Assembly (NCBI RefSeq): GCF_000237325.1
Contig: NC_017542.1
Coordinates: 5,202,501 to 5,266,500, forward strand
Origin: Paenibacillus polymyxa M1
Lineage (GTDB): Bacteria > Bacillota > Bacilli > Paenibacillales > Paenibacillaceae
Length of the DNA: 64,000 nucleotides
Reading direction: 5' to 3'
In this document: positions 1 through 64,000 of the stretch, in pieces
Layout: each line of letters opens with the position of its first letter
How positions within the stretch are numbered: the first letter of the stretch is position 1
Translations under genes and position numbers: made by a program
Notes under the pieces: model-generated
Told to the model about the DNA's origin: nothing
The model's input: the letters and a program-made list of their open reading frames with translations, nothing else
The model's database searches: none

Positions 1-235
1 TCCATAATGGAGCGAGGTGGCGATGCGGTGTGAAGCCCTTGAGTATCTCCCCGCCCACACGCTGTGTTGGCGAATCTGGCAGAACAAGACCGCTTGTTTG
101 TTCAAGCGCTACCAGTTCGTCATAAAGCACATCATATTCTTTGTCGCTGATCTGGGGGTCATCCAATGTATAGTAGTGATAGTTATATGTGTTCAGTTCA
201 GCAACAAGCTGCTCCATCCTGTGCATTGGGTTCAT
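1..235 (-). CDS. ligA: NAD-dependent DNA ligase, N-terminal part (cut by window edge)
   Basis: Only the first 78 residues lie in the window. They read as the LigA adenylation-domain Ia region: NYHYYTLDDPQISDKEYD is the NMN-binding helix pair, and DSPTQRVGG is the conserved following motif. LigA seals nicks using NAD+. The ATG at 235 has a GGAGGG about ten bases upstream. The gene follows pcrA by 94 bp on the same strand, the usual pcrB-pcrA-ligA order. The residues after RVGG (EILKGFTPHRHLAPLW) look more like the clostridial form of LigA, which continues LWSLDKA, than the classical Bacillus form. The genome may therefore carry a second ligase elsewhere; this is inference. Confidence 0.88.
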   Translation of the reverse strand, partial: MNPMHRMEQLVAELNTYNYHYYTLDDPQISDKEYDVLYDELVALEQTSGLVLPDSPTQRVGGEILKGFTPHRHLAPLW

Positions 236-329
236 GCAGGCGTATCCCTCCGGGAACTTCATTAGGGCAGAGACCTAAGCCAAGCTGCCCTATGAGGTTC
301 GAGATTTAATGAAATTTGAGATTTGAGAT

Positions 330-2654
330 TTACTCTACTTTTGTAATCGGCGCAAATCCAGCCAACAGTCGCTTAACCCCTACCGGAGCAGGGAAAGCAA
401 TCTGAAGTTCCATATCATTGCCCGTCCCTTTTACAGCTACAATGGTTCCAATTCCCCATTTGCCATGCTGTACCTTGTCTCCGGCAGCAAAAATGGATGG
501 ACCTCCTGTCGAAGCAGTCGAAGTTGGTTTTGCGGGCGAGGAAGTGGTCACTGTTACGCGGGGCGACGCGGAGGCAGACGAGCCACTACGGCTCATCGTA
601 TCAAACGAGCGCTCTCCACCAAAGTTGCTGCCACTGCTTTTGCCCAGTCCGCGACCACCATAAGATCCTCCTACATTGCCTGAACGACGGTAGCGGTCAC
701 GCTTGATGATCGTATCTTCTTTTAACTCATCCGGAATCTCTTCGAGAAAGCGGGAAGGCGGGTTAGCTGTGGTACGTCCAAACAGAGTGCGCATCTGTGC
801 GCATGTGAGGAACAACTGCTCCTCAGCACGGGTAATCCCGACGTACGCCAATCTGCGCTCTTCCTCCAGCTCTTCATTATCCAAAAAGGCCCTGCTGTGA
901 GGGAATACCCCTTCCTCCATCCCAACGATAAATACGATAGGAAACTCCAGTCCTTTAGCGCTATGCATGGTCATTAATACAACCGCATCACTCTGCTCCT
1001 CTTCATCGTCATTCATGGAATCAATATCGGCAATTAGAGCAAGATCGGTCAGGAAGGAAACAAGTGACTTGTCTTCCGTTCCTTTTTCAAATTCCATAGT
1101 TACCGACAGGAACTCATCAATATTCTCCAAACGCGAGCGTGACTCGAGTGTATTCTCGTTTTGCAGTTCTAATCGATATTGGGTGGTTTCCAGCATTTTT
1201 TCGGTCAGCTCAGTAACTGACAGATAATCCACCATCCGACTTAAACCCTCGATCATATCGTAAAACTCTACAAGCGCATTGCGCGTGCGTCCAGCAAAGC
1301 CTAAGTCATCTACCACTTGAAGTACACGGAAAATTGAAACGCCACGTTCCGCTGCAGCTGCCTGCAATTTGCCGACCGTTGTGTCGCCGATGCTTCGTTT
1401 CGGTACATTAATGATTCGGATCAAGCTGATGTCGTCGTCAGGATTGGACAGTAGGCGAAGATACGCCAGTAAATCCTTAATCTCTTTACGATCATAGAAC
1501 TTGATTCCGCCCACGATTTGGTAAGGAATATCCGATTTAATCAAAATTTCCTCGACTACCCGGGACTGGGCATTCGTACGGTACAAAATAGCATGATGGC
1601 TATAGGTTTTGCCCGCCTTAATATTCTTATGAATTTCTGAGGCGATAAAGTAGCCTTCGTCATGTTCGGAGTCAGCACGATAAACCTTAATCTTGGCACC
1701 GCCTTCTTTGTCGGTCCATAGTTTTTTCGGCTTACGGCCTGTATTTTGGCCAATGACTTCGTTAGCTGCATTAAGAATATTCGAAGTTGAGCGATAGTTC
1801 TGCTCCAACAAAATCGTACGTGCTTCTGGGTAATCCTCTTCAAAGTTCAAAATGTTGCTAATATCCGCCCCCCGCCACCGATAGATGGATTGGTCGCTGT
1901 CACCTACAACGCATAGCCGGTGATGCTTGTCAGCCAGCATTTTGCACAGCATGTACTGCGCACGGTTCGTATCCTGATATTCATCAACATGAATGTATTG
2001 AAATTTCTTTTGGTAGAAATCAAGCACCTCAGGCACTTCTTTAAAGAGCTGAATCGTTGCCATGATCAGATCATCAAAATCAAGAGAGTTGTTATTTTTG
2101 AGCCGTTGTTGATACTTGGTATATACCTTCGCCACAATTCCTTCAAAATAATCGCCAATCTTGCGCTCATACATTTCGGGAGTGACCAATTCATTTTTAG
2201 CCGTACTCATCATAGACTGAACCGCTTTGGGTTCAAACTTCTTAGTATCTATATTCAAGTCCTTCATGCAGCTCCGAATGACAGACAATTGATCCGTAGA
2301 ATCCAAGATGCTGAAATTGGAGGTAAATCCGATCCGCTCAATATCCCGGCGTAAAATACGCACACACATGGAGTGAAAGGTGGATACCCACACATCTCTC
2401 CCCTGCGGGCCAATTAGCTTGGATACGCGATCCTGCATTTCACGCGCGGCCTTATTCGTAAAGGTAATCGCCAAAATACCCCATGGAGCCGTCTTACGGG
2501 TCGCAATGAGGTAAGCTATTCGGTGCGTGAGCACCCGCGTCTTACCACTGCCTGCGCCAGCCATAATCAGCAGCGGACCATCTACCGCCTCCACGGCCTG
2601 ACGCTGAGGCTGATTAAGGCGAGCTACCGCCTCGTGTATATCTATTGATTGCAT
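330..2654 (-). CDS. pcrA: ATP-dependent 3'-5' DNA helicase PcrA
   Basis: This is a UvrD/PcrA superfamily 1A helicase of 774 residues, close to the usual length. It unwinds DNA in repair and rolling-circle replication and removes RecA filaments. Visible motifs are Walker A GAGSGKT near residue 33, DEYQDTN (motif II) near 225, [13 protein letters not shown] (motif III) near 250, and [11 protein letters not shown] (motif V) near 565. The C-terminus has a Gly/Ser-rich linker followed by a Tudor-like domain ([10 protein letters not shown]), which in PcrA binds RNA polymerase. An AGAAAGGAG lies upstream of the ATG. It is the middle gene of pcrB-pcrA-ligA. Confidence 0.97.
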
Positions 2655-2696
2655 GCGTGCATGCTCCTTTCTCTAAGCCTTCATAAAATTCACGCT

Positions 2697-3389
2697 CTAT
2701 ACTTCCAATTTCACAGCTACCGTCTCCAGCGCTTTCGCCAAATCACGATAAATAATGTTTCCTACTACAATGGTGTCACAAACAGCTGCTGCTTGTAACG
2801 CGGTAGATTTATCCACGATCCCTCCTCCGTATAGGACACGAGATCGCTCCATACCACGATGTATTTGTTGTACCAGCTCCATATCTCCAAAGACACCGCT
2901 ATATTCCACATATACAATCGGTAGATGCATAAGCTTGTCAGCAATCTGTGCATATGAAGCGGCAGCAGAAGCACTCAGCGAAGTATCCGCACTGGTAAGC
3001 TTAGCGACGGTGGAATCACCGTTCAAAACAATATATCCTTCCGTCACAAGCAAATCCCAAGGGATCATATAACCAAATTGCTCAATCGCACGTTGGTGCT
3101 GGCCCATGATCCAATTACTGTCACTGGTATTCAGCACCATGGGAATCATATATAGATCAAACCCCGGCACTACAGCTTCCAGATCGGATACCTCAAGCAC
3201 ACACGGCACCTCGTAACGCCGAACCCGTGACAGCAAATCCACCGTATTTTCATACGTTACGCCCGATGAACCGCCTACCATAATGGCGTCCGTACCAGAC
3301 ATACACACGGCATCAAGCGCTTCATCATTCAGTTCCTTGTCAGGATCAAGCTTAAATACATGCCTCCATGATTGAATTGAATCTGCCAA
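2697..3389 (-). CDS. pcrB: Heptaprenylglyceryl phosphate synthase PcrB
   Basis: PcrB transfers a heptaprenyl group to sn-glycerol-1-phosphate, making an archaeal-like ether lipid in Bacillales. The protein is a TIM barrel of about 230 residues. Family motifs seen are HVFKLDP at the start, SGTDAIMVGGSSGVT, PCVLEVS, PIVYVEYSG, and the phosphate-binding LYGGGI and VVGNIIY. An ATG exists at 3407, but it has no ribosome binding site. A GGAGG lies eight bases before the TTG at 3389, and that start places the conserved Trp as in other PcrB proteins, so TTG 3389 is preferred. It is the first gene of the pcrB-pcrA-ligA operon. Confidence 0.93.
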   Translation of the reverse strand: MADSIQSWRHVFKLDPDKELNDEALDAVCMSGTDAIMVGGSSGVTYENTVDLLSRVRRYEVPCVLEVSDLEAVVPGFDLYMIPMVLNTSDSNWIMGQHQRAIEQFGYMIPWDLLVTEGYIVLNGDSTVAKLTSADTSLSASAAASYAQIADKLMHLPIVYVEYSGVFGDMELVQQIHRGMERSRVLYGGGIVDKSTALQAAAVCDTIVVGNIIYRDLAKALETVAVKLEV

Positions 3390-3468
3390 CACACATTCCT
3401 CCAGCATCCATTGCTTTTGTCATCATCCAGACGAGCCGAATTTTAATATCCAAAAGCGTTCTATGCTA

Positions 3469-3497
3469 AGTCTATGACAGTGCTTAAAAGGTGTCAA
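3469..3497 (-). promoter_or_regulatory. Sigma-A promoter of pcrB operon
   Basis: On the minus strand a perfect -35 TTGACA (3492-3497) is followed by a 17-base spacer and a -10 TAGACT (3469-3474). It lies about 80 bp before the pcrB start, with no other gene between. Confidence 0.6.
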
Positions 3498-3533
3498 TGT
3501 TCGTATCAAATGGGAACACCGAGTTCAGACAGC

Positions 3534-4406
3534 TTATGGTCTCAGCGCATACAACCAACTGCGTTTACGAAGTTCTTTTTCCGTTAAAACATCTGTATAG
3601 AAACCTCTTACACCCATCTGTTCGTACTCAGTAGCATCCTTCAACTCGTTAATCGTATTTACATAGCACACTGCCCCTGCCTGACGCAAACTTTCAACTA
3701 AGGCACCACTCACGCGATTTTCCGGTAAAGTTACTGCCGTTATATCATGTTGTTGAACAAATTGAATGATCTGGTCATCCGTATCCTCTGTAGCATAGAG
3801 CGTATAAATAATGGATGTATAAGGATAGATACTCCGCAATGTTTGCAGCATTTCCTCATTATAAATTTGAGGGACAATACGAGATAAAAGTTCGGGATTT
3901 TTCTCCTGAGCCTGAAGGGTCAGTTGTGCAAACAACCGTTTGATTTGGGCAGAGTCCTGCTCTTTCGTATCGGTCACAATATAGGCATTCGGGTACTTTT
4001 CCAATAAATCCAATACATCCTTCCAATCTAGTGGAGTATAGGAACCGTGTATAGGGGTGTTTTTAAATTGATGATAGCTCCAGGGCTTTCCGCCCTGCTC
4101 TGTAGCAACTGCGTGTTCCTGTTGCATTTGTTTTGTAAAGGATTCTGTCCATTCATGCCGTGCCACCAAATGTCCATCCGAAGTAAACATCAGGTCGACC
4201 TCGAATACACGGCTGCCTTTTTTATAATTTTCTACAAACGCTTCACGCGCATTGGTATAAGCCAAACCATCAACGGCTCCCATGGCATGCGAAATTACGC
4301 GGTGTGTGGTAAAGCCAGTATGTTCTTCTGTAGATTGTCCTTTGTAAGCCAGTAAAAATGTACCGATTAACATTAAAAGAATAACCGCAGCAATCACTCG
4401 TTTCAT
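3534..4406 (-). CDS. GDPD-like phosphodiesterase, signal-anchored
   Basis: The 290-residue protein starts with an N-terminal hydrophobic segment (about residues 4-20), so it is probably secreted or membrane-anchored. The rest resembles the PLC-like/GDPD TIM barrel: a first motif with His (ISHAMG) near residue 39, FEVDLMFTSDGHLVARHEW with the Glu-Asp pair and second His near 90-108, and TDTKE near 160. Glycerophosphodiester phosphodiesterases hydrolyse deacylated phospholipids or teichoic acid glycerol units; the substrate here is unknown. The usual HRG is replaced by SHAMG, as in the more distant PI-PLC-like branch. It is probably a single-gene unit between the glycan locus and pcrB. Confidence 0.78.
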   Translation of the reverse strand: MKRVIAAVILLMLIGTFLLAYKGQSTEEHTGFTTHRVISHAMGAVDGLAYTNAREAFVENYKKGSRVFEVDLMFTSDGHLVARHEWTESFTKQMQQEHAVATEQGGKPWSYHQFKNTPIHGSYTPLDWKDVLDLLEKYPNAYIVTDTKEQDSAQIKRLFAQLTLQAQEKNPELLSRIVPQIYNEEMLQTLRSIYPYTSIIYTLYATEDTDDQIIQFVQQHDITAVTLPENRVSGALVESLRQAGAVCYVNTINELKDATEYEQMGVRGFYTDVLTEKELRKRSWLYALRP

Positions 4407-4590
4407 AGGGTGTCACATCCTTTTCGTACAGGTCAATACCCTACATACACCTACTCAAAACAGCTCTATATCAGCTGAACTAAAAAATGTACATATAAGT
4501 AGGCAAAATAGTGCTGAACTGGTGAAGCGCGTATTCATCGGCCTTATTATTGAAATCTCGGGACGTTGGCTATGTAAGTGTAATAGACAC

Positions 4591-4619
4591 AAAAATACCC
4601 TCCGGCTAAGCCGAAGGGT
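4591..4619 (-). terminator. Terminator of the glycosyltransferase pair
   Basis: On the minus strand a stem of ACCCTTCGGC/GCCGGAGGGT type with a three-base loop (arms 4597-4606 and 4610-4619, one mismatch) is followed by ATTTTT. It lies directly after the stop of the gene at 4628. Confidence 0.82.
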
Positions 4620-4627
4620 GCTCTGAA

Positions 4628-6028
4628 TTAATAAGCGTTTTTGAAGCCGTTACGGATTGTACGAAAAATAATTTTAATATCGAATAAGAGCGACCAGTTC
4701 TCAATATAGAAGATGTCGTGCTTAATCCGTTCCTCAATAGATGTATCTCCACGTAAACCGTTACTCTGTGCCCAACCTGTAATTCCAGGACGAACATGAT
4801 GCTTCACCATGTATTTTGGAATTTCCTCACGGAATTGATCCACATAATAGGGCCGTTCCGGACGTGGACCAACGACACTCATATCACCTAACAGTACGTT
4901 GAAAAACTGTGGCAGCTCATCGAGACTCGTTTTACGAATAAAAGTACCAAAACGTGTGCGTCTTGGGTCATTAGCAGTCGTCCAGCCCGTATCTTCAGTT
5001 CCAGGTGGCAGTACCCTCATCGAACGAAATTTGTACATCCGGAAGGTGCGACGATTCAAGCCTACCCGCTCCTGCTTAAAAATAATGGGGCCTCTCGATG
5101 TGACCTTCACACCAATCGCCACGGCCAGCATAATGGGAGAGGTCAGAATAATGGCGAATAAAGAAAATAAAATATCAAACAGACGCTTAAACAATCGATT
5201 CCCTGCTACATCCAGTGGAATATCTCGTACATTGATCATCGGCATACCTGCAAAGTTGTCAAAGTAAGGTCGTGCCGGCAAATAATCAAAGAAATCGGGA
5301 ATAATAAGCGTGCGTACTCCAGCCTTTTCACACATGTTGATAATCTTGGGATACTTATCATGAGCATCCAGCGGCAGCGCCAGAATGACCTCATCAATCA
5401 TCAGGCGTGACAGCGTTGCCTCCAACTGATCTAATCCTCCAAGAATCGGACGAAAATGAGCTTCTTCCTCTTCGTTCCAATGCCGTTTATCATCTAGAAA
5501 TCCCACTACTTCATAACCTAAATCAGGATATTGTCCAAGATTATGATAAAATCGTTGGCCTAAAGAACCTGCTCCAAGAATGAGCATGAATTGCTTATTG
5601 TATCCTTTTTGACGGAGAATTTTAAGAATTTGCTTCAAAAAATAACGATAAAACAAAATAATCAGCACATTACCAACCATATAGATCGCCAGGTAGGACC
5701 GCGAGATGTCGATTTGCTTTACGAAAAACATTACACTCAACAGCACAAACAGACCAACAATGTGAATCTGGGTAACGCGAAATACATCATCTGCAAACCT
5801 CTTTTTGCGCTTTGGCGAATAGAGTGAGAATAACATCCCCAGCACTACAGCAATCAGACCGTATATTAAGCTCCACCCTCCATATACTTGAATAGGAAGC
5901 GGCTCTTTATAAGTGATCCATTCACTTTCAAATTTGAAAAACCAAGCGATCAGAAAAGATAACTGAATGACCGCGAAATCCGCCACAATATATAATTGGG
6001 TTAAAAAACGCTGATTTCTGCGTATCAT
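4628..6028 (-). CDS. Polyprenyl-phosphate sugar-phosphate transferase (WcaJ/WbaP type), initiates glycan
   Basis: This 466-residue polyisoprenyl-phosphate hexose-1-phosphate transferase transfers a sugar phosphate to the lipid carrier, the first step of EPS or S-layer glycan synthesis. The N-terminus has about five membrane helices (residues 10-140). A nucleotide-binding-like CoA-fold region follows (LILGAGSLGQRFY near 150, VVGFLDD). The C-terminal catalytic domain shows KRLFDILFSL, IFKQERVGLNRRTFRMYKFRSM, KTSLDELPQFFNVLLGDMSVVGPRPERP and VRPGITGWAQ. The architecture matches undecaprenyl-phosphate glucose phosphotransferases and WsaP of Geobacillus. The sugar (Glc or Gal) cannot be read from sequence. 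Its start overlaps the upstream GT2 stop by four bases (ATGA), so the two are coupled. Confidence 0.92.
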   Translation of the reverse strand: MIRRNQRFLTQLYIVADFAVIQLSFLIAWFFKFESEWITYKEPLPIQVYGGWSLIYGLIAVVLGMLFSLYSPKRKKRFADDVFRVTQIHIVGLFVLLSVMFFVKQIDISRSYLAIYMVGNVLIILFYRYFLKQILKILRQKGYNKQFMLILGAGSLGQRFYHNLGQYPDLGYEVVGFLDDKRHWNEEEEAHFRPILGGLDQLEATLSRLMIDEVILALPLDAHDKYPKIINMCEKAGVRTLIIPDFFDYLPARPYFDNFAGMPMINVRDIPLDVAGNRLFKRLFDILFSLFAIILTSPIMLAVAIGVKVTSRGPIIFKQERVGLNRRTFRMYKFRSMRVLPPGTEDTGWTTANDPRRTRFGTFIRKTSLDELPQFFNVLLGDMSVVGPRPERPYYVDQFREEIPKYMVKHHVRPGITGWAQSNGLRGDTSIEERIKHDIFYIENWSLLFDIKIIFRTIRNGFKNAY

Positions 6029-6933
6029 GCTTTCACCTCAGTACGAGATTGTTCCCCGCCGTCCGGCTTAACCGGTGCAGACAACTTATTTTTAAGAAAA
6101 GCCATTCCAAACTTCACCGTAATTCCCGTATATACAGCCATGTTAGTGATCCAGCTGTATTGCTGTTTATAATGCTTACGATGAAATACCCACATCGCTC
6201 TATGAAACTCATAAATAATTTTCAAAGGACGACGGCGAGCACTGCCTCCTTTGATATGAATAATATATGTGCGTGGGTAGTAGTAAATGCCCCAACCGGC
6301 TTGTTTAATCCGATAACACCAGTCTATATCCTCACCATACATAAAAAAGGTTTCGTCCAATCCGCCGACCTGGTCAATCGTCTCCTTACGCACCAGCATA
6401 AAAGCACCAACCAGTACATCTACAGGATACTCATCATCGGGGCTTAGATGCCCAAGCTGATATTGGTTGTACTTCGGGTTATCCGGGTAACGCTTCGACC
6501 AGCCGAAAGCATAGTAAAAAGACGCCGACGGCGTTGGAAACCCTCGCTTACAAGCCTTGTCTAGCGAGCCATCCGGCAGAATGACCTTACAGCCCGATGC
6601 CCCCATCTCCGGGTGTGTATCCATAAACTGAATCATTGTATCCAGCGTATCCGGCTGCACCAACGTATCGGAGTTCAATAGCAATACATAACGCCCGCTA
6701 GCTACTTCCATCCCCTGATTGTTCGCCTTGGCAAACCCTGTATTATCCTTATTAGCTATCAATGTAATATCCGGGTACGCAGCACGAATAGCCTCAACAG
6801 ACCCGTCACTGGAGTGATTATCGATAACAATCACTTCATATCGATACTGCGTCTTTGACGCATACACTGACTGCAAACAATCCAGCGTCAATCGACACGT
6901 ATTATAGTTGACGACCAGTATGCTTACATCCAT
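6025..6933 (-). CDS. Glycosyltransferase family 2 (rhamnosyltransferase-like)
   Basis: The GT-A fold N-terminus reads SILVVNYNTCRLTLDCLQSV, followed by VIVIDNHSSDGS and the DxD-like NSDTLV near residue 88. MYGEDIDWCYRIKQAGW near 200 is the base/acceptor region of family 2 enzymes of the WbbL/RfbF type, which often move rhamnose. The 302-residue length is normal. No membrane helix is obvious, so it works at the cytoplasmic face. It is the first gene of a two-gene unit with the initiating transferase, so it may add the second sugar to the lipid-linked one; this is inference. An extended -10 promoter lies about 50 bp upstream. Confidence 0.9.
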   Translation of the reverse strand: MDVSILVVNYNTCRLTLDCLQSVYASKTQYRYEVIVIDNHSSDGSVEAIRAAYPDITLIANKDNTGFAKANNQGMEVASGRYVLLLNSDTLVQPDTLDTMIQFMDTHPEMGASGCKVILPDGSLDKACKRGFPTPSASFYYAFGWSKRYPDNPKYNQYQLGHLSPDDEYPVDVLVGAFMLVRKETIDQVGGLDETFFMYGEDIDWCYRIKQAGWGIYYYPRTYIIHIKGGSARRRPLKIIYEFHRAMWVFHRKHYKQQYSWITNMAVYTGITVKFGMAFLKNKLSAPVKPDGGEQSRTEVKA

Positions 6934-6980
6934 ATTTAAAACGCTCCTGACAAATTCAGTAATCTATTCTACTATCGCCT

Positions 6981-6989
6981 ATTATAGCA
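6981..6989 (-). promoter_or_regulatory. Extended -10 promoter for the GT2/initiating transferase unit
   Basis: The minus strand reads TGCTATAAT, a consensus TGn-TATAAT element about 48 bp upstream of the ATG at 6933. No good -35 is present, which is usual for extended -10 promoters. Confidence 0.55.
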
Positions 6990-7165
6990 TACCGTGCAGG
7001 CCACGGGGCGCAAAAAAGCACATAACTTGTAACCTTGCATAGTTAGTAGAATTTCACAAAATTCGATTCCAGTCGCTCCAAAGTGCAAATATAGACAAAC
7101 GAAACCATTTCGATCTATATATTGTTCATTGGAAGTCGTTTATTAGATTTTTGTAAAATCCTCGG

Positions 7166-7194
7166 TTGAGGTCTAAATTTCATCGTGGTAAGAT
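7166..7194 (+). promoter_or_regulatory. Promoter of antisense RNA to the small toxin
   Basis: The plus strand has -35 TTGAGG (7166-7171), a 17-base spacer and -10 TAAGAT (7189-7194). No plus-strand protein gene follows. The transcript would run into the 3' end of the small toxin gene and stop at the hairpin at 7274-7312. Confidence 0.55.
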
Positions 7195-7200
7195 ATACAT

Positions 7201-7315
7201 GGAAAAAGGGCTGGTGCCAGCCAGCCCCGCGCAACCAACGCTCCAAGAGCGGACGGTTTTAGAACAATCAGGCCGAAAATAGACCCTTCCTTGCGGGGGC
7301 GGTCTATTTTCGTTT
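7201..7315 (+). ncRNA. Putative antisense RNA (RatA-like antitoxin) of a type I system
   Basis: A start near 7201 is predicted from the promoter at 7166-7194, with an end at the bidirectional hairpin at 7274-7312. The RNA would be about 115 nt and complementary to the 3' end of the toxin mRNA, the same layout as txpA/RatA in Bacillus subtilis. It contains a GC-rich hairpin near 7209-7229 (GGGCTGG-TGCCAG-CCAGCCC). Ends are inferred from sequence only. Confidence 0.5.
7274..7312. terminator. Bidirectional terminator shared by toxin mRNA and antisense RNA
   Basis: A perfect 12-bp inverted repeat (CGAAAATAGACC at 7274-7285 and GGTCTATTTTCG at 7301-7312) encloses a GC-rich loop. The AAAA/TTTT parts can serve as the tail in either direction. 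The toxin stop codon lies within one arm. Confidence 0.7.
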
Positions 7316-7387
7316 GTTAAACTCTAACAGTGTGACGATTAACGCCCCGAACGTCAGCATTAAACTGAGCGCCTCAAACACTGTCAC
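7304..7387 (-). CDS. Small holin-like type I toxin (TxpA/BsrG/Fst family)
   Basis: This 27-residue peptide begins VTVFEALSLM and ends EFNKRK. The pattern is a short N-terminal (M/V)TVFEALSLM, one membrane helix, and a basic tail, as in the many Firmicute peptides annotated as putative holin-like toxins and in TxpA/BsrG. Such peptides insert in the membrane and stop growth when not repressed by antisense RNA. The start is GTG at 7387, with a strong GAGGAGGGGGG upstream. A TATAAT element lies about 70 bp upstream on the minus strand, giving a long leader as in this family. It sits between two glycosyltransferase genes. Confidence is high for the family and moderate for activity. Confidence 0.8.
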   Translation of the reverse strand: MTVFEALSLMLTFGALIVTLLEFNKRK

Positions 7388-7579
7388 AGGCTTCACCCCC
7401 CTCCTCGGGAGAGTTAGCCGACCGCCCTTGCCAGCTCTATCGGTTGCACGCTTCAATTATACTATATATTTCCAAAAAGGAACACGCATTCGATGGTATT
7501 TTATCTAGCATTCATTTGCACCTTTGATTATTTGACGCTCCTATATGGAAAAAAGTTTCAATATTTTTCTTTCCATCTT

Positions 7580-8518
7580 CTATAATTTCCCCAATATAAA
7601 AACTAACTTATAAATCCAGTTGTCTAACCGTGACTGCCTATAGAATGGAGACTGCCCAATATATCTCATACGAGAAAGCACACCCTTTTGGTAGCTATCC
7701 AGGAATTGATCCACATCTCTGTACAATTGAGAAGGCATGTCTTGTCCATATAGTTGAACAAATTGCCGGGCTTGCTTACTTAAAATATAGCGATTTTTTC
7801 CTTTCACAAATCTACTTAGTCTCTTCCTCCACTTGCCGATCCAGCCATCCGTTGACCCTCCGAGCACATTGTTTTGATGCTGCCGATACCAAATGGACGG
7901 CTCAGGATCAAAAACGACCTCACCAAAAGCGGCGGTACATAAGTAAATCCACCAGTCATGCATGATAATGTTATCCAAAGTATCTGGCATTCTCGTTTTC
8001 ACGAACTGAAGTGTTTGTTTATTGATTACCATGGTACAACCTACACATACATTCTCGATGAGAGCATTATATAAGGATAAAGGTCTGGGAATATCGGCTG
8101 GCCATACCTTGAGGGGTTCCAAGTTTTGAGAGACCATTTGGGTAGCAGAACAGTACATCAGCGGGCGGCTCTCATCCTTTTCCCTGAGCTGAGCTACAGC
8201 CCGAGCAAGCTTGTTCGGCATCCAAACATCATCCTGATCACAAAAAGCATAATAGTCGAATGTCTCGGAAGATCTTTGAATCAGATCAAAAAAACTCGCA
8301 ATAACTCCTTCATTGCTCTCGGGATATAAAACAACCCGTTGAGGATAACGCTGCTTCAGCGCATTCAATTTGGAAATCGTATCATCTGTTGAGCCATCAT
8401 CACGAATTAGAATCTGAGTATTTACGTCTTTCTGATTGATCAGGCTTTCTAATTGCTCATCTAAATAAGTTGCTCCATTATATGTAGATAACAAAATTTG
8501 TACACTGGGCTTTTCCAG
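7580..8518 (-). CDS. Glycosyltransferase family 2, probable CTG start
   Basis: The N-terminus SVQILLSTYNGATYLDEQLE, then IRDDGSTDDT and CDQDDVWMPNKL near residue 90, place it in the GT2 branch that includes rhamnosyltransferases. The nearest ATG codons (8578, 8566) are upstream of or inside a TATAAT element and have no ribosome binding site. AAGGAGGG precedes an in-frame ATT (8521) and CTG (8518), and CTG gives a normal GT2 start (M-EKPSVQ). The likely protein is 312 residues. The gene stands alone between the rml terminator and the toxin gene. The acceptor sugar is unknown. Confidence 0.83.
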   Translation of the reverse strand: MEKPSVQILLSTYNGATYLDEQLESLINQKDVNTQILIRDDGSTDDTISKLNALKQRYPQRVVLYPESNEGVIASFFDLIQRSSETFDYYAFCDQDDVWMPNKLARAVAQLREKDESRPLMYCSATQMVSQNLEPLKVWPADIPRPLSLYNALIENVCVGCTMVINKQTLQFVKTRMPDTLDNIIMHDWWIYLCTAAFGEVVFDPEPSIWYRQHQNNVLGGSTDGWIGKWRKRLSRFVKGKNRYILSKQARQFVQLYGQDMPSQLYRDVDQFLDSYQKGVLSRMRYIGQSPFYRQSRLDNWIYKLVFILGKL

Positions 8519-8610
8519 AATAATGCCCTCCTTATAGCTCCATATATGACGAACTGTCTTATACATTATAATACTCATTGAGCTTGATCGACATATGTCC
8601 CTAGATAATA

Positions 8611-8640
8611 AAATCTCCCAATCATAACATGATGGGAGAT
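8611..8640 (-). terminator. Terminator after rmlD
   Basis: A stem of twelve base pairs with one bulge is formed by 8613-8625 and 8629-8640 (ATCTCCCA/TGGGAGAT core) and is followed on the minus strand by TTTATTAT. It ends the rml transcript just after rmlD. Confidence 0.8.
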
Positions 8641-8663
8641 CGCTGCAGATATATAGTCTACCT

Positions 8664-9539
8664 CTATTTATTGGAATTTTCCAGATACTCTTTTAAAAAA
8701 TCCCGTAATCCTTCACGCCAATTTCGCAAATCATTCAGCCCATTGGTTCGAATCGCTATATGCTCCATGACCGAATTACGTGGACGTGCTGCAGGCCTAG
8801 GGAATTGTTCTGTACTACATGGGTCCAATTTTGCTGTTATCTTGGCACCTAATAGTCCTGCCGCATCCTGAAAAATAGCTTGCGTAAACTCATACCAAGT
8901 ACAAGCACCGCTATTGGACGCATGATATACGCCATACTTATCAGTTTGAACCAATTCTGCCAAAAAGCGAGCCAAATCCACCGTATAGGTGGGTGCGCCT
9001 TTCTGGTCGTTCACAACCTGAAGATGTGGCTTTTCCTGTCCAAGCTTCAGCATTGTTTTTACAAAATTGTTCCCGTGTAATCCGTATACCCAAGAAGTAC
9101 GAACAATAAAATATCTGGAGGAAAGTGTTTGGGCCAGTATCTCTCCGGACCGCTTGGACTTTCCGTAAATACTCTGCGGATTCGTATTGTCATACTCATG
9201 ATACGGTTGCTCCGCTGTTCCATCGAACACGTAATCCGTGCTGATATACACCAGCTTGGCTCCTGCTTTTTCCGCAGCCAACGCCATATTGCGTGTTCCC
9301 GACGCATTGACTTGGTAAGCCGTGTCTATATCAGACTCGGCTGCATCCACTGCCGTATACGCTGCACAGTGGATGATAGCATCAGGTTGGTACTGTCCCA
9401 CGATCTTTACAACCTGCTCCAAGTCCGTAATATCCAGCTGTTCCCGATCGTATCCAAAGACATCAAGTCCCTGGCCCTGAAAAACGTTTACTACATCTTT
9501 GCCAAGTTGACCGGATGCTCCAGTAACCAGCACCTTCAT
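8664..9539 (-). CDS. rmlD: dTDP-4-dehydrorhamnose reductase
   Basis: RmlD reduces dTDP-4-keto-L-rhamnose to dTDP-L-rhamnose with NAD(P)H, the last step of the pathway. The N-terminal Rossmann motif is GASGQLG, and the SDR active site is YGKSKRSGE near residue 128. DYVFDG and RTSWVYG are family motifs. The open frame runs further upstream into rmlB, but the ATG at 9539 gives the normal start MKVLVTGASGQLG and follows the rmlB stop by one base, with GGGGGA as ribosome binding site. The length is then 291 residues, as expected. It is the last gene of rmlACBD. Confidence 0.95.
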   Translation of the reverse strand: MKVLVTGASGQLGKDVVNVFQGQGLDVFGYDREQLDITDLEQVVKIVGQYQPDAIIHCAAYTAVDAAESDIDTAYQVNASGTRNMALAAEKAGAKLVYISTDYVFDGTAEQPYHEYDNTNPQSIYGKSKRSGEILAQTLSSRYFIVRTSWVYGLHGNNFVKTMLKLGQEKPHLQVVNDQKGAPTYTVDLARFLAELVQTDKYGVYHASNSGACTWYEFTQAIFQDAAGLLGAKITAKLDPCSTEQFPRPAARPRNSVMEHIAIRTNGLNDLRNWREGLRDFLKEYLENSNK

Positions 9540-9540
9540 C

Positions 9541-10560
9541 TTACGCATCCCCCAAGCGGGAACCGTACTGCTTAGCATAATATTGCTGGTACTCGCCGGA
9601 TTGAATACGAGTCCACCATTCTTTGTTGTCCAAGTACCAACGGATTGTTTCTTTAATGCCTGTTTCAAAAGAGTGCTTTGGCTTCCAGCCCAGCTCATTC
9701 ATGGTCTTCGTTGGATCAATGCCATAACGGCGATCATGACCCGGGCGATCCTGTACATACGAAATCAGAGATTCTGGCTTGCCCAGATCCTCCAATACCG
9801 TTTTGACAATATGCACATTTGTCCGCTCATTATTTCCACCGATATTGTATACCTCACCAAGCTTCCCTTGATGAATGACCAGATCAATTGCGCTGCAATG
9901 GTCCTCCACATACAACCAATCGCGGATGTTCAAGCCATCTCCATATACAGGTAGCTGCTGATCACTCAACGCCCGCGAAATCATCAGTGGAATCAGCTTT
10001 TCCGGAAACTGGTACGGACCATAGTTATTGGAACAACGAGTGATATTCACAGGTAGACCAAAGGTTTCATGATATGCACGAACCAGCAGATCCCCACCTG
10101 CCTTAGAAGCAGAGTAAGGACTATTGGGCTGCAGCGGAGTTTCCTCTGTAAACAAGCCCGTTTCACCCAGAGATCCGTACACCTCATCTGTCGATACCTG
10201 TACAAACTTGGTCACATTATATTTCTTGGCTGCGTCCAACAGTACCTGTGTACCAAATACGTTGGTTTTCACAAATACTTCAGGCTCCAAAATACTTCGA
10301 TCCACATGCGACTCTGCCGCAAAATTCACCACCACATCAATTCCCTGCTGCATCAGCTGGTCAATCGCTTGCGCGTCAGTAATATCCGCTTTCATGAAGG
10401 TATGTTTAGGGTGATTTTCAATGGATTTCAAATTTTCCAGATTACCTGCATAGGTAAGCGCATCTATATTCACAATTTCGTATTCTGGATGCTGTTTTAA
10501 CATATACAATACAAAGTTACTGCCAATAAATCCGGCACCGCCGGTGACAAGAAGTTTCAT
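9541..10560 (-). CDS. rmlB: dTDP-glucose 4,6-dehydratase
   Basis: RmlB converts dTDP-glucose to dTDP-4-keto-6-deoxyglucose using bound NAD+. The 339-residue protein shows the extended SDR motif GGAGFIGSNF, the catalytic STDEVYG near residue 125, and YSASKAGGD near 150 with the catalytic Tyr and Lys. RDWLYVEDH and NIGGNNERTN are typical RmlB motifs. The ATG is preceded by TAGGAGG. It lies between rmlC and rmlD. Confidence 0.97.
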   Translation of the reverse strand: MKLLVTGGAGFIGSNFVLYMLKQHPEYEIVNIDALTYAGNLENLKSIENHPKHTFMKADITDAQAIDQLMQQGIDVVVNFAAESHVDRSILEPEVFVKTNVFGTQVLLDAAKKYNVTKFVQVSTDEVYGSLGETGLFTEETPLQPNSPYSASKAGGDLLVRAYHETFGLPVNITRCSNNYGPYQFPEKLIPLMISRALSDQQLPVYGDGLNIRDWLYVEDHCSAIDLVIHQGKLGEVYNIGGNNERTNVHIVKTVLEDLGKPESLISYVQDRPGHDRRYGIDPTKTMNELGWKPKHSFETGIKETIRWYLDNKEWWTRIQSGEYQQYYAKQYGSRLGDA

Positions 10561-10660
10561 AAAGACCTCCTAAAATACATTCCGATATATACATAATATG
10601 CACTTAAATCAAGAAGGAACTATCAACAATGAATAACGCTCTTACTTTGTCGTTCCCTAT

Positions 10661-11209
10661 TTAGTCGAAATTAATCTCCGCATTTGCTAATATAGGTTGC
10701 TTCTGATCCTTCTCCGAAAGAATTGCATGGGAAGTTGGCCAATCAATCCCAAGTGCCGGATCATTCCAGAGTATACCACGATCATCCTCAGGTGAATAAT
10801 ACTCATCTACCTTATAAAACACCTGGGTATTAGGCACAAGCGTACAGAATCCGTGAGCAAAACCTTTAGGGACCAGTAATTGACGTTTATTGTGTTCACT
10901 CAAAATCACCCCAACCCATTGACCGAATGTCGGGGAACTTTTACGAATATCCAGAATCACATCATAGATGGCTCCTGAGATCACACGAATGAGTTTTGTT
11001 TGTGCTTTTGGCTTAAGCTGATAATGCAAGCCACGAATAACTCCAGTCTCCACAGACAATGATTGATTATCCTGAATAAAATCATGACTAATCCCGTTTT
11101 GTTTCATGACTTGTTCATTGTAGCTTTCCATAAAAAAACCACGATGATCACCATGAACCACAGGTTCAATAACTTTTGCACCTTCCAGTTTCAAAGGGAT
11201 TACCTTCAT
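10661..11209 (-). CDS. rmlC: dTDP-4-dehydrorhamnose 3,5-epimerase
   Basis: RmlC is a cupin-fold epimerase acting at C3 and C5 of dTDP-4-keto-6-deoxyglucose. The 182-residue length fits. Seen are HGDHRGFFMESY at residues 19-30, QDNQSLS, GVIRGLHYQ with the catalytic His region near 60, VYDVILDIR-type strands, VPKGFAHGF near 115 and YSPEDDRGI. The start has AAAGGGAGG upstream. The neighbours are rmlA, 21 bp upstream in reading direction, and rmlB, 100 bp downstream. Confidence 0.96.
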   Translation of the reverse strand: MKVIPLKLEGAKVIEPVVHGDHRGFFMESYNEQVMKQNGISHDFIQDNQSLSVETGVIRGLHYQLKPKAQTKLIRVISGAIYDVILDIRKSSPTFGQWVGVILSEHNKRQLLVPKGFAHGFCTLVPNTQVFYKVDEYYSPEDDRGILWNDPALGIDWPTSHAILSEKDQKQPILANAEINFD

Positions 11210-11230
11210 AAGTCTGCATCCTCCCTTTAT

Positions 11231-11974
11231 TTAAAGCTTTAGTTTTCCAAATTCTTCACCAAAGACGATATCCTTGGCTAATTCATTAGCACGTGCAAGA
11301 GATGGGTGAGTTCCCGCATCCGTCCACCATCCTTGGAGAACATCATATGTCAATGTTCCATTAGCAATATATGCATTGTTGACGTCAGTGATCTCAAGTT
11401 CTCCACGAGCTGAAGGTTCAAGTGTTTTAACAATTTCAAACACACTATGATCGAACATATAAATTCCTGTTACAGCATAATTGCTTTTTGGATCTTTAGG
11501 TTTTTCTTCAATAGACACAATTCGTTTCCCCTGAAGCTCAGCCACTCCAAAACGGTGTGGATCTTGTACCTGCTGAAGAAGGATCTTCGCACCCGTGATT
11601 TGATTGCGAAAATTGTCCACAAATGGTGCAATGTCATCTTCAAATACATTATCGCCCAAAATAACAACCATTTGATCATCGCCTACAAATTGTTCTGCCA
11701 GGTCGAGCGCTTGCGCAATCCCACCAGCTTCGTCTTGGACTTTGTAAGTGAATGTTACGCCCATTTCACGACCACTACCAAGAAGGTTAACGACATCTCC
11801 CATATGCTCTTTACCTGTAACGATAAGAATATCGTGTATGCCAGCTTGCTTGAGCTTGGATACGGAATGGAAAATCATTGGATATTTACCCACTGGCAGC
11901 AGATGTTTATTTGTTACTTTGGTTAAGGGGTAGAGGCGAGAACCTGTACCTCCTGCAAGAATTATACCTTTCAT
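11231..11974 (-). CDS. rmlA: Glucose-1-phosphate thymidylyltransferase, short form
   Basis: It makes dTDP-glucose from glucose-1-phosphate and dTTP. The nucleotide-binding signature GGTGSRLYPLTKVTNKHLLP is at residues 8-27, then GDNVFEDD near 105 and the sugar-binding EEKPKDPKSN near 155. At 247 residues it lacks the C-terminal allosteric part of the about 290-residue RmlA form; the short form is common in Bacillales (SpsI/RmlA type). A ribosome binding site TGGAGG precedes the ATG. It is the first rml gene and directly follows the flippase gene, so it may be co-transcribed with the AT-rich part of the locus. Confidence 0.94.
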   Translation of the reverse strand: MKGIILAGGTGSRLYPLTKVTNKHLLPVGKYPMIFHSVSKLKQAGIHDILIVTGKEHMGDVVNLLGSGREMGVTFTYKVQDEAGGIAQALDLAEQFVGDDQMVVILGDNVFEDDIAPFVDNFRNQITGAKILLQQVQDPHRFGVAELQGKRIVSIEEKPKDPKSNYAVTGIYMFDHSVFEIVKTLEPSARGELEITDVNNAYIANGTLTYDVLQGWWTDAGTHPSLARANELAKDIVFGEEFGKLKL

Positions 11975-12001
11975 AATAAATGACCTCCATAAAATGTAAA
12001 T

Positions 12002-12367
12002 TTAATCTAATGCTATTATAAAAACGCCTACTAAAATTATTGCTGATCCAACCCATTTCATCATAGATACTGGCTCATGAAAAATAAACAATGCTGCTAT
12101 AACACCAAAAATATATGCCAAGCTCTGAATTGGATAAGCAACACTCAAAGGCATTCTAGACAACACAACGAACCAAATCAATGTAGCAAAAACATATAAT
12201 AACAATCCAACAATTATATTTGGAACAAATAAAGCTTTCCAAGCACTACTTAAGCTGACTCCTCCTATTTTCTCCAGCCCCAGTTTAAAAAAAACTTGTC
12301 CACTACATAACATGATTACATTGAGAACTAGTAATAAAAAATTAACTAGCGTGGGTCCTTTTAGCAT
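12002..12367 (-). CDS. EamA/SMR-type membrane protein, probable lipid-linked sugar flippase (ArnE-like)
   Basis: A 121-residue protein with four predicted membrane helices, the size and spacing of the small multidrug resistance/ArnE-ArnF fold (SGQVFFKLGL in helix 1, LPLSVAYPIQSL-like segment RMPLSVAYPIQSLAYIFG in helix 3, GSAIILVGVFIIA in helix 4). ArnE/F flips undecaprenyl-phosphate-aminoarabinose. Here it stands beside a DUF2304 protein, a DPM1-like GT2 and a GT-C membrane protein, so flipping of a polyprenyl-phosphate sugar is the likely role (inference). A TTG at 12385 overlaps the upstream gene; the ATG at 12367 just after that stop fits better. Confidence 0.75.
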   Translation of the reverse strand: MLKGPTLVNFLLLVLNVIMLCSGQVFFKLGLEKIGGVSLSSAWKALFVPNIIVGLLLYVFATLIWFVVLSRMPLSVAYPIQSLAYIFGVIAALFIFHEPVSMMKWVGSAIILVGVFIIALD

Positions 12368-12368
12368 A

Positions 12369-12734
12369 CTAGTTTTCCCTTTCAATCTCCCTAATTTTAT
12401 TTAATTCGTGCTTGACTAAGCCTAATTCCTGAGATAGTTCTTTTATTTTTATTGTAGACTTGGACACCTCTATTGTTAGAGAAAACATGATGACAAAAAT
12501 CCCAAAAATAGCAAGTAAAAAAAGAGCATTAACAGGTACTTCAATCCCCATAATCCTGGAAACATAGTTAAACAAACTTGGAAAAAATGATAAAATAAGA
12601 ACCACTATCATTGCTATGATCCAAAGCATTGAATATTTTAGTTCCATTCTATATTTACGCAGCAAATTTAATAATACTAGAAAACAAATGAGCGCTCCTG
12701 CAATTAATATAAATTGTAATTTAATGGATATCAT
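12369..12734 (-). CDS. DUF2304 family small membrane protein
   Basis: The 121 residues include helices near 5-23, 34-52 and 68-88, then a charged C-terminal helix (IEVSKSTIKIKELSQELGLV) likely to form a coiled coil. This pattern fits DUF2304, found next to polyprenyl-phosphate glycosyltransferase genes in many cell wall loci. Its biochemical role is not known; it may help the adjacent GT2 or flippase. The ATG has a TAGGAG upstream. Its stop is one base before the flippase ATG and its start eight bases after the GT2 stop, so these genes are tightly coupled. Confidence 0.75.
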   Translation of the reverse strand: MISIKLQFILIAGALICFLVLLNLLRKYRMELKYSMLWIIAMIVVLILSFFPSLFNYVSRIMGIEVPVNALFLLAIFGIFVIMFSLTIEVSKSTIKIKELSQELGLVKHELNKIREIEREN

Positions 12735-12742
12735 AACTTCTC

Positions 12743-13456
12743 CTAAACTATTTGTTTTCTTAGTCTATCAATTAAAATTGCCAAGGAGACTTTTGTCATG
12801 TAATAAATTGACTTTAATGAGGTAATTGAAGATTTACCCTCAAGTCTTGCTTCCATATTAACTGGAATTTCCTTAATGCGAAAATTATTTCTCTTTAAAT
12901 ACATAATTGATTCAGGTTCAGGATAATCCATTGGGTACCTCTTAGAAAAAGCTTCAATCACCTTATTATTACATGCTCTAAATCCGGAAGTAGGATCAGT
13001 TATCCGCTGACCCGTTAACGCCCTGAGCATCTCAGAGAAATACACGATACCCACTCTTCTCATAAAAGATGACTGAAACCCCTCTTTATTAATATAACGA
13101 GACCCTATAACTAAATCTGCGTCGTTATTAATTAATGGTTTAATCAAATTTTCCAAGTATTTAGGATTGTGTTGCCCATCTCCATCAACCTGCACAGCTA
13201 TGTCGAATTGATTATAAAACGCATATTTATAGCCGGTTTGCACTGCTCCACCGATGCCTAAGTTGCATGGCAAATTAACTGACGAAACATTAAGTGTTTC
13301 ACAAAGTGCTGCCGTTGAATCTGATGAACAATCATTAATAACTAGAATATTCAATTGAGAATTATTTAATTCTCTGATTGAGGAAATTAGCTTTTCTAAA
13401 CTTCGTTCCTCGTTATATGCAGGAATAATCAGTAGAATTTTTTTTGACTTAATCAT
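12743..13456 (-). CDS. Polyprenyl-phosphate glycosyltransferase, GT2, DPM1-like
   Basis: The 237-residue GT2 lacks C-terminal membrane helices and resembles soluble dolichol-phosphate-mannose synthase: LLIIPAYNEERSLEKLI at the start, VINDCSSDS, CNLGIGGAVQTGY near residue 72, VQVDGDGQHNP with the metal-binding DxD near 92, then DLVIGSRY and DPTSGFRA. Such enzymes move a sugar from a nucleotide to polyprenyl phosphate. The open frame extends upstream to 13513, but GGGG six bases before the ATG at 13456 sets the start. With its three neighbours it would provide a lipid-linked monosaccharide for extracellular side-branch addition. Confidence 0.87.
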   Translation of the reverse strand: MIKSKKILLIIPAYNEERSLEKLISSIRELNNSQLNILVINDCSSDSTAALCETLNVSSVNLPCNLGIGGAVQTGYKYAFYNQFDIAVQVDGDGQHNPKYLENLIKPLINNDADLVIGSRYINKEGFQSSFMRRVGIVYFSEMLRALTGQRITDPTSGFRACNNKVIEAFSKRYPMDYPEPESIMYLKRNNFRIKEIPVNMEARLEGKSSITSLKSIYYMTKVSLAILIDRLRKQIV

Positions 13457-13521
13457 CATTATCCCCTTAGCTCCCAGCAGGTAATAAATTTGCAGTGATA
13501 GATAGTGTAGCACGGAATATA

Positions 13522-14907
13522 TTAATAATATCTACTACTAATAATATCTAACGAGGAAACATTAAATAAAAACATAAGTAGACATAATGAGTAAAACACA
13601 TAGTTCTTCAACTTTTCAGGAAATAGATAACTTATTCCCATAACTATAATAATACTAATAGGTACCAAAGAGGTAAATAGATATCTTCCCTGCAGCATAA
13701 AGTTATGGAACCGCATGAAATATTGAATTTCGACCAAGTACAAAAAAATAAAATTCAATATCACGACAATAAGACACACCGCAATAGTTTTATAATATTT
13801 CTTCCTTTTTATTATTCCGTATATTGAACCCACTACACTAGCTAAAGATATTAAAGCCAAGACTTTATAAATTATTCTAGATGTAAATCTTGTATCTAAC
13901 CAACCAAAGTTTGCCCAAAAAGAGACAACCCATGTATCAAATGAACGGAAAATTGCTTCTTTTATTAAAAATGTATTTACAATATACCAGTGCAATCCTA
14001 CATTTAGATCACCAGGAGGCTGCATTCCTATTCCCCCGGTAAATGAATGATAATGTTTGAAACTAAATATTCCCCATGGTAAATAAATAATGAGAATTGG
14101 AACGAATAAATACACGGCAGATTCTATCCAAAATTGAAGACTAAACTTCTTACTGATAAAATATACTAATATAAGTGATAACGCTATTGCAGTCACAAAT
14201 ACCATTGTAGGCTTAATAATTAGGCCAAACCCCAAAAGCACACCAGTAAAAAGGAGCCTTTTTCTTGTGGGTGAATAAATAATATATATTAGTGAAAGCA
14301 TAATCGCCATGGTGACTGTATTCATTAGAATATCATTATTTACAGCAATACCAACCATAGAGAACATCGGGTGGAAACTAACTAATATAGATATAGTTAT
14401 AGCAATATTCTTTTTTTTATCGAATAATCTACTAGAAATTAAATAAGTGATAGCTGTTGCTAATACTCCTAATAACACTGAAAAAAGACGAACTGCGTAA
14501 TACCTATCAAAAATTGAAGAGAAATAAAAAAACTTATAAAATAATGCAGCAAAAAAATAATAACCAGGAGGATATCCCGCTGCTACTGAACTGCCGTTAG
14601 AATTTCGGTCATAATTTTGTCGATTATCAGATAACTCTTTAAATAAATTTTCATTAATTTTATATTTATTTTCTGTATGATATGCTATATTCCTCATATC
14701 AACAGATTTATAAAACAATTCCATTTCTGAAGAATGTTGAGCCTCATCCCTCAGAATTGGGATTTTATTATTTTCCGCCATAAACTGAACGTATTCAAAA
14801 TGTACAGGCTCATCGGGCGTTTGTAAAGGAGGTACTACAATTGCCCATATAATTCCTTTCACAAAAGACGCAATTAGTATCCAGACAAAAATGCGTTCCT
14901 TTTTCAC
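13522..14907 (-). CDS. GT-C type membrane glycosyltransferase (DUF2142/PMT-like)
   Basis: A 461-residue protein with about eleven predicted membrane helices. The first outer loop carries PPLQTPDEPVH, the acidic motif seen in GT-C enzymes such as ArnT, PMT and DUF2142 proteins. GYPPGYYFF near residue 115 and FHPMFSMVGIAVNND near 180 are further family-like parts. GT-C enzymes take sugars from polyprenyl phosphate on the outer face. The acceptor may be the exported glycan of this locus. The start is GTG at 14907 with AAAGGAG upstream. Base composition is strongly AT-rich, with many AUA and UUA codons, unlike the flanking housekeeping genes. Confidence 0.75.
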   Translation of the reverse strand: MKKERIFVWILIASFVKGIIWAIVVPPLQTPDEPVHFEYVQFMAENNKIPILRDEAQHSSEMELFYKSVDMRNIAYHTENKYKINENLFKELSDNRQNYDRNSNGSSVAAGYPPGYYFFAALFYKFFYFSSIFDRYYAVRLFSVLLGVLATAITYLISSRLFDKKKNIAITISILVSFHPMFSMVGIAVNNDILMNTVTMAIMLSLIYIIYSPTRKRLLFTGVLLGFGLIIKPTMVFVTAIALSLILVYFISKKFSLQFWIESAVYLFVPILIIYLPWGIFSFKHYHSFTGGIGMQPPGDLNVGLHWYIVNTFLIKEAIFRSFDTWVVSFWANFGWLDTRFTSRIIYKVLALISLASVVGSIYGIIKRKKYYKTIAVCLIVVILNFIFLYLVEIQYFMRFHNFMLQGRYLFTSLVPISIIIVMGISYLFPEKLKNYVFYSLCLLMFLFNVSSLDIISSRYY

Positions 14908-15370
14908 TTCTTAATTTCTCCTTTTCAGTTGCGAAACACCTTATTCTAGAATAATTTACATTTAGTGCAATTAATGCATAGATTTATGTGTCTAAGCACC
15001 TTCGCTCATTAATTAATGATGAGAAATTGATACAGTAGTATAGTATGTATTATTTCCATTCACATCCTTTATATAAAAAGTCAGTTTAATAATTCAACTG
15101 CTAGTATAGTTAGCCTACTTCTTATCAAATATTTTATTTTCATAACTTAATGTATTATTGAATTTGAATAATCAGTAACCAATTACTGATTTATCCTTTT
15201 CTATGGTCCGGACACTCAGCTGGTATACACACACTACTAATAAATTAACAGCTAAGTCTTTTCATAACGACTGCTTTCTGTAATCAACAACCAGAAGGGA
15301 CAATAGTATCTTCAAATTTACGTAAACGTATCAGAAGCCGATTTCAAAATGTATAGATAGAGAAAACCAA
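14908..15370. other. AT-rich intergenic region in the glycan locus
   Basis: No credible gene is seen in 463 bp. One clear structure is a 9-bp hairpin (AATCAGTAA at 15170-15178 and TTACTGATT at 15183-15191) with a four-base loop. It could be a weak terminator or attenuator between the epimerase gene and the GT-C gene. A promoter for the 13.5-14.9 kb genes is expected here but no consensus stands out. Confidence 0.5.
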
Positions 15371-16282
15371 CTACTTATTTTTTGTCACTTTAATAATAGA
15401 GGCTATCCCATCTTCAATTGTTGTTGATGGACTATACCCTGTTAGGCCAACCAGTTTATCTGTATTAACCACATTTTTCATAATTGTAGTTTGCCCTTTA
15501 CTTTTATATACAATGTTTATATTCTGATTCGTTCTTTGCTCGACTATTGAAATAACCTGACTTATAGATGTGCCTACTCCACTGCCAATATTTAATATCT
15601 CTTGGTCAGCCAGCCTAATCGCACGGAAAGTCGCTTCCAGAAAATCATCTATAAATATAAAATCGCGAACAGCCTGAATATTACCCCAGAATATAAATTC
15701 TTCCTTATTTAGCGCCTTATTAATTAAGACCGGGATGATTCCTTGCTTCTTATTGGGATTTTGGAATCCTCCATAAGGATTAGTAACCCTCAAAATAAGA
15801 TAAGGCAAATTATTGGTTTCATTGTGCTTAATTTTAATTAAATTTTCAAAAAAGACTTTCTGTAACCCATATATATTGATTGGATTCATAGAATCATCCT
15901 CTTTGGCTCGGGCCAAGGTATTGCCATATACTGTTCCTGCAGAGGATAAAAACACAAATTTTTTCACTTTAACATAGCTACAGAATTCAATAAGTTTCAC
16001 AAAAGAAGTATAATAGGACTCTATGTCTGCTAATACATCTGAAAACATATTTGTTGCGTTAATTGAACCAGCTGCGTATAAAACTATGTCATCTTGCTTA
16101 ATATATTTTTGGAGTTCTTCCATATCGTTTATGTTAGCTCCAACAAATCTTATTCCTTCCAAAAGCAAATGCGAGTACTCTGAGTCTCTGCCTATAATCG
16201 TCACAGACCAAGCTTTTTGGTGAAAATAATTGGCCAAATGTGAACCTAGATATCCACAACCAATAATCACAACATGTTCCAT
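15371..16282 (-). CDS. NAD-dependent epimerase/dehydratase (extended SDR)
   Basis: The 303-residue protein has the Rossmann motif GCGYLGSHLA at residues 8-17, SSAGTVYG near 115 and the catalytic YGLQK near 140 (Tyr-xxx-Lys). RDFIFIDDFLEA and NIGSG near 200-220 are usual in sugar nucleotide epimerases. It probably changes a nucleotide sugar (for example at C4), but substrate cannot be named. It ends just before the start of the intergenic region and follows the GT4 gene with no gap; ATG is preceded by GGAGGG. It belongs to the wzm-wzt unit that begins at 22.19 kb. Confidence 0.85.
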   Translation of the reverse strand: MEHVVIIGCGYLGSHLANYFHQKAWSVTIIGRDSEYSHLLLEGIRFVGANINDMEELQKYIKQDDIVLYAAGSINATNMFSDVLADIESYYTSFVKLIEFCSYVKVKKFVFLSSAGTVYGNTLARAKEDDSMNPINIYGLQKVFFENLIKIKHNETNNLPYLILRVTNPYGGFQNPNKKQGIIPVLINKALNKEEFIFWGNIQAVRDFIFIDDFLEATFRAIRLADQEILNIGSGVGTSISQVISIVEQRTNQNINIVYKSKGQTTIMKNVVNTDKLVGLTGYSPSTTIEDGIASIIKVTKNK

Positions 16283-17515
16283 TTAACCCTCCAATATTTT
16301 AAAGAGATACGTTTGAATTTTTCCCGCTTCTTTTTCCCAGGATGAGTTCTCCAGCAGATCACTTGCATTATCCATTAGAATCTGAACATCTACTTTTTTA
16401 TTCACAACTTGATCGAGGGCCTCCACAATTTCATTCACATCATCTTCCACATAAATGAATATATTCTTCTCGGGATCGATCCAGTCATTATTTCTACCCT
16501 GATTAATTACAACTGGGCATCCAGACGCCATCAATTCCAAAGGTAATAAAGACAAATTTGTAAAAGATAGAATTAATGATACATCGCACTGAGCATACAA
16601 ATGTGATAATTCTTCAATTCTGACTACACCAGCATTAAAATGCTTAAAAGGTATTTCATACTCAGAAACATCCCAACCAGCCATAACAATCTCAACGTCC
16701 GGATTTTTCTTGCAAAATTCGTTCAAAGCTAGAATCCCCAGCTCGAAGCCTCTTCGCTCTGTAGGTGGCCGAGAATAAAAGAATACTCTTCGTATGTCCT
16801 TATCCCGTTTTTCCTGTGGTTTATAAAGATCTTTTTCATATGAAAAACTAAAACTTTCACATACCATACCGTAATCTGACGCCAGCTTTTCTTTAAGCCA
16901 GTCACCTGCTGTTATTCCATAGAAGCCAAATTTATAGGTTTGTTCTGCAAATGAATATGCACTTCCTGGAGCGTAAAAATAAGGTTCAAAATCCTGCACA
17001 AAATATACTTTTTTTACGCAATTATCAAAAGATCTAACATAATAGGCTGTTTGCCAAGAAGTCGCTACAGCAACATCATATTCGATGTTTACTTCAAATT
17101 TATCATCAAGTATATAAACATTTGACTTTAATGGAAAGAAGTAATTCCCAATAACCCTTTTAACACTGGCTGAATCCCCCCATTGAGACCCACCACAAAT
17201 ATATATATCTGATTTAACACCTAATTTCTCTAATAAATATACAATTCTAAAAATATTCAGATGACCGCCTGATCCAATCCCAAAGTCAGGAATAAACCAA
17301 GCTAGGCTCAACTCATTTCCAAGCCTATCACTTAATTTAGCTGCTTTATTCTCCAGTAACAAATAATGATAGAACTTAAAAACATTTTTCTTAGTTACAG
17401 CAATCTCATTTTTCTTTTTTATTTTTGAGATCACGGTTTTGCTGCCTTTTATAACTCCTTGCGACTGAATAATTTTTGCTGCTTTTTTAGCATTATAAAG
17501 AAACACATTATACAT
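16283..17515 (-). CDS. Rhamnosyltransferase-like GT4 (WsaF-like)
   Basis: The 410-residue protein resembles WsaF, the beta-1,2-rhamnosyltransferase of the Geobacillus S-layer glycan: AWFIPDFGIGSGGHLNIFR near residue 75, VYFVQDFEPYFYAPGSAY near 165 (conserved acceptor/dTDP-rhamnose region), FYSRPPTERRGFELG near 245 and the GT-B donor motif LSLLPLELMASGCPVV near 340. WsaF uses dTDP-beta-L-rhamnose, consistent with the rml genes here. An in-frame TTG at 17521 exists, but GAGGG six bases before the ATG at 17515 favours the latter. The N-terminal 60 residues are basic and may contact the membrane. Confidence 0.85.
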   Translation of the reverse strand: MYNVFLYNAKKAAKIIQSQGVIKGSKTVISKIKKKNEIAVTKKNVFKFYHYLLLENKAAKLSDRLGNELSLAWFIPDFGIGSGGHLNIFRIVYLLEKLGVKSDIYICGGSQWGDSASVKRVIGNYFFPLKSNVYILDDKFEVNIEYDVAVATSWQTAYYVRSFDNCVKKVYFVQDFEPYFYAPGSAYSFAEQTYKFGFYGITAGDWLKEKLASDYGMVCESFSFSYEKDLYKPQEKRDKDIRRVFFYSRPPTERRGFELGILALNEFCKKNPDVEIVMAGWDVSEYEIPFKHFNAGVVRIEELSHLYAQCDVSLILSFTNLSLLPLELMASGCPVVINQGRNNDWIDPEKNIFIYVEDDVNEIVEALDQVVNKKVDVQILMDNASDLLENSSWEKEAGKIQTYLFKILEG

Positions 17516-17530
17516 GATCAACCCTCATTA

Positions 17531-18520
17531 TTACTTATTTATTAATTTGTATTCTCTTGAAAACAACCGATTAAGTGACGTATACCTGTTTCCCAAAACT
17601 CCTAAATAGGCGCCTGAGTACCTTACTGTATTTTTAACTAAAGAGTAAGCTGCCCAGTATAGTTTTCTTTTTCGACTTATATTGGTGTTGTGGCGCAGAA
17701 ACCTTACGTCACTTATAAAGTGCTTAGCTATATATGCCGGCAATAAAAAAACACTCTTAACAGAAGCGTAATTATAGATACGGTACAGACCCTTATACTC
17801 ATCATAATAGCGTTTAAACTGCTGCTTAAACGTGTAATTATGAGAATGGTAAACTACTGATTGGGGAGAGTAAGCCTTCTTGTACCCTCTTTCAATTATT
17901 TGCCTTGCCCACAGTTGATCCTCGGCAAAATCAACTTCTGGATAAGGAATTGTATTCCAAATCTCTTTGCGCATTGCAGAGGAATTATCGGAATAATAAC
18001 ATAATAAATGTCTGTATCCTTCTTCCCTGTTGTATCTCTCTTGATCATCCAAATAATATATGGTTGTTTCTGTACCAAAATTGTTGAAATGTGTTATGAT
18101 GTTATGCTTTTCAAAAATATCACAATCATCATAAGGCAAGTGTCTACCAAATACACCTACTATGCTCTCATCTAAATCAAAGCATGAAACCAAGTTTTTC
18201 AGCCAAAACTGATCATAGGGCAAAGCATCTTGAGTAATAAACACAAGGTATTTACCACTGGCCAAAGAGGCCCCCAGATTTCTCGTTTTCCCATGTCCAA
18301 ACTCTTTGGGCATGATTTGCTTTAGAACAATATTTTCATTTTGTTTTTGCAGACCTTGTATAAATTCAACTGTTCCATCAGAAGACCCCGAATCTACAAT
18401 AACAATTTCAAAAGGAGCTCCCAAATCCTGCTTCAGAACTTCCACCAATACTTTTTTGAATATATCTCCTCCGTTTTTTGTGGGAATAATTACAGAGGCT
18501 AAATGGTTCAATTCATTCAT
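17531..18520 (-). CDS. Rhamnosyltransferase-like GT2
   Basis: A 329-residue GT2 with SVIIPTKNGGDIFKKVLVEV near the start, VIVDSGSSDGTVEF, EFGHGKTRNLGASLASG near residue 73 and VFITQDALPYDQFWL near 93. The FGHGKTRN and TQDALP motifs are typical of the rhamnosyltransferase branch found in S-layer and rhamnan loci (for example WsaC/WsaD/WsaE parts). EDQLWARQIIERGYKKAYSP near 200 is the acceptor-side segment. It is ten bases upstream of the GT4 gene in reading direction, so both likely build the rhamnose-containing repeat or its adaptor. Confidence 0.88.
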   Translation of the reverse strand: MNELNHLASVIIPTKNGGDIFKKVLVEVLKQDLGAPFEIVIVDSGSSDGTVEFIQGLQKQNENIVLKQIMPKEFGHGKTRNLGASLASGKYLVFITQDALPYDQFWLKNLVSCFDLDESIVGVFGRHLPYDDCDIFEKHNIITHFNNFGTETTIYYLDDQERYNREEGYRHLLCYYSDNSSAMRKEIWNTIPYPEVDFAEDQLWARQIIERGYKKAYSPQSVVYHSHNYTFKQQFKRYYDEYKGLYRIYNYASVKSVFLLPAYIAKHFISDVRFLRHNTNISRKRKLYWAAYSLVKNTVRYSGAYLGVLGNRYTSLNRLFSREYKLINK

Positions 18521-18538
18521 GGTTATAAATTCCCTTTT

Positions 18539-20104
18539 TTATTTTTTTTTATGTTTTAAATAGTATATAAAACTGCTCATTACATTCTTATACTCATTTT
18601 CGATCAGCAAGAGCCTTCCATTCTCATCTGTTAATACGTTTTTTTGCTCTTGAAGGTTCTCTAGTTTTTCATTCAATTGTTTTATACTACTCTGAGTTAA
18701 TCTAATATTATTTTCCAATTCGCTATTCTTGGACTCGCTTTGGTTTACTCTTTCCCACAGTTTTTGTATCTGCTCCCTTTCTTTAGACAGAAACGCCTCA
18801 GTACTGTTAACGCGCTCCCATAAAGCTTTGTTCTGAGCATGCGTCTCCTTCAACATGTTTTCAGACACATTGACTCTCTTCCATAAAGACGACACTTCCA
18901 GCTCTTTTTTATTAATTATAGCTTGTTCAACCTTATATAGCTGATCCAGTTCTTTAGAATAAGAAGAGGCATTCTTGTTCTCAGAAAGATCAAGTAAGGC
19001 ATTTTTTACGAAGTTAAATATTCTGCCTGAAAGATCCTTAAATTCATGAGTATTGTTCAATCCACTCTTGAAGTAATCAACTATATACTCAGCTTTATCC
19101 AGCATATAGACAGGTTTTCTCAGACAGTAATTACTTTTTTGGATGAGTTCAAAAAAGCCTGTTAACTTCGTGGAATACTCGCCGGAAAAAGTCACATGTG
19201 GGATGTCGTAACTGTATGAAATGATATTTCCGTGAAGACTCGATCCAATAAAACCTTTTGCATTTGCTAAAATAGCCACTTTGTCCATCAAAGTTAAAGA
19301 AGGTATATTTTCCTTATTAATTATACAGGTATCAACAAGTAGAGGTGCAAGCTGATCATATAATTCATTGTCCCCAAGACATTCACCAATTGAAATGAGT
19401 ACGATAGGAACGCCAAGATTCTTAGAAATGTTATTGAGCAAAACAGCTACGTCTTTAACCTCTTCCTTGGAGATAACATTTTCGTTAGCCTGGAATACAA
19501 TGTACTCCCCTTTTTTTAATACATGTTGGCTATCAGTTGCTAGCGAGTCCAAAGTGGCTTCAAGAGAGGACTTAGGGAAATATTCAGAAATACACAATAC
19601 CAAATCAGGTACAATTTCACTTCTTATGCCAACATCTGATAGAAATTTGCTTGATCTCTGATCTCTTACTGACACGACTTTAAATCTGGCAAATGAATTT
19701 CTTACATATCTTGAGAACCCCTCATCTAATTGAAAGGGGACACCCAAACCAATTGTGTAACAATTCTCAATACTAGCATCAGTAGGAGAAATAATATTAC
19801 TGAAGCTAAGTCTACTCTCTTCATAAAGACTATTAATAGACCAGTCATCTGACCTTAACAAATCGCCTCCACCAATAAAAACCTTATCGAAAGAGTAATT
19901 ATCAAATTGTATAATATCCTCCACTTGCTTTTGATCTGTGTAGGTCGGTGTGTATTGCATACAATTGGGGCTAAAAAACCTGATTTCATATGCCTCGCTT
20001 GAATGACTATAAATATCATCCACAATTTTTTCAAAAACTATAGGAAAAAGCAGATCACCTAAATTATCAACATTAAATGTACCGACCTGAGCAATTCTCT
20101 TCAT
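18539..20104 (-). CDS. Polysaccharide pyruvyl transferase with C-terminal coiled coil
   Basis: Residues about 1-375 match the polysaccharide pyruvyl transferase family (PF04230): GTFNVDNLGDLLFP at the start, FIGGGDLLRSDDW near 95, and GFIGSSLHGNIISYSYDIP near 290. These enzymes move pyruvate from PEP to a sugar of a glycan. The C-terminus (about 385-510) is a long coiled coil. It has three copies of L-W-(K/E)-R-V-N-x-(S/T)-E starting at about 407, 428 and 449, exactly 21 residues (three heptads) apart, and two more heptad blocks follow in the same register. The end is basic (YYLKHKKK). An enzyme plus coiled coil beside Wzt/Wzm recalls WbdD of E. coli O9a, which caps and measures the chain. 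Confidence 0.82.
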   Translation of the reverse strand: MKRIAQVGTFNVDNLGDLLFPIVFEKIVDDIYSHSSEAYEIRFFSPNCMQYTPTYTDQKQVEDIIQFDNYSFDKVFIGGGDLLRSDDWSINSLYEESRLSFSNIISPTDASIENCYTIGLGVPFQLDEGFSRYVRNSFARFKVVSVRDQRSSKFLSDVGIRSEIVPDLVLCISEYFPKSSLEATLDSLATDSQHVLKKGEYIVFQANENVISKEEVKDVAVLLNNISKNLGVPIVLISIGECLGDNELYDQLAPLLVDTCIINKENIPSLTLMDKVAILANAKGFIGSSLHGNIISYSYDIPHVTFSGEYSTKLTGFFELIQKSNYCLRKPVYMLDKAEYIVDYFKSGLNNTHEFKDLSGRIFNFVKNALLDLSENKNASSYSKELDQLYKVEQAIINKKELEVSSLWKRVNVSENMLKETHAQNKALWERVNSTEAFLSKEREQIQKLWERVNQSESKNSELENNIRLTQSSIKQLNEKLENLQEQKNVLTDENGRLLLIENEYKNVMSSFIYYLKHKKK

Positions 20105-20106
20105 AA

Positions 20107-21378
20107 TTAACCACCTTTAATGATTTCAACTGTAGAATCCATGTCCATCAAACCTATTACAGTCCTTTCCGACTTAACGGTTATCTTGTTAACATCATAT
20201 CTTCTATCCAGTGGGCGGCTTATTCCTTCTACATAATCAGATAATCCTACGGAAACTATATACTCATCTGGGGCAAGATACATTTTTTGCGAAAAAGTCA
20301 CAACAATTTCTTCTCCACTTTTTACAGGTCCTATATTTTGATCAAGATAATGAGTATTGCCACTATACATTTCTAGTCCCTTCTTATTCTTGATATAGAA
20401 TCCAAGAACAGGGTTCTCACAATCCTGTAAAAATTTCACGGTAACCCTCAATTTAAAAGAATCCAACGTATAAACAAGCCACTGACTCTCTGAATCATTC
20501 TCATTTATACACTCGATCTCTTTTATCACAGCGGTTTCATCACCATATCGGTATTCTTCCGAAGAAGTCTCACTGATAATGTCCACCAATGAGGATTCCT
20601 TCTTGACCATTTTATTGACTCTTTCTATCTTTTTGGTGATCTCATCGTTAGTATTGTACAGTTTCACGTAATCGTTAATGATCCTTCTAGGCTCACCTTG
20701 CGAAAAAACTTCTCCCTTATTCAACAAAACACATCGGTCACATAATGTACTTATGCTGGTAACATCATGACTAACAAATAAAATAGTTACTCCGTTATTC
20801 TTCATGGTCTTTATTTTCTCAAAACATTTTTGCTGAAAAAATATATCTCCGACTGATAATGCTTCGTCAATTATAAGAATTTCGGGTTCTACATTTATGG
20901 CTACAGCAAATGCCAATCTTGCGAACATCCCACTCGAATAATTTTTTACAGGCTGGTATACAAAATCTCCAATATCCGCAAAGGAAAGGATGTTTTCTAT
21001 TTTCTTATCCATATCCGCTTGGTCAAATCCCATAAGCATGCCGTTAAGATATATATTCTCAATCCCCGTATACTCGGGATTAAAACCTGCCCCCAATTCC
21101 AGCAGAGCAGCAATCTTACCGCTAATTTTCACTGTACCGCGGGTCGGGGTTAGGATGCCTGTAATTATTTTAAGTAAAGTCGATTTCCCAGAACCATTTT
21201 TCCCAAGGATCCCTAAAGACTCACCTTTATTAACATGAAAGCTCACATCATTTAATGCGTAAAAGTCCGTATGATATTTTTTACGCAATGGGTTAATTGC
21301 TTCTTTAAGTCTATCCGTTTGATGTTCATATAATTTATATTGTTTTGAAATATTCTCTACCTGTATAGCTATACTCAT
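20107..21378 (-). CDS. wzt: Polysaccharide ABC exporter ATPase with carbohydrate-binding C-terminus
   Basis: The 423-residue protein has an ABC domain in residues 1-240: Walker A GKNGSGKSTL near 60, the signature YSSGMFARLAFA near 145, and Walker B ILIIDEALSVGD near 167. The C-terminal 170 residues (from about 255) form a beta-rich region of the Wzt C-terminal type, which in O9a binds the capped non-reducing end of the glycan. The sequence DSTVEIIKGG closes the protein. Having this domain implies that a finished, capped chain is recognised before export. A start at TTG 21384 is possible, but ATG 21378 has better spacing to AAGGAG. Confidence 0.92.
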   Translation of the reverse strand: MSIAIQVENISKQYKLYEHQTDRLKEAINPLRKKYHTDFYALNDVSFHVNKGESLGILGKNGSGKSTLLKIITGILTPTRGTVKISGKIAALLELGAGFNPEYTGIENIYLNGMLMGFDQADMDKKIENILSFADIGDFVYQPVKNYSSGMFARLAFAVAINVEPEILIIDEALSVGDIFFQQKCFEKIKTMKNNGVTILFVSHDVTSISTLCDRCVLLNKGEVFSQGEPRRIINDYVKLYNTNDEITKKIERVNKMVKKESSLVDIISETSSEEYRYGDETAVIKEIECINENDSESQWLVYTLDSFKLRVTVKFLQDCENPVLGFYIKNKKGLEMYSGNTHYLDQNIGPVKSGEEIVVTFSQKMYLAPDEYIVSVGLSDYVEGISRPLDRRYDVNKITVKSERTVIGLMDMDSTVEIIKGG

Positions 21379-21392
21379 ATTCAAATATCTCC

Positions 21393-22190
21393 TTATAACA
21401 CATCTGCAAAGTGAGGTCTTAATCTCTTAAATATAAAAGCGCCAATAAACAGAAAACATAAAGTCACAAACCAAAAATACAAACTCATCCTTGGATATTC
21501 CCAAAACCAGCTTCTAAAAATCAAGCTATTCCTATAACCTTCTATAATGTAGTACATAGGATTCAACTTTATAAGGAATTCATATTTTCCAGGTATCATT
21601 TTTAGAGACCATAAAATAGGAGTTATCCAGTATCCGAATTGTAATAACATCGATAATATTTGCCCTACATCCTTTAGAAAAATAACCAGTGCAGAAGTGA
21701 TCCAAGAAATACCAAGTAAGAAAACGGACATAGCAAAAAGATAATAAAAGATTTGTAAAAAATATATATTTGGTGGATAGCCATATCCCCAAAACATCAA
21801 TACCATCATAACCAAAAAAATCAAATGAATAATTAATGGGGATATTATTTTTACAATAGGTAACAAACTAACTCTAAATACTACATTCTTCACAAGAAAG
21901 ACATTGCTCACTATTGAGTTTGTAGCATTCATAATGGCGTCCGAGAAAAAAAACCACGGGATGATCCCCGCTACAAGCCATAGAATAAACGGATAATTAT
22001 CAACAGGCATAGATTTGAAACCTACTTGAAATATAAACCAGAAGATCAGTATAGAGATTGTTGGCTGGATTACTGCCCAAAGAAAGCCTAAATACGATCC
22101 CAGATATTTGTCTTTTAGATCCTTCACAGATAACTGTAAAATCAATCTCCTATTTAAATAAATATCCTTAAAAAAAGATAACCCTAACAT
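21393..22190 (-). CDS. wzm: Polysaccharide ABC exporter permease
   Basis: A 265-residue ABC-2 type permease with six membrane helices. KDLKDKYLGSYLGFLWAVIQP near the N-terminus is the conserved amphipathic segment of Wzm/TagG proteins, and FGYWITPILW and LNPMYYIIEGYR near residue 200 are typical. With Wzt it moves the lipid-linked glycan across the membrane. It is the first gene of the long minus-strand unit. A TTGACA is present about 70 bp upstream and a GGAGAAG precedes the ATG. Confidence 0.93.
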   Translation of the reverse strand: MLGLSFFKDIYLNRRLILQLSVKDLKDKYLGSYLGFLWAVIQPTISILIFWFIFQVGFKSMPVDNYPFILWLVAGIIPWFFFSDAIMNATNSIVSNVFLVKNVVFRVSLLPIVKIISPLIIHLIFLVMMVLMFWGYGYPPNIYFLQIFYYLFAMSVFLLGISWITSALVIFLKDVGQILSMLLQFGYWITPILWSLKMIPGKYEFLIKLNPMYYIIEGYRNSLIFRSWFWEYPRMSLYFWFVTLCFLFIGAFIFKRLRPHFADVL

Positions 22191-22282
22191 TAAACTTACT
22201 TCTCCTTCCGCACGCTCAACTGTTGAAACGGTAATGTCAATTTCTAATGCAACTGTCAGTGAATCTACATTCCGCCTAGCTC

Positions 22283-22319
22283 GTAGATAATCAATGTGCT
22301 AAAATATTGACGTATCTAC
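22283..22319. promoter_or_regulatory. Interrupted dyad in the divergent promoter region
   Basis: Outer arms GTAGATA (22283-22289) and TATCTAC (22313-22319) enclose inner arms TCAAT (22291-22295) and ATTGA (22306-22310). It lies 22-58 bp upstream of the plus-strand ligase gene and about 95 bp from wzm, between two oppositely directed units of the glycan locus. It overlaps a TAAAAT sequence, so it may be an operator. No known consensus is matched. Confidence 0.4.
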
Positions 22320-22340
22320 AAGAAAAGGAGATTGTAAACC

Positions 22341-24797
22341 TTGTCGAATCCAGTATACGGGAAACAGGCCAAAACGTCGACCCGTGACGATAAAAGGCCG
22401 GCTATATTTTGGGTGTTAATTGTTGGCATGATTTTGTTCTTAGCTTGGGCCCCCTTCCAGGCTGCACTTTTTAATGGTCAAATGCTCGACTTTGAGAAGC
22501 CTCTGTATTGGGCTTTGATCATCAGCACGATTCTATTAATTTTAGGAATCGTAACCTATTATAAAAAATTCAAGCTAGAAGAGCAAAGGGATTGGCTAGC
22601 TGTACTAGTATTACTGCTTCCCCTAACCTATGTGCTTTCGCTGACTTCAGCAGCTTCGCATTACCTGGCCATGAATATGGTGGTGGTACAATGCATATAT
22701 GCTGCCCTGTTTATCATTTCAATCTATCTACTCCAGGGTCGTTTAGGCAATAAGATTATTCACAACCTGATTATGACTGTTGCTTATATCATCGTAGGTT
22801 TTGGCTTCATTAACTGGTTCGGACAGTGGGCGCTTGCCGGCAAGATGGTAGGCTGGTTTAGCCAATATGTGTATCAGTATCGCTATACCAATGCAGTTAT
22901 GACAGATACAAATGGTCTCCGGCTGACATCGGTGTTCCAATATGCGAATACATATGCGGCCTTTCTAATGGCTTTCCTATTTGCCGCCGTTTTCTGTCTG
23001 ATGAAATCAAAACTATGGTACGGCAAGGCTATTCACGGCTTCATGTTGGTCCCTATTCTGGTCTCGCTATTTCTGACTTTGTCACGGGGCGGTCTGGTTA
23101 TGCTGCCTGTCGTGTTCGTGCTGCTCTTGCTTTTCCTTAAACCTGCACGCCAAATTATATGGATTTTACATTGCGCCATTGCTGGCGTAGCATCAATATC
23201 TATCTTGGCCCCGATTACAAATATGGGATTACAACTCAATAAGACCTACAACGGTGGAGAGGCGGCCAAAGGATGGGGATTACTTATTGGAGTTTCCCTG
23301 GCTGTAGCTGTCGTACTGTGGCTTGTTGAACGTTATCTGGCACCAAAGCTGGAGAATGCTCTCAAAGGGTGGAGTTCACGAAAGTTATCCAACCTGTGGT
23401 TGCCTGTCGGATCAGTTGTGGTGATTGGCTTGCTGGCTTTTCTGTTTATTGGAACTGGCTTGCGCAGCGTACTCCCGGAGAACGTACAGGTTCGGTTGGA
23501 AAATATCAATTTCCGCCAGCATAGTGTACTGGAACGACTTGTATTCTATCAGGATGCTGCCAAATCGATTAAAGATCACCCTATTATTGGGAGCGGTGGT
23601 GGCGGATGGGCTACCTTGTACGAAAGGTACCAGGATTATCCTTATAGCAGCCGCCAGGCCCATAACTTTTTCATGCAGTACCTGGTTGAAGTAGGCATCT
23701 TCGGTTTTGTAATTTTAATGTCATTCATCATATATATTTTTTACAAATATATTCGCAGCTATATTAGACAAAATGATGAAGAACGGGATTCTCACTTCCT
23801 ATATCTCATTTTGGCACTCTCGATCTTACTTCATAGCTTGCTGGACTTTAATCTGAGTTACGTGTTTATGGGCGTACTGGTATTTATGAGTCTTGGTGGT
23901 ATGGCCGCTGCTATGGACAGTAAACCGCTTAAACGCCTGTCCATGAGTGCTTCTGCATTTCGAATCATGTATAGTGCAGCCATCGGCATTCTAAGCATTG
24001 TGTTGCTTTTTGCAGGTCTCCGCTTCGTGCAATCGGCCAATGCTGCTACATATGCCAAACAGATTATGGCGGTAAGCACATCATTCGAGGAAATTCAAAG
24101 TGCGATTAATAAGGATCTTGAACTTCGTCCTACACGTCCCGATTCGGTTATAAGATTGGCTGCACTATACAAGAATGTGTATGATCAAACGAAAAAAGAG
24201 GAATTTTATAACGCTGCAATAGAGGTACTAAATACGGGCCTTAAGGCAGAACCGTATAATAAAATCATGTTAAACTCCAAAGTTAACCTTTTACGAGCAA
24301 AAGGTGAGAATGAGCAAGCCTTCAGTATTTTGGAAAATAACACTTCCAACTTTAACTGGGACAATGAATGGTACAATATGTTGATTACCCAAGCTTATAC
24401 TATTGGTAATACGGCACGTGAGCAAAAAGACACCGCCAAAGAACAGAAGTATTTCCAAGCAGGTCTTGCTGCTTATCAGCAGGTTTTGGATAGGGTAGCC
24501 CATATTAAGACGCTTCCACCTGAAATTGAGTTGCCACGTACTTTTGAAGTAACTCCAGGTATTGCACTCAGTACTGGCAAAATTGAGTTCATGTCAGGTA
24601 AGCTTGCTGAGGCTGCAAGCATCCTCAAAAACGGCCTGAAGGACGACTTGAGCGATGCTACAAATCGTGAGGTTGCTCGCTATTATGTTGCCGCCCTTCA
24701 AAAACAGGGCCAAAATGACGAAGCTTTATATAAGAAACTGATTAAGGCTGATCCGAAGGAAAAAGAGCAAATTGCTCAGTTGAAATCGGAGAAATAG
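22341..24797 (+). CDS. O-antigen ligase/oligosaccharyltransferase-like membrane protein with TPR tail
   Basis: The 818-residue protein has about 12 membrane helices up to residue 575, then a soluble helical tail. LTLSRGGLVMLPVV near 235 and the large loop with HPIIGSGGGGWATLYERYQDYPYSSRQAHNFFMQYLVEVG near 415-450 are the PF04932 (WaaL/Wzy/PglL) signature, with the conserved His. The tail (about 590-810) has TPR-like repeats such as NAAIEVLNTGLKAEPYNKIMLNSK. Similar ligase-plus-TPR proteins (WsaB/WsfB) move glycans to S-layer protein in Geobacillus and Paenibacillus alvei; a polymerase role is the alternative. The start is TTG with AAGGAG upstream. It is transcribed away from wzm. Confidence 0.8.
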   Translation: MSNPVYGKQAKTSTRDDKRPAIFWVLIVGMILFLAWAPFQAALFNGQMLDFEKPLYWALIISTILLILGIVTYYKKFKLEEQRDWLAVLVLLLPLTYVLSLTSAASHYLAMNMVVVQCIYAALFIISIYLLQGRLGNKIIHNLIMTVAYIIVGFGFINWFGQWALAGKMVGWFSQYVYQYRYTNAVMTDTNGLRLTSVFQYANTYAAFLMAFLFAAVFCLMKSKLWYGKAIHGFMLVPILVSLFLTLSRGGLVMLPVVFVLLLLFLKPARQIIWILHCAIAGVASISILAPITNMGLQLNKTYNGGEAAKGWGLLIGVSLAVAVVLWLVERYLAPKLENALKGWSSRKLSNLWLPVGSVVVIGLLAFLFIGTGLRSVLPENVQVRLENINFRQHSVLERLVFYQDAAKSIKDHPIIGSGGGGWATLYERYQDYPYSSRQAHNFFMQYLVEVGIFGFVILMSFIIYIFYKYIRSYIRQNDEERDSHFLYLILALSILLHSLLDFNLSYVFMGVLVFMSLGGMAAAMDSKPLKRLSMSASAFRIMYSAAIGILSIVLLFAGLRFVQSANAATYAKQIMAVSTSFEEIQSAINKDLELRPTRPDSVIRLAALYKNVYDQTKKEEFYNAAIEVLNTGLKAEPYNKIMLNSKVNLLRAKGENEQAFSILENNTSNFNWDNEWYNMLITQAYTIGNTAREQKDTAKEQKYFQAGLAAYQQVLDRVAHIKTLPPEIELPRTFEVTPGIALSTGKIEFMSGKLAEAASILKNGLKDDLSDATNREVARYYVAALQKQGQNDEALYKKLIKADPKEKEQIAQLKSEK

Positions 24798-24806
24798 TTA
24801 ATAAAA

Positions 24807-24845
24807 AGAGACTATCAGATGACGTTATATCATCCGGTAGTCTCT
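24807..24845. terminator. Bidirectional terminator between the ligase gene and galU
   Basis: Arms 24807-24822 and 24830-24845 pair over sixteen positions with one mismatch and one GU pair (AGAGACTA/TAGTCTCT outside). TTCTT follows on the plus side and TTTTT on the minus side. It serves the convergent genes at 22341 and 24886. Confidence 0.8.
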
Positions 24846-24885
24846 TTCTTATATTAAGGAAGCATAGTTGGGTTTAGCGAGATGT

Positions 24886-25767
24886 TTATTTTTGTTGGTC
24901 AATCTCTTCAATAACCTGTCTCATATAAGCCAATACTTCATCCTTAATCTCGTTATGCTGTAGAGCATAATGAATGGTCGTTTCAATGAATCCCAATTTC
25001 TCGCCAACGTCATGACGATTCCCGTCAAATTCGTAGGCCAGGATCGGATTCTTTTCTCCCAGTTTGGACAATGCATCCGTCAACTGAATCTCCCCGCCTA
25101 CTCCCACAGATTGTTGACCCAGAATATCGAAAATATCGGGTGTCAAGATATAACGTCCCATGATCGCCAAATTGGATTTAGCCTCTTCCTTCTTTGGCTT
25201 TTCTACCAATCGTTCCGCCTCAGAGATTTTGGAAGTAAGTGCATGGCCTTCAACAATCCCGTAACGATGCACCTCGTTCCAATCGACTTGTTTTACACCT
25301 ACAACAGAACGCTGATACTCATCGAACACGTCAATCATCTGTTTGAGACATGGATTCTCAGACTCTACGATGTCATCACCCAAAAGGACAGCAAAGGGCT
25401 CGTCACCGATGAACTTACGTGCACACCAGATGGCATGCCCCAGCCCTTTAGGCTCCTTTTGACGAATATAGTGGATATCAGCCATCTCTGATGGTTTACG
25501 CACTTCATTGAGCAGGTTCCATTTTTCCTTCGAGGTCAAATTATACTCCAACTCGAATGAGTAATCAAAGTGGTCCTCAATCGCCCTTTTTCCTTTACCA
25601 GTAACGATAATGATATCCTCAATACCTGATGCTACGGCCTCTTCGATAATAAATTGAATCGTTGGTTTGTCTATGATTGGAAGCATTTCTTTCGGCATCG
25701 CTTTCGTAGCAGGAAGAAAACGGGTCCCTAATCCCGCAGCAGGGATAATTGCTTTACGGATTCTCAT
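24886..25767 (-). CDS. galU: UTP-glucose-1-phosphate uridylyltransferase
   Basis: GalU makes UDP-glucose for glycans, lipid glycosylation and the initiating transferase if it uses UDP-Glc. The 293-residue protein has [21 protein letters not shown] at residues 10-30 (nucleotide-binding signature), [16 protein letters not shown] near 53, [10 protein letters not shown] near 125 and [12 protein letters not shown] near 190. An extended -10 like TGTTATAAT lies about 65 bp upstream. It is a single gene, convergent with the ligase gene and set at the edge of the glycan locus. Confidence 0.96.
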
Positions 25768-25857
25768 AGGTTAAACTCCTTTGTCTTCAATAATAACGGT
25801 TAGGTATACTGTCTATGATTATAACAGGTAGATGGATAAATTTAATAGGTTAAAGAA

Positions 25858-25890
25858 GAAGACATCTTCCCTTAAAGAGAACATGTCTTC
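25858..25890 (-). terminator. Terminator of the U32 protein gene
   Basis: GAAGACAT (25858-25865) and ATGTCTTC (25883-25890) form an 8-bp stem, followed on the minus strand by TTCTTT. It lies 70 bp after the stop at 25962. Confidence 0.55.
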
Positions 25891-25961
25891 AATCCCTACT
25901 TACTATATGATTAGATTATGCTTCTAAAATCTATTTGGCTCCTGAACAAATATACAGTTGT

Positions 25962-28472
25962 TTATTTCACCAGTTGCCCACGTGTAACCCCTAGCTGATT
26001 CGTCGCTTTCAGCGTCTTCCATACTTGTGTTCCGCTGATTTCACCGCGCAAGGCACGGTTATAGAGATCAATAACCTCATGAACTTGCTCTGGTGTCTCC
26101 TCCAAAAATTCCACGCGGTAACGGGATACGCCTAATTCTAGGAAGTTAGACAGGTATTCCGCGCCTGATTGCTCAATCGCGTTATACACTGTATTACGGC
26201 ATCCTTCGTCCACGCGAACCGGGTGAGACATCCCAATACGATCACGTAGGGATGCGCGATGATCCTCACACGGACGACCACAGTTAGTGTAGTCTGTGCC
26301 TTCACTCATAAAGGTACAATATACGCAGTGTTCGGTATGGAACATCGGCAAATGCTGCTGGATGACGATCTCCAGCTTGTCGGTACGTGTACGTCCCAGC
26401 ATATCGACCATCTGTTGGATGTTCAGATCATACGACGGTGTTACCAGGTCACAGCCGGAATCCAGGAATAGATCAGCCGCTTTATGGTTGGCGATATTTA
26501 GCGAGAAGTCGCCAATCAATTGCGGATGATGTGCATCCGGGTTCTCCAAGCGATGACGCATGTAAAAATACAAGGCTCCCGGATTGCGTACCAGCACAGC
26601 ATCCGGTTTCAGGCGCAGGATATTGTTGTGATATCCGTTTTCGCCCGGCATGTGAATACGCGGAGTCACCAACGCAATTCGGCGCCCAGCACCGTGCACA
26701 GCCTCTACAGCTGCCGGGAATTGCTTGATGAACTCGAAGTCGGCGTAGATGAACTCCACGCCGGCCTCAAGCGCAGCCTCCACCTGAGGGAGGCTGCGGC
26801 ACAGCGCGGTCAGCTCTGCCTGACCGCGTGCCACAGACGATGCCGGAGCCGAGGCATCGCCATACACCTCTACCGCCCGTTTCGTGTATACGGGTGGTTT
26901 GGGGCGTTCGCCCGCGAGCAGTTCCACCGCCTGACGGCGGATGCTGTTCAGCTCGCGCATGGGCACGATGACGTCTCCATGCAGATGGACGTCCAGCTCT
27001 TCCAGCTGGAACACTGTTCCGCCCAGTCGGCCGAATTGCTCTTCGAGCAGTTCATGCGTCATCGGACGCTTCTGGGCAATTTCAAGCTCCAGCTCGGAGT
27101 CCACGCGAACCGTTGTACCCTTCTGCACGTCGGTCCACCATGTCGACAGTGGCTGTCCTGGGGAGCCGCTGACCCGCACATGTACCGGGAAAACTCGGTA
27201 CGGCTTTTCGGTTTCGTACGACTGGCGCAGACGCTTGTCCAGCGCCGGGTCGTTGGTCTTCCAAATACGGTCGCCTACGTGTACACGGCGCAGATCCACA
27301 TCGTTGCGTCCTGCTACGATGTCAACGATCCAGCCTTCTCCGGCTTCGCCTTCAATCTTCACACCCTTGCGGCGGATATCGTATACGCGTCCGCCTTCTT
27401 CTTTTTGCGTAGGATCTCCTGCATCAAATACAATACCATCGCCACGCTTGAGCGGGGCATCGATGCGGCATACTACCCCATCACGAAGGATTTGTTCCAC
27501 TCGGCCCAGGTACACGCCCCGGCTTTTCGGGAACGTACCGTCCACCAGCTTTTTGTTATTCGTTCCTTCCAGAAAACCGTGCGTAAAGCCGCGTGAAAAG
27601 CTCTGCTGCAGCTCGCGGATATCTTCTTTGCTCGTCTTGGACGTATCGCCATCAAAATACTTGTCAATGGCCTTGCGATATTTGCTAACCACATTCGCTA
27701 CATACTCAGGCGTTTTCAGTCGCCCTTCAATTTTAAAGGAAACCACCCCGGCATCAATCAGTTCTGGTATCAAATCAATGGCCGCCAAATCCTTGGGGGA
27801 TAGTAGGTATGTCACATCGGCCATCGGCTTTTGCTCTCCATCCACCATCAAATCGTAAGGCAAACGGCATGCCTGTGCACACTCACCACGGTTTGCAGAG
27901 CGTCCGCCCCACATTTCTGAAGTCAGGCATTGGCCTGAATAAGATACGCATAACGCTCCATGCACGAATACTTCCATCGGAAGTCTCGCTTGATCGCCAA
28001 TTTTTTGAATCTGTTTTAGATTATTTTCACGACCCAGCACAACCCGTTCCATGTTGTACGGCTTTGTGAATTCTACAGCCTCCGGCGAGGTGATCGTCAT
28101 TTGGGTAGAACCATGGATCGGGAAATCCGGTGAAATGTCGCGGATCATTTTCACCAAACCCATATCCTGAACAATTAGGGCATCGACTCCGGCATCAATA
28201 CAGGCATCAACCAGCTCTTTAGCGTCCTCCAGCTCGTTTTCAAATACCAGTATATTGAATGTCAAAAAGCCCTTAACCCCGTAGCTATGCAAAAAAGCCA
28301 TAATCTCGGGCAGTTCATCCATGCGAAAATTATTCGCCCGTGCTCGTGCGTTGAACTTTTCCACCCCAAAAAAGATCGCATCGGCTCCGTTCGCTACCGC
28401 CGCGCGCATACAATCCCAGTCACCTGCTGGTGCCAGAAGCTCGACATCTTCTCTTCGTACTGCTGATTTCAT
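25962..28472 (-). CDS. U32 family peptidase, RlhA-like (double U32 with DUF3656)
   Basis: An 836-residue protein with an N-terminal U32 domain: VELLAPAGDWDCMRAAVANGADAIFFG at the start, STQMTITSPEAVEF near 145, and the conserved Cys set GALCVSYSGQC...NRGECAQACR near 185-215 (in this family the cysteines hold an iron-sulfur cluster). SFKIEGRLK follows near 270. A DUF3656 region (about 370-520) and a second U32-like region come after, ending with HCVYCTFMSEG and NCGRPCEDH. This layout matches RlhA, which hydroxylates cytidine 2501 of 23S rRNA; a protease role is the older annotation. The gene is long, monocistronic, with AGGGAGGG before the ATG. Confidence 0.85.
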   Translation of the reverse strand: MKSAVRREDVELLAPAGDWDCMRAAVANGADAIFFGVEKFNARARANNFRMDELPEIMAFLHSYGVKGFLTFNILVFENELEDAKELVDACIDAGVDALIVQDMGLVKMIRDISPDFPIHGSTQMTITSPEAVEFTKPYNMERVVLGRENNLKQIQKIGDQARLPMEVFVHGALCVSYSGQCLTSEMWGGRSANRGECAQACRLPYDLMVDGEQKPMADVTYLLSPKDLAAIDLIPELIDAGVVSFKIEGRLKTPEYVANVVSKYRKAIDKYFDGDTSKTSKEDIRELQQSFSRGFTHGFLEGTNNKKLVDGTFPKSRGVYLGRVEQILRDGVVCRIDAPLKRGDGIVFDAGDPTQKEEGGRVYDIRRKGVKIEGEAGEGWIVDIVAGRNDVDLRRVHVGDRIWKTNDPALDKRLRQSYETEKPYRVFPVHVRVSGSPGQPLSTWWTDVQKGTTVRVDSELELEIAQKRPMTHELLEEQFGRLGGTVFQLEELDVHLHGDVIVPMRELNSIRRQAVELLAGERPKPPVYTKRAVEVYGDASAPASSVARGQAELTALCRSLPQVEAALEAGVEFIYADFEFIKQFPAAVEAVHGAGRRIALVTPRIHMPGENGYHNNILRLKPDAVLVRNPGALYFYMRHRLENPDAHHPQLIGDFSLNIANHKAADLFLDSGCDLVTPSYDLNIQQMVDMLGRTRTDKLEIVIQQHLPMFHTEHCVYCTFMSEGTDYTNCGRPCEDHRASLRDRIGMSHPVRVDEGCRNTVYNAIEQSGAEYLSNFLELGVSRYRVEFLEETPEQVHEVIDLYNRALRGEISGTQVWKTLKATNQLGVTRGQLVK

Positions 28473-28844
28473 TATTGCCCTCCCTATATGCTGAAAACGA
28501 ATGACCCCTCATTGAATCTCGTTGTTTTCAGGGCAGCTATGCTGCTTACTTGGTCATCTCAAGAACGTTCCATCCACTCATTCCAAAGCTGGTTATGTTC
28601 AGTCAGGGGAATGGAAACTTACTAAGAATCATATTATTAAGTCCTATCTGTCTCTATCATCTTGTTCGATCATTCACACACCGAACCATCGGTCCTCCGC
28701 ATGAATCGCATCCAACTCAAAAAATCCGCATCACAAACATCTGCGGCAGAAATCATTCTTATCTTGTAACTAATCTAGTGTACCAGACTGCGCCCCAAGC
28801 TTCTACACTTTCCAAGCGATTCCTTTAAAAATATAATACTAAAA
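28473..28844. other. Intergenic region without recognised gene
   Basis: Reading both strands gives only short frames without ribosome binding sites or family features. It should hold the promoter of the U32 gene, but no strong consensus is seen. The rest has no structure that I can name. Confidence 0.45.
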
Positions 28845-28853
28845 GCACAAAAA

Positions 28854-28888
28854 CACCTCCAATCCCGGTCAGCGGTGCTTTGGAGGTG
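28854..28888 (-). terminator. Terminator of the acetyltransferase gene
   Basis: A 9-bp perfect stem (CACCTCCAA 28854-28862, TTGGAGGTG 28880-28888) is followed on the minus strand by TTTTTG. It lies just after the stop at 28906. Confidence 0.82.
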
Positions 28889-28905
28889 CGTCATCATATC
28901 ATTAA

Positions 28906-29367
28906 CTAAGCAAACCTATACTTCGCAAGCATTTCTCCCCAGGGTGATATTCCTTCCTCCCTGAAACCAGATTTTCTGTATAGCTTTCTAGCTAGTTCAT
29001 TGTCTGGTTTATATCCAATCATGATAACATCAGTCCTATCACTGGCTTTCCTGATTTCGTCGATCACCAGCAACATTGCATGGTAACCATGACCTCGACC
29101 TTGAAATCTTTCGTCAATCATAAATCGGTAAACCCAGTAGTTTCCGTCATCCGGGTCTAAACCAAACATCGTAAAGCCAATCAATACGTCATCATTATAA
29201 ATCGCTTTAGATACAAACCCATCTAAAAACTGACATTCGGCAATTGAGTAAAGGTTAGATACCATAAATCTTTGTTGTTCAGGACTCGGTTCAAGCTCAA
29301 CACATTCTTCCCAATTACTTTTATCGACTGCCTTTAGCGTAATTATGTTCGGATTCCTCCTATACAT
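28906..29367 (-). CDS. GNAT family N-acetyltransferase (polyamine acetyltransferase-like)
   Basis: About 150 residues with the GNAT core: WVYRFMIDERFQGRGHGYHAM near residue 85 is the acetyl-CoA-binding motif A (RxxGxG/A form), and NELARKLYRKSGFREEG near 125 is motif B. The order resembles BltD/PaiA-type spermine/spermidine acetyltransferases, but substrate is not certain. The ATG at 29367 has no ribosome binding site in front, whereas AGGAGG lies inside the frame, about nine bases before ATA (29346) and twelve before ATT (29343). Homologues begin near that point (INIKAV-like ITLKAV), so a non-AUG start is possible. Confidence 0.85.
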   Translation of the reverse strand: MYRRNPNIITLKAVDKSNWEECVELEPSPEQQRFMVSNLYSIAECQFLDGFVSKAIYNDDVLIGFTMFGLDPDDGNYWVYRFMIDERFQGRGHGYHAMLLVIDEIRKASDRTDVIMIGYKPDNELARKLYRKSGFREEGISPWGEMLAKYRFA

Positions 29368-29528
29368 TTAGTCCGACATCTTCGCTCTTCCCTGCTTACT
29401 TCACTCTTTAAAAGCTTACTATTCAATCCTTATACAATCCAAGAATCCCGGGTCAACAGCGATCGTAGGATCAAATGGTACGCGTAGCCTCTACCGACTA
29501 CAACTCACTAATCTTTTCCCCACACCCT

Positions 29529-31442
29529 CTACTTCACAAAATGAAACGAATTCAGCGTCGAATCTAGTGCATTAGACTGTGCCGCTGTGTTGTTCGCATC
29601 GTTTAATGTTGTTGTCACGGTGTAGGTTTTGCCGTTATGCTCCAAAACGATTTGGCGACCTGTATAACCGATACCTTCCTCTACACGGTGGAATGTAAAG
29701 GACACTGCTGGAACTCCAGCAAACGTTACGTCCTTCACTTCCTCTACTTTGAGGTTTTTATAGTTCTTGGCTTGCTTATCATAGAAGTCCTTAAGCTGAG
29801 ACACCGTTAATTCAAAGGATTGGTCGTTGTCGATTTTGATGGAAAAACGTCCTCCGGTAAATTGATACTCTATATCTCCCAATTCAAATTGATCGCTAAC
29901 CGCGGTCCAATAGCGTGGGATATTCACTGTATATTCATATGCTTTAGACGTCTTTTTAATCGTTTTCGTTTTGTCCGCCAGGTAGTCATCCTCTTCCAAT
30001 TGTCCAAAGTTATTTGCTACCGTTTGAAAATCAATTTGAAGCGAGGAGATGATCGCGTTGAACTGGTCATTTCCCTTGCTTACTTTTTCAGGCACTGCAT
30101 ATTCAGCCAGGTAGCGGTATCCATTTTGCTGAATCAGCACATTGTACTCTTTGACCCATTCATCTCCAAAATTATAGCGGTACTCCTGCACTAATCCCTG
30201 AACGCCTGCAACTTCCAGCGGATATGTCTTTTGTGCCTCATAAGCAGTGGACACAAATGAATCGCTCAGCCATTTTTGCAGCTGCTGACCCCAGTTCTCC
30301 AATTTTCCATCCGCAGGAGCTGAGGTGACTTTCATGTTGAAGCTTGATCCGTCATTGCTTTCATATTGCATTCGCTGGTCGTCCATTTTCCAGCCTGCGG
30401 GTATTTTGAGTGACACACCATAGTCTGGGTTCCCGGCCTCGCGTGTGCCTCCGACAACAGTGGACAAGTCTTTAATACTTTTATCCTGTGCGTTAAAAGA
30501 GGTTTTAAAGGAGTTCAGCAGTCCGGCATACTGGGCCAGATCTTTATAGTTCGTTGCTTTAGCATCGGAAAAATATATTACATACAGTCGTCCATTGTCA
30601 TAGTACTGACGATTTTCCCATAGTACGCCGTCCCCATCCTTCGTAATAACACGAGCATAAGGCACTTTCGCTTTCGGGAAGGATTTTCGATCCACCACAG
30701 TTTCTCCTGTTTCCTTAGCTGCCTGCACCAATTGTTGCAGCAGATCGTCTGCATTCAATGGAACCGGTTGTATTGCTGTGTGTACTTCCATATAGTATGC
30801 ACTGTTCTCGTCCATAAATGTGGAAATGCTCTCATCTCCACCTCCCTGACCGATGACGAGTCCTGTTGGATAGTTCATGGACCAATCGTAGTAACTGTTC
30901 CCGATCTGCGTCTTGCCCTCATCATTATCAATGTTCGGTGTTTCTTCAGCTACCGTACCCGCCTCTTCTTGGGCTTGCATCCGAATGATGATTCCTGCGC
31001 CATTCTTCTCCATCTTACCGCCAAGCCCTTCTGCTACTTGACGCAAAGGCACCATGAGGATCCCTGATGACATTTCTGGCGGAGCCGGAAGTGTTACCTT
31101 GTGGCCCCTCACCCAGGCTGTACGACTACCAATTGTCAGCGATACGACGTGAGTGCCGCTGGTGATCTTGACCACATTATCTTCAGCTAGGCGAATTTTG
31201 CTGTTAAATGCCTTTTTAAACACACCAGCCGGAACCATCAGTGCACCACTTTTGGAATAGGGCTTCGTAATATTCGCATTTTGACCGTTCACGATGGCTG
31301 TATTGCTGCCACTTTGCAGTCGCAATTCCAATATGTTTTTATCTTGATCTGCTGCAACTGCTGGTAAAGCGGTAAGCAGAAGGGACAATGCGACAGCGCC
31401 GACCCCCAGCTTACGCATCATTTTTCTTTGCATATGCTTCAC
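29529..31442 (-). CDS. Secreted stalk-domain protein (copper amine oxidase N-terminal-like)
   Basis: The 637-residue protein starts with a signal peptide (GVGAVALSLLLTALPAVAA, cleavage near residue 30). Residues about 38-155 carry the copper amine oxidase N-terminal/stalk domain: VNGQNANITKPYSKSGALMVP and SGILMVPLRQVAEGLG, common in Paenibacillus surface proteins. The rest repeats a fold of about 150 residues (DYGVSLKIPAGWKMDD, AYEYTVNIPRYWTAVSD, YDWSMNYPTGLVIGQ) that may be a PsbP/lipoprotein-like beta module. Function is unknown. The start is GTG with GGGAGA. It follows the HtrA-like gene by 49 bp, suggesting one operon and extracytoplasmic partnership. Confidence 0.8.
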   Translation of the reverse strand: MKHMQRKMMRKLGVGAVALSLLLTALPAVAADQDKNILELRLQSGSNTAIVNGQNANITKPYSKSGALMVPAGVFKKAFNSKIRLAEDNVVKITSGTHVVSLTIGSRTAWVRGHKVTLPAPPEMSSGILMVPLRQVAEGLGGKMEKNGAGIIIRMQAQEEAGTVAEETPNIDNDEGKTQIGNSYYDWSMNYPTGLVIGQGGGDESISTFMDENSAYYMEVHTAIQPVPLNADDLLQQLVQAAKETGETVVDRKSFPKAKVPYARVITKDGDGVLWENRQYYDNGRLYVIYFSDAKATNYKDLAQYAGLLNSFKTSFNAQDKSIKDLSTVVGGTREAGNPDYGVSLKIPAGWKMDDQRMQYESNDGSSFNMKVTSAPADGKLENWGQQLQKWLSDSFVSTAYEAQKTYPLEVAGVQGLVQEYRYNFGDEWVKEYNVLIQQNGYRYLAEYAVPEKVSKGNDQFNAIISSLQIDFQTVANNFGQLEEDDYLADKTKTIKKTSKAYEYTVNIPRYWTAVSDQFELGDIEYQFTGGRFSIKIDNDQSFELTVSQLKDFYDKQAKNYKNLKVEEVKDVTFAGVPAVSFTFHRVEEGIGYTGRQIVLEHNGKTYTVTTTLNDANNTAAQSNALDSTLNSFHFVK

Positions 31443-31491
31443 AGTAAATCTCCCTTTAGCTTTATTTTATAGATTCATGAGCCGTTATCGT

Positions 31492-32724
31492 TCATTTTCC
31501 CGTAGCTGAATCTGATGCTTCTTTCGAAGGCGCTATGCCGTCATCTACAGTAGCTCCTGATTCATTCGAATCCTCAAGATCTTCTCCAGACTGAATGGAA
31601 TCATAAATTTCACCATTATCCTGTGTCAGTACCAGCTTGCGCTTTACAATATCACCGTCCGATTGCATAAGTACACTTATCGTTTGCCCTGGTTGATAGT
31701 TTTTAAGCAGCTCATTGACATCAATGGCAGAGGCTACACGCTTGCCGTTAATACTATACAGCTCATCGCCTTCCTTGATTTTGGCCTGTACGGCATTGGC
31801 TGAAGTGATTTTCGTGACTTTCAAAGGATCCTCGGTAGGCAATCCGACGATAGCTGACCAGCTCTCTTCGAGCCCTAAGCCAAGACTAGCACGCCGAACC
31901 TCGCCATATTTGAAAAATTGATTGATGACATATTTCACTGTATCTGCCGGAATCGAAAAACCCATATTTTCAATTCCGACCGCTGAGAATTTCATTGTAT
32001 TAATCCCGATGACCTCGCCCTTGAGGTTGACCAGCGGACCACCGCTGTTACCAGGGTTGATCGCGGTATCACTTTGGATCAGACGATAAGCAGCGTTGAC
32101 ACCACGGTTCAGCCCGCTAACAACACCTGAGGTTGCCGAGTTACGAAGTGAGAAAGAGATCGGCGTACCGATAGCCACTACCTGCTCGCCTACCTGTAAA
32201 CTGTTCGTAGAAGCTGCAAAGGTAGCAGGCTTAAGGCCGCTTGCCTTAATTTTAATCAACGCCAAATCACTGATCGGATCGCTGTAGCTGTCGATGATTC
32301 CGTAAGATTTTCCGTCCGAGGTTACAACTACGGCATCACCTAATCCTTCGATAACATGCGCATTCGTAACAATCCATCCATCTGCCCGAATGATGACACC
32401 CGTGCCGTGAGCCAGGTTGTATCGGTCTCCCCCTGCTACGGTCTCTCCTGTCGCTGAACGACCAATGATGCCGACTACAGAAGGAGAAACATTTTTAACG
32501 ACCTGTGGCACACGATCGGCCGATAACGTGTATGTACCATTTGCGCTGTTATACGCGCCGCTGGTTCCTAATGCTTTATTCATATCACTTACGTTAACAT
32601 AGACCCCACCATTAATGACCTTGGCCTTTAATGCAGTTCCACTGCTGGCTGCACCTGCCGTTCCAGAAACACATAGAGCGCTGCCCAAAGCCAACACAGC
32701 CACCCTTTTCCCCATCTTACGCAT
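31492..32724 (-). CDS. HtrA-like S1C serine protease with PDZ domain, secreted
   Basis: The 410-residue protease has a signal peptide (residues 1-26). A short stalk-like stretch, VINGGVYVNVSDMNKALG, lies near 36-53. The catalytic triad is clear: His in TNAHVIEG near 118, Asp in SDLALIKI near 150, Ser in NPGNSGGPL near 227. A PDZ domain spans about 275-375, with an acidic Ser/Thr-rich tail. Unlike B. subtilis HtrA/HtrB it has a cleavable-looking signal rather than a cytoplasmic tail. HtrA proteases degrade misfolded exported proteins. It is the first gene with the stalk-domain protein downstream. Confidence 0.9.
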   Translation of the reverse strand: MRKMGKRVAVLALGSALCVSGTAGAASSGTALKAKVINGGVYVNVSDMNKALGTSGAYNSANGTYTLSADRVPQVVKNVSPSVVGIIGRSATGETVAGGDRYNLAHGTGVIIRADGWIVTNAHVIEGLGDAVVVTSDGKSYGIIDSYSDPISDLALIKIKASGLKPATFAASTNSLQVGEQVVAIGTPISFSLRNSATSGVVSGLNRGVNAAYRLIQSDTAINPGNSGGPLVNLKGEVIGINTMKFSAVGIENMGFSIPADTVKYVINQFFKYGEVRRASLGLGLEESWSAIVGLPTEDPLKVTKITSANAVQAKIKEGDELYSINGKRVASAIDVNELLKNYQPGQTISVLMQSDGDIVKRKLVLTQDNGEIYDSIQSGEDLEDSNESGATVDDGIAPSKEASDSATGK

Positions 32725-33083
32725 ATACTCACCATTTCCTCTCTAACATGACCCTGTTCTATCAGTTAGTCCAAATCTACCATAGAGGGGACACGCATAC
32801 AATCGCTTTAAGCCCTATCTTTTTCTAAAAAAGCGCCGTTTGCTGCATCCCTATCCTCTCATGCTATTTATATTATAAATTTTCCAAATCCTTATATCAA
32901 AAAAATAAGCAAAAACAATAAAAAATCGTTATACCTTTTAGACCATTCCTTCGTTTACGGGCATAACCAACTATGATACCATCACATTATATCTTAGTTA
33001 TATTGTCGGAAATAAAAATAAAATCGTGAGTTCTATATCTAACATCTCAAGTATAAATAAGACACCTGAAGGAGGTTAAAAGG
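32725..33083. other. Divergent promoter region between the protease and reductase genes
   Basis: No gene is seen. The plus-strand half is very AT-rich with TTATATCTTAGTTATATTG near 32988-33006, which may be part of the reductase promoter. A clear -35/-10 pair, a SAM riboswitch or a T-box is not visible. Confidence 0.45.
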
Positions 33084-34709
33084 ATGGCCTATGAACCAAT
33101 CTGGAACGCTCATCCCGATAAGCTTAACAAGTTTGAGCTAGTCAAGCTGGAAAAGGACGGTCTCGACGTTATACGCACCATCATTGAAAGCTATGCGCAC
33201 AAAGGCTATGACTCGATCACTGCGGACGATATGGACCGATTCAAATGGGCCGGGGTTTACCAGCAAAAGCCTAAGGATGGCCATTTCATGATGCGTGTCC
33301 GCATCAACACAGGGATCATGACTTCAGCCCAGGCACGTGCCTTAGCGGACATCTCCGCGTTGTATGGGCGTGGTCTCGTAGATGTCACCACCCGTCAGGC
33401 GATTCAATTTCACTGGCTGACCGTTGAAAGCTTGCCGGATATTTTCGAACGATTGGAAAAGGTCGGTTTGTATTCCTTTGAAGCCTGTGGGGACTGCCCG
33501 CGTACCATTGTCGGCAATCCGCTGGCTGGCATTGATCCTAATGAACTGGTGGATACTCAGGAGATTGTAGATGAAGTAAACCGCTTTTTCTTATTAAATC
33601 GTGACTTTTCCAATCTTCCGCGCAAATACAAAATGTCCATCTCCAGTAATACCTACAACAATGCACAGGCTGAAATTAACGACCTGTCCTTCACACCGGC
33701 AACCAAGATCCTTGACGGAAAAGAAGTGGTTGGTTTCCATGTGATGGTTGGCGGTGGATTATCTGCCAAGCCGCATTTGGCACATCCGCTGGACTTGTTT
33801 GTCCGTCCTGAGGAAGTGCTGAAGGTTGCTATTGCTGTCACAACCATCTTCCGTGATTACGGCTATCGGGAAAAACGGCACCATGCCCGTCTGAAATTCC
33901 TCATTGCCGATTGGGGCCCGGACAAATTTCTAGCCAAGCTTACCGAGTACACTGGCGAAATGCCAGGACGAGGTGAAGATAAAACCATTGGGTGGCAAGC
34001 CGCCTATTTTGACGGTATACATCCCCAAGCCCAAGAAGGTCTGAACTATGTCGGTCTGAACGTACCTGTCGGTCGCCTCAGTGCTAACGAGTTGCACGAA
34101 CTGGCCGACCTGGCTGATCGCTACGGCGATGGACAGATTCGTACCACGATGTCGCAAAATATATTGCTGAGCGGTGTGCCGGATGACCAAGTAGATGAGC
34201 TACTGAAAGCTCCTGTGCTGCAACGCCTGACACCACAGCCCAAGCATTTTATGAGCCGTACGGTATCGTGCACAGGAAATGAATTTTGCAATCTGGCGAT
34301 TGTGGAAACGAAAAAGCGAGCGGTTGACGTTGCCGAGTATTTGGATCAGCACGTACAATTGGATGAAAAGGTGCGCATCCATTTTATCGGCTGCCCGAAT
34401 TCCTGCGGTCAAAAGCATATTGCGGATATTGGACTGCAAGGCTCGCTCCTTAAGACACCTGAAGGCATGGTTGACGCGTTCGACATCGCTGTTGGCGGGG
34501 CGCTTGGAGCTGGTGCCCAGTTCAACAAGACACTCAAAGGCCGCGTACGTGGGGACCAGGTTGGTCCTGTATTGGCAGAGCTTATTCTGTTCTACAAAGA
34601 AAATAGGATTGCTGGCGAAAGCTTTTATGCGTATGTACAGCGTGTAGGCATTCCGTCTTTCCAGGAAAAGCTGTCCGCCATTTTACAGTCCAGCCACGTT
34701 GCATCCTAG
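33084..34709 (+). CDS. Ferredoxin-dependent nitrite/sulfite reductase
   Basis: A 541-residue siroheme/4Fe-4S enzyme. Two ferredoxin-like half domains (MRVRINTGIMTSAQARALADI near 72 and GLNVPVGRLSANELHELADL near 324) precede siroheme-binding regions. The cluster ligands are CTGNEFC near 396 and GCPNSCGQ near 436. TTRQAIQFHW and ACGDCPRTIVGNPLAG are conserved too. The family reduces nitrite to ammonia or sulfite to sulfide with ferredoxin. Which one cannot be told here, since no nas, cys or siroheme gene is adjacent. A strong GAAGGAGG precedes the ATG. It is monocistronic. Confidence 0.92.
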   Translation: MAYEPIWNAHPDKLNKFELVKLEKDGLDVIRTIIESYAHKGYDSITADDMDRFKWAGVYQQKPKDGHFMMRVRINTGIMTSAQARALADISALYGRGLVDVTTRQAIQFHWLTVESLPDIFERLEKVGLYSFEACGDCPRTIVGNPLAGIDPNELVDTQEIVDEVNRFFLLNRDFSNLPRKYKMSISSNTYNNAQAEINDLSFTPATKILDGKEVVGFHVMVGGGLSAKPHLAHPLDLFVRPEEVLKVAIAVTTIFRDYGYREKRHHARLKFLIADWGPDKFLAKLTEYTGEMPGRGEDKTIGWQAAYFDGIHPQAQEGLNYVGLNVPVGRLSANELHELADLADRYGDGQIRTTMSQNILLSGVPDDQVDELLKAPVLQRLTPQPKHFMSRTVSCTGNEFCNLAIVETKKRAVDVAEYLDQHVQLDEKVRIHFIGCPNSCGQKHIADIGLQGSLLKTPEGMVDAFDIAVGGALGAGAQFNKTLKGRVRGDQVGPVLAELILFYKENRIAGESFYAYVQRVGIPSFQEKLSAILQSSHVAS

Positions 34710-34723
34710 ACATTAAGTCCATT

Positions 34724-34760
34724 AACAGCCTGCTTGTATTTTATATACAAGCAGGCTGTT
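34724..34760 (+). terminator. Terminator of the reductase gene
   Basis: A perfect 15-bp stem (AACAGCCTGCTTGTA 34724-34738 and 34746-34760) with a seven-base loop is followed by TCTT. It may also work on the opposite strand. Confidence 0.85.
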
Positions 34761-34811
34761 TCTTATGCCATAAACCAGCGCCATACCTACTTCCTACTTC
34801 TTCGATTGAAT

Positions 34812-34838
34812 AAAAAAGACACCGGATTACTCCGGTAT
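34812..34838 (-). terminator. Terminator overlapping the stop codon of the secreted protein gene
   Basis: ACCGGA (34821-34826) and TCCGGT (34831-34836) pair, with GTCTTTTTTATT after it on the minus strand. The loop (34827-34830) contains the TAA stop of the gene at 34827, so the last codons form one arm. Confidence 0.75.
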
Positions 34839-36038
34839 CAATATTTTCGCAAAATCGAGTACTATTGGCTTATGAGCGCCTGTTGTAGATGTCACCACCG
34901 CGTAGCCTGAAGGTATCTTATATATCAATCCCGTATCATATCGGATGCCGAAGGAGTTATCTTCCTTATAATGAGTCTTCGTTTCCCATACCTTCGTACC
35001 GTTTCCTTTTAAGCCTGTGATAGTGATGCCATGCATCTTCGTGGTTTTACCCAGTGGGTCATATTGATCACTGAACTGGACGTACAACTGCTCCTCGGGC
35101 AGATATACCCGGTCAGCCGCGTAGTCCTCTGTGTTACTAAACAATTGCAGACCATTACTTAACACCTGGGTGCGTTTGCTGTTTCCTTTAAGCCCTGTTA
35201 CAGCAATATGACCGCTAGACAACTCATGTACCGCGGCAATTTCTTTACCTGATCCTAAGTCCAGATGGACATCACGGATATTGCGACCATACACATCGGC
35301 TTGTACCCCCACGGGACCATCTGAGCTGTTCAATAGCGCATAATATCCATTGTGATTGCCGACCAGCCAACCCGAGGTCACTCCGTTTGTCGTTCGATTC
35401 CATTGTATATCGCCAGTTTCAGTGTATTTGAGTACAGTGAAGGACTGCTCCGCAGGGTTCAGCGAGGACACCAGAAAACTGCCATCCTCTAGCGGCTCCA
35501 ATCCTACCTGAGAATTCTGCCCATAGGATATCAAACCGTCAGTGGATAACGTTTTGGACCACAGGGGGTTTCCATCCGCATCCAATCGTGAAGCCTGCAC
35601 ATCTCGCATTCCGTTCGGTTGGGTATAATCAAGCAGAAACAGCAAGCCACCATCCGACGTCTCCCGCTGGACTCCCCTGCTACTTGTTCCCGGCTGTACG
35701 CTCAGGTCTTGCTGGTGTTTCCATACTGTCTCCAGAGAACTATCCAGCTTGCCATACGTGACGTGTACTACACTGGCTTCTGTATCGTCTTCGACGTTCA
35801 GCATTAAGAACCCGCCCTTTGCAGCGGGCTGAATGTAATTGTGAGCGCTCTCGGAATCCTTAATACTGCCAATCGCTGCACTAGTTTCGATCTCGGCTTG
35901 TTTGGGCGCATACGCCTCGGACACCTCGGATGCATAGGCCGGTACAGCACTATAACCCAACAACCATGCCGCTAAAGCGACTCCTGCTGCCCATGAGTAT
36001 ACACGTGTACGTAGAACTCTACTTTGCTTAATCTTCAA
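34827..36038 (-). CDS. Secreted protein of unknown function, probable beta-propeller
   Basis: The 403-residue protein starts with a signal peptide (VYSWAAGVALAAWLLGYSAVPAYA, cleavage near 36). The rest is beta-rich with repeated units such as DGGLLFLLDYTQPNG, DGSFLVSSLNP, NHNGYYALLNSSDG and SGHIAVTGLKGNSK, with Trp in LWSKTL/IQWNRT. The spacing suggests a six- or seven-bladed propeller. I cannot name a family. The start is TTG with AGGGAGC upstream. It has its own terminator, convergent with the reductase gene. Confidence 0.65.
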   Translation of the reverse strand: MKIKQSRVLRTRVYSWAAGVALAAWLLGYSAVPAYASEVSEAYAPKQAEIETSAAIGSIKDSESAHNYIQPAAKGGFLMLNVEDDTEASVVHVTYGKLDSSLETVWKHQQDLSVQPGTSSRGVQRETSDGGLLFLLDYTQPNGMRDVQASRLDADGNPLWSKTLSTDGLISYGQNSQVGLEPLEDGSFLVSSLNPAEQSFTVLKYTETGDIQWNRTTNGVTSGWLVGNHNGYYALLNSSDGPVGVQADVYGRNIRDVHLDLGSGKEIAAVHELSSGHIAVTGLKGNSKRTQVLSNGLQLFSNTEDYAADRVYLPEEQLYVQFSDQYDPLGKTTKMHGITITGLKGNGTKVWETKTHYKEDNSFGIRYDTGLIYKIPSGYAVVTSTTGAHKPIVLDFAKILIPE

Positions 36039-36344
36039 ACGTTCCAGCTCCCTTCATGACTTCCTCAGAGATGTGATATAAACCTTAGATGCAATTTAAC
36101 TATAAACGGTCGCTTCAACTAGTAATGGTTGTCACGTGGGCACGGAACTTCGTATGATGCTAGATAATCATAAGTTATATATTAACCTCTTCAAGCCCGA
36201 GCCTAAACATCCAAAACTCTAAAATGTAGAGATTACTCAGAGACTTTCTTCGAAGAATATACCTATAGATTTATTATTCCAGCGCTTGGTAAACTATGTG
36301 TCACATGCTTTAACGCAGGAATTTAATAAAAGTTTTCTTTTTTT
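36039..36344. other. Intergenic region without recognised gene
   Basis: No gene or clear repeat is seen. Only the promoter of the secreted protein gene is expected here. Confidence 0.4.
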
Positions 36345-36419
36345 ACAAAAAAAATAAACCCTGCCAACGGGAAGGCACAAATACGCTAATTTGTATTCTG
36401 CCTTCCTGTCTGTGCAGGG
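36345..36419 (-). terminator. Terminator of uvrA
   Basis: A long interrupted stem: CCCTGC/GCAGGG outside (36359-36364, 36414-36419), GAAGGCA/TGCCTTC inside (36371-36377, 36399-36405), and ATACAAA-type pairs near the loop. On the minus strand a TTTATTTTTTTTGT tail follows. Confidence 0.8.
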
Positions 36420-36446
36420 CTTTCACAACGTACGTTAAAACTATAT

Positions 36447-39308
36447 CTATAGATCGACGGTCTGAAGCGCTTGACTGCGCTGTGTATCCCGTTCAAGGAT
36501 CGGCTTTAAGTATCGGCCTGTATAGGATTCCTCTACTTTTACAAGTTGTTCTGGTGTCCCGGTAGCCAAGATCGTTCCACCGCCGCTTCCACCTTCGGGC
36601 CCCAGATCAATCAGGAAATCGGCTGTTTTAATTACATCTAGATTATGCTCAATAACCAGTACGGTCTCGCCTGAATCGACTAAACGATGCAGCACGGTCA
36701 ACAATCGGTCAATATCGTGAACATGCAGACCGGTTGTCGGCTCATCCAAAATATAAATGGTTTTGCCTGTGCTGCGACGATACAATTCGGAAGCCAGCTT
36801 CACACGCTGTGCTTCACCACCAGACAAGGTAGTTGCTGGTTGACCCAGCTTGATATACCCCAAACCTACATCCATCAGCGTCTGAATCTTGCGATGAATC
36901 TTGGGGATATTTTCAAAAAATGCTGTCGCATCCTCTACCGTCATCTCCAGCACATCAGCAATACTCTTCCCTTTATACTTAACCTCAAGGGTCTCCCGAT
37001 TATAGCGTTTGCCTTTGCACACTTCGCATGGTACGTACACATCAGGCAAAAAGTGCATCTCAATCTTGATGATCCCGTCGCCTCTGCAAGATTCACATCG
37101 GCCTCCCTTAACGTTAAAACTAAACCGGCCTTTCTTGTAGCCTCGAACCTTAGCCTCGTTCGTCTGCGAGAATAAGTCACGAATATCATCGAACACACCT
37201 GTATAAGTTGCAGGATTGGAACGCGGGGTACGGCCGATTGGCGATTGATCGATCTCAACAACCTTTTCGATATGCTCTAGCCCGCGAATTTCTTTATGTT
37301 GACCTGGGCGTACTCTCGCACGGTTCAGATCACGCGCCAACGTTTTGTACAAAATTTCGTTGACCAGCGTCGATTTTCCAGACCCGGATACGCCAGTAAC
37401 AGCCGTGAAAACACCCAATGGAATTTTGACATTCACATTTTTGAGATTGTTCTCCTTGGCTCCGCGAATCTCCAGCCACTTATCCGCAGGCTTGCGCCGC
37501 TCGGTATTGACCGGAATAAACTTGCGACCGCTCAAATATTGTCCGGTCAGGGAATTCGGATCTTCCATAACTTCCTGTGGAGTCCCCTGCGACATGATCA
37601 TCCCGCCATGGATTCCGGCTCCTGGCCCAATGTCAATGATATAGTCCGCCGCCATCATCGTATCTTCGTCATGCTCCACCACGATCAGCGTATTGCCCAG
37701 ATTCCGCATATGTTCCAAAGCACTAATCAGACGATCATTATCTCGCTGATGCAGCCCAATACTTGGCTCGTCCAAAATATAAAGCACACCCATCAGACTG
37801 GACCCGATCTGTGTCGCCAATCGGATACGTTGTGCCTCCCCGCCGGACAATGTACCTGCTGCACGGCTTAAAGTCAGGTATTCCAGACCAACGTTCACGA
37901 GGAATCCCAGTCGGCTGTTAATTTCCTTTAAAATGAGATTGGCAATCGACTGCTCTTTCTCACTCAGCTCCAGTGTATGGAAAAAGTGAGAAGCCTCCCC
38001 GACAGACAAAGCTGTCACATAAGCGATATTGCGCTCTTGAATGGTTACCGACAGGCTTTCTTTTTTCAGTCGGTGCCCCTTACAGGTGTTACATGGCTTT
38101 GCACTCATAAAGCCTTCAATAAATTCACGTATTCCCTCAGAAGCGGTATCACGGTAACGACGCTCCAAATTCGGGATAATGCCTTCAAAGGTCACATAGG
38201 CTTCCTTACGTTGACCAAAATCATTTTCATAGCGGAAACGGATCTTCTGGTCACCTGTTCCGTGCAAAATAAGATTCATTTGTTCTGACGTCAATTGGCT
38301 TACAGGAATATCCTGCGGAATACCGTAGTGTTCGCATACGGACTGTAAAAATTGAGGATAATAAGTGGAAGTTCCTCCACTCCATGCCTGGAACGCCCCA
38401 TCTTCTACACTTTTTTCTGGATCGGGTATGAGCAGATCAGGGTCAACGACCATTTTAACGCCTAACCCATCACAATCTGGACAAGCGCCGAACGGACTAT
38501 TAAAAGAAAACATCCGTGGAGATAGCTCATCTATGCTAAAACCGCAAATCGGACACGCAAAGTTGGAGCTAAATCGCAACTCCTCTTGCCCTATAATATC
38601 TACAAGCAACTGTCCGCCTGAAAGATTCAGTGCCGTCTCAATAGAGTCGGACAGACGCGCACGTACATCTTCCTTGACTACGATCCGGTCTACGACCACT
38701 TCAATCGAGTGCTTCTTGTTCTTCTCCAGTTCAATCTTCTCGGACAATTCACGCAGTTCGCCATTCACACGTACCCGTACAAAGCCCTGCTTGGCTATAT
38801 CAGTGAACAGTGTTTTATGCTCACCTTTGCGACCGGATACCAATGGAGCCAGGATTTGCAGCCGCGTCTTTTCAGGATACTGCAAAATGCGGTCTACCAT
38901 CTGTTCGACGGTCTGTGAAGTGATTTCAATGCCATGTTCAGGACAATGAGGATGACCTACTCGGGCAAATAACAACCGCAAGTAATCATAGATTTCTGTA
39001 ACTGTTCCGACCGTAGAACGAGGATTCCGACTTGTCGTTTTTTGGTCAATGGAAATGGCAGGAGACAGGCCGTCAATCGAATCGACGTCCGGTTTCTCCA
39101 TTTGCCCGAGGAATTGACGGGCATACGCAGATAATGATTCCACATACCGCCGCTGTCCTTCTGCATAGATCGTATCGAAAGCCAGTGATGATTTACCTGA
39201 GCCGCTAAGCCCCGTCAGGACGACGAACTTGTCCCGTGGAATCGTCACGTCAATATTTTTGAGATTATGCGCGCGTGCGCCTTTGATGATGATGCTTTCA
39301 TTCGCCAA
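36447..39308 (-). CDS. uvrA: Excinuclease ABC subunit A
   Basis: UvrA recognises DNA damage and loads UvrB. The protein is about 953 residues and has two ABC ATPase modules: [20 protein letters not shown] near 30 and [16 protein letters not shown] near 640, with [12 protein letters not shown] and [12 protein letters not shown] signatures. Zinc fingers are CPICGF...CPDCDG and CESCRGDG...CEVCKG. The ATG at 39317 directly touches AAGGAG, so it is too close; the TTG at 39308 has eight bases spacing and gives the normal UvrA start ([19 protein letters not shown]). It follows uvrB by about 170 bp. Confidence 0.97.
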
Positions 39309-39385
39309 ATGTTTCATCTCCTTAGCCGTAATTCACGTCATCCTATATCGCATTGGATTATCCGATGGAAGTGATATATCGCAAA

Positions 39386-39410
39386 GAGAACGACCACATC
39401 GGCCGTCCTC
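39386..39410 (-). terminator. Hairpin between uvrB and uvrA
   Basis: GAGAACGACC (39386-39395) and GGCCGTCCTC (39401-39410) form a 10-bp stem with two GU pairs on the minus-strand RNA and a five-base loop. The tail is weak (TCTTTGCG region), so partial attenuation between the two genes is more likely than full termination. Confidence 0.4.
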
Positions 39411-39477
39411 ACTATTTCTTAAAAGCAATCAAACATTTTATTATCAATATGTTTTGCTTATAGCTTATTCCCAATGT

Positions 39478-41469
39478 TTAATCAGCCCGCAACTCCAGCA
39501 AAGCATCACGCAACTCGGCGGCCCGTTCGAATTGTAGATTCTTGGCCGCGTCCTTCATTTCTGCTTCTAGGCGCTGAATGAGGGATTGACGCTCCTTCTT
39601 GGAAAGTTTACCCGTCTCATTAGGAAGGTAATCATTCTTGGACTCTGCCGTCTTGGTTGCTTCAATGACATCACGAATCTTTTTACGAATGGTTTGCGGG
39701 GTAATTCCATGTTCTTCATTGTATTGAATTTGAATCGCACGGCGACGTTCCGTCTCCTTGATCGCTTTATCCATAGAATCGGTAATCTTATCGCCATACA
39801 TAATAACACGTCCGTCACTATTCCGTGCTGCCCGCCCGATCGTCTGAATCAGAGAGCGCTCAGAACGCAGGAAGCCTTCTTTGTCCGCATCCAAAATCGC
39901 AACCAGCGATACTTCCGGCAAATCGAGACCTTCCCGCAACAGGTTGATCCCGATCAGCACATCGAAGGTTCCCAGACGAAGATCCCGCAAAATGGCCATC
40001 CGCTCCAAAGTCTTAATCTCAGAGTGCATATATCGAACTTTGATGCCCACTTCTTTTAAGTAGTCAGTCAAATCCTCAGCCATTTTCTTCGTGAGTGTGG
40101 TGACCAGTACCCGTTCTTCACGCTCTATGCGCTGCCGTATCTCATTAATGAGATCGTCAATCTGCCCTTTGCTCGGACGCACCTCAATAATAGGATCAAG
40201 GAGACCGGTGGGACGGATAATCTGCTGCACCATCGTATCGCATTTTTCCATCTCATACGGGCCTGGAGTAGCCGATACATAGATAATCTGATTCACTTTG
40301 TCCTCGAACTCTTCGAACTTCAGCGGACGGTTATCCAAGGCAGATGGCAAACGGAAACCATGCTCAACCAGCACATTTTTACGCGCTTGGTCCCCGTTAT
40401 ACATCGCACGAATCTGCGGCAATGTAACATGAGATTCGTCGATGACGATCAGCATATCATCTGGAAAGTAATCCAAAAGAGTATATGGTGTCGCTCCGCG
40501 CTCGCGGAATGTCAGTGGACCCGAGTAGTTTTCGACACCGGAACAAAAGCCAACCTCTCTCATCATCTCGATATCATAGCGGGTACGTTGCTCCAAACGT
40601 TGCGCCTCTAACAGCTTCCCTTGTTCCTTCAGCTCTGCTAACCGCTCTTCTAGCTCACGTTCAATGTTAACCAATGCTACCCTCATCGTATCCTCATGAG
40701 TAACAAAGTGAGATGCCGGGAAAATAGCGATATGTTCACGTTCACCGATCAATTCACCTGTAAGCACATTAATCTCAGTAATTCGTTCAATTTCATCTCC
40801 GAACAATTCTACCCGTATTGCATTTTCTCCATGGGAAGCCGGGAATATCTCAACAACATCCCCCCGTACACGGAAAGTACCCCGCACGAAGTTGATATCG
40901 TTCCGCTGATATTGAATATCGACCAGGCGGGACAAAATCTGATTGCGGGGTTTCTCCATGCCGACTCTAAGCGAGAGCAGCAAGCTTGAATATTCTTTCG
41001 GGGAACCCAAACCATAAATGCAAGAGACACTCGCTACAATAATAACGTCACGACGCTCAAACAGAGAGCTTGTGGCTGAGTGGCGAAGTTTATCAATCTC
41101 CTCATTGATGCTGGAATCCTTCTCAATATACGTATCGGAAGAAGGGATGTACGCTTCCGGTTGGTAGTAATCATAGTAGCTGACAAAATAATCAACTGAG
41201 TTGTTTGGGAAAAATTCTTTAAACTCACTTGCCAGTTGAGCAGCCAAGGTCTTGTTATGCGCAATAACCAGTGTAGGCCGATTCAGCTTGGCAATGGTTT
41301 GAGCGATGGTATACGTCTTACCTGTTCCCGTAGCACCCAACAGAGTTTGATGCTTCTTTCCTTCTGCAATTCCTTCTACCAATTCAAAAATGGCCTGGGG
41401 TTGATCGCCTTGAGGTTGGAATTCCGACTGAATTTCAAAAGTCTTATCGCTAACAACGATATCACTCAT
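39478..41469 (-). CDS. uvrB: Excinuclease ABC subunit B
   Basis: UvrB is the damage-verifying helicase-like subunit. The 663-residue length is normal. Walker A GATGTGKT is near residue 45; the beta-hairpin region [20 protein letters not shown] near 90 is the DNA-clamping part. DESHVTLPQ (motif II) is near 340. The helicase C motifs are [12 protein letters not shown] and QTIGRAARN. The C-terminal UVR domain (about 620-660) contacts UvrC. A promoter with a LexA-like site lies about 150 bp upstream. Confidence 0.97.
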
Positions 41470-41600
41470 TGCCCTGCATCACCCTTATCGTCTAAAATGG
41501 AAACATCATGTTTTTACACCAATCGAGCTTTAACGTCTTTGCCTGTAATTCTATGTCGATATTTCCCGAGCAATGATACTTGGGAAATATGGTTGAATAA

Positions 41601-41612
41601 GAATGTTTGTTC
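41601..41612. promoter_or_regulatory. LexA-like (DinR) operator before uvrB
   Basis: The minus strand reads GGAACAAACATTCT, compared with the Bacillus consensus CGAAC-N4-GTTCG. Seven of the eight core positions GAAC/GTTC match. It lies directly downstream of the -10 box of the uvrB promoter, where a repressor would block it. Confidence 0.6.
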
Positions 41613-41616
41613 CCGT

Positions 41617-41645
41617 ATTATACCTCTTTCTTACCGCGGATGCAA
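41617..41645 (-). promoter_or_regulatory. Sigma-A promoter of uvrB-uvrA
   Basis: On the minus strand TTGCAT (41640-41645), a 17-base spacer and a perfect TATAAT (41617-41622). It lies 148 bp before the uvrB ATG. Confidence 0.7.
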
Positions 41646-41677
41646 ACGATAAGTCTTGAATAGGAGTGAATTGAATT

Positions 41678-42505
41678 TTGGATATCACCATCGTATTGGG
41701 CATCATCGCCGGAATCATAGCATTAATCGGTGGCTTCTTGTGGGAAGGCGGAGAATTCACAGGGCTGCTTCAAGGTACATCAGCTCTGATCGTATTCGGC
41801 GGAACTTTCGCCGCCGTTGTGATCAGCTACCCTGCCTCCAAGCTGAAGACTATACCCACCGCTCTGCGGATGGCTTTTAGTCGTGAGGACAATCCAACGG
41901 AGCAATATATAGAAGATTTGGTTTCCATGGCAGCCACCTCCCGCCGATCCGGTGTGCTTGCGCTAGAACGTATATCATCAGAGCATCCGAATGCATTTTT
42001 GCGGGAAGGTCTTCAACTAGTCATTGACGGCACTGAACAGGAACAGATCAAGCAAATTTTAGAACTAGAGTTAGATGCTATTGGGCACAAACATGAAGGG
42101 TACGCCAAAATATTTGAATCGGCAGGCGGCTATGCCCCTACGATGGGGATTATCGGTACGGTCATGGGTCTGATCCATGTACTTGGCAGCCTAACCGAGC
42201 CTACTGCGCTCGGACCGTCGATTGCTGTAGCTTTTATCGCAACATTATACGGCGTTGCTAGCGCCAATCTGATCTTTCTGCCCATCGCGTCCAAAATAAG
42301 AGCAGCCAGTGAAAGTGAAATTATTACGATGGATTTGCTGCTGCAAGGTATCCTGGCTATCCAAAACGGAGAGAACCCTAAGCTTGTACGCAAGAAGTTG
42401 GAGTTCTTTATCCGCTCAGAGCAAAATATAGATCGCAAACCACCTCGTCGCTCACGTACAGAGAGCGCTACTCCAAAGGAGGACTTCCATGAGAGCGCGC
42501 GCTAA
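41678..42505 (+). CDS. Flagellar motor stator protein MotA/MotP
   Basis: A 275-residue MotA family protein with four helices: two at the N-terminus (ITIVLGIIAGIIALIGGFLW and ALIVFGGTFAAVVISYPA) and two near 150-205 (GYAPTMGIIGTVMGLIHVLG and VAFIATLYGVASANLIFLPI). The cytoplasmic loop contains the expected charged region (LRMAFSREDNPTEQYIEDLV). Together with MotB it forms the ion channel that turns the flagellum. H+ or Na+ use cannot be decided. The start is TTG at 41678, with AGGAG nine bases before it. The C-terminus overlaps motB by 17 bp. Confidence 0.9.
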   Translation: MDITIVLGIIAGIIALIGGFLWEGGEFTGLLQGTSALIVFGGTFAAVVISYPASKLKTIPTALRMAFSREDNPTEQYIEDLVSMAATSRRSGVLALERISSEHPNAFLREGLQLVIDGTEQEQIKQILELELDAIGHKHEGYAKIFESAGGYAPTMGIIGTVMGLIHVLGSLTEPTALGPSIAVAFIATLYGVASANLIFLPIASKIRAASESEIITMDLLLQGILAIQNGENPKLVRKKLEFFIRSEQNIDRKPPRRSRTESATPKEDFHESAR

Positions 42506-43304
42506 GCGCCGTGGGCGTCAAGGTGGCGGCGGAGACCAACGAGATCGTTGGATGATTACCTATGCCGATCTGATCACCCTACTGCTCATTTTTTTCGTCG
42601 TGATGTATGCCATGAGCAGTCTGGATGCTAAGAAATACGACGTCGTTGTTCAATCCCTCCAGGATACGTTCCACAAGGGAGATTCTATTTTGGAACAAGG
42701 CTCGGGCATTACAGGGACTGCCGATCGTTATACCAGCAAGAATCCACCCGCGACGAAGCAACCGGCCTCTAATAAAAAAGAAGCGGGATCAACCAAGCTC
42801 ACCGAGCGTGAACAAGCATTTCGCAAGCAAGAAAAAGAGCTGCAAAACCTAATGGGTGTCATTCAGGAATATATTACAGACAACAAGCTACAAAACCAGA
42901 TTTTCGTATCCGATCAACCGCGTGGCATTGTCATTACGCTGAATGACCGCTTTCTATTCGACCAAGGCAGAGCGGCACTCAAGCAGGGTTCTGCAAACAC
43001 GTTATCCAAATTAGCCAGTCTATTTCGAGATTTAAAAACACCGATTAGCATTGAAGGTCATACGGACAACATTCCATTCACGCGTTCCTCTAACTCGTCG
43101 ACCTACAAGGACAACTGGGAGCTTTCCGGCGCTCGGGCACTGTCTGTACTCCGGTTCTTTATCGACCGAGAGCAGTTATCCCCATCAGGCTTCCAGTATG
43201 CGGGTTATGCAGATACCCGTCCGGTTGGTGACAATAGCACCGAAGCAGGACGACAAAAAAACCGCCGTGTCGAAATCACTGTGCTGCGGCAGCTGCAGCA
43301 GTAA
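42489..43304 (+). CDS. Flagellar motor stator protein MotB/MotS
   Basis: A 271-residue protein with one helix and the ion-binding Asp in WMITYADLITLLLIFFVVMY (Asp near residue 27). A variable linker (70-115) rich in Lys/Ser/Thr follows. The OmpA-like peptidoglycan-binding domain runs from about 145 (ISIEGHTDNIPF, NWELSGARALSVLRFF, AGYADTRPVGDN, GRQKNRRVEITV). It anchors the stator to the cell wall. A GGAGGA lies inside the motA end. Coupled to motA. Confidence 0.93.
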   Translation: MRARAKRRGRQGGGGDQRDRWMITYADLITLLLIFFVVMYAMSSLDAKKYDVVVQSLQDTFHKGDSILEQGSGITGTADRYTSKNPPATKQPASNKKEAGSTKLTEREQAFRKQEKELQNLMGVIQEYITDNKLQNQIFVSDQPRGIVITLNDRFLFDQGRAALKQGSANTLSKLASLFRDLKTPISIEGHTDNIPFTRSSNSSTYKDNWELSGARALSVLRFFIDREQLSPSGFQYAGYADTRPVGDNSTEAGRQKNRRVEITVLRQLQQ

Positions 43305-43312
43305 AACCCAAA

Positions 43313-43355
43313 AACCTCCCCATTCACGCAATAACGTGAATGGGGAGGTTTTTTT
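43313..43355 (+). terminator. Terminator of motAB
   Basis: A perfect 16-bp stem (AACCTCCCCATTCACG 43313-43328, CGTGAATGGGGAGGTT 43335-43350) is followed by TTTTT. Confidence 0.92.
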
Positions 43356-43537
43356 AAGATGTATCATCATGTTACGTGGCTTCCGCTCTGATGTAGACGC
43401 AGAACAATAAACTGTACGAACAACGTGGATAAGGGCGGCGTACAAGATGCAATAGAGATTATTTTGTTTATGCTATATCTCACTATGTATTAGAAGCCAA
43501 GGTGAAGTTAGGTTTTATCTTGTCATGATGCTTGATG

Positions 43538-43765
43538 TTAATAAGATAGGACGAGCTCGTGTTGCTTCTCTTGGATCTGTGAACTTTGAAGTACGCTCTG
43601 TTGTCTACGATAGCTATATTTCCAGTCGCTGTACTTATTAAGGAGCCGATCCAACTCCATAGACTTGGTCAACACCCGTCGATCCTTCAATCCCACCTCT
43701 TTCGCCAAATCATTTAATTCTTTTCGCTTTTCTTCGATGCACTCCTCCAATTGTTGCCATTTCAC
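43538..43765 (-). CDS. Spo0E-like sporulation phosphatase
   Basis: The 75-residue protein has the Spo0E pattern: a basic/acidic first helix (LEECIEEKRKELNDLA) and the signature SMELDRLLNKY (SxxLD) near residue 35. Spo0E-family proteins remove phosphate from Spo0A and so delay sporulation. The extra C-terminal 25 residues (QSSQIQEKQHELVLSY) are not part of the core. The start is GTG with AGGAGG nine bases upstream. It lies just downstream of the aloR/aloP terminator on the same strand. Confidence 0.88.
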   Translation of the reverse strand: MKWQQLEECIEEKRKELNDLAKEVGLKDRRVLTKSMELDRLLNKYSDWKYSYRRQQSVLQSSQIQEKQHELVLSY

Positions 43766-43882
43766 ATCAATAAACCTCCTGTTCGGTGTGGTATTTACAT
43801 TAGTTTACAAGCTGATACCTTCCCTACAGGTTAAAAATATAATAAAACCCATTTCATCCCTTTAACGGAATGCATCAAAAAA

Positions 43883-43901
43883 ACAGCCTAAGAACGGCTG
43901 T
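43883..43901 (-). terminator. Terminator after the aloR/aloP pair
   Basis: ACAGCC (43883-43888) and GGCTGT (43896-43901) are flanked by A and T tracts, so it can work on either strand. On the minus strand it follows the propeptide gene by about 75 bp. Confidence 0.75.
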
Positions 43902-43975
43902 TTTTTTGGTTGAGTCCATTTAGTTGGAAAAATCCCTTAGTTTCAGTTAGATGCAGAATGAATTTTTTTGAAATT

Positions 43976-44110
43976 TTACCCACCTCTACCGTGACTTGAA
44001 ACTGTAATCTGTGAACCATTGCCAATTGTAATATTATGCAAATAGGACAGATTCCCAATATTACTGACTACTATTAGAGAAAGCAAAAGCGAAAGAAAAA
44101 CCTTCTTCAT
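43976..44110 (-). CDS. aloP: Small secreted propeptide (AloP-like quorum-sensing signal)
   Basis: A 44-residue peptide with a positively charged start (MKK), a hydrophobic signal segment (VFLSLLLSLIVVSNIG) and a short polar tail ending SSHGRGG. This has the shape of RRNPP signalling propeptides (Phr, AimP, AloP), which are secreted, cut and imported. The ATG at 44110 has AGGGGGTG eight bases upstream. It starts inside the last 50 bases of the regulator gene, in another frame, as is typical of receptor/peptide pairs. The mature peptide is likely in the last six to ten residues. Assignment to AloP rests on context and shape, not on a search. Confidence 0.75.
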   Translation of the reverse strand: MKKVFLSLLLSLIVVSNIGNLSYLHNITIGNGSQITVSSHGRGG

Positions 44111-45464
44111 CTTTGCACACCCCCTTAATAATAGATTTATAAATCTCAATTTGTATTTCGTCACATAAAGCTCTAAGATTTTCGAAGAAAACCATACTTT
44201 GAGCAAAACTCTCCACATTTTTAAGAAAGAATGATGTCTGGATACATTGTAAAATAGCATTTATTGCATCCTTGTGTCTCTTGTTTCGACTATAATAAAT
44301 GGCTAATTGAAAATTAAAATTATAATAATCATCCATAAATATTACATCCTGAGTACTTCTAAAAGTATCAATAAACTTGATAAATTGATCTAAAATGCTG
44401 TCAACTGTGAAGAAATTTCTGTTAGCCGATTCTAAAATGTTCACAAGCCCTGGTAATATCTCATCATTATTGTTTTCTAATAAATTTACATATTGAGGGA
44501 GTACAGATGTATCTCCTAACAGTAAATCAAGTGTATAAGAGTTCCCCATAGACCATACCTTAAACTTTTCCACTTCTCTTTTCCCAACGGTGTCTAAACC
44601 CTCAAACCAACTTAGATCGGCATACTCAGCAACAATTTTTTTCGCCTTCTCATAGTCACCAATTTTTTGTAAGGCATAAGCTTTCATAAGTAATCCTTGC
44701 CCATAATAAACTACTAAATGTCGTTCGGTTTTTATCGGTACATAATTCCTGTTTTTCCGAGCCCTTCTTTTATTTTCCTCTTCATATATAATTTTAGATT
44801 GTTCCCAAAGCTCATCACTATGTGTAATTGTTTCTTGCCATTTATGTAGCGAGGAATATATATTTGTTAGGTGCAATAAGCCGTCTAATTGATGACACTC
44901 TGGCAACCGAAAACGAAAAGGCTCAAATTGAATAGCTGCCTTTAGATTTATTTCAGTATTCTCACCAAGTTTTGCACGAAATAATTTATAATGACTGATC
45001 GCCAAACGTTCTGAGTGCTGATACTTTTCATTTTCAATTACACACTCATAGAAAGGAATTGCCTCCTGTAGCTTTCCTCCATCATATAACTCCTCTGCCA
45101 AAGCAAAGATTGTTGGAATATGGTTAAGATCCTCCATTAATCGGGATAGTACTTTCTCCACACACCTCAGGTTTCCTACTTCTACACAGCGTATAAGGAA
45201 CGGCTTAACTCTTTTCCAATGAGGTCTTCCATCATAAAAACATTCATCAACATATAGGTCATATAGCCAGCCCTCCGGATAATTAAGCGCTTTAGTAATC
45301 AAGTCCATTTGTCGTACGGAGATAGGTTTAGGTGGATTTCCGTTAAGCATAGCACTAAAAATGCCTCGGTTAAGTCCTGTAGCTTGTCCAAAACTATTAA
45401 AAGTGTAGCCACCAAGTTTTAATTCTCTCTCAATTTCCGAACGAATTGTGGTTGTATTTTCCAA
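44061..45464 (-). CDS. aloR: AloR-like RRNPP regulator (HTH plus TPR receptor)
   Basis: The 467-residue protein has an N-terminal HTH (IRSEIERELKLGGYTFNSFGQATGLNRGIFSAML) and helical TPR-like repeats over the rest (for example YDGGKLQEAIPFYECVIENEKYQHSERLAISHYKLFRAKLG). This is the architecture of RRNPP peptide receptors (AimR, NprR, PlcR). The AloR family of Paenibacillus polymyxa was described as such receptors with AloP peptides. An ATG at 45524 is possible, but TTG 45464 has GGGGGTG upstream and aligns with the ATG of the paralogue at 47448. It shares its 3' end with the propeptide gene. Confidence 0.83.
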   Translation of the reverse strand: MENTTTIRSEIERELKLGGYTFNSFGQATGLNRGIFSAMLNGNPPKPISVRQMDLITKALNYPEGWLYDLYVDECFYDGRPHWKRVKPFLIRCVEVGNLRCVEKVLSRLMEDLNHIPTIFALAEELYDGGKLQEAIPFYECVIENEKYQHSERLAISHYKLFRAKLGENTEINLKAAIQFEPFRFRLPECHQLDGLLHLTNIYSSLHKWQETITHSDELWEQSKIIYEEENKRRARKNRNYVPIKTERHLVVYYGQGLLMKAYALQKIGDYEKAKKIVAEYADLSWFEGLDTVGKREVEKFKVWSMGNSYTLDLLLGDTSVLPQYVNLLENNNDEILPGLVNILESANRNFFTVDSILDQFIKFIDTFRSTQDVIFMDDYYNFNFQLAIYYSRNKRHKDAINAILQCIQTSFFLKNVESFAQSMVFFENLRALCDEIQIEIYKSIIKGVCKDEEGFSFAFAFSNSSQ

Positions 45465-45642
45465 TAAAAACACCCCCGACTTATTCAGATGATTTTTAAA
45501 AAAATCACCCTCCTCGACAATCAATTACAATATACTAGAAATTATATGAATAAATTGGATGGAGGTCAATCCTTTATTCTACACCATTTCAATATATTAT
45601 GGAATTTAATGTGTATAATAATCCACCAATCCTAAAAACCAT

Positions 45643-45949
45643 GTGTTGTTAGCAGAAACATCTGATTCAACAGGTTCCTATATCGGCAAGTTAGAGCGTG
45701 GTGAGATCAATGTACAAATTAAAAATTTGGAGAAAATAGCCGCGGCACTCAATACAAACGTTTTTGCATTTTTTGACCCCAATCCATATGAAGAACTCTA
45801 AAGTCAGCCCTAGATATGGGGAAAGCATTTATATTTTTTCACAAGAGAGTGAAGCAGAGCAAAATAAAGCTTATCGCATTTTAAAGGAACTGATTACAGA
45901 GAGTGAGCTTCTTAAAGATAACTCCGATGATTCCAAAGACAAGAGATGA
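45643..45949 (+). pseudogene. Remnant of a small XRE-type HTH regulator
   Basis: Frame one from 45643 to 45801 reads TGSYIGKLERGEINVQIKNL, then EKIAAALNTNVFAFFDPNP, clearly helices 3-5 of an XRE domain, but the first two helices are missing and no start codon with ribosome binding site exists. It stops at 45799-45801. A second frame (45764-45949) continues with QESEAEQNKAYRILKELITESELL, which looks like the C-terminal part. So the gene lost its start and has a frameshift. It is antisense to neither AloR gene and lies between them. Confidence 0.65.
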
Positions 45950-45996
45950 GTTTAATATTTTTTAAAATTTGTTATATATTCTACGAAGAATAAAAA

Positions 45997-46040
45997 AGAC
46001 TAGGTACTTTTCTACTTAATAAGTAAAAAGTACCTAGTCT
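45997..46040. terminator. Bidirectional terminator between the XRE remnant and aloR2
   Basis: A 14-bp stem (AGACTAGGTACTTT 45997-46010, AAAGTACCTAGTCT 46027-46040) has A tracts on the left and T tracts on the right. It ends transcription from the minus-strand regulator and any plus-strand transcript. Confidence 0.85.
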
Positions 46041-46050
46041 TTTTTGTGGT

Positions 46051-47448
46051 TTAAGGAATCATCTGGTTTACATTATGCTGTACTTCTTCAAGTAATTTTT
46101 CATATTCCTCCCGTTGTACGTTCGTAGAATGATCTTTATACTTTTCAAATAATAATGTAATAGACTTGATATAGTAGGCTTTATCATTCAATTGAGAAGA
46201 TGCTTTGAAGCTTTTCAACATAGCATCCATGGCTTTCAAATAAGCTTCTTTATTAAAATAATAGCGACTAAGCTCAAGAAAAAAACGAGAATAAGTGATC
46301 AGATTATAATTCGTATGATAGTAAGAAATATTGGTATTTAATTCTCTGAATTTATCAATTTTTTCGGCAAAGAGAATTAAGATTTCATCTATTGGATAAT
46401 TGTAGGCATTAGCTGACTCAACAATAGTCAATAGCCCGTGTAATATCTCTTGCGGGTTATTTCTAAGAAGCTCAACATAGGCTGGCAAACTATCCATTTT
46501 CCCCATTAGAATTTCGAGACTTAACTTGTTTGCTTTCGCCCACATTTTAAATTTTTCTGCCTCTATCCTCCCTATATCGTCAAGCCCTTCAAAACCAGTT
46601 AACTCTGCGTAATAAGGAATAAAATCCAGGGCCTTTTGATATAACCCTTGTTTCTCGTAGGCATTTCCTTTCAATAAAAAGGATTGACCATAATACACGA
46701 TTAGACGCCTTTCTGTGTTTAGTGGCTTAACTTCACGACTCTTCAATTTTTCTCTGACCTGCTGTTGATAGATATTCGTAGCTAGTACTCTTAGTTCTTC
46801 AGCATACTGTATAACCGTCTCACAATCATCAAGTTGAAAATAGGCATTAGCCAATTTTAATAATGCATCTAATTGGTAATTATAGGGAAGATTTCTTCGA
46901 AACGGAGCAAACTTTATAGCTGCTTGACGATTATTATCCAAGTCAGTATTCAGAGAGTTACAAAACAATCTGTATTGACTAATAGCCAACCGCTCCGAGC
47001 AGTAATATCTTTCGTTTTCTATCACACACTCGTAAAAAGGGACAGCTTCGTTTTCCCTCCCACCTTCATGCAATTCTTCTGCAAACTCAAATACTGTCGA
47101 CACATAGGACAAGTCCTCCGTTAGTCTCGACAATACCCTTTGAATACACTCCTTCCTCCCCAACTCTACACAACGCAATAAAAAAGGTTTGATCCGTTTC
47201 CAGTGCCCTTTCCCCTCGTGAAAGCATTCATCTATGTACAGCTCATACAGCCAGCCTTCTGGATATCCTAATGCCTTAGTAATCAAGTCCATCTGCCGAA
47301 CGGAGATCGGCTTGGGTGGGTTACTGTTCAGCATGGTGCTAAATGTACCACGATTAATACCAGATATTTTACTAAAGCTGCTAAATGTATATCCCCTTTG
47401 CTTTAGTTCGGTCTCTATCGTCGAGCGGATCGTAGGTGTGTGTTCCAT
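46051..47448 (-). CDS. Second AloR-like RRNPP regulator, no peptide gene
   Basis: A 465-residue paralogue of the protein at 44061-45464, with the same HTH (IRSTIETELKQRGYTFSSFSKISGINRGTFSTML), the nearly identical PPKPISVRQMDLITKAL linker and TPR-like repeats. The two align over the whole length with clear but partial identity. The ATG at 47448 has GAGGGGG upstream. Only 10 bp separate its stop from the terminator stem, so no propeptide gene fits downstream; it may respond to the neighbour's peptide or to another one. It is divergent from the sigma factor gene. Confidence 0.8.
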   Translation of the reverse strand: MEHTPTIRSTIETELKQRGYTFSSFSKISGINRGTFSTMLNSNPPKPISVRQMDLITKALGYPEGWLYELYIDECFHEGKGHWKRIKPFLLRCVELGRKECIQRVLSRLTEDLSYVSTVFEFAEELHEGGRENEAVPFYECVIENERYYCSERLAISQYRLFCNSLNTDLDNNRQAAIKFAPFRRNLPYNYQLDALLKLANAYFQLDDCETVIQYAEELRVLATNIYQQQVREKLKSREVKPLNTERRLIVYYGQSFLLKGNAYEKQGLYQKALDFIPYYAELTGFEGLDDIGRIEAEKFKMWAKANKLSLEILMGKMDSLPAYVELLRNNPQEILHGLLTIVESANAYNYPIDEILILFAEKIDKFRELNTNISYYHTNYNLITYSRFFLELSRYYFNKEAYLKAMDAMLKSFKASSQLNDKAYYIKSITLLFEKYKDHSTNVQREEYEKLLEEVQHNVNQMIP

Positions 47449-47744
47449 TTCAATCCCCCTCAATATAGTGCAGATATAATCGTAAGTCATACTTAACATG
47501 TGATTTCGCTCGTAAGAAATTCATTTCATTACAAAATAATTAAAATAGTGAAATATATGGTCTATAAAGTCATTTTATTTTATGATGCCTTAGAAAGCAG
47601 CCTTTTTTTTACGAATTCCGTGATAATTGAAAAGTTGAATGAGGTGCATGTGGAGAAGCATTAAAAGCAAACTTCAAGTTTTTTTATTTGAATGTCACAA
47701 ATGCATATCTTTTTCAGTTATATAGGCAGAAGGGAGGGACGTTA

Positions 47745-48320
47745 ATGGAAAAACTAAATACTGATAATCAAAACACAGATATCAATCTTGTCATAGAGCA
47801 GGTCCAAGCAGGCGACAAACAAGCATACACACATATCATACGGCGCTATCAACAACAGATCTTTTTATACTGCTACTATTTACTTAAAAATCGGGAAGAA
47901 GCGGAAGATGCTGCTCAAGAAATATTCATTAGAGGGCTAGAACATATACATCATTTTGTACCTACCGTCTCTTTTTCAGCTTGGCTTTACAAAATCGCTC
48001 AAAACCACTGTACTGACTTATTAAAAAGAAACGCTAGAACATTCAAATCCTTCATTCAGTACAAACTGAACCTAAAGCAACAGCCAATACACGAATATAC
48101 AAATTTAATCCACGAGTTACTGGATCAGCTAACATTAAAAGATCGCCAGATTTTATTATTACGTTCGCTTGAGGATTACAACTACGAAGAGATTGCTACA
48201 ATTATGGGGCTAAAATCGTCCACGATCCGAAAAAGGTATGAGCGACTCCGTAAAAAGCTAATCAACTACAATGAAAAGGGAGGAAAACAAATTGAGCACT
48301 CATTTAAACCCGGAAGATAA
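47745..48320 (+). CDS. ECF-type RNA polymerase sigma factor
   Basis: A 191-residue sigma-70 family factor. Region 2 is YCYYLLKNREEAEDAAQEIFIRGLEHI (about residues 45-70), FSAWLYKIAQNHCTDLLKR is 2.4, and region 4 is LTLKDRQILLLRSLEDYNYEEIATIMGLK...RYERLRKKL (about 125-165). The frame is open further upstream, but ATG 47745 has AAGGGAGGG. It overlaps the next gene by 29 bp, which is normal for sigma/anti-sigma pairs. Target genes are unknown. Confidence 0.9.
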   Translation: MEKLNTDNQNTDINLVIEQVQAGDKQAYTHIIRRYQQQIFLYCYYLLKNREEAEDAAQEIFIRGLEHIHHFVPTVSFSAWLYKIAQNHCTDLLKRNARTFKSFIQYKLNLKQQPIHEYTNLIHELLDQLTLKDRQILLLRSLEDYNYEEIATIMGLKSSTIRKRYERLRKKLINYNEKGGKQIEHSFKPGR

Positions 48321-49425
48321 AGAAATTGAGCACTTACAAAAGCTTATTCGAAATACCCCTTTCCAAGTGGATTTAATTGATAGAACCATGGAACGCTATA
48401 GTAATAAGAGCTATAAGCAATCTAGCTCTCGTTCAAAAGGAGTTCGCAATACCTTTTTCGGGACCTCCGCTGCACTTGTAGTAGCGTTTGCACTTGTCGT
48501 TAGTACTGGATTTATTTCACCAACAATGGCTTCGTCCTTGAAACAAATTCCAGGTATAGATTCTATATTCCAGCTTGCTGGTGATCTTGGTTTACAAACA
48601 GCAGACGAAAAAGGGCTAGTATCAAAGCCAAATCTTAGTGATACTCACGATGGCCTGACTCTCAGCGTACCAGAGGTCATGTTTGATGGAACACGTGTAT
48701 CCATTGCCTTAGAACGACAAACCACTGACAAAAGATTTTTAAACACTGAATTACCCTTATTACTTGATGACTTAATATTTTTTATTAATGGAAAAGAAAT
48801 CAACTCTTCTTATGCGCCTGCAAACACTACTAACTCTATTGACCCATATATGATACCTGGAAAAAATAAAAACTCAACAATTATACAGTTTTCAGATTTA
48901 CGCAACCAAGGGGGTAAATCTTTCCCAGATAAGTTTGATTTAACAATTTCCATGCCTGTCTCTGGTATCAAGCAGCCCTTCAAAATAGAAATTGCAGTGG
49001 AAAAAAACACAAAAAATAACCTGACTTTTACGCCATCTCTTAAACGAAAGTTCCAAAACATCGACTATACTCTGGAAAAGATTGAGCTCACGCCGATTAC
49101 AACCAGCATCACAACTCGCATAAAGCTACCTGACAATTTAAAAATTTCTTCGTCACTTCCTTTTTTGAGTTATGAAATTTACGATGACAAAGGAAAGCAA
49201 CTAAATTTTATAAGCAACAACGGTTGGAGTGCTACGGATGGAAACGTTCTGATAAGTGATTCACGTTTTGAACCTTTCACCTCTCTCCCCAAAGCAATTA
49301 CTATAAAGGTCTACAAAAATATCTTTAACAAGGATGATAAGAGTAAATTTGAACTAGACAAAGATGGAAATCCGAAAATAGAGTATTTCCCTGATCTGGA
49401 GATTACTTACCCGATTAATCCATGA
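48292..49425 (+). CDS. DUF4179 anti-sigma-like membrane protein
   Basis: The 377-residue protein has an N-terminal cytoplasmic part (about 1-50), one membrane helix (FFGTSAALVVAFALVVSTGFI, about 60-80) and a large outer domain. The outer part shows the DUF4179 pattern (ASSLKQIPGIDSIFQLAGDLGL, DGLTLSVPEVMFDGTRVSIAL). DUF4179 proteins are encoded next to ECF sigma genes and are thought to hold the factor until a signal arrives. The TTG at 48292 has GGGAGG upstream; the ATG at 48271 lacks one. It forms an operon with the sigma gene. Confidence 0.85.
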   Translation: MSTHLNPEDKEIEHLQKLIRNTPFQVDLIDRTMERYSNKSYKQSSSRSKGVRNTFFGTSAALVVAFALVVSTGFISPTMASSLKQIPGIDSIFQLAGDLGLQTADEKGLVSKPNLSDTHDGLTLSVPEVMFDGTRVSIALERQTTDKRFLNTELPLLLDDLIFFINGKEINSSYAPANTTNSIDPYMIPGKNKNSTIIQFSDLRNQGGKSFPDKFDLTISMPVSGIKQPFKIEIAVEKNTKNNLTFTPSLKRKFQNIDYTLEKIELTPITTSITTRIKLPDNLKISSSLPFLSYEIYDDKGKQLNFISNNGWSATDGNVLISDSRFEPFTSLPKAITIKVYKNIFNKDDKSKFELDKDGNPKIEYFPDLEITYPINP

Positions 49426-49483
49426 TAATAAAAATAAGTGAAGGAAGTGAAGCGTATTTCACCTCCTTCACTGCATATAAATA

Positions 49484-49846
49484 CTATCTTTCAACCTTAA
49501 AAGTATAAACTCCAAGTTTGTCTCCATTAGATTTAAAGGCTTCAACCTGAGCTGTACCATAGCCAATCATCTTAGCTTTATTTCCATGAAGTTCGACAAC
49601 ATCACTTCCATACAAAATCATCCAGTTATAACCATCCATTTTATACGTGCTACCTATTCCTAAACGAAGTGGAGGAGTATCCTGCTTTGTAATGGGCGCT
49701 TTTTCTCCTTTTGCAAGTTCAAAAGTTACCGTAACTTTTGCTGGGGTTACAGCTGATGCCGTTGAACTTACTGGTGAAGCGGAGGCTACTCCCCCTAAAG
49801 ATAAAGCTAACGCAGAAATTGATAGTGCTAAGATCGCTCTTTTCAT
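49484..49846 (-). CDS. Small secreted protein, Ig-like fold likely
   Basis: The 120-residue protein has a signal peptide (ILALSISALALSLGGVASA, cleavage near 22) and a beta-rich domain of about 95 residues (KVTVTFELAKGEKAP, LRLGIGSTYKMDGYNW, GDVVE-type strand, MIGYGTAQVEAFKSNGDKL). It resembles short Big-type surface proteins but I cannot name a family. AAGAGGAG precedes the ATG. It is convergent with the anti-sigma gene and may be part of its regulon; this is a guess. Confidence 0.7.
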   Translation of the reverse strand: MKRAILALSISALALSLGGVASASPVSSTASAVTPAKVTVTFELAKGEKAPITKQDTPPLRLGIGSTYKMDGYNWMILYGSDVVELHGNKAKMIGYGTAQVEAFKSNGDKLGVYTFKVER

Positions 49847-50064
49847 TTGTCATTTCTCCTCTTTAAGTATTTGTACTGATTAAACATTAGACTTCCAAGC
49901 AATTCTAGCCAGTAGACATCACCAAAATACGAGTTATTTCATTTCTTTCATCTCCTTCTTCTAATTAATTCCATTCTAATTCTTGATGTGTTACAAAAAT
50001 AATAGAAATAAACATATCATTTCATTTTTTACAAAATAATCATATATGAGTTTTCTCGTATAAA

Positions 50065-50102
50065 AAATGAGCAGATAGGATACTAAATCCCCCTGCTCAT
50101 TT
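50065..50102 (-). terminator. Terminator of the GH44/GH26 gene
   Basis: AAATGAGCAG (50065-50074) and CTGCTCATTT (50093-50102) form a 10-bp stem, followed on the minus strand by TTTTTATA. Confidence 0.85.
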
Positions 50103-50123
50103 CAGCGATTGTATTTATATCAT

Positions 50124-53100
50124 TTAATTAGCTGTCGGTTCAGTTCCCCAAACAAGTACGCCATTATGGTACAAGGTAGCTTTCATATGATCGGCATATG
50201 AGGTTTGTGTGCCTTTGTACGAGTAATCGTCACTTTCGTTGTAATTCGACCAGTCTGTTTTATGAATACGGGTTTGGATTTCGCCCGTGCTTCCTCCAGG
50301 TGCTAACACGCCTGCGTCCGAGTTGAAGCTGACTTCCAAATAATAATCGGCACTGGTTGCAGCCTTCTCCATTTTAACCAGTTTACCGTTCAGCTTCGAG
50401 CAGCTCAGCGCCGCATAGTCACAGTTGAAAGTCTGCTCACGGTCACCGTCGATCGTGTAGTAGTAACGAATCTTCAACTCGTTGAGCGGTACGGGGGTTG
50501 TGCCTTGGTTTACAATTTGGAAGTGCGGATTCAGGTGATTGTCGTTCACCTTGGTATCCGCTGTGCGATACTGGAGCAGCAGTCCTGTTGTTGGCTGCTG
50601 AGTATCCACTTTTGGCGCTGCGCTAGCCGTGTTCGACAGCGTCTGTCCTGCATCGTTCTTCGCTACGACTTGGTAGTAGTACGTCGTGTCTGCCGTTACA
50701 GCTGTGTCAGTGTAGCTACTGCCATATACATCACTCACTACAGTGGCGAACGCGCCGTTTTCAGCCGTCGAACGCTTCACTTCATAGCTTTTTGCATTCG
50801 CCGATGCTGTCCAGCTTAGCGATACTTTCGCCGTTTCGCCCGCGGCGTTCAGCGTGAAGCTGCCCGGTACTGACGGCTGTTCGGTAATGCCATACGTTTT
50901 TAAGTTCGTTGGAAGCTCATCAAGCGTAATAACGTTCGGATGATTATACACTATTTTCAGATGCTCAAGGCTGTTTTGTTTACCGTCTCTCAGGAAATCC
51001 CCATACCATGTAGCAAACCAGCTCCAATGGGCTTGATATGCCTTCATTAGATCAGGGTCCGGGATCGGTCCGTTTTCGCTCATGGCAACTAACTTTTTGT
51101 CCTTGCCCAATGTAACAAGGTCTTCGTATTTTGCAATTTGAGGGCTGTAATCACCTGCTTGCGGATAAGAGTCAAAGCTCAAAATATCCACATATTCGTC
51201 TCCAGGATACCAGTCTGGAGCAACAGAATTCCATACCCATATCAGATTGTTCAATTTATGCACATTCGTCAAACGATCATGCATCAAAATATACAATTTT
51301 TTAACAGGCTCAGGACCTTTGGCGCCCCACCAGAACCATTTGCCTTCCGCTTCATGCAAAGGACGGAACAGGACAGGAACCTTCGCATCCTGCAGCTTCT
51401 TCAATTGCCCTGCGATCACATCGATATCGCGAATAAGTAATTTATAATCCTCGGACTCTGGATGGCTCATCGCATATTCTATATCGAATGTGGTCGAATC
51501 GGCATAGAAGCCTCTCCACCATTCTTTTCCCTGCGTATCGATCAGACCTTTCGGAGCGTTCCAGTGCCATGCAAAGGTAACGATGCCTCCTTGCTTATCC
51601 CATGCAATCGCCTTTTCCGTCTCTGTAGAACTAAGACCATGCTCCGCTCTGCTTGGCGAATAGTCGATCAGATCAAGCGCTGCAATCGCCGGCTTTTTAC
51701 CTACATTAGCTTGAAGCCAATCAATTTCGTTCATTTCCTCTTGACCAGAGAGCATATTCTTCCCGTATTGATCAACCAGGTAGTTCATCAATGCTTTTGC
51801 TTCTACCGTCGCATTCGGATTAGTGAGCGTTTTGGTTACCGCATGGGGTGGGCGATCAGCAGCAGGCTCCAGCCTGACATAGTCGATATCGTACCAGCCC
51901 CAGCCTGTTTCAAAACCGATCGTATTCGCGCCTGCATTCAACAGAAGCTTGCCTCCGGAAGTTTCTTTGAAATCAGCCGTTTTCCCGAGCACCAGTTCTC
52001 CAAACGCTTTGCCGTTTAATGAGAAATTCGTGCGTTTGTCATCATGAGGAGAACGATAGCCGATTGTAAGATTGTACAGACCTGCCGTGGGAGCCTGGAT
52101 CGTCATCGTTAGAGAATCCCCTGCATTGTGAAAATTCGTTACATAACCAGTACCGGAGTAGCCAGTTCCACTGGATTCTACAATGGTTCCCTTCAGCGTG
52201 CCGTCTTCAGCTTCATAGCGAACCGGATCGTTTACAGACACCTTCGGAACCGCTTTCAAAATGTTAGATTCGCTCGTTCCCTTATTTGTCTTGGCGGTTA
52301 CTTTGTAATAGTATGAAGAGCCGTTCGTTAAGTTAGTATCCGTATAAGACGTTTCGATTAAGCTGGCTGCTACAGTAGTAAAAGGGCCGTTTTCATCCGT
52401 TGCCCGCTGTACACTGTAGCCCACAACTCCGTTGGAAGCGTCCCAGGACAAATGGACTTGCCCATCGCCTGCCTCTGCTTTCAGCTTAAAGCCCTCAGGA
52501 TTTTCCACTGGTGGCACAGACGTATCTTTACCGGCAGTCAGCACGATATGATAAGCCGTCAAAGGCGGTACGGTATAAGTAAAACGGTTGCCTGAAATTT
52601 GCGTGATTGGCGCTGCTTCTTTAATTTGCGAGCTAGTTTTATCGAAGCCCCATACTTTACCGAAGCCATAAGTCGTCTCACTAGAAAGATCAAATTGGGC
52701 GTCGAATGCGCTGTCCATGCTTTTATTCATGACTACGAGGTGCAGTTCCTTGTCGGATGCATTTGTTATGGAAGCATGCACTGAGCTGTTGACAATATCC
52801 GACGTTTTCGCACTAACACTGGTGTTACCAAAAGTAGAGCTTTTTCCGTCATAATTGCGGTAAAGCTTGTAAGCGGCATTAACGTAGTTGTTGGCACCAT
52901 CCTGTAACTTCCAGTAGTTTGCCATATAGACATCATTTTTGCCTAAAATCCCGAGCACATCAGCCATCGCAATACCGCCGGAAATATCATTTTCGCCGCC
53001 ATAGCTATACTCGGTCATTGCCAGCTTGGTTCCTGGATAATATTTATCCACCGACTGCTTCAATCGAGGCAGTATAGGCAAAAATTCGCTGTTCCACTGG

Positions 53101-54188
53101 GCGATCCAGCTATCTTCCTTATAGGTCGGGTCCCACAAAGTACGAGGTGCCTGCATTCTGGCTTGCTTCGTTTCGTCATTGCCTACCTCATTCGTAATTC
53201 GTATGCCTCCGCCCATCGCTTCGGGATACCAGTGCACATCGAAAACATCCAGCAATCTCTTGCCTTCGGCTTGCGAACTGAGGCGCATTTGATCCAGGTA
53301 ATAGTCCACGAACCAGCTATAGCTACCTTTTACAGAGTCCCAATCAGGTGCGGTTTGGAGATCTTTATAAGCGCCAAAACCGTAAAGAACCGGCCCAAAA
53401 ATTTCTGCACCCGCGTCAACCGCCTTCACAGCTTTGGATAAGCTTACTGACCGGTCTACCAACTCTTTCGCCCCAACCTTTTCGCCATGAATACGCGGAT
53501 GCGTATGCGACCAGAGAGCAGGTTCATTGTCGAGTGCATATCCTTTCACACCCGTCTTTGTTGAAGCAGCGCCATACTTGTTCACTAAAAAATGGACGAA
53601 CTCATCCGCATAGACCCGATTGTCATTCAGATCAGGCTGTAGCTGAAACGGTGCATTTTTGGCGTTTACGACCTGATTCCAACGAGCGGAAGGGGCTTTT
53701 TCGCTTTCCTGCACACTGCCGTTTCCATCCTTGGCCACGTAGCCGGCCATCGGCAACGTAACTAAAGAATAAGCGCCTAGCTTCAGCGATTGATCATGAA
53801 ACGAAGTCGTCACCGCTCCCGGTTTTTCGCATTCTGATCCTGTCAGGCCACCGTTATTACATAAAAAGTTATCGCTGGATTGCTGCCAGTCACTTCCTGC
53901 ATTGGACATATTGTTTTCCCAGTTGTATCCGGTCATTCGATTGCCACCAAGTCGTCTGGCGGCCATATTTTCATCGCCTGCCAAATCCTGATTCGTACCG
54001 TATATATAAGGACTAATAGGCTTACGATCCTTGGATGTATCTACTTTAATGGTAATAGTTTTTGCCGTTTGACCGTGAACTACAGTTGGAGCTGGTAGAG
54101 CCCCTCCTACTATCATTGTGCATGCCATGACGACAGGCAGCCATTTGGAACGTTTGAACAAAAGATTACTACTATTTTTCGCCCTCAT
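50124..54188 (-). CDS. Modular secreted cellulase/mannanase (GH44-FN3-CBM35-GH26-FN3-CBM3)
   Basis: A 1354-residue enzyme, with start MRAKNSS (ATG 54188, AAAGGAGG upstream) and a signal peptide ending near 40. GH44 covers about 40-540: NEPALW holds the acid/base Glu, TEYSYGG the nucleophile. An FN3 (about 570-655) and CBM35 (YEAEDGTLKGT start, about 660-790) follow. GH26 runs about 795-1090: FRPLHEAEGKWFWW holds the acid/base Glu, SENGPIPD the nucleophile. A second FN3 (about 1105-1190) and a C-terminal CBM3 (LLLQYRTADTKVNDNHLNPH) close it. Cel44C-Man26A of P. polymyxa has about this size and order, degrading cellulose/xyloglucan-type and mannan chains. Confidence 0.95.
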   Translation of the reverse strand: MRAKNSSNLLFKRSKWLPVVMACTMIVGGALPAPTVVHGQTAKTITIKVDTSKDRKPISPYIYGTNQDLAGDENMAARRLGGNRMTGYNWENNMSNAGSDWQQSSDNFLCNNGGLTGSECEKPGAVTTSFHDQSLKLGAYSLVTLPMAGYVAKDGNGSVQESEKAPSARWNQVVNAKNAPFQLQPDLNDNRVYADEFVHFLVNKYGAASTKTGVKGYALDNEPALWSHTHPRIHGEKVGAKELVDRSVSLSKAVKAVDAGAEIFGPVLYGFGAYKDLQTAPDWDSVKGSYSWFVDYYLDQMRLSSQAEGKRLLDVFDVHWYPEAMGGGIRITNEVGNDETKQARMQAPRTLWDPTYKEDSWIAQWNSEFLPILPRLKQSVDKYYPGTKLAMTEYSYGGENDISGGIAMADVLGILGKNDVYMANYWKLQDGANNYVNAAYKLYRNYDGKSSTFGNTSVSAKTSDIVNSSVHASITNASDKELHLVVMNKSMDSAFDAQFDLSSETTYGFGKVWGFDKTSSQIKEAAPITQISGNRFTYTVPPLTAYHIVLTAGKDTSVPPVENPEGFKLKAEAGDGQVHLSWDASNGVVGYSVQRATDENGPFTTVAASLIETSYTDTNLTNGSSYYYKVTAKTNKGTSESNILKAVPKVSVNDPVRYEAEDGTLKGTIVESSGTGYSGTGYVTNFHNAGDSLTMTIQAPTAGLYNLTIGYRSPHDDKRTNFSLNGKAFGELVLGKTADFKETSGGKLLLNAGANTIGFETGWGWYDIDYVRLEPAADRPPHAVTKTLTNPNATVEAKALMNYLVDQYGKNMLSGQEEMNEIDWLQANVGKKPAIAALDLIDYSPSRAEHGLSSTETEKAIAWDKQGGIVTFAWHWNAPKGLIDTQGKEWWRGFYADSTTFDIEYAMSHPESEDYKLLIRDIDVIAGQLKKLQDAKVPVLFRPLHEAEGKWFWWGAKGPEPVKKLYILMHDRLTNVHKLNNLIWVWNSVAPDWYPGDEYVDILSFDSYPQAGDYSPQIAKYEDLVTLGKDKKLVAMSENGPIPDPDLMKAYQAHWSWFATWYGDFLRDGKQNSLEHLKIVYNHPNVITLDELPTNLKTYGITEQPSVPGSFTLNAAGETAKVSLSWTASANAKSYEVKRSTAENGAFATVVSDVYGSSYTDTAVTADTTYYYQVVAKNDAGQTLSNTASAAPKVDTQQPTTGLLLQYRTADTKVNDNHLNPHFQIVNQGTTPVPLNELKIRYYYTIDGDREQTFNCDYAALSCSKLNGKLVKMEKAATSADYYLEVSFNSDAGVLAPGGSTGEIQTRIHKTDWSNYNESDDYSYKGTQTSYADHMKATLYHNGVLVWGTEPTAN

Positions 54189-54532
54189 ACCGCTTTCCTC
54201 CTTTACATTTGAAAAGAGCAGCACCCCATACGAGTGCCGCTCCATCAGGCTTTAAGGCTCCTGATTCCTAACGAGTTAATCGTTCCGGTACAGCGTCTCG
54301 AATCTCCAGGTATTCGGTTGATTACACTCTCCTCTCCGTCCGAAATTCAGAATTGCTCGGATCTTCAAATGTTGTAATACAGCTTTGCTATACGTTCTAC
54401 CGACCAAATCTTCATATCGAACCATTTATGGGACGTAATGTCCATATACATAGATTATTCCATATATCCATATAGCAGAACATTGACTAGAGTTAACTTA
54501 TTAAATAACTTTATAGCCTGAGTATAGAAAAA
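54189..54532. other. Upstream region of the GH44/GH26 gene
   Basis: No gene is seen. The region should carry the promoter and catabolite control, but no clear -35/-10 or cre-like palindrome stands out. A short tandem-like CATATATCCATATA is near 54461-54475. Confidence 0.4.
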
Positions 54533-54552
54533 AGCCCCTTAGCCAAGGGGCT
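54533..54552. terminator. Bidirectional terminator before 54562
   Basis: AGCCCCTT (54533-54540) and AAGGGGCT (54545-54552) form an 8-bp stem with an AGCC loop, flanked by A and T tracts. It ends the gene at 54562 on the minus strand. Confidence 0.85.
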
Positions 54553-54561
54553 TTTTTATCT

Positions 54562-54945
54562 CTACCGTACTTTATCCTTTTGAATAAGCTCATAGTAAAT
54601 TCGTGCAGGCTCGGCATCTCCAGTAGATAAAATGTATTCTGCTAAAGGTGCGCACAGCTTTTGGAGATAGAAGGAGTACAGCAGTTCAGCTGTGTCAAAA
54701 TGAATGTTCAACACTCGTTTCATCAGTTCTTCAAATTTGTTATAATCCAGTTCTTCCGGGCTAATATCAAACGGGTATTCTGGAAAGGTTTGTTTTTGAA
54801 TCTCAACAAATTGTTCCTTAAGTTTCGGTTGATTGCCTGATCGTGCAGCCGAAAAATTCATCATAAAAAAAGATACAAAATCTGTCTCACGGTCGCTTAA
54901 CCCATAATACTCACACCAGCGCATGAACATCAGCGGTTTTACCAT
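54562..54945 (-). CDS. Hypothetical protein, 127 residues
   Basis: A soluble, helix-rich protein with aromatic-rich segments (FMRWCEYYGLSDRETDFVSFFMM; IHFDTAELLYSFYLQKLC). It has no signal, membrane span or known motif that I recognise. The ATG has AAAGGAGA upstream, and a strong terminator follows, so it is a real single-gene unit. Confidence 0.65.
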   Translation of the reverse strand: MVKPLMFMRWCEYYGLSDRETDFVSFFMMNFSAARSGNQPKLKEQFVEIQKQTFPEYPFDISPEELDYNKFEELMKRVLNIHFDTAELLYSFYLQKLCAPLAEYILSTGDAEPARIYYELIQKDKVR

Positions 54946-55112
54946 ATATAAATCTCCTTTAACAAAAGTTCAGATTTATTATGAATCCTACAAAAATCTA
55001 ACAGGTTCCAACTTATGTAATATATAGGTTAAGCCCCATTTTAAAATATGATTCCTTAAAACAATTTTGCTATTTAACATATCCATTCTCTTATATTTCC
55101 ATAAAAGTAGAC

Positions 55113-55160
55113 AACAAAAAAGACCGTTTCAACATCTTAATGATGCTGACCTAGTCTTCT
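55113..55160 (-). terminator. Weak terminator of the methyltransferase gene
   Basis: An imperfect stem pairs AGACC/GGTCT-type ends near 55121-55125 and 55153-55157 with a GATG/CATC inner part, followed on the minus strand by TTTTTTG. Pairing is interrupted, so confidence is moderate. Confidence 0.45.
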
Positions 55161-55218
55161 CATAATCATCCGCATATGGATATTCGTATTTATTCTAATC
55201 TCCTACATAGCTGAAGGC

Positions 55219-55776
55219 TCACAGGCTGCAAGTGAACACATAGGCTGGCGGAACGTTATAGTTTACCTTTTTAATCTGGATATCTGCAAAAAAAGTACGG
55301 AAGAAATTGTGCTTAACCTTGCTGTACTGGAACGTAATAAACTTGCCCTCCTGGCCTAGTACCTCGGCCGTTTGTCCCAAAATAAGGCTGGATAACGCAG
55401 CGGGTAAGCTGGTAAAAGGGAGCCCCGATACGATATAATCCACCTTCGAGACATGATACTGTTTCATATACCGCGCTACATGCTCGGCCGATCCATGAAT
55501 AATGTGTACCCTTTCCAAGTGTCCGTATTTGCTTTGTAATGTTTTATAAAACGATTCATTAGCTTCAATCACTAACAGTAACGTTTCTGGACGCTTGTTC
55601 AAAATCAACTCCTGCGTAAACACACCGGTCCCTGCCCCATATTCAATAATGCATGAGGCTTTATCAAAGTAAATCGGTGTGGCAATTTGCTTGGCCAGCT
55701 GTCTTGAACTGGGTATAACAGCGCCTACGCTGCGTGGGTGCCTGATGTACTCTCGAATAAAGTGAATCGCGTTCAT
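55219..55776 (-). CDS. SAM-dependent methyltransferase (PmtA/KsgA-like)
   Basis: The 185-residue protein has IIEYGAGTGVFTQELI (motif I, about 41-56), IEANESFYKTLQ (motif II, about 70) and SGLPFTSLP (motif IV, about 110), as in phospholipid N-methyltransferase PmtA-like and rRNA adenine dimethylase-like enzymes. The N-terminus FIREYIRHPRSVGAVIPSS is typical of the PmtA-like class. Substrate is not known. A further ATG at 55824 lies upstream, but AGGGAGAGG before ATG 55776 sets the start. Confidence 0.82.
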   Translation of the reverse strand: MNAIHFIREYIRHPRSVGAVIPSSRQLAKQIATPIYFDKASCIIEYGAGTGVFTQELILNKRPETLLLVIEANESFYKTLQSKYGHLERVHIIHGSAEHVARYMKQYHVSKVDYIVSGLPFTSLPAALSSLILGQTAEVLGQEGKFITFQYSKVKHNFFRTFFADIQIKKVNYNVPPAYVFTCSL

Positions 55777-55897
55777 CTTTTCCTCTCCCTGCTTGACACA
55801 CATGATAGGCATTCGGTTCATCAAAGGTTTCCATTACATATTCATTGTATACCGATGAGAATATTGATTTCAAGCAGGCTGCTGTCGCCATATACAA

Positions 55898-55944
55898 AAG
55901 AGGATAGCCTTATTCGATTCTAATCAAATAACGACTACCCTCTT
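55898..55944 (-). terminator. Terminator of the PDZ membrane protein gene
   Basis: A long imperfect stem (AAGAGGATAGCC start at 55898 and TACCCTCTT end near 55944) with AATC near the loop is followed on the minus strand by TTGTATAT. Confidence 0.6.
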
Positions 55945-55954
55945 GTTGTAATAT

Positions 55955-57271
55955 CTATTGATCCATGGTGTCCAAATGCGTACTCTCTGCCTTGGATGCT
56001 TGTTCCGCTTTACGTCGTCGTGCGCCTATGTGCATGGCCACAATTCGGTAGATGGAGGCCGGTTGTATGGATACGGCCCAGCCTGCGTGTTCATCCGGTG
56101 CAAGAACAACCCCTAGCTGGTGATGATCGCCATCGTACATGCCTCGCTGTACAAACTTGCTCTCACCTTGCAGATTGCGTACCTCCAGCTTACAAAAAGC
56201 AGAGTTGATCCGCAAGGCCTGGTGCAGCTCGGCACGGCTGTTCACAACCATGCCATTCACACGATAAATGGCCTCGCCTGGTAGTATGCCCATGGCTGTC
56301 GCCGGGCTATCTGGCAGCACAGCGAGAACACGCATCCCTTGCTCTGGATGTACAAACATCGGGCTAAGACGGCTTTCCTCTATATTTCCGTACCAAATCA
56401 GCGCTTCATGGGCCAGGAAGGAAAATAACGCTGACAGCAAGATTAGCGGACTCCACCAGGCCGCTAACAGGCTTAGCAGAAGCAAAGCCACACTGTACAG
56501 GAGCAATCGGTTCGAAGTGAGTACTGCCTTCTGTCGTGGTAGCTGGCCGAGCGTCACACTGCTAAAGCCCATCAGGACTGGCAGAGCTGCTAGCATATAC
56601 CCCGTTCCGGCATCGCCGCCGAACAAAGGTGTCCAGGGAAGCATGAATCCTCCCTGAGCAGGTACCAGCAACAGCAACGGAATGGGCCAGAGATCTTCCA
56701 TACGATAGCCACCGACCAATCTCCCCCGTTTGCCCTCAACAAACAGTGGCATAGCTGCCTTTCCTCCTTGCCAGCGAACCAACAGCGCTTCAGCCACATG
56801 CAGCACAGCAACGAGCACTAAGAGTGCTGGAATATCCAATCCGCGGATAGCTGCTACCGATGTCCCGAGCGCTCCCCCAGGCTGCCAGCCACTGGCTACG
56901 TTTAGAAAAAATTGAACTACACCTAGCAGACCTACCGAATAAGCAAGACACAGGTAGCGGACGCGTACCAGCATGAGCAATAATGTGGCTATCCACAGGC
57001 ACACGATGGAAGTCGGGTTCAGATGCACGCTGACGAACATTCCTAGAGCGGATAGTGCCATCCCGGCAAGCAAGCCGCTCCATACGACACGCCAGGTCTC
57101 TGCAGCCCAGCTATGAATTCTAGTATGAAATAGCTTGCGCTCTAGTAGCATTTGCCGACGATAGCCAAGCGCGACAATGAGTATCGAGATATAATAAAAC
57201 GGCTGCAAAAGCAGATACAAGCAAGCATTCAAGACGCTCCATCCCCATTGTAATGCCCATTCCAAGTCCAT
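55955..57271 (-). CDS. PDZ domain membrane protein (MinJ-like)
   Basis: A 438-residue protein with about eight helices in residues 15-300 and a C-terminal PDZ domain (about 305-395; LAVLPDSPATAMGILPGEAIYRVNGMVV). A basic tail follows. This is the layout of MinJ, the topological factor that links MinCD to DivIVA in Bacillus, which also lies near ctpB there. The sequence is otherwise Leu/Val-rich and poorly conserved, so a general PDZ anchor cannot be ruled out. AAGGAG lies upstream of the ATG. ctpB follows upstream on the same strand. Confidence 0.75.
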   Translation of the reverse strand: MDLEWALQWGWSVLNACLYLLLQPFYYISILIVALGYRRQMLLERKLFHTRIHSWAAETWRVVWSGLLAGMALSALGMFVSVHLNPTSIVCLWIATLLLMLVRVRYLCLAYSVGLLGVVQFFLNVASGWQPGGALGTSVAAIRGLDIPALLVLVAVLHVAEALLVRWQGGKAAMPLFVEGKRGRLVGGYRMEDLWPIPLLLLVPAQGGFMLPWTPLFGGDAGTGYMLAALPVLMGFSSVTLGQLPRQKAVLTSNRLLLYSVALLLLSLLAAWWSPLILLSALFSFLAHEALIWYGNIEESRLSPMFVHPEQGMRVLAVLPDSPATAMGILPGEAIYRVNGMVVNSRAELHQALRINSAFCKLEVRNLQGESKFVQRGMYDGDHHQLGVVLAPDEHAGWAVSIQPASIYRIVAMHIGARRRKAEQASKAESTHLDTMDQ

Positions 57272-57397
57272 TCACACTCCTTATGCCCCTGGCCCGCTAT
57301 ATAGCGGATCACGTACATTTCATATCCATTTATTCTATATGAAATTGCCAACGTAGGGAAGACAAACCGACAGACTGCAAATAAATCCCAATAAAAA

Positions 57398-57419
57398 AGG
57401 AGGCTGTTTCCAGCCCCCT
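57398..57419 (-). terminator. Terminator of ctpB
   Basis: AGGAGGCTG (57398-57406) and CAGCCCCCT (57411-57419) pair with one mismatch over a TTTC loop, followed on the minus strand by TTTTTATT. Confidence 0.85.
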
Positions 57420-57435
57420 TGTTGTAGCCTCACTA

Positions 57436-58902
57436 TTATTTCGCTGCGCTTGTCTTCATTTCCTTCCGAATCTCTTCAATCCCCTGCTTGAGTTGATTAT
57501 CATTTTTCGGATCGCGAATTTTTTCAATCAGCTTGGCTTCCATTGCTGCTGCTGTCTTGGCATCAATGATGCCGTTAGTCGTCAGCTTCGCCTCTTTTTG
57601 GAAAGCCATAACAGAACTTTCAGTCACTTTGTCAAAATAGCCGTCCTCACGACCTGGTTTGTAGCCCAAGCCTTGCAGAATGATTTGTGCATTTTTTACA
57701 TCACTGCTATTCATATTGTATTTCAAGGATTTTTCCTTGCTCAGCGGCGCTGCCGTGAAGTATTCAGGCTGATCCACCGCGATATCCGGCTTAATCCCTT
57801 TTTTATGAATCCATGTTCCGTTTGGCGTTAGCCACTTGGCAATCGTGATTTTGAGCAGGCTACCGTCACCCATTTGCTTGTCATAGCTGGTTTGTACAGT
57901 ACCTTTACCAAAGGAGTTTTCCCCGATCAACACTGCGCCAGCGGATTGCTGGAGAGCACCTGCCAGAATTTCGGACGCACTTGCGCTACCTTTGTTCATG
58001 AGCAAAGTCACCGGATAATTTTTGCGCGAACCTTTGGATTTTTCTTCCTCACGTTTCTGATTTTTATCTTCAACTTGTACAATCGTTTTGCCGGAAGGTA
58101 CAAATTGCTCTGCAATATTAATAACGACAGAAAGCACTCCACCCGGGTTATTACGCACGTCAATGACGAGTCCTTTAAGCCCTTGTTTTTCCAGCTTGGC
58201 TAACTCTTCCTTGAAGCGTTCTGCCGTATTTAAGGAGAACTGGGTGATCGTAATGACACCTACACCGTCGCCTTCCATATGAGCCGTTACAGTTTCCATA
58301 TCAATGTTGTCACGGGTAATCGTGTATTCAAGTGGATCCGGAGAACCGTTACGCTGTATTTTAACTTTTGCCTGACTGCCTTTAGGTCCACGAATTTTGG
58401 AAACAGCCTTGTTCAGATCCAGTCCGTCCAGGGTTTCACCGTTAACAGACAATATAATATCCTTAGCGCGTAGTCCCGCCTTCTCAGCCGGAGAGCCTTT
58501 AATTGGTGTGACTACGACTACTTTCCCATTTTCAGCTGCTACTTCGGCTCCAATCCCGGTAAAGGAGCCTTCTATGGATTGCTCGAACTGCTGTGCAGTT
58601 TCTTTACCCATATAAGAGGAATACGGGTCGCCAAGCGACTCCATCATCCCATTAATGGCGCCATCCACCAGCTTGGTTCGATCCACATCCTGATAGTATT
58701 GTCCCTGGATTAAGTCCATCGCTGTCTCAATTTTGCGGATATCACTTCTGGAGGAGGAACTACTTCCTGTCACACTCGCCAGCAGTCCTTCGCCCAGAGC
58801 GCTGTTCCCAACTGTGGTTGTTCCAGTATAAGCAAAAGTGAGCAGACTGCCGCCAAGCAGCCCGATCACCATCAAGAGTACCGCTGTACTTTTTTTCAAC
58901 AT
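57436..58902 (-). CDS. ctpB: Carboxyl-terminal processing protease CtpB (S41)
   Basis: The 488-residue protein has an N-terminal signal/anchor (residues 5-28), a PDZ domain (about 115-190, KGSPAEKAGLRAKDIILSVNG), the S41 core with the catalytic Ser in NKGSASASEILAGAL (about 310) and Lys in GENSFGKGTVQ (about 335). A C-terminal peptidoglycan-binding repeat (AQIILQGLGYKPGREDGYFD) covers about 400-455. CtpB cleaves the SpoIVFA control protein during sporulation in Bacillus. It lies between the PDZ membrane protein and the M23 gene. Confidence 0.93.
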   Translation of the reverse strand: MLKKSTAVLLMVIGLLGGSLLTFAYTGTTTVGNSALGEGLLASVTGSSSSSRSDIRKIETAMDLIQGQYYQDVDRTKLVDGAINGMMESLGDPYSSYMGKETAQQFEQSIEGSFTGIGAEVAAENGKVVVVTPIKGSPAEKAGLRAKDIILSVNGETLDGLDLNKAVSKIRGPKGSQAKVKIQRNGSPDPLEYTITRDNIDMETVTAHMEGDGVGVITITQFSLNTAERFKEELAKLEKQGLKGLVIDVRNNPGGVLSVVINIAEQFVPSGKTIVQVEDKNQKREEEKSKGSRKNYPVTLLMNKGSASASEILAGALQQSAGAVLIGENSFGKGTVQTSYDKQMGDGSLLKITIAKWLTPNGTWIHKKGIKPDIAVDQPEYFTAAPLSKEKSLKYNMNSSDVKNAQIILQGLGYKPGREDGYFDKVTESSVMAFQKEAKLTTNGIIDAKTAAAMEAKLIEKIRDPKNDNQLKQGIEEIRKEMKTSAAK

Positions 58903-59060
58903 CTAATCGTCCACCGCCTTCTCTTTATCTTGTATCCTATTTCCTCACAACGCATCCATTCACGAAGTATACGTCTAGCTTGTACGGAATATGTTAATTG
59001 TATCCTACTCTGTGTTTCAATGCACATGTTCTTCATTGGATATGAACCATTAAAGCAAAA

Positions 59061-59093
59061 CCCTATCTACAACCGGATTGGTTACAAATAGGG
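59061..59093 (-). terminator. Terminator of the M23 hydrolase gene
   Basis: CCCTAT (59061-59066) and ATAGGG (59088-59093) form the outer stem, with TACAACC/GGTTGTA-like pairs inside. TTTTGCTTT follows on the minus strand. Confidence 0.75.
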
Positions 59094-59106
59094 CTTACCT
59101 TATCTA

Positions 59107-60390
59107 TTATAAATAGTTCATCGGATTTACAGGTTTGTTATTCTCGCGCACTTCAAAATGACAGTGAGGTCCAGTGGAATTCCCCGTCGAACCCACTTCC
59201 GCAATTTTTTGACCGCGTTTCACCGTTTGCCCCGTATGAACCACCGTACCACCGTTGCGAATATGTCCGTATAGAGTCCATAGTCCGTCTCCGTGATCAA
59301 TGACAACCGTGTTCCCATACCCGCTCCACCATTCAGCAACAATAACAACACCATCTTCAGCTGCATGAATATCGGTTCCCTGCGGAGCCGCCAGATCAAT
59401 ACCTGTATGGCCTTTAAGCTTGCCGGTTATCGGATGTACCCGCATGCCAAAAGTAGATGAGAGTCGGTAATGGGCTACAGGCGTAGCCAAAGTACCTGAT
59501 CCGCCTGTATACGTACTGGCTGCCGTATGACTGGAATTCGAGGCGGCGCCTGAGGATGAAGATGCATATCGCTTAGCTGCAGCTGCACGTGCAGCCGCTC
59601 TAGCGCGTGCTGCTTTGGCAGCCTGCTCCGCTCTGAGCTTGTTCTTCTCCTGCACAAGAGCCACACGTTTGTTCGCGAGGGCTACCAGCATATCGTTTTG
59701 CTCTTCACTGATTTCATCGGATTCAGCAATATCATGATCGTAGTTGGCAATCAGTCTTTGCTTCTCTTTTTCCTTCGAATTCAATTGAGCTTTGGCGTCC
59801 TGCTTGAGTGCATACAACTTCTTGGCATTTTTATATTCCGTGTCGAGCTGCTTCTTCTTGCTAACGACCAGAGCCTTGTCCTTTTTATGCTCGTCCAACA
59901 GAATTTGGTCCTGCTCCACGATCGTTTTCAGAGAATCCACCCGGCTGAGAAAATCACTAAAGCTGGTTGAGGACATAAGCACGTCCATATAGGATACCGT
60001 TCCATCCGTATACATGAGACGCACACGAGTTTCCAGCATTTTTTCCCGCGAATTGATGCGATCAATCGCTTCGGCTAAATCTTTTTTAGTCGCACGCAGA
60101 TTATCTTCCGTTTGATCGATCTGAACCGCTACACGAGTCAGTTGATCACTGACGCTGTTAATTTGAGCAAGTACCGTTTTCAGGTTTTGCACGGTTTTAT
60201 TTTTATAATGCTGAGCATACTGTTTATCTTGAGCAGCCTTTTGCTGCTGTTGCTTCGCAGATTTGGCTTGCTTTTCTAATTGGTTCAGTTGCGAATTGAT
60301 TTCACTTACGCTTTTGGCATATCCGTCAGAAGGCTGGATTAGCAATGCAGCTACCAACGTAGCAGCCAACACAGATTCTATTTTTTTCAA
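59107..60390 (-). CDS. M23 murein hydrolase with coiled coil (EnvC/CwlO-like, FtsEX partner)
   Basis: The 427-residue protein has a signal peptide (about 1-25), a long coiled coil (about 28-255) rich in Gln/Lys/Ala, an Ala/Arg-rich linker and a C-terminal LytM/M23 domain. Zinc ligands are intact: HTGIDLA and HCHFEV, with AEVGSTGNSTG between, so it is probably active, unlike EnvC, which is only an activator. In other bacteria FtsEX controls such proteins (CwlO, PcsB, EnvC). It is directly downstream of ftsX. The TTG start at 60390 has GGGGAG upstream. Confidence 0.9.
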   Translation of the reverse strand: MKKIESVLAATLVAALLIQPSDGYAKSVSEINSQLNQLEKQAKSAKQQQQKAAQDKQYAQHYKNKTVQNLKTVLAQINSVSDQLTRVAVQIDQTEDNLRATKKDLAEAIDRINSREKMLETRVRLMYTDGTVSYMDVLMSSTSFSDFLSRVDSLKTIVEQDQILLDEHKKDKALVVSKKKQLDTEYKNAKKLYALKQDAKAQLNSKEKEKQRLIANYDHDIAESDEISEEQNDMLVALANKRVALVQEKNKLRAEQAAKAARARAAARAAAAKRYASSSSGAASNSSHTAASTYTGGSGTLATPVAHYRLSSTFGMRVHPITGKLKGHTGIDLAAPQGTDIHAAEDGVVIVAEWWSGYGNTVVIDHGDGLWTLYGHIRNGGTVVHTGQTVKRGQKIAEVGSTGNSTGPHCHFEVRENNKPVNPMNYL

Positions 60391-60474
60391 CTTGCACTCC
60401 CCATCCTTTATCGCAAAATAACACCGGGCTTCCCCGTTCTATTAAATCGACCACGACGTTCCACCAAATGCTTC

Positions 60475-61392
60475 TTAGACTTTCAAGAACTTGCGCATGG
60501 ACAGGGTACTGCCAACAATTCCGACCAGCATCCCCAAAATAACCAGCAATGCACTCAGCTGAATCCAAATGCCTTCAAGCGGCATAAGCTTCAACATATT
60601 GAGAGCGATATCTCCTTGAACGGCTGTCAGCAAACGCTGATAGCCTGTAAATAAAATTCCTACAGTAATAAGAGAACCAATAAGACCAATAAGCGCGCCT
60701 TCGATAAAAAACGGCCATCGTATGAAAAAGTTGGTCGCACCGACCAGCTTCATAATGCTGATTTCTCTGCGTCGTGCCAATATCGTTACTCGAATGGTAT
60801 TCGAGATTAAGAACATAGACATGATCGCCAGTCCGGCGACAAATATAAAACCAACATTGCGGATCAGCTTGGTAATGGTAAAGAGCGTCTCTACAGTGCC
60901 TTTTCCGTAACGAACCTTTAAGATCGGTTTTTCGGGATGTAATGTATTCAGCTTCTCAATTTTCTCAGCCACAAATGGAACCGTCGTTGGTTCAATAACC
61001 TCTACCACGATTTTGTCCGGCAGTGGATTGCTGTCCTTGTCAAAGCCCTCTAGCAGATCCTTGCCACTGTCTCCCAAATCTTTGCGCAGCTCCTCCAAAC
61101 CTTGAGCTTTCGTCACAAAGGTAGTTTTGCTGATTTCCGGCATTGCCGCGATTTCTTTTTGCAGCGTTTCACGCATGCTCTGATCGACATTGAGCTCCAG
61201 AAACACGTTAACTTCCACCTGACTATCTGCTTGATCAGCCAAGGAGTTGACGTTAAGCACCAGCATGATAAAAACGCCCAATATGAGCAGTGACACAATA
61301 ATTGAGGTGACGGATGCTACGGACATCCAGCCATTGCGGAATATGTTTTTGAAACCTTCCCGCATATGACGCAAGAAGGTATTAAAAGTCAT
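60475..61392 (-). CDS. ftsX: Cell division ABC transporter permease FtsX
   Basis: A 305-residue FtsX with four helices: one near residue 25-50, then three near 175-300 ([50 protein letters not shown]). The outer loop (about 55-170) binds the hydrolase coiled coil. [16 protein letters not shown] near 210 is the family motif. It starts inside the end of ftsE (11-bp overlap). FtsX passes ATP-driven change from FtsE to the wall hydrolase. Confidence 0.96.
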
Positions 61393-62068
61393 ATCCGTAC
61401 TCCCCTCTTACCTGGTCTCTTACGATATTGCCATTTTCGATCGCAATGACGCGTTTACGCATGGAGTTCACGATGTCCTTATTGTGTGTCGCCATCACAA
61501 TGGTCGTGCCCCGAAAATTAATTTCATCCAGCAGTTGCATGATCTCCCACGATGTTTCGGGGTCCAGATTCCCCGTCGGTTCATCAGCAATGATGACCGA
61601 GGGATTGTTCACGATGGCCCGTGCAATCGCTACACGCTGTTGCTCCCCACCAGAAAGCTGGGCAGGCTCACGATTCATTTTTTCTTTCAAGCCAACCAAT
61701 TCGAGCACTTCTGGAACCCGCTTGCGGATCAGCTTCTTGGGAGCCTCTATAACTTCCATAGCAAATGCCACATTCTCATAGGCTGTCAAACGCGGCAAAA
61801 GCCGGAAATCCTGAAAAATGACTCCGATGTTACGACGAACGTAGGGAATTTTGCGCTGCTTGAGCTTCCCGATATTAAAACCATTGACTGAAATTTGTCC
61901 CTTGGTCGGTACTTCTTCTCTATAAATAAGCTTCATAAAAGTCGATTTCCCCGCTCCAGACGGGCCGACTACGTATACGAATTCATTACGGTCAATTCTG
62001 ACCGATACTCCTTGAAGTGCGTGGGTCCCGTTCGTATAGGTCTTCCACACATCCTGCATTTCAATCAC
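61382..62068 (-). CDS. ftsE: Cell division ABC ATPase FtsE
   Basis: A 228-residue ABC ATPase: [20 protein letters not shown] start, Walker [16 protein letters not shown] near 36, Q-loop FQDFRLLP near 88, signature [14 protein letters not shown] near 140, and Walker [15 protein letters not shown] near 160. It drives FtsX. Its start is GTG at 62068. A WalR-type box lies about 110 bp upstream. Confidence 0.97.
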
Positions 62069-62159
62069 TCGATCACTTCCCGCTGCTTAATCATATTACG
62101 TATAACCTAGTATCCATTCGACATATTCCATGCATTTCCTTTAAAAACTTCTGTATTTC

Positions 62160-62193
62160 ATCATACCGTTTATCATTGTAACAAATTTGTTAC
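62160..62193 (-). promoter_or_regulatory. WalR-type box with weak ftsE promoter
   Basis: The plus strand reads TGTAAC-AAATT-TGTTAC (62177-62193), which matches the WalR consensus TGTWAH-N5-TGTWAH exactly; GTAACAAATTTGTTAC is also a perfect 16-bp palindrome. On the minus strand a TATGAT -10 (62160-62165) lies 11 bp downstream, and the -35 position falls inside the box with no TTGACA. This fits an activated promoter for ftsE-ftsX-M23. The box is also about 100 bp before vanW. Confidence 0.6.
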
Positions 62194-62291
62194 CTAAATA
62201 GTACCGAAAGTTTTCTGCTTTTGGCACATATATATGAATATTGTGGCACACGAAACGCTATCAAGCTTATCAGACAGGAGACATCTGCATT

Positions 62292-63710
62292 ATGAAAAAA
62301 ATTCATTTATCTGTCATTTGGATATGGTCTGGTGTTCTGGCGCTGGCCGTGCTGTGGGGAGGACTTCATCTGTACGCCGACAGACAAACGCTACCAGAGG
62401 GAGTGCGAGTCGGAGGAGTCAACGTAGGCGGTATGCATAAAACGGATGCTCTTCGGCTGGTGGAGAAAAAACTGGATGCATTGAAGCAGCGTCCTCTACT
62501 CCTCACGGACAGTGACAGCAGTGCACAGGATATAAAGCTAACACTCGCAGAAGCAGGGATTAGTTATAAAGCGGATGCATTCCGAAATGCGGTGAAGGCA
62601 CTAAGCGCGAAGCATCTATGGACTCGCGTACAGACACGTTTTAGCTTTGAGAAGGAATGGTCTATCACACCTTTCCAGCAAGAGAAGATCCTGAAATCCA
62701 AATTTGGAGCTGATTGGGAGGAGCAACGATACGGCATGCCTATCAATGCGGTGCGTCAGATTGATGCAAACGATCAGGTTCGTTATATTCCGGAGCGCTC
62801 TGCCCGGCGCTTGGATTGGCCCAAACTGGACGTCGTAATGAACCAGGCACTCCCCAAGGATTTTACGGCTTCTGAGGAGCCGATCCGGGTGGAATTACCG
62901 TTCTACCAGCTGGAGCCGAAAATTACAGTCGACAGTCTGCGCAGCGAAGGTATAGAGCGAAAAATCACCCAGTTTTCCACCAGTCTCGGCAGCAGTTCGG
63001 AAGGACGTGTGTATAACGTTAATTCAGCGGCAAGCACCGTCGATGGTTTAATTCTCAAACCGGGTGACATATTCGACTACGGCCAGGTGATTGCCAAGGC
63101 TGAGCGCACCCATGGCTTTCGTGAGGCTCCAGTGATCGTGAACGGACGGCTGGAGTCCGGTATTGGCGGTGGGATTTGTCAGGTATCCAGCACGGTGTAT
63201 AATGCAGCGCTGCGAGTCGGCTTGGACATTGTCGAACGCCGTAACCATTCCTTGCCAGTCAGCTACTTACCCAAAGGTCAGGATGCGACTTTTGCTACAG
63301 GGTCCATTAATTTTCGTTTTAGAAATAATACCGGCAAACATTTACTCCTTCGCGCTGTAGTCCAAAATCGAACGCTTACTGTTAAAATTTTTGGTACATT
63401 CCCATCCAATATTTCGTATGAACTTGAATCTCACACCGTTCGCGTACTCCCTATACCGGTAAAAAGAATACGTAATGACTCCCTATCTCCCGGATTCTAT
63501 CAAGTCATTCGACAGGGCAAAGAAGGGTATATGGTAGAAACATTTCGAATAAAAAAGGTAGATGGAAAACCCGTCGAGCGCACCCGAATCAGCCGCGATA
63601 CGTACCGAGCGCAGCAGCGCATTATAGCTAGTTATGGCGGTAGCACATCGTCTGAGCCACAAACACGCGAACTGGAGAAACCTATTGTGGAAGATGGCAT
63701 AAGCGAATAA
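62292..63710 (+). CDS. VanW family protein
   Basis: A 472-residue protein with an N-terminal membrane anchor (about 5-24). Residues 40-75 (VGGVNVGGMHKTDALRLVEK) and 230-260 are two Big/YoaR-type flanking domains. The VanW domain (about 240-400) has GDIFDYGQVIAKAERTHGFREA, GIGGGICQVSSTVYNAALRVGL and IVERRNHSLPVSYLPKGQDA. VanW proteins lie near the vancomycin resistance or wall genes; activity is not known. ATG 62292 has CAGGAG upstream; an open frame from 62241 lacks one. It is divergent from ftsE. Confidence 0.9.
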   Translation: MKKIHLSVIWIWSGVLALAVLWGGLHLYADRQTLPEGVRVGGVNVGGMHKTDALRLVEKKLDALKQRPLLLTDSDSSAQDIKLTLAEAGISYKADAFRNAVKALSAKHLWTRVQTRFSFEKEWSITPFQQEKILKSKFGADWEEQRYGMPINAVRQIDANDQVRYIPERSARRLDWPKLDVVMNQALPKDFTASEEPIRVELPFYQLEPKITVDSLRSEGIERKITQFSTSLGSSSEGRVYNVNSAASTVDGLILKPGDIFDYGQVIAKAERTHGFREAPVIVNGRLESGIGGGICQVSSTVYNAALRVGLDIVERRNHSLPVSYLPKGQDATFATGSINFRFRNNTGKHLLLRAVVQNRTLTVKIFGTFPSNISYELESHTVRVLPIPVKRIRNDSLSPGFYQVIRQGKEGYMVETFRIKKVDGKPVERTRISRDTYRAQQRIIASYGGSTSSEPQTRELEKPIVEDGISE

Positions 63711-63720
63711 ACGAAAAAAT

Positions 63721-63775
63721 CCCCCTTCACTACTGGCTGGATTGGTTCCAGACAGAGTGAAAGGGGTTTTTTTGT
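63721..63775 (+). terminator. Terminator of vanW
   Basis: CCCCTTCAC (63722-63730) and GTGAAAGGGG (63757-63766) pair with one mismatch and are followed by TTTTTTTG. Confidence 0.8.
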
Positions 63776-63782
63776 TTCTAAA

Positions 63783-64000
63783 TTACTCGCTGCGTTTACT
63801 TAAAACCGAGATTTCTACAGGCTCACTTTCATGGCCGTCTGTATCTTTAGCTTTGATCACCAGTCTAACTGTCGCTTTTTGAGTAAGCACACTGATGCTA
63901 AATGTGCCGTCATCTTTGGCTACTGCACTGCCGATAGGCAGATCGTTGGAATAGGCAGTTACTGTGGAACCTGCTTTTGCTGTTCCTGTAATTGTACCTT
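63783..64000 (-). CDS. C-terminal end of a secreted Ig-like repeat protein (cut by window edge)
   Basis: The last 72 codons are read: GTITGTAKAGSTVTAYSNDL, then VAKDDGTFSISVLTQ, and KDTDGHESEPVEISVL before the TAA. The GTxTGTAxAGSTVTxY and DGxFxxxV pattern is that of bacterial Ig-like (Big_6-type) domains common in Paenibacillus surface proteins. Its N-terminus lies outside the window. It is convergent with vanW. Confidence 0.75.
   Translation of the reverse strand, partial: GTITGTAKAGSTVTAYSNDLPIGSAVAKDDGTFSISVLTQKATVRLVIKAKDTDGHESEPVEISVLSKRSE

Follow-up and report, generated by a model that had tools for sequence, protein, structure and literature searches.

A putative pyruvyltransferase with a repetitive coiled coil beside Wzt in Paenibacillus polymyxa: a candidate terminator and ruler of a surface glycan

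How is the length of Gram-positive surface glycans set when they are exported by ABC transporters? In Geobacillus, an additional length factor is possibly required besides WsaE, according to a 2010 review (PMC2943079). The protein family described here bears on this question. We met it in a window of 64,000 nucleotides of Paenibacillus polymyxa M1 (contig NC_017542.1, positions 5,202,501 to 5,266,500), the whole stretch of DNA that was analysed. One gene of the window, which we call pyvT-coil (18539..20104, minus strand), encodes a putative polysaccharide pyruvyltransferase of 521 amino acids with a C-terminal coiled coil, as judged from the open reading frame list, Pfam and AlphaFold2. Can such a protein both end a chain and measure it?

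The glycan cluster and the pyvT-coil protein

On the minus strand, wzm (21393..22190), encoding the membrane subunit of an ABC transporter, is followed by wzt (20107..21384), encoding its ATPase with a C-terminal carbohydrate-binding module (CBM), and then by pyvT-coil. The earlier note had placed this gene just after wzt, and wzt does lie directly upstream in the direction of transcription. Next on the same strand come a GT2 glycosyltransferase (17531..18520), a WsaF-like glycosyltransferase (16283..17521; WsaF_C 73.6 and WsaF_N 32.7 bits, cut-offs 27) and an NAD-dependent sugar epimerase (15371..16282). The assignments of wzm, wzt and the GT2 gene rest on Pfam, together with the open reading frame list for wzt and a comparison of loci for the GT2 gene. 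After the epimerase are found genes for a DUF2142 membrane protein, a GT2 enzyme, a DUF2304 protein and an EamA-like protein, then rmlACBD for dTDP-rhamnose supply (8664..11974, minus strand), two more GT2 genes and an initiating sugar-phosphate transferase (4628..6028, minus strand; Bac_transf, of the WbaP/WsaP type by reading). The names rmlA, rmlC, rmlB and rmlD were given from sequence and gene order, without a family scan, and the Aneurinibacillus locus described below (L108) has a homologous block. A Wzy_C-type ligase identified by Pfam (22341..24797, plus strand), divergent from wzm and adjoining it, is a candidate transferase of the finished glycan. The G+C content is 31-37% over 12000-21999, 40-47% over 3000-11999 and 40-55% over 22000-29999. 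In slg clusters, wzm-wzt lies upstream of the glycosyltransferase genes, the rml genes lie downstream and the centre is low in G+C (PMC2943079); the window cluster has this layout, both in gene order and in its low G+C centre. Judging by the rml genes and the WsaF-like enzyme, the exported polymer probably contains rhamnose.

The genes at 12002-14907 (GT2, DUF2304, the EamA-like small membrane protein and the DUF2142, PMT_2-like protein) look like a set for the addition of a side sugar outside the membrane. Relatives of this GT2 (69-70%) occur in three loci with a methyltransferase-type terminator (L057, L058 and L062), and relatives of the DUF2142 protein (48%) in L057 and L062.

A pyruvyl transferase domain fused to a C-terminal coil had been described in the earlier note, and the fusion is borne out: PF04230 covers residues 14-307 (94.2 bits, cut-off 25.3) within a catalytic domain of about residues 1-335 (19100..20104, minus strand), and a helix is predicted at residues 384-520. 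The pyruvyltransferase motifs NxGD, RxxxS/T and His, as defined in the WbbZ paper (PMC10629545), are all present (N14xG16D17, R147xxxS151 and H291), in columns that are invariant or nearly so. In an alignment of the window protein with 37 of its 62 homologues (A1, 38 rows), R147 and H291 are invariant, as is K313, which is aligned in Pvg1p too. Pvg1p R337 has a modelled contact to the PEP phosphate and lies outside the three motifs listed in PMC10629545; its position is occupied by Ser289 in the window protein and by Ser in 38 of 38 rows. Because the expected Arg is absent here, the pyruvate chemistry is uncertain, and this is the main doubt on pyruvate as the cap. At this site, both of the genome's remaining PF04230 proteins carry Arg-Leu-His.

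The serine would fit an enzyme of GT-B-like type that ends the chain with a different group, such as a sugar, and the best structural matches listed point the same way, as they are 2-epimerases and GT-B glycosyltransferases; the structures of Pvg1p and WbbZ (6X1L) are absent among the best 50 listed. With the single window protein as query, phmmer returned no PDB match at E up to 1, and a profile matched Pvg1p (5ax7) at E 0.0095 over 66 positions, amid chance matches to coiled coils. However, NxGD, RxxxS/T and His are kept, the lysine aligned in Pvg1p is invariant and the Pfam score is far above its cut-off, which makes a cap other than pyruvate rather improbable. The enzyme might also act as CsaB does, another PF04230 pyruvyltransferase of Gram-positive cell walls, and pyruvylate a secondary cell wall polymer that serves as ligand for SLH domains. 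The secondary cell wall polymer of P. alvei ends in a pyruvylated ManNAc. It is bound by the SLH domains of that species (PMC6081394). This role appears very improbable for the window protein, which scores 47.8 bits with the CsaB model (TIGR03609, cut-off 213.1), far below the equivalog level, and which carries a long helix as a further difference from CsaB; moreover, a separate PF04230 protein of the genome has a higher Pfam score (137.8 bits) and the RLH motif.

We then turned to the C-terminal part. The earlier note had anticipated a rod in this region, and it is present in the AlphaFold2 model as a single unbroken helix of 137 residues (384-520; 18545..18955, minus strand), in a one-chain prediction that is silent on oligomerisation. 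The model, built on a 38-row alignment, has a mean pLDDT of 90 over the whole protein, which drops to 65 and then 50 across the final two blocks. A COILS-type scan gave p >0.5 across 72 residues from residue 439 and about 0.2-0.3 over approximately residues 374-436, the site of the first two motifs, with a matrix that penalises Trp. A straight helix rises 1.5 A per residue, and 137 residues would accordingly span about 20 nm.

Three 21-residue LWxRVN repeats occupy residues 407-469 (18698..18886, minus strand), as delimited by motif and period analysis. The three copies that the earlier note had seen exactly 21 residues apart are indeed so spaced: LWKRVN begins at residue 407, and LWERVN at residues 428 and 449. 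At lag 21, 21 positions of residues 396-512 are identical, a value equalled by a fraction of 0.00005 of 20,000 plain shuffles and by 0.008 of 20,000 shuffles that preserve the heptads. The same note had counted two further 21-residue blocks; past residue 469 the length allows for them but the LWxRVN motif is missing, and they are therefore blocks by length only. No 63-bp array was found in the DNA of the window gene. The sequence R-V-N-x-(S/A/T)-E of the repeats resembles a trimer motif, but its fifth position is mostly small or polar, and for this reason we claim no trimer. Finally, the composition of approximately residues 505-521 (18542..18592, minus strand) indicates a basic aromatic tail, a candidate membrane contact; the last 25 residues have a net charge of +4 and 4 aromatics. 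Among 18 stand-alone coil proteins (the window protein and 17 of the same genus, near-copies counted), 12 have such a tail, versus 39 of 383 control open reading frames.

Repeats and rods in homologues and in the genus

A search in which 7998 candidates were scored gave 62 homologues at E 0.001 or better, 13 of them of the LWxRVN type. The nearest one, with 97% identity, carries the label Paenibacillus jamilae. In these 13 and the window protein the motif is present in 2-5 copies, and all 35 gaps between successive motifs measure 21 residues. The consensus from 41 repeats is L-W-x-R-V-N-x-(S/A/T)-E with heptad spacing; it was drawn from 12 of the 14 proteins, leaving out P0001, nearly identical to the window protein, and P0011, which is incomplete. 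The gene of the Aneurinibacillus homologue contains a DNA array of 63 bp in 2.7 copies with a 97% match, and whole 21-residue units have thus been duplicated in recent times in that protein. In Pseudomonas-type relatives (six of the homologues, designated P proteins, and two Pseudomonas loci), the period is 25 residues. The catalytic domains of P0014-P0026 are 36-40% identical to that of the window protein in alignment A1, with 10-22% identity in the alignable coil, and P0015 has no alignable coil there; a single unbroken C-terminal helix of 89 residues is likewise predicted for a Pseudomonas homologue. The coil thus varies in sequence and length while the helix stays, so that the rod is kept, as would be expected of a spacer.

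We considered that the LWxRVN coil might have been swapped onto other enzymes, an idea that found no support. Coil-only protein searches returned two PF04230 relatives from 157 candidates and the query itself from 452, no LWxRVN coil on another enzyme appearing in either; these searches were word-limited and missed most of the LWxRVN relatives present among the 62 homologues. In 75 genomes of the genus, the coil-only search found nothing outside the genome of origin.

What does the genus place downstream of wzt? Wzt_C gave 34 matches in 33 of the 75 genomes, and 34 same-genus loci were compared (33 fetched and the window). In 33 of the 34, wzt is followed on the same strand, at a distance of up to 4 kb downstream, by a protein with a coil run of 40 residues or more, the exception being L063, where the contig ends soon after wzt. 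The coil protein is encoded by the next gene in 16 loci and by a later one in 17. Among 350 other open reading frames of at least 200 aa in the same loci and the window, three have such a run, namely UvrB, an M23 peptidase with a PcsB coil and a MotB-like protein. This slot agrees with PMC11231755, in which the presence of an extended coiled-coil protein is said to mark this strategy of assembly characteristically. The enzyme domains in the slot vary (methyltransferase, kinase-like, GT2, Capsule_synth and glycosyltransferase fusions), and PF04230 was found in none of the 23 same-genus coil proteins scanned with Pfam, out of 32 in the fetched loci; the other 9 were labelled by likeness, and the protein scanned for L063 is unrelated. 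The label kinase-like relies on an APH match in L045, 0.1 bit under the cut-off, and otherwise on inspection by eye.

When 30 slot coil proteins were examined for periodicity, 21 was the top lag in six, five of them with z of at least 4.6; the remaining proteins gave 7, 14, 25 and 28 among other lags, or nothing clear. In L044-L047, which are near-copies, and in L050, the 21-residue period occurs in coil proteins whose enzyme domains are unrelated (lag-21 z 4.6 to 10.2), and the addition of three-heptad units may be one of the usual routes by which such rods lengthen. Two other observations concern these loci. In L037, L039 and L044, a methyltransferase gene directly follows wzt and precedes a gene for a kinase-like coiled-coil protein, an arrangement that looks like WbdD split in two. 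Furthermore, 32 of the 33 fetched loci have a homologue of the Wzy_C-type ligase (51-94% identity) while the genes in their centre vary, which would suit a single ligase that serves many kinds of glycan.

The shared cassette and the CBM of Wzt

The pyvT gene itself is rare. It was detected in one of 75 genomes of the genus and in two of 394 of the family, its own genome counted in both, and the second family match covers residues 3-330 only. The earlier note had proposed to look for the same fusion beside Wzt/Wzm elsewhere in the genus, where no relative was found in the other 74 genomes; the arrangement does recur outside the genus. A class-level search of 398 genomes found one besides its own, an Aneurinibacillus genome (G481; homologue P0013 is labelled Aneurinibacillus uraniidurans), whose locus L108 has wzm, wzt, pyvT, GT2, WsaF and epimerase in the window order, with identities of 62, 62, 41, 67, 56 and 46%, respectively. 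A first scan of genome contigs gave no relatives; a profile scan of named contigs then gave 33 loci, six of which have a Wzt with CBM directly upstream of pyvT: L074 and L075 (Pseudomonas), L073 (an Azoarcus MAG) and L091, L097 and L099 (Clostridia). The two Pseudomonas loci keep the entire window order, with identities of 27-31% for wzm, 48% for wzt, 35% for pyvT, 42-43% for GT2, 45-46% for WsaF and 28% for the epimerase. L073 has wzm, wzt, pyvT and also a WsaF relative in common with the window, and no counterpart of the GT2 or the epimerase was found there. In L091, L097 and L099, a single protein of approximately 1,300 aa directly after wzt combines PF04230, a coil of 32-81 residues, GT2 and GT1/GT4, L099 having been judged by likeness.

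The carbohydrate-binding domain that the earlier note had reported at the C-terminus of Wzt was recovered with 113.4 bits for Wzt_C (cut-off 30.4). It spans residues 277-415 (20140..20556, minus strand) and, from Pfam and the pattern of similarity, is a candidate for reading the capped end. Over its ATPase half (residues 1-245), Wzt reaches 63% identity with same-genus systems and has 53-55% with three Gram-negative pyruvyl systems, whereas the CBM (266-425) is 41-43% identical to the latter and at most 26.1% to 32 same-genus systems. By BLAST, the CBM is 62% identical to that of L108 and 44-45% to those of the three Gram-negative systems, the next value being 29%. In a sliding comparison along Wzt, the sign changes near residues 180-240.

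By identity, Wzt therefore looks mosaic; the tree tests are mixed, and they concern groups that were defined with the identities already known, with cap classes that are our own labels. With 40 rows, the ATPase tree rejected the four pyruvyl rows as a group of their own (AU p 0.027), but the 34-row tree, from which six long or odd rows had been removed, did not (p 0.187). The CBM trees bring the four pyruvyl rows together with modest support (82/77 and 79/80). Placing the window in one group with the four, or the eight, same-genus rows nearest to it was rejected in the 34-row CBM tree (AU p 0.0026 and 0.018) and allowed in the 34-row ATPase tree (p 0.47 and 0.11), and this contrast makes recombination inside wzt likely, though not proven. 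A further test, of the window with all 32 same-genus CBMs (p 3.8e-6), was withdrawn because the group includes rows, such as L042, that fall in other places for reasons of their own, so that the value says nothing on the window by itself. L067, where Wzt_C falls on a short open frame (9902-10267, 121 aa), was kept outside the Wzt comparisons; wzt may be broken or split there.

What, then, does this CBM follow? The CBM regions of four Clostridia-type pyruvyl systems are only 11-17% identical to that of the window, and L077 has no Wzt_C match. The CBM consequently follows the pyvT subfamily or its polymer rather than pyruvylation in general. Its similarity goes with pyvT, yet with GT2 and WsaF as well; since these two accompany the CBM in the loci from Pseudomonas and Aneurinibacillus, what it tracks may be the polymer as a whole rather than the cap.

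Chain termination and length control

Taken together, these features lead us to favour a role of pyvT-coil as both chain terminator and ruler, with the CBM of Wzt reading the capped product. The protein would terminate a surface glycan that is exported by the ABC transporter and probably contains rhamnose. Its tail at the C-terminus would be located at the membrane, the site of the glycosyltransferases that polymerise the chain, and the coiled coil would hold the pyruvyltransferase domain at a distance. Only chains long enough to reach the enzyme would then receive pyruvate at their non-reducing end, and this cap would stop growth. The CBM of Wzt would recognise the capped end, Wzm/Wzt would export the chain and the neighbouring Wzy_C-type ligase would then probably transfer it.

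The mechanistic basis for this proposal is the WbdD-type model (PMC3482155, PMC11231755). In WbdD of E. coli O9a, WbbB of K. pneumoniae O12, and ORF7 and ORF6 of O4 and O7, the catalytic domain is distal on a long coil, as predicted here, and the WbdD-type clusters combine glycan genes with those of an ABC transporter whose Wzt bears a CBM, as in the window. The caps differ, being methyl, methylphosphate or Kdo in the systems described in PMC11231755, where the window protein has a PF04230 domain, and WbdD556 is described as a trimer (PMC3482155) while for the window protein the helix prediction is of a single chain. The WbdD-like interpretation put forward in the earlier note is partly supported: it agrees with the anatomy, with the gene order across phyla, with the CBM pattern and with the coil slot of the genus, and it is in doubt for the pyruvate chemistry, owing to Ser289.

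Both elements of the proposal are already known separately: some glycans exported by ABC transporters end in pyruvate, and coiled coils that act as rulers have been described. WbbZ (K. pneumoniae O1) and WbmX (O2c) have the pyruvyltransferase motifs found in the window protein, and pyruvate is at the chain end in the case of WbbZ and probably in that of WbmX (PMC10629545, PMC11231755). Nevertheless, these same sources describe WbbZ as capping O1 chains without governing their length or export. It could be argued, therefore, that the PF04230 domain of pyvT-coil likewise pyruvylates repeat units or some ends without any control of length, the coil only oligomerising or anchoring the enzyme. We think this unlikely: the O1 system is described in PMC10629545 without coupling between cap and export, whereas the window system combines a coiled coil with a CBM on Wzt, and this CBM resembles those of other pyruvyl systems. 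Weighing for such a limited role, on the other hand, is the general behaviour of long coils. They often act as scaffolds.

Pyruvate termination together with length regulation has been proposed, and not validated, for two systems in PMC10629545; both are Gram-negative and are likened to the present one from their description, and relatives in two other Pseudomonas have a 25-residue repeat instead of 21. The slg cluster of Geobacillus stearothermophilus is Gram-positive and has wzm-wzt, rml genes, WsaF and a terminating enzyme, like the window. WsaE differs, since its cap is a 2-O-methyl group added by a methyltransferase fused to glycosyltransferases (PMC2943079). The S-layer glycan SLCT-11 of C. 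difficile is also Gram-positive and ABC-exported, and its end carries a cap that presumably stops synthesis; the cap is cyclophosphoryl-rhamnose, and the text of PMC6254364 makes no mention of a coiled coil. A Gram-positive pyruvyl terminator with a coil was not found in the open-access papers searched, a scope outside which the census of Mann et al. 2019 falls. The coiled-coil terminator principle is established in Gram-negative bacteria with other caps, and it would recur here as a swappable cassette in a Gram-positive.

More tentatively, and with less conviction than for the terminator role itself, one could imagine an evolvable, quantal ruler: 63-bp repeats gained or lost would retune the glycan length in steps of 21 residues, that is three heptads or about 3 nm of rod, and the writer of the cap would cross phyla together with its CBM reader by recombination inside wzt. 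Natural variation of the rod comes in exact steps of 21 residues, with a related enzyme throughout, which makes the ruler idea testable by swaps of repeat number. A CBM that accompanies the enzyme from one phylum to another provides a natural experiment on the way in which writers and readers of the cap stay matched.
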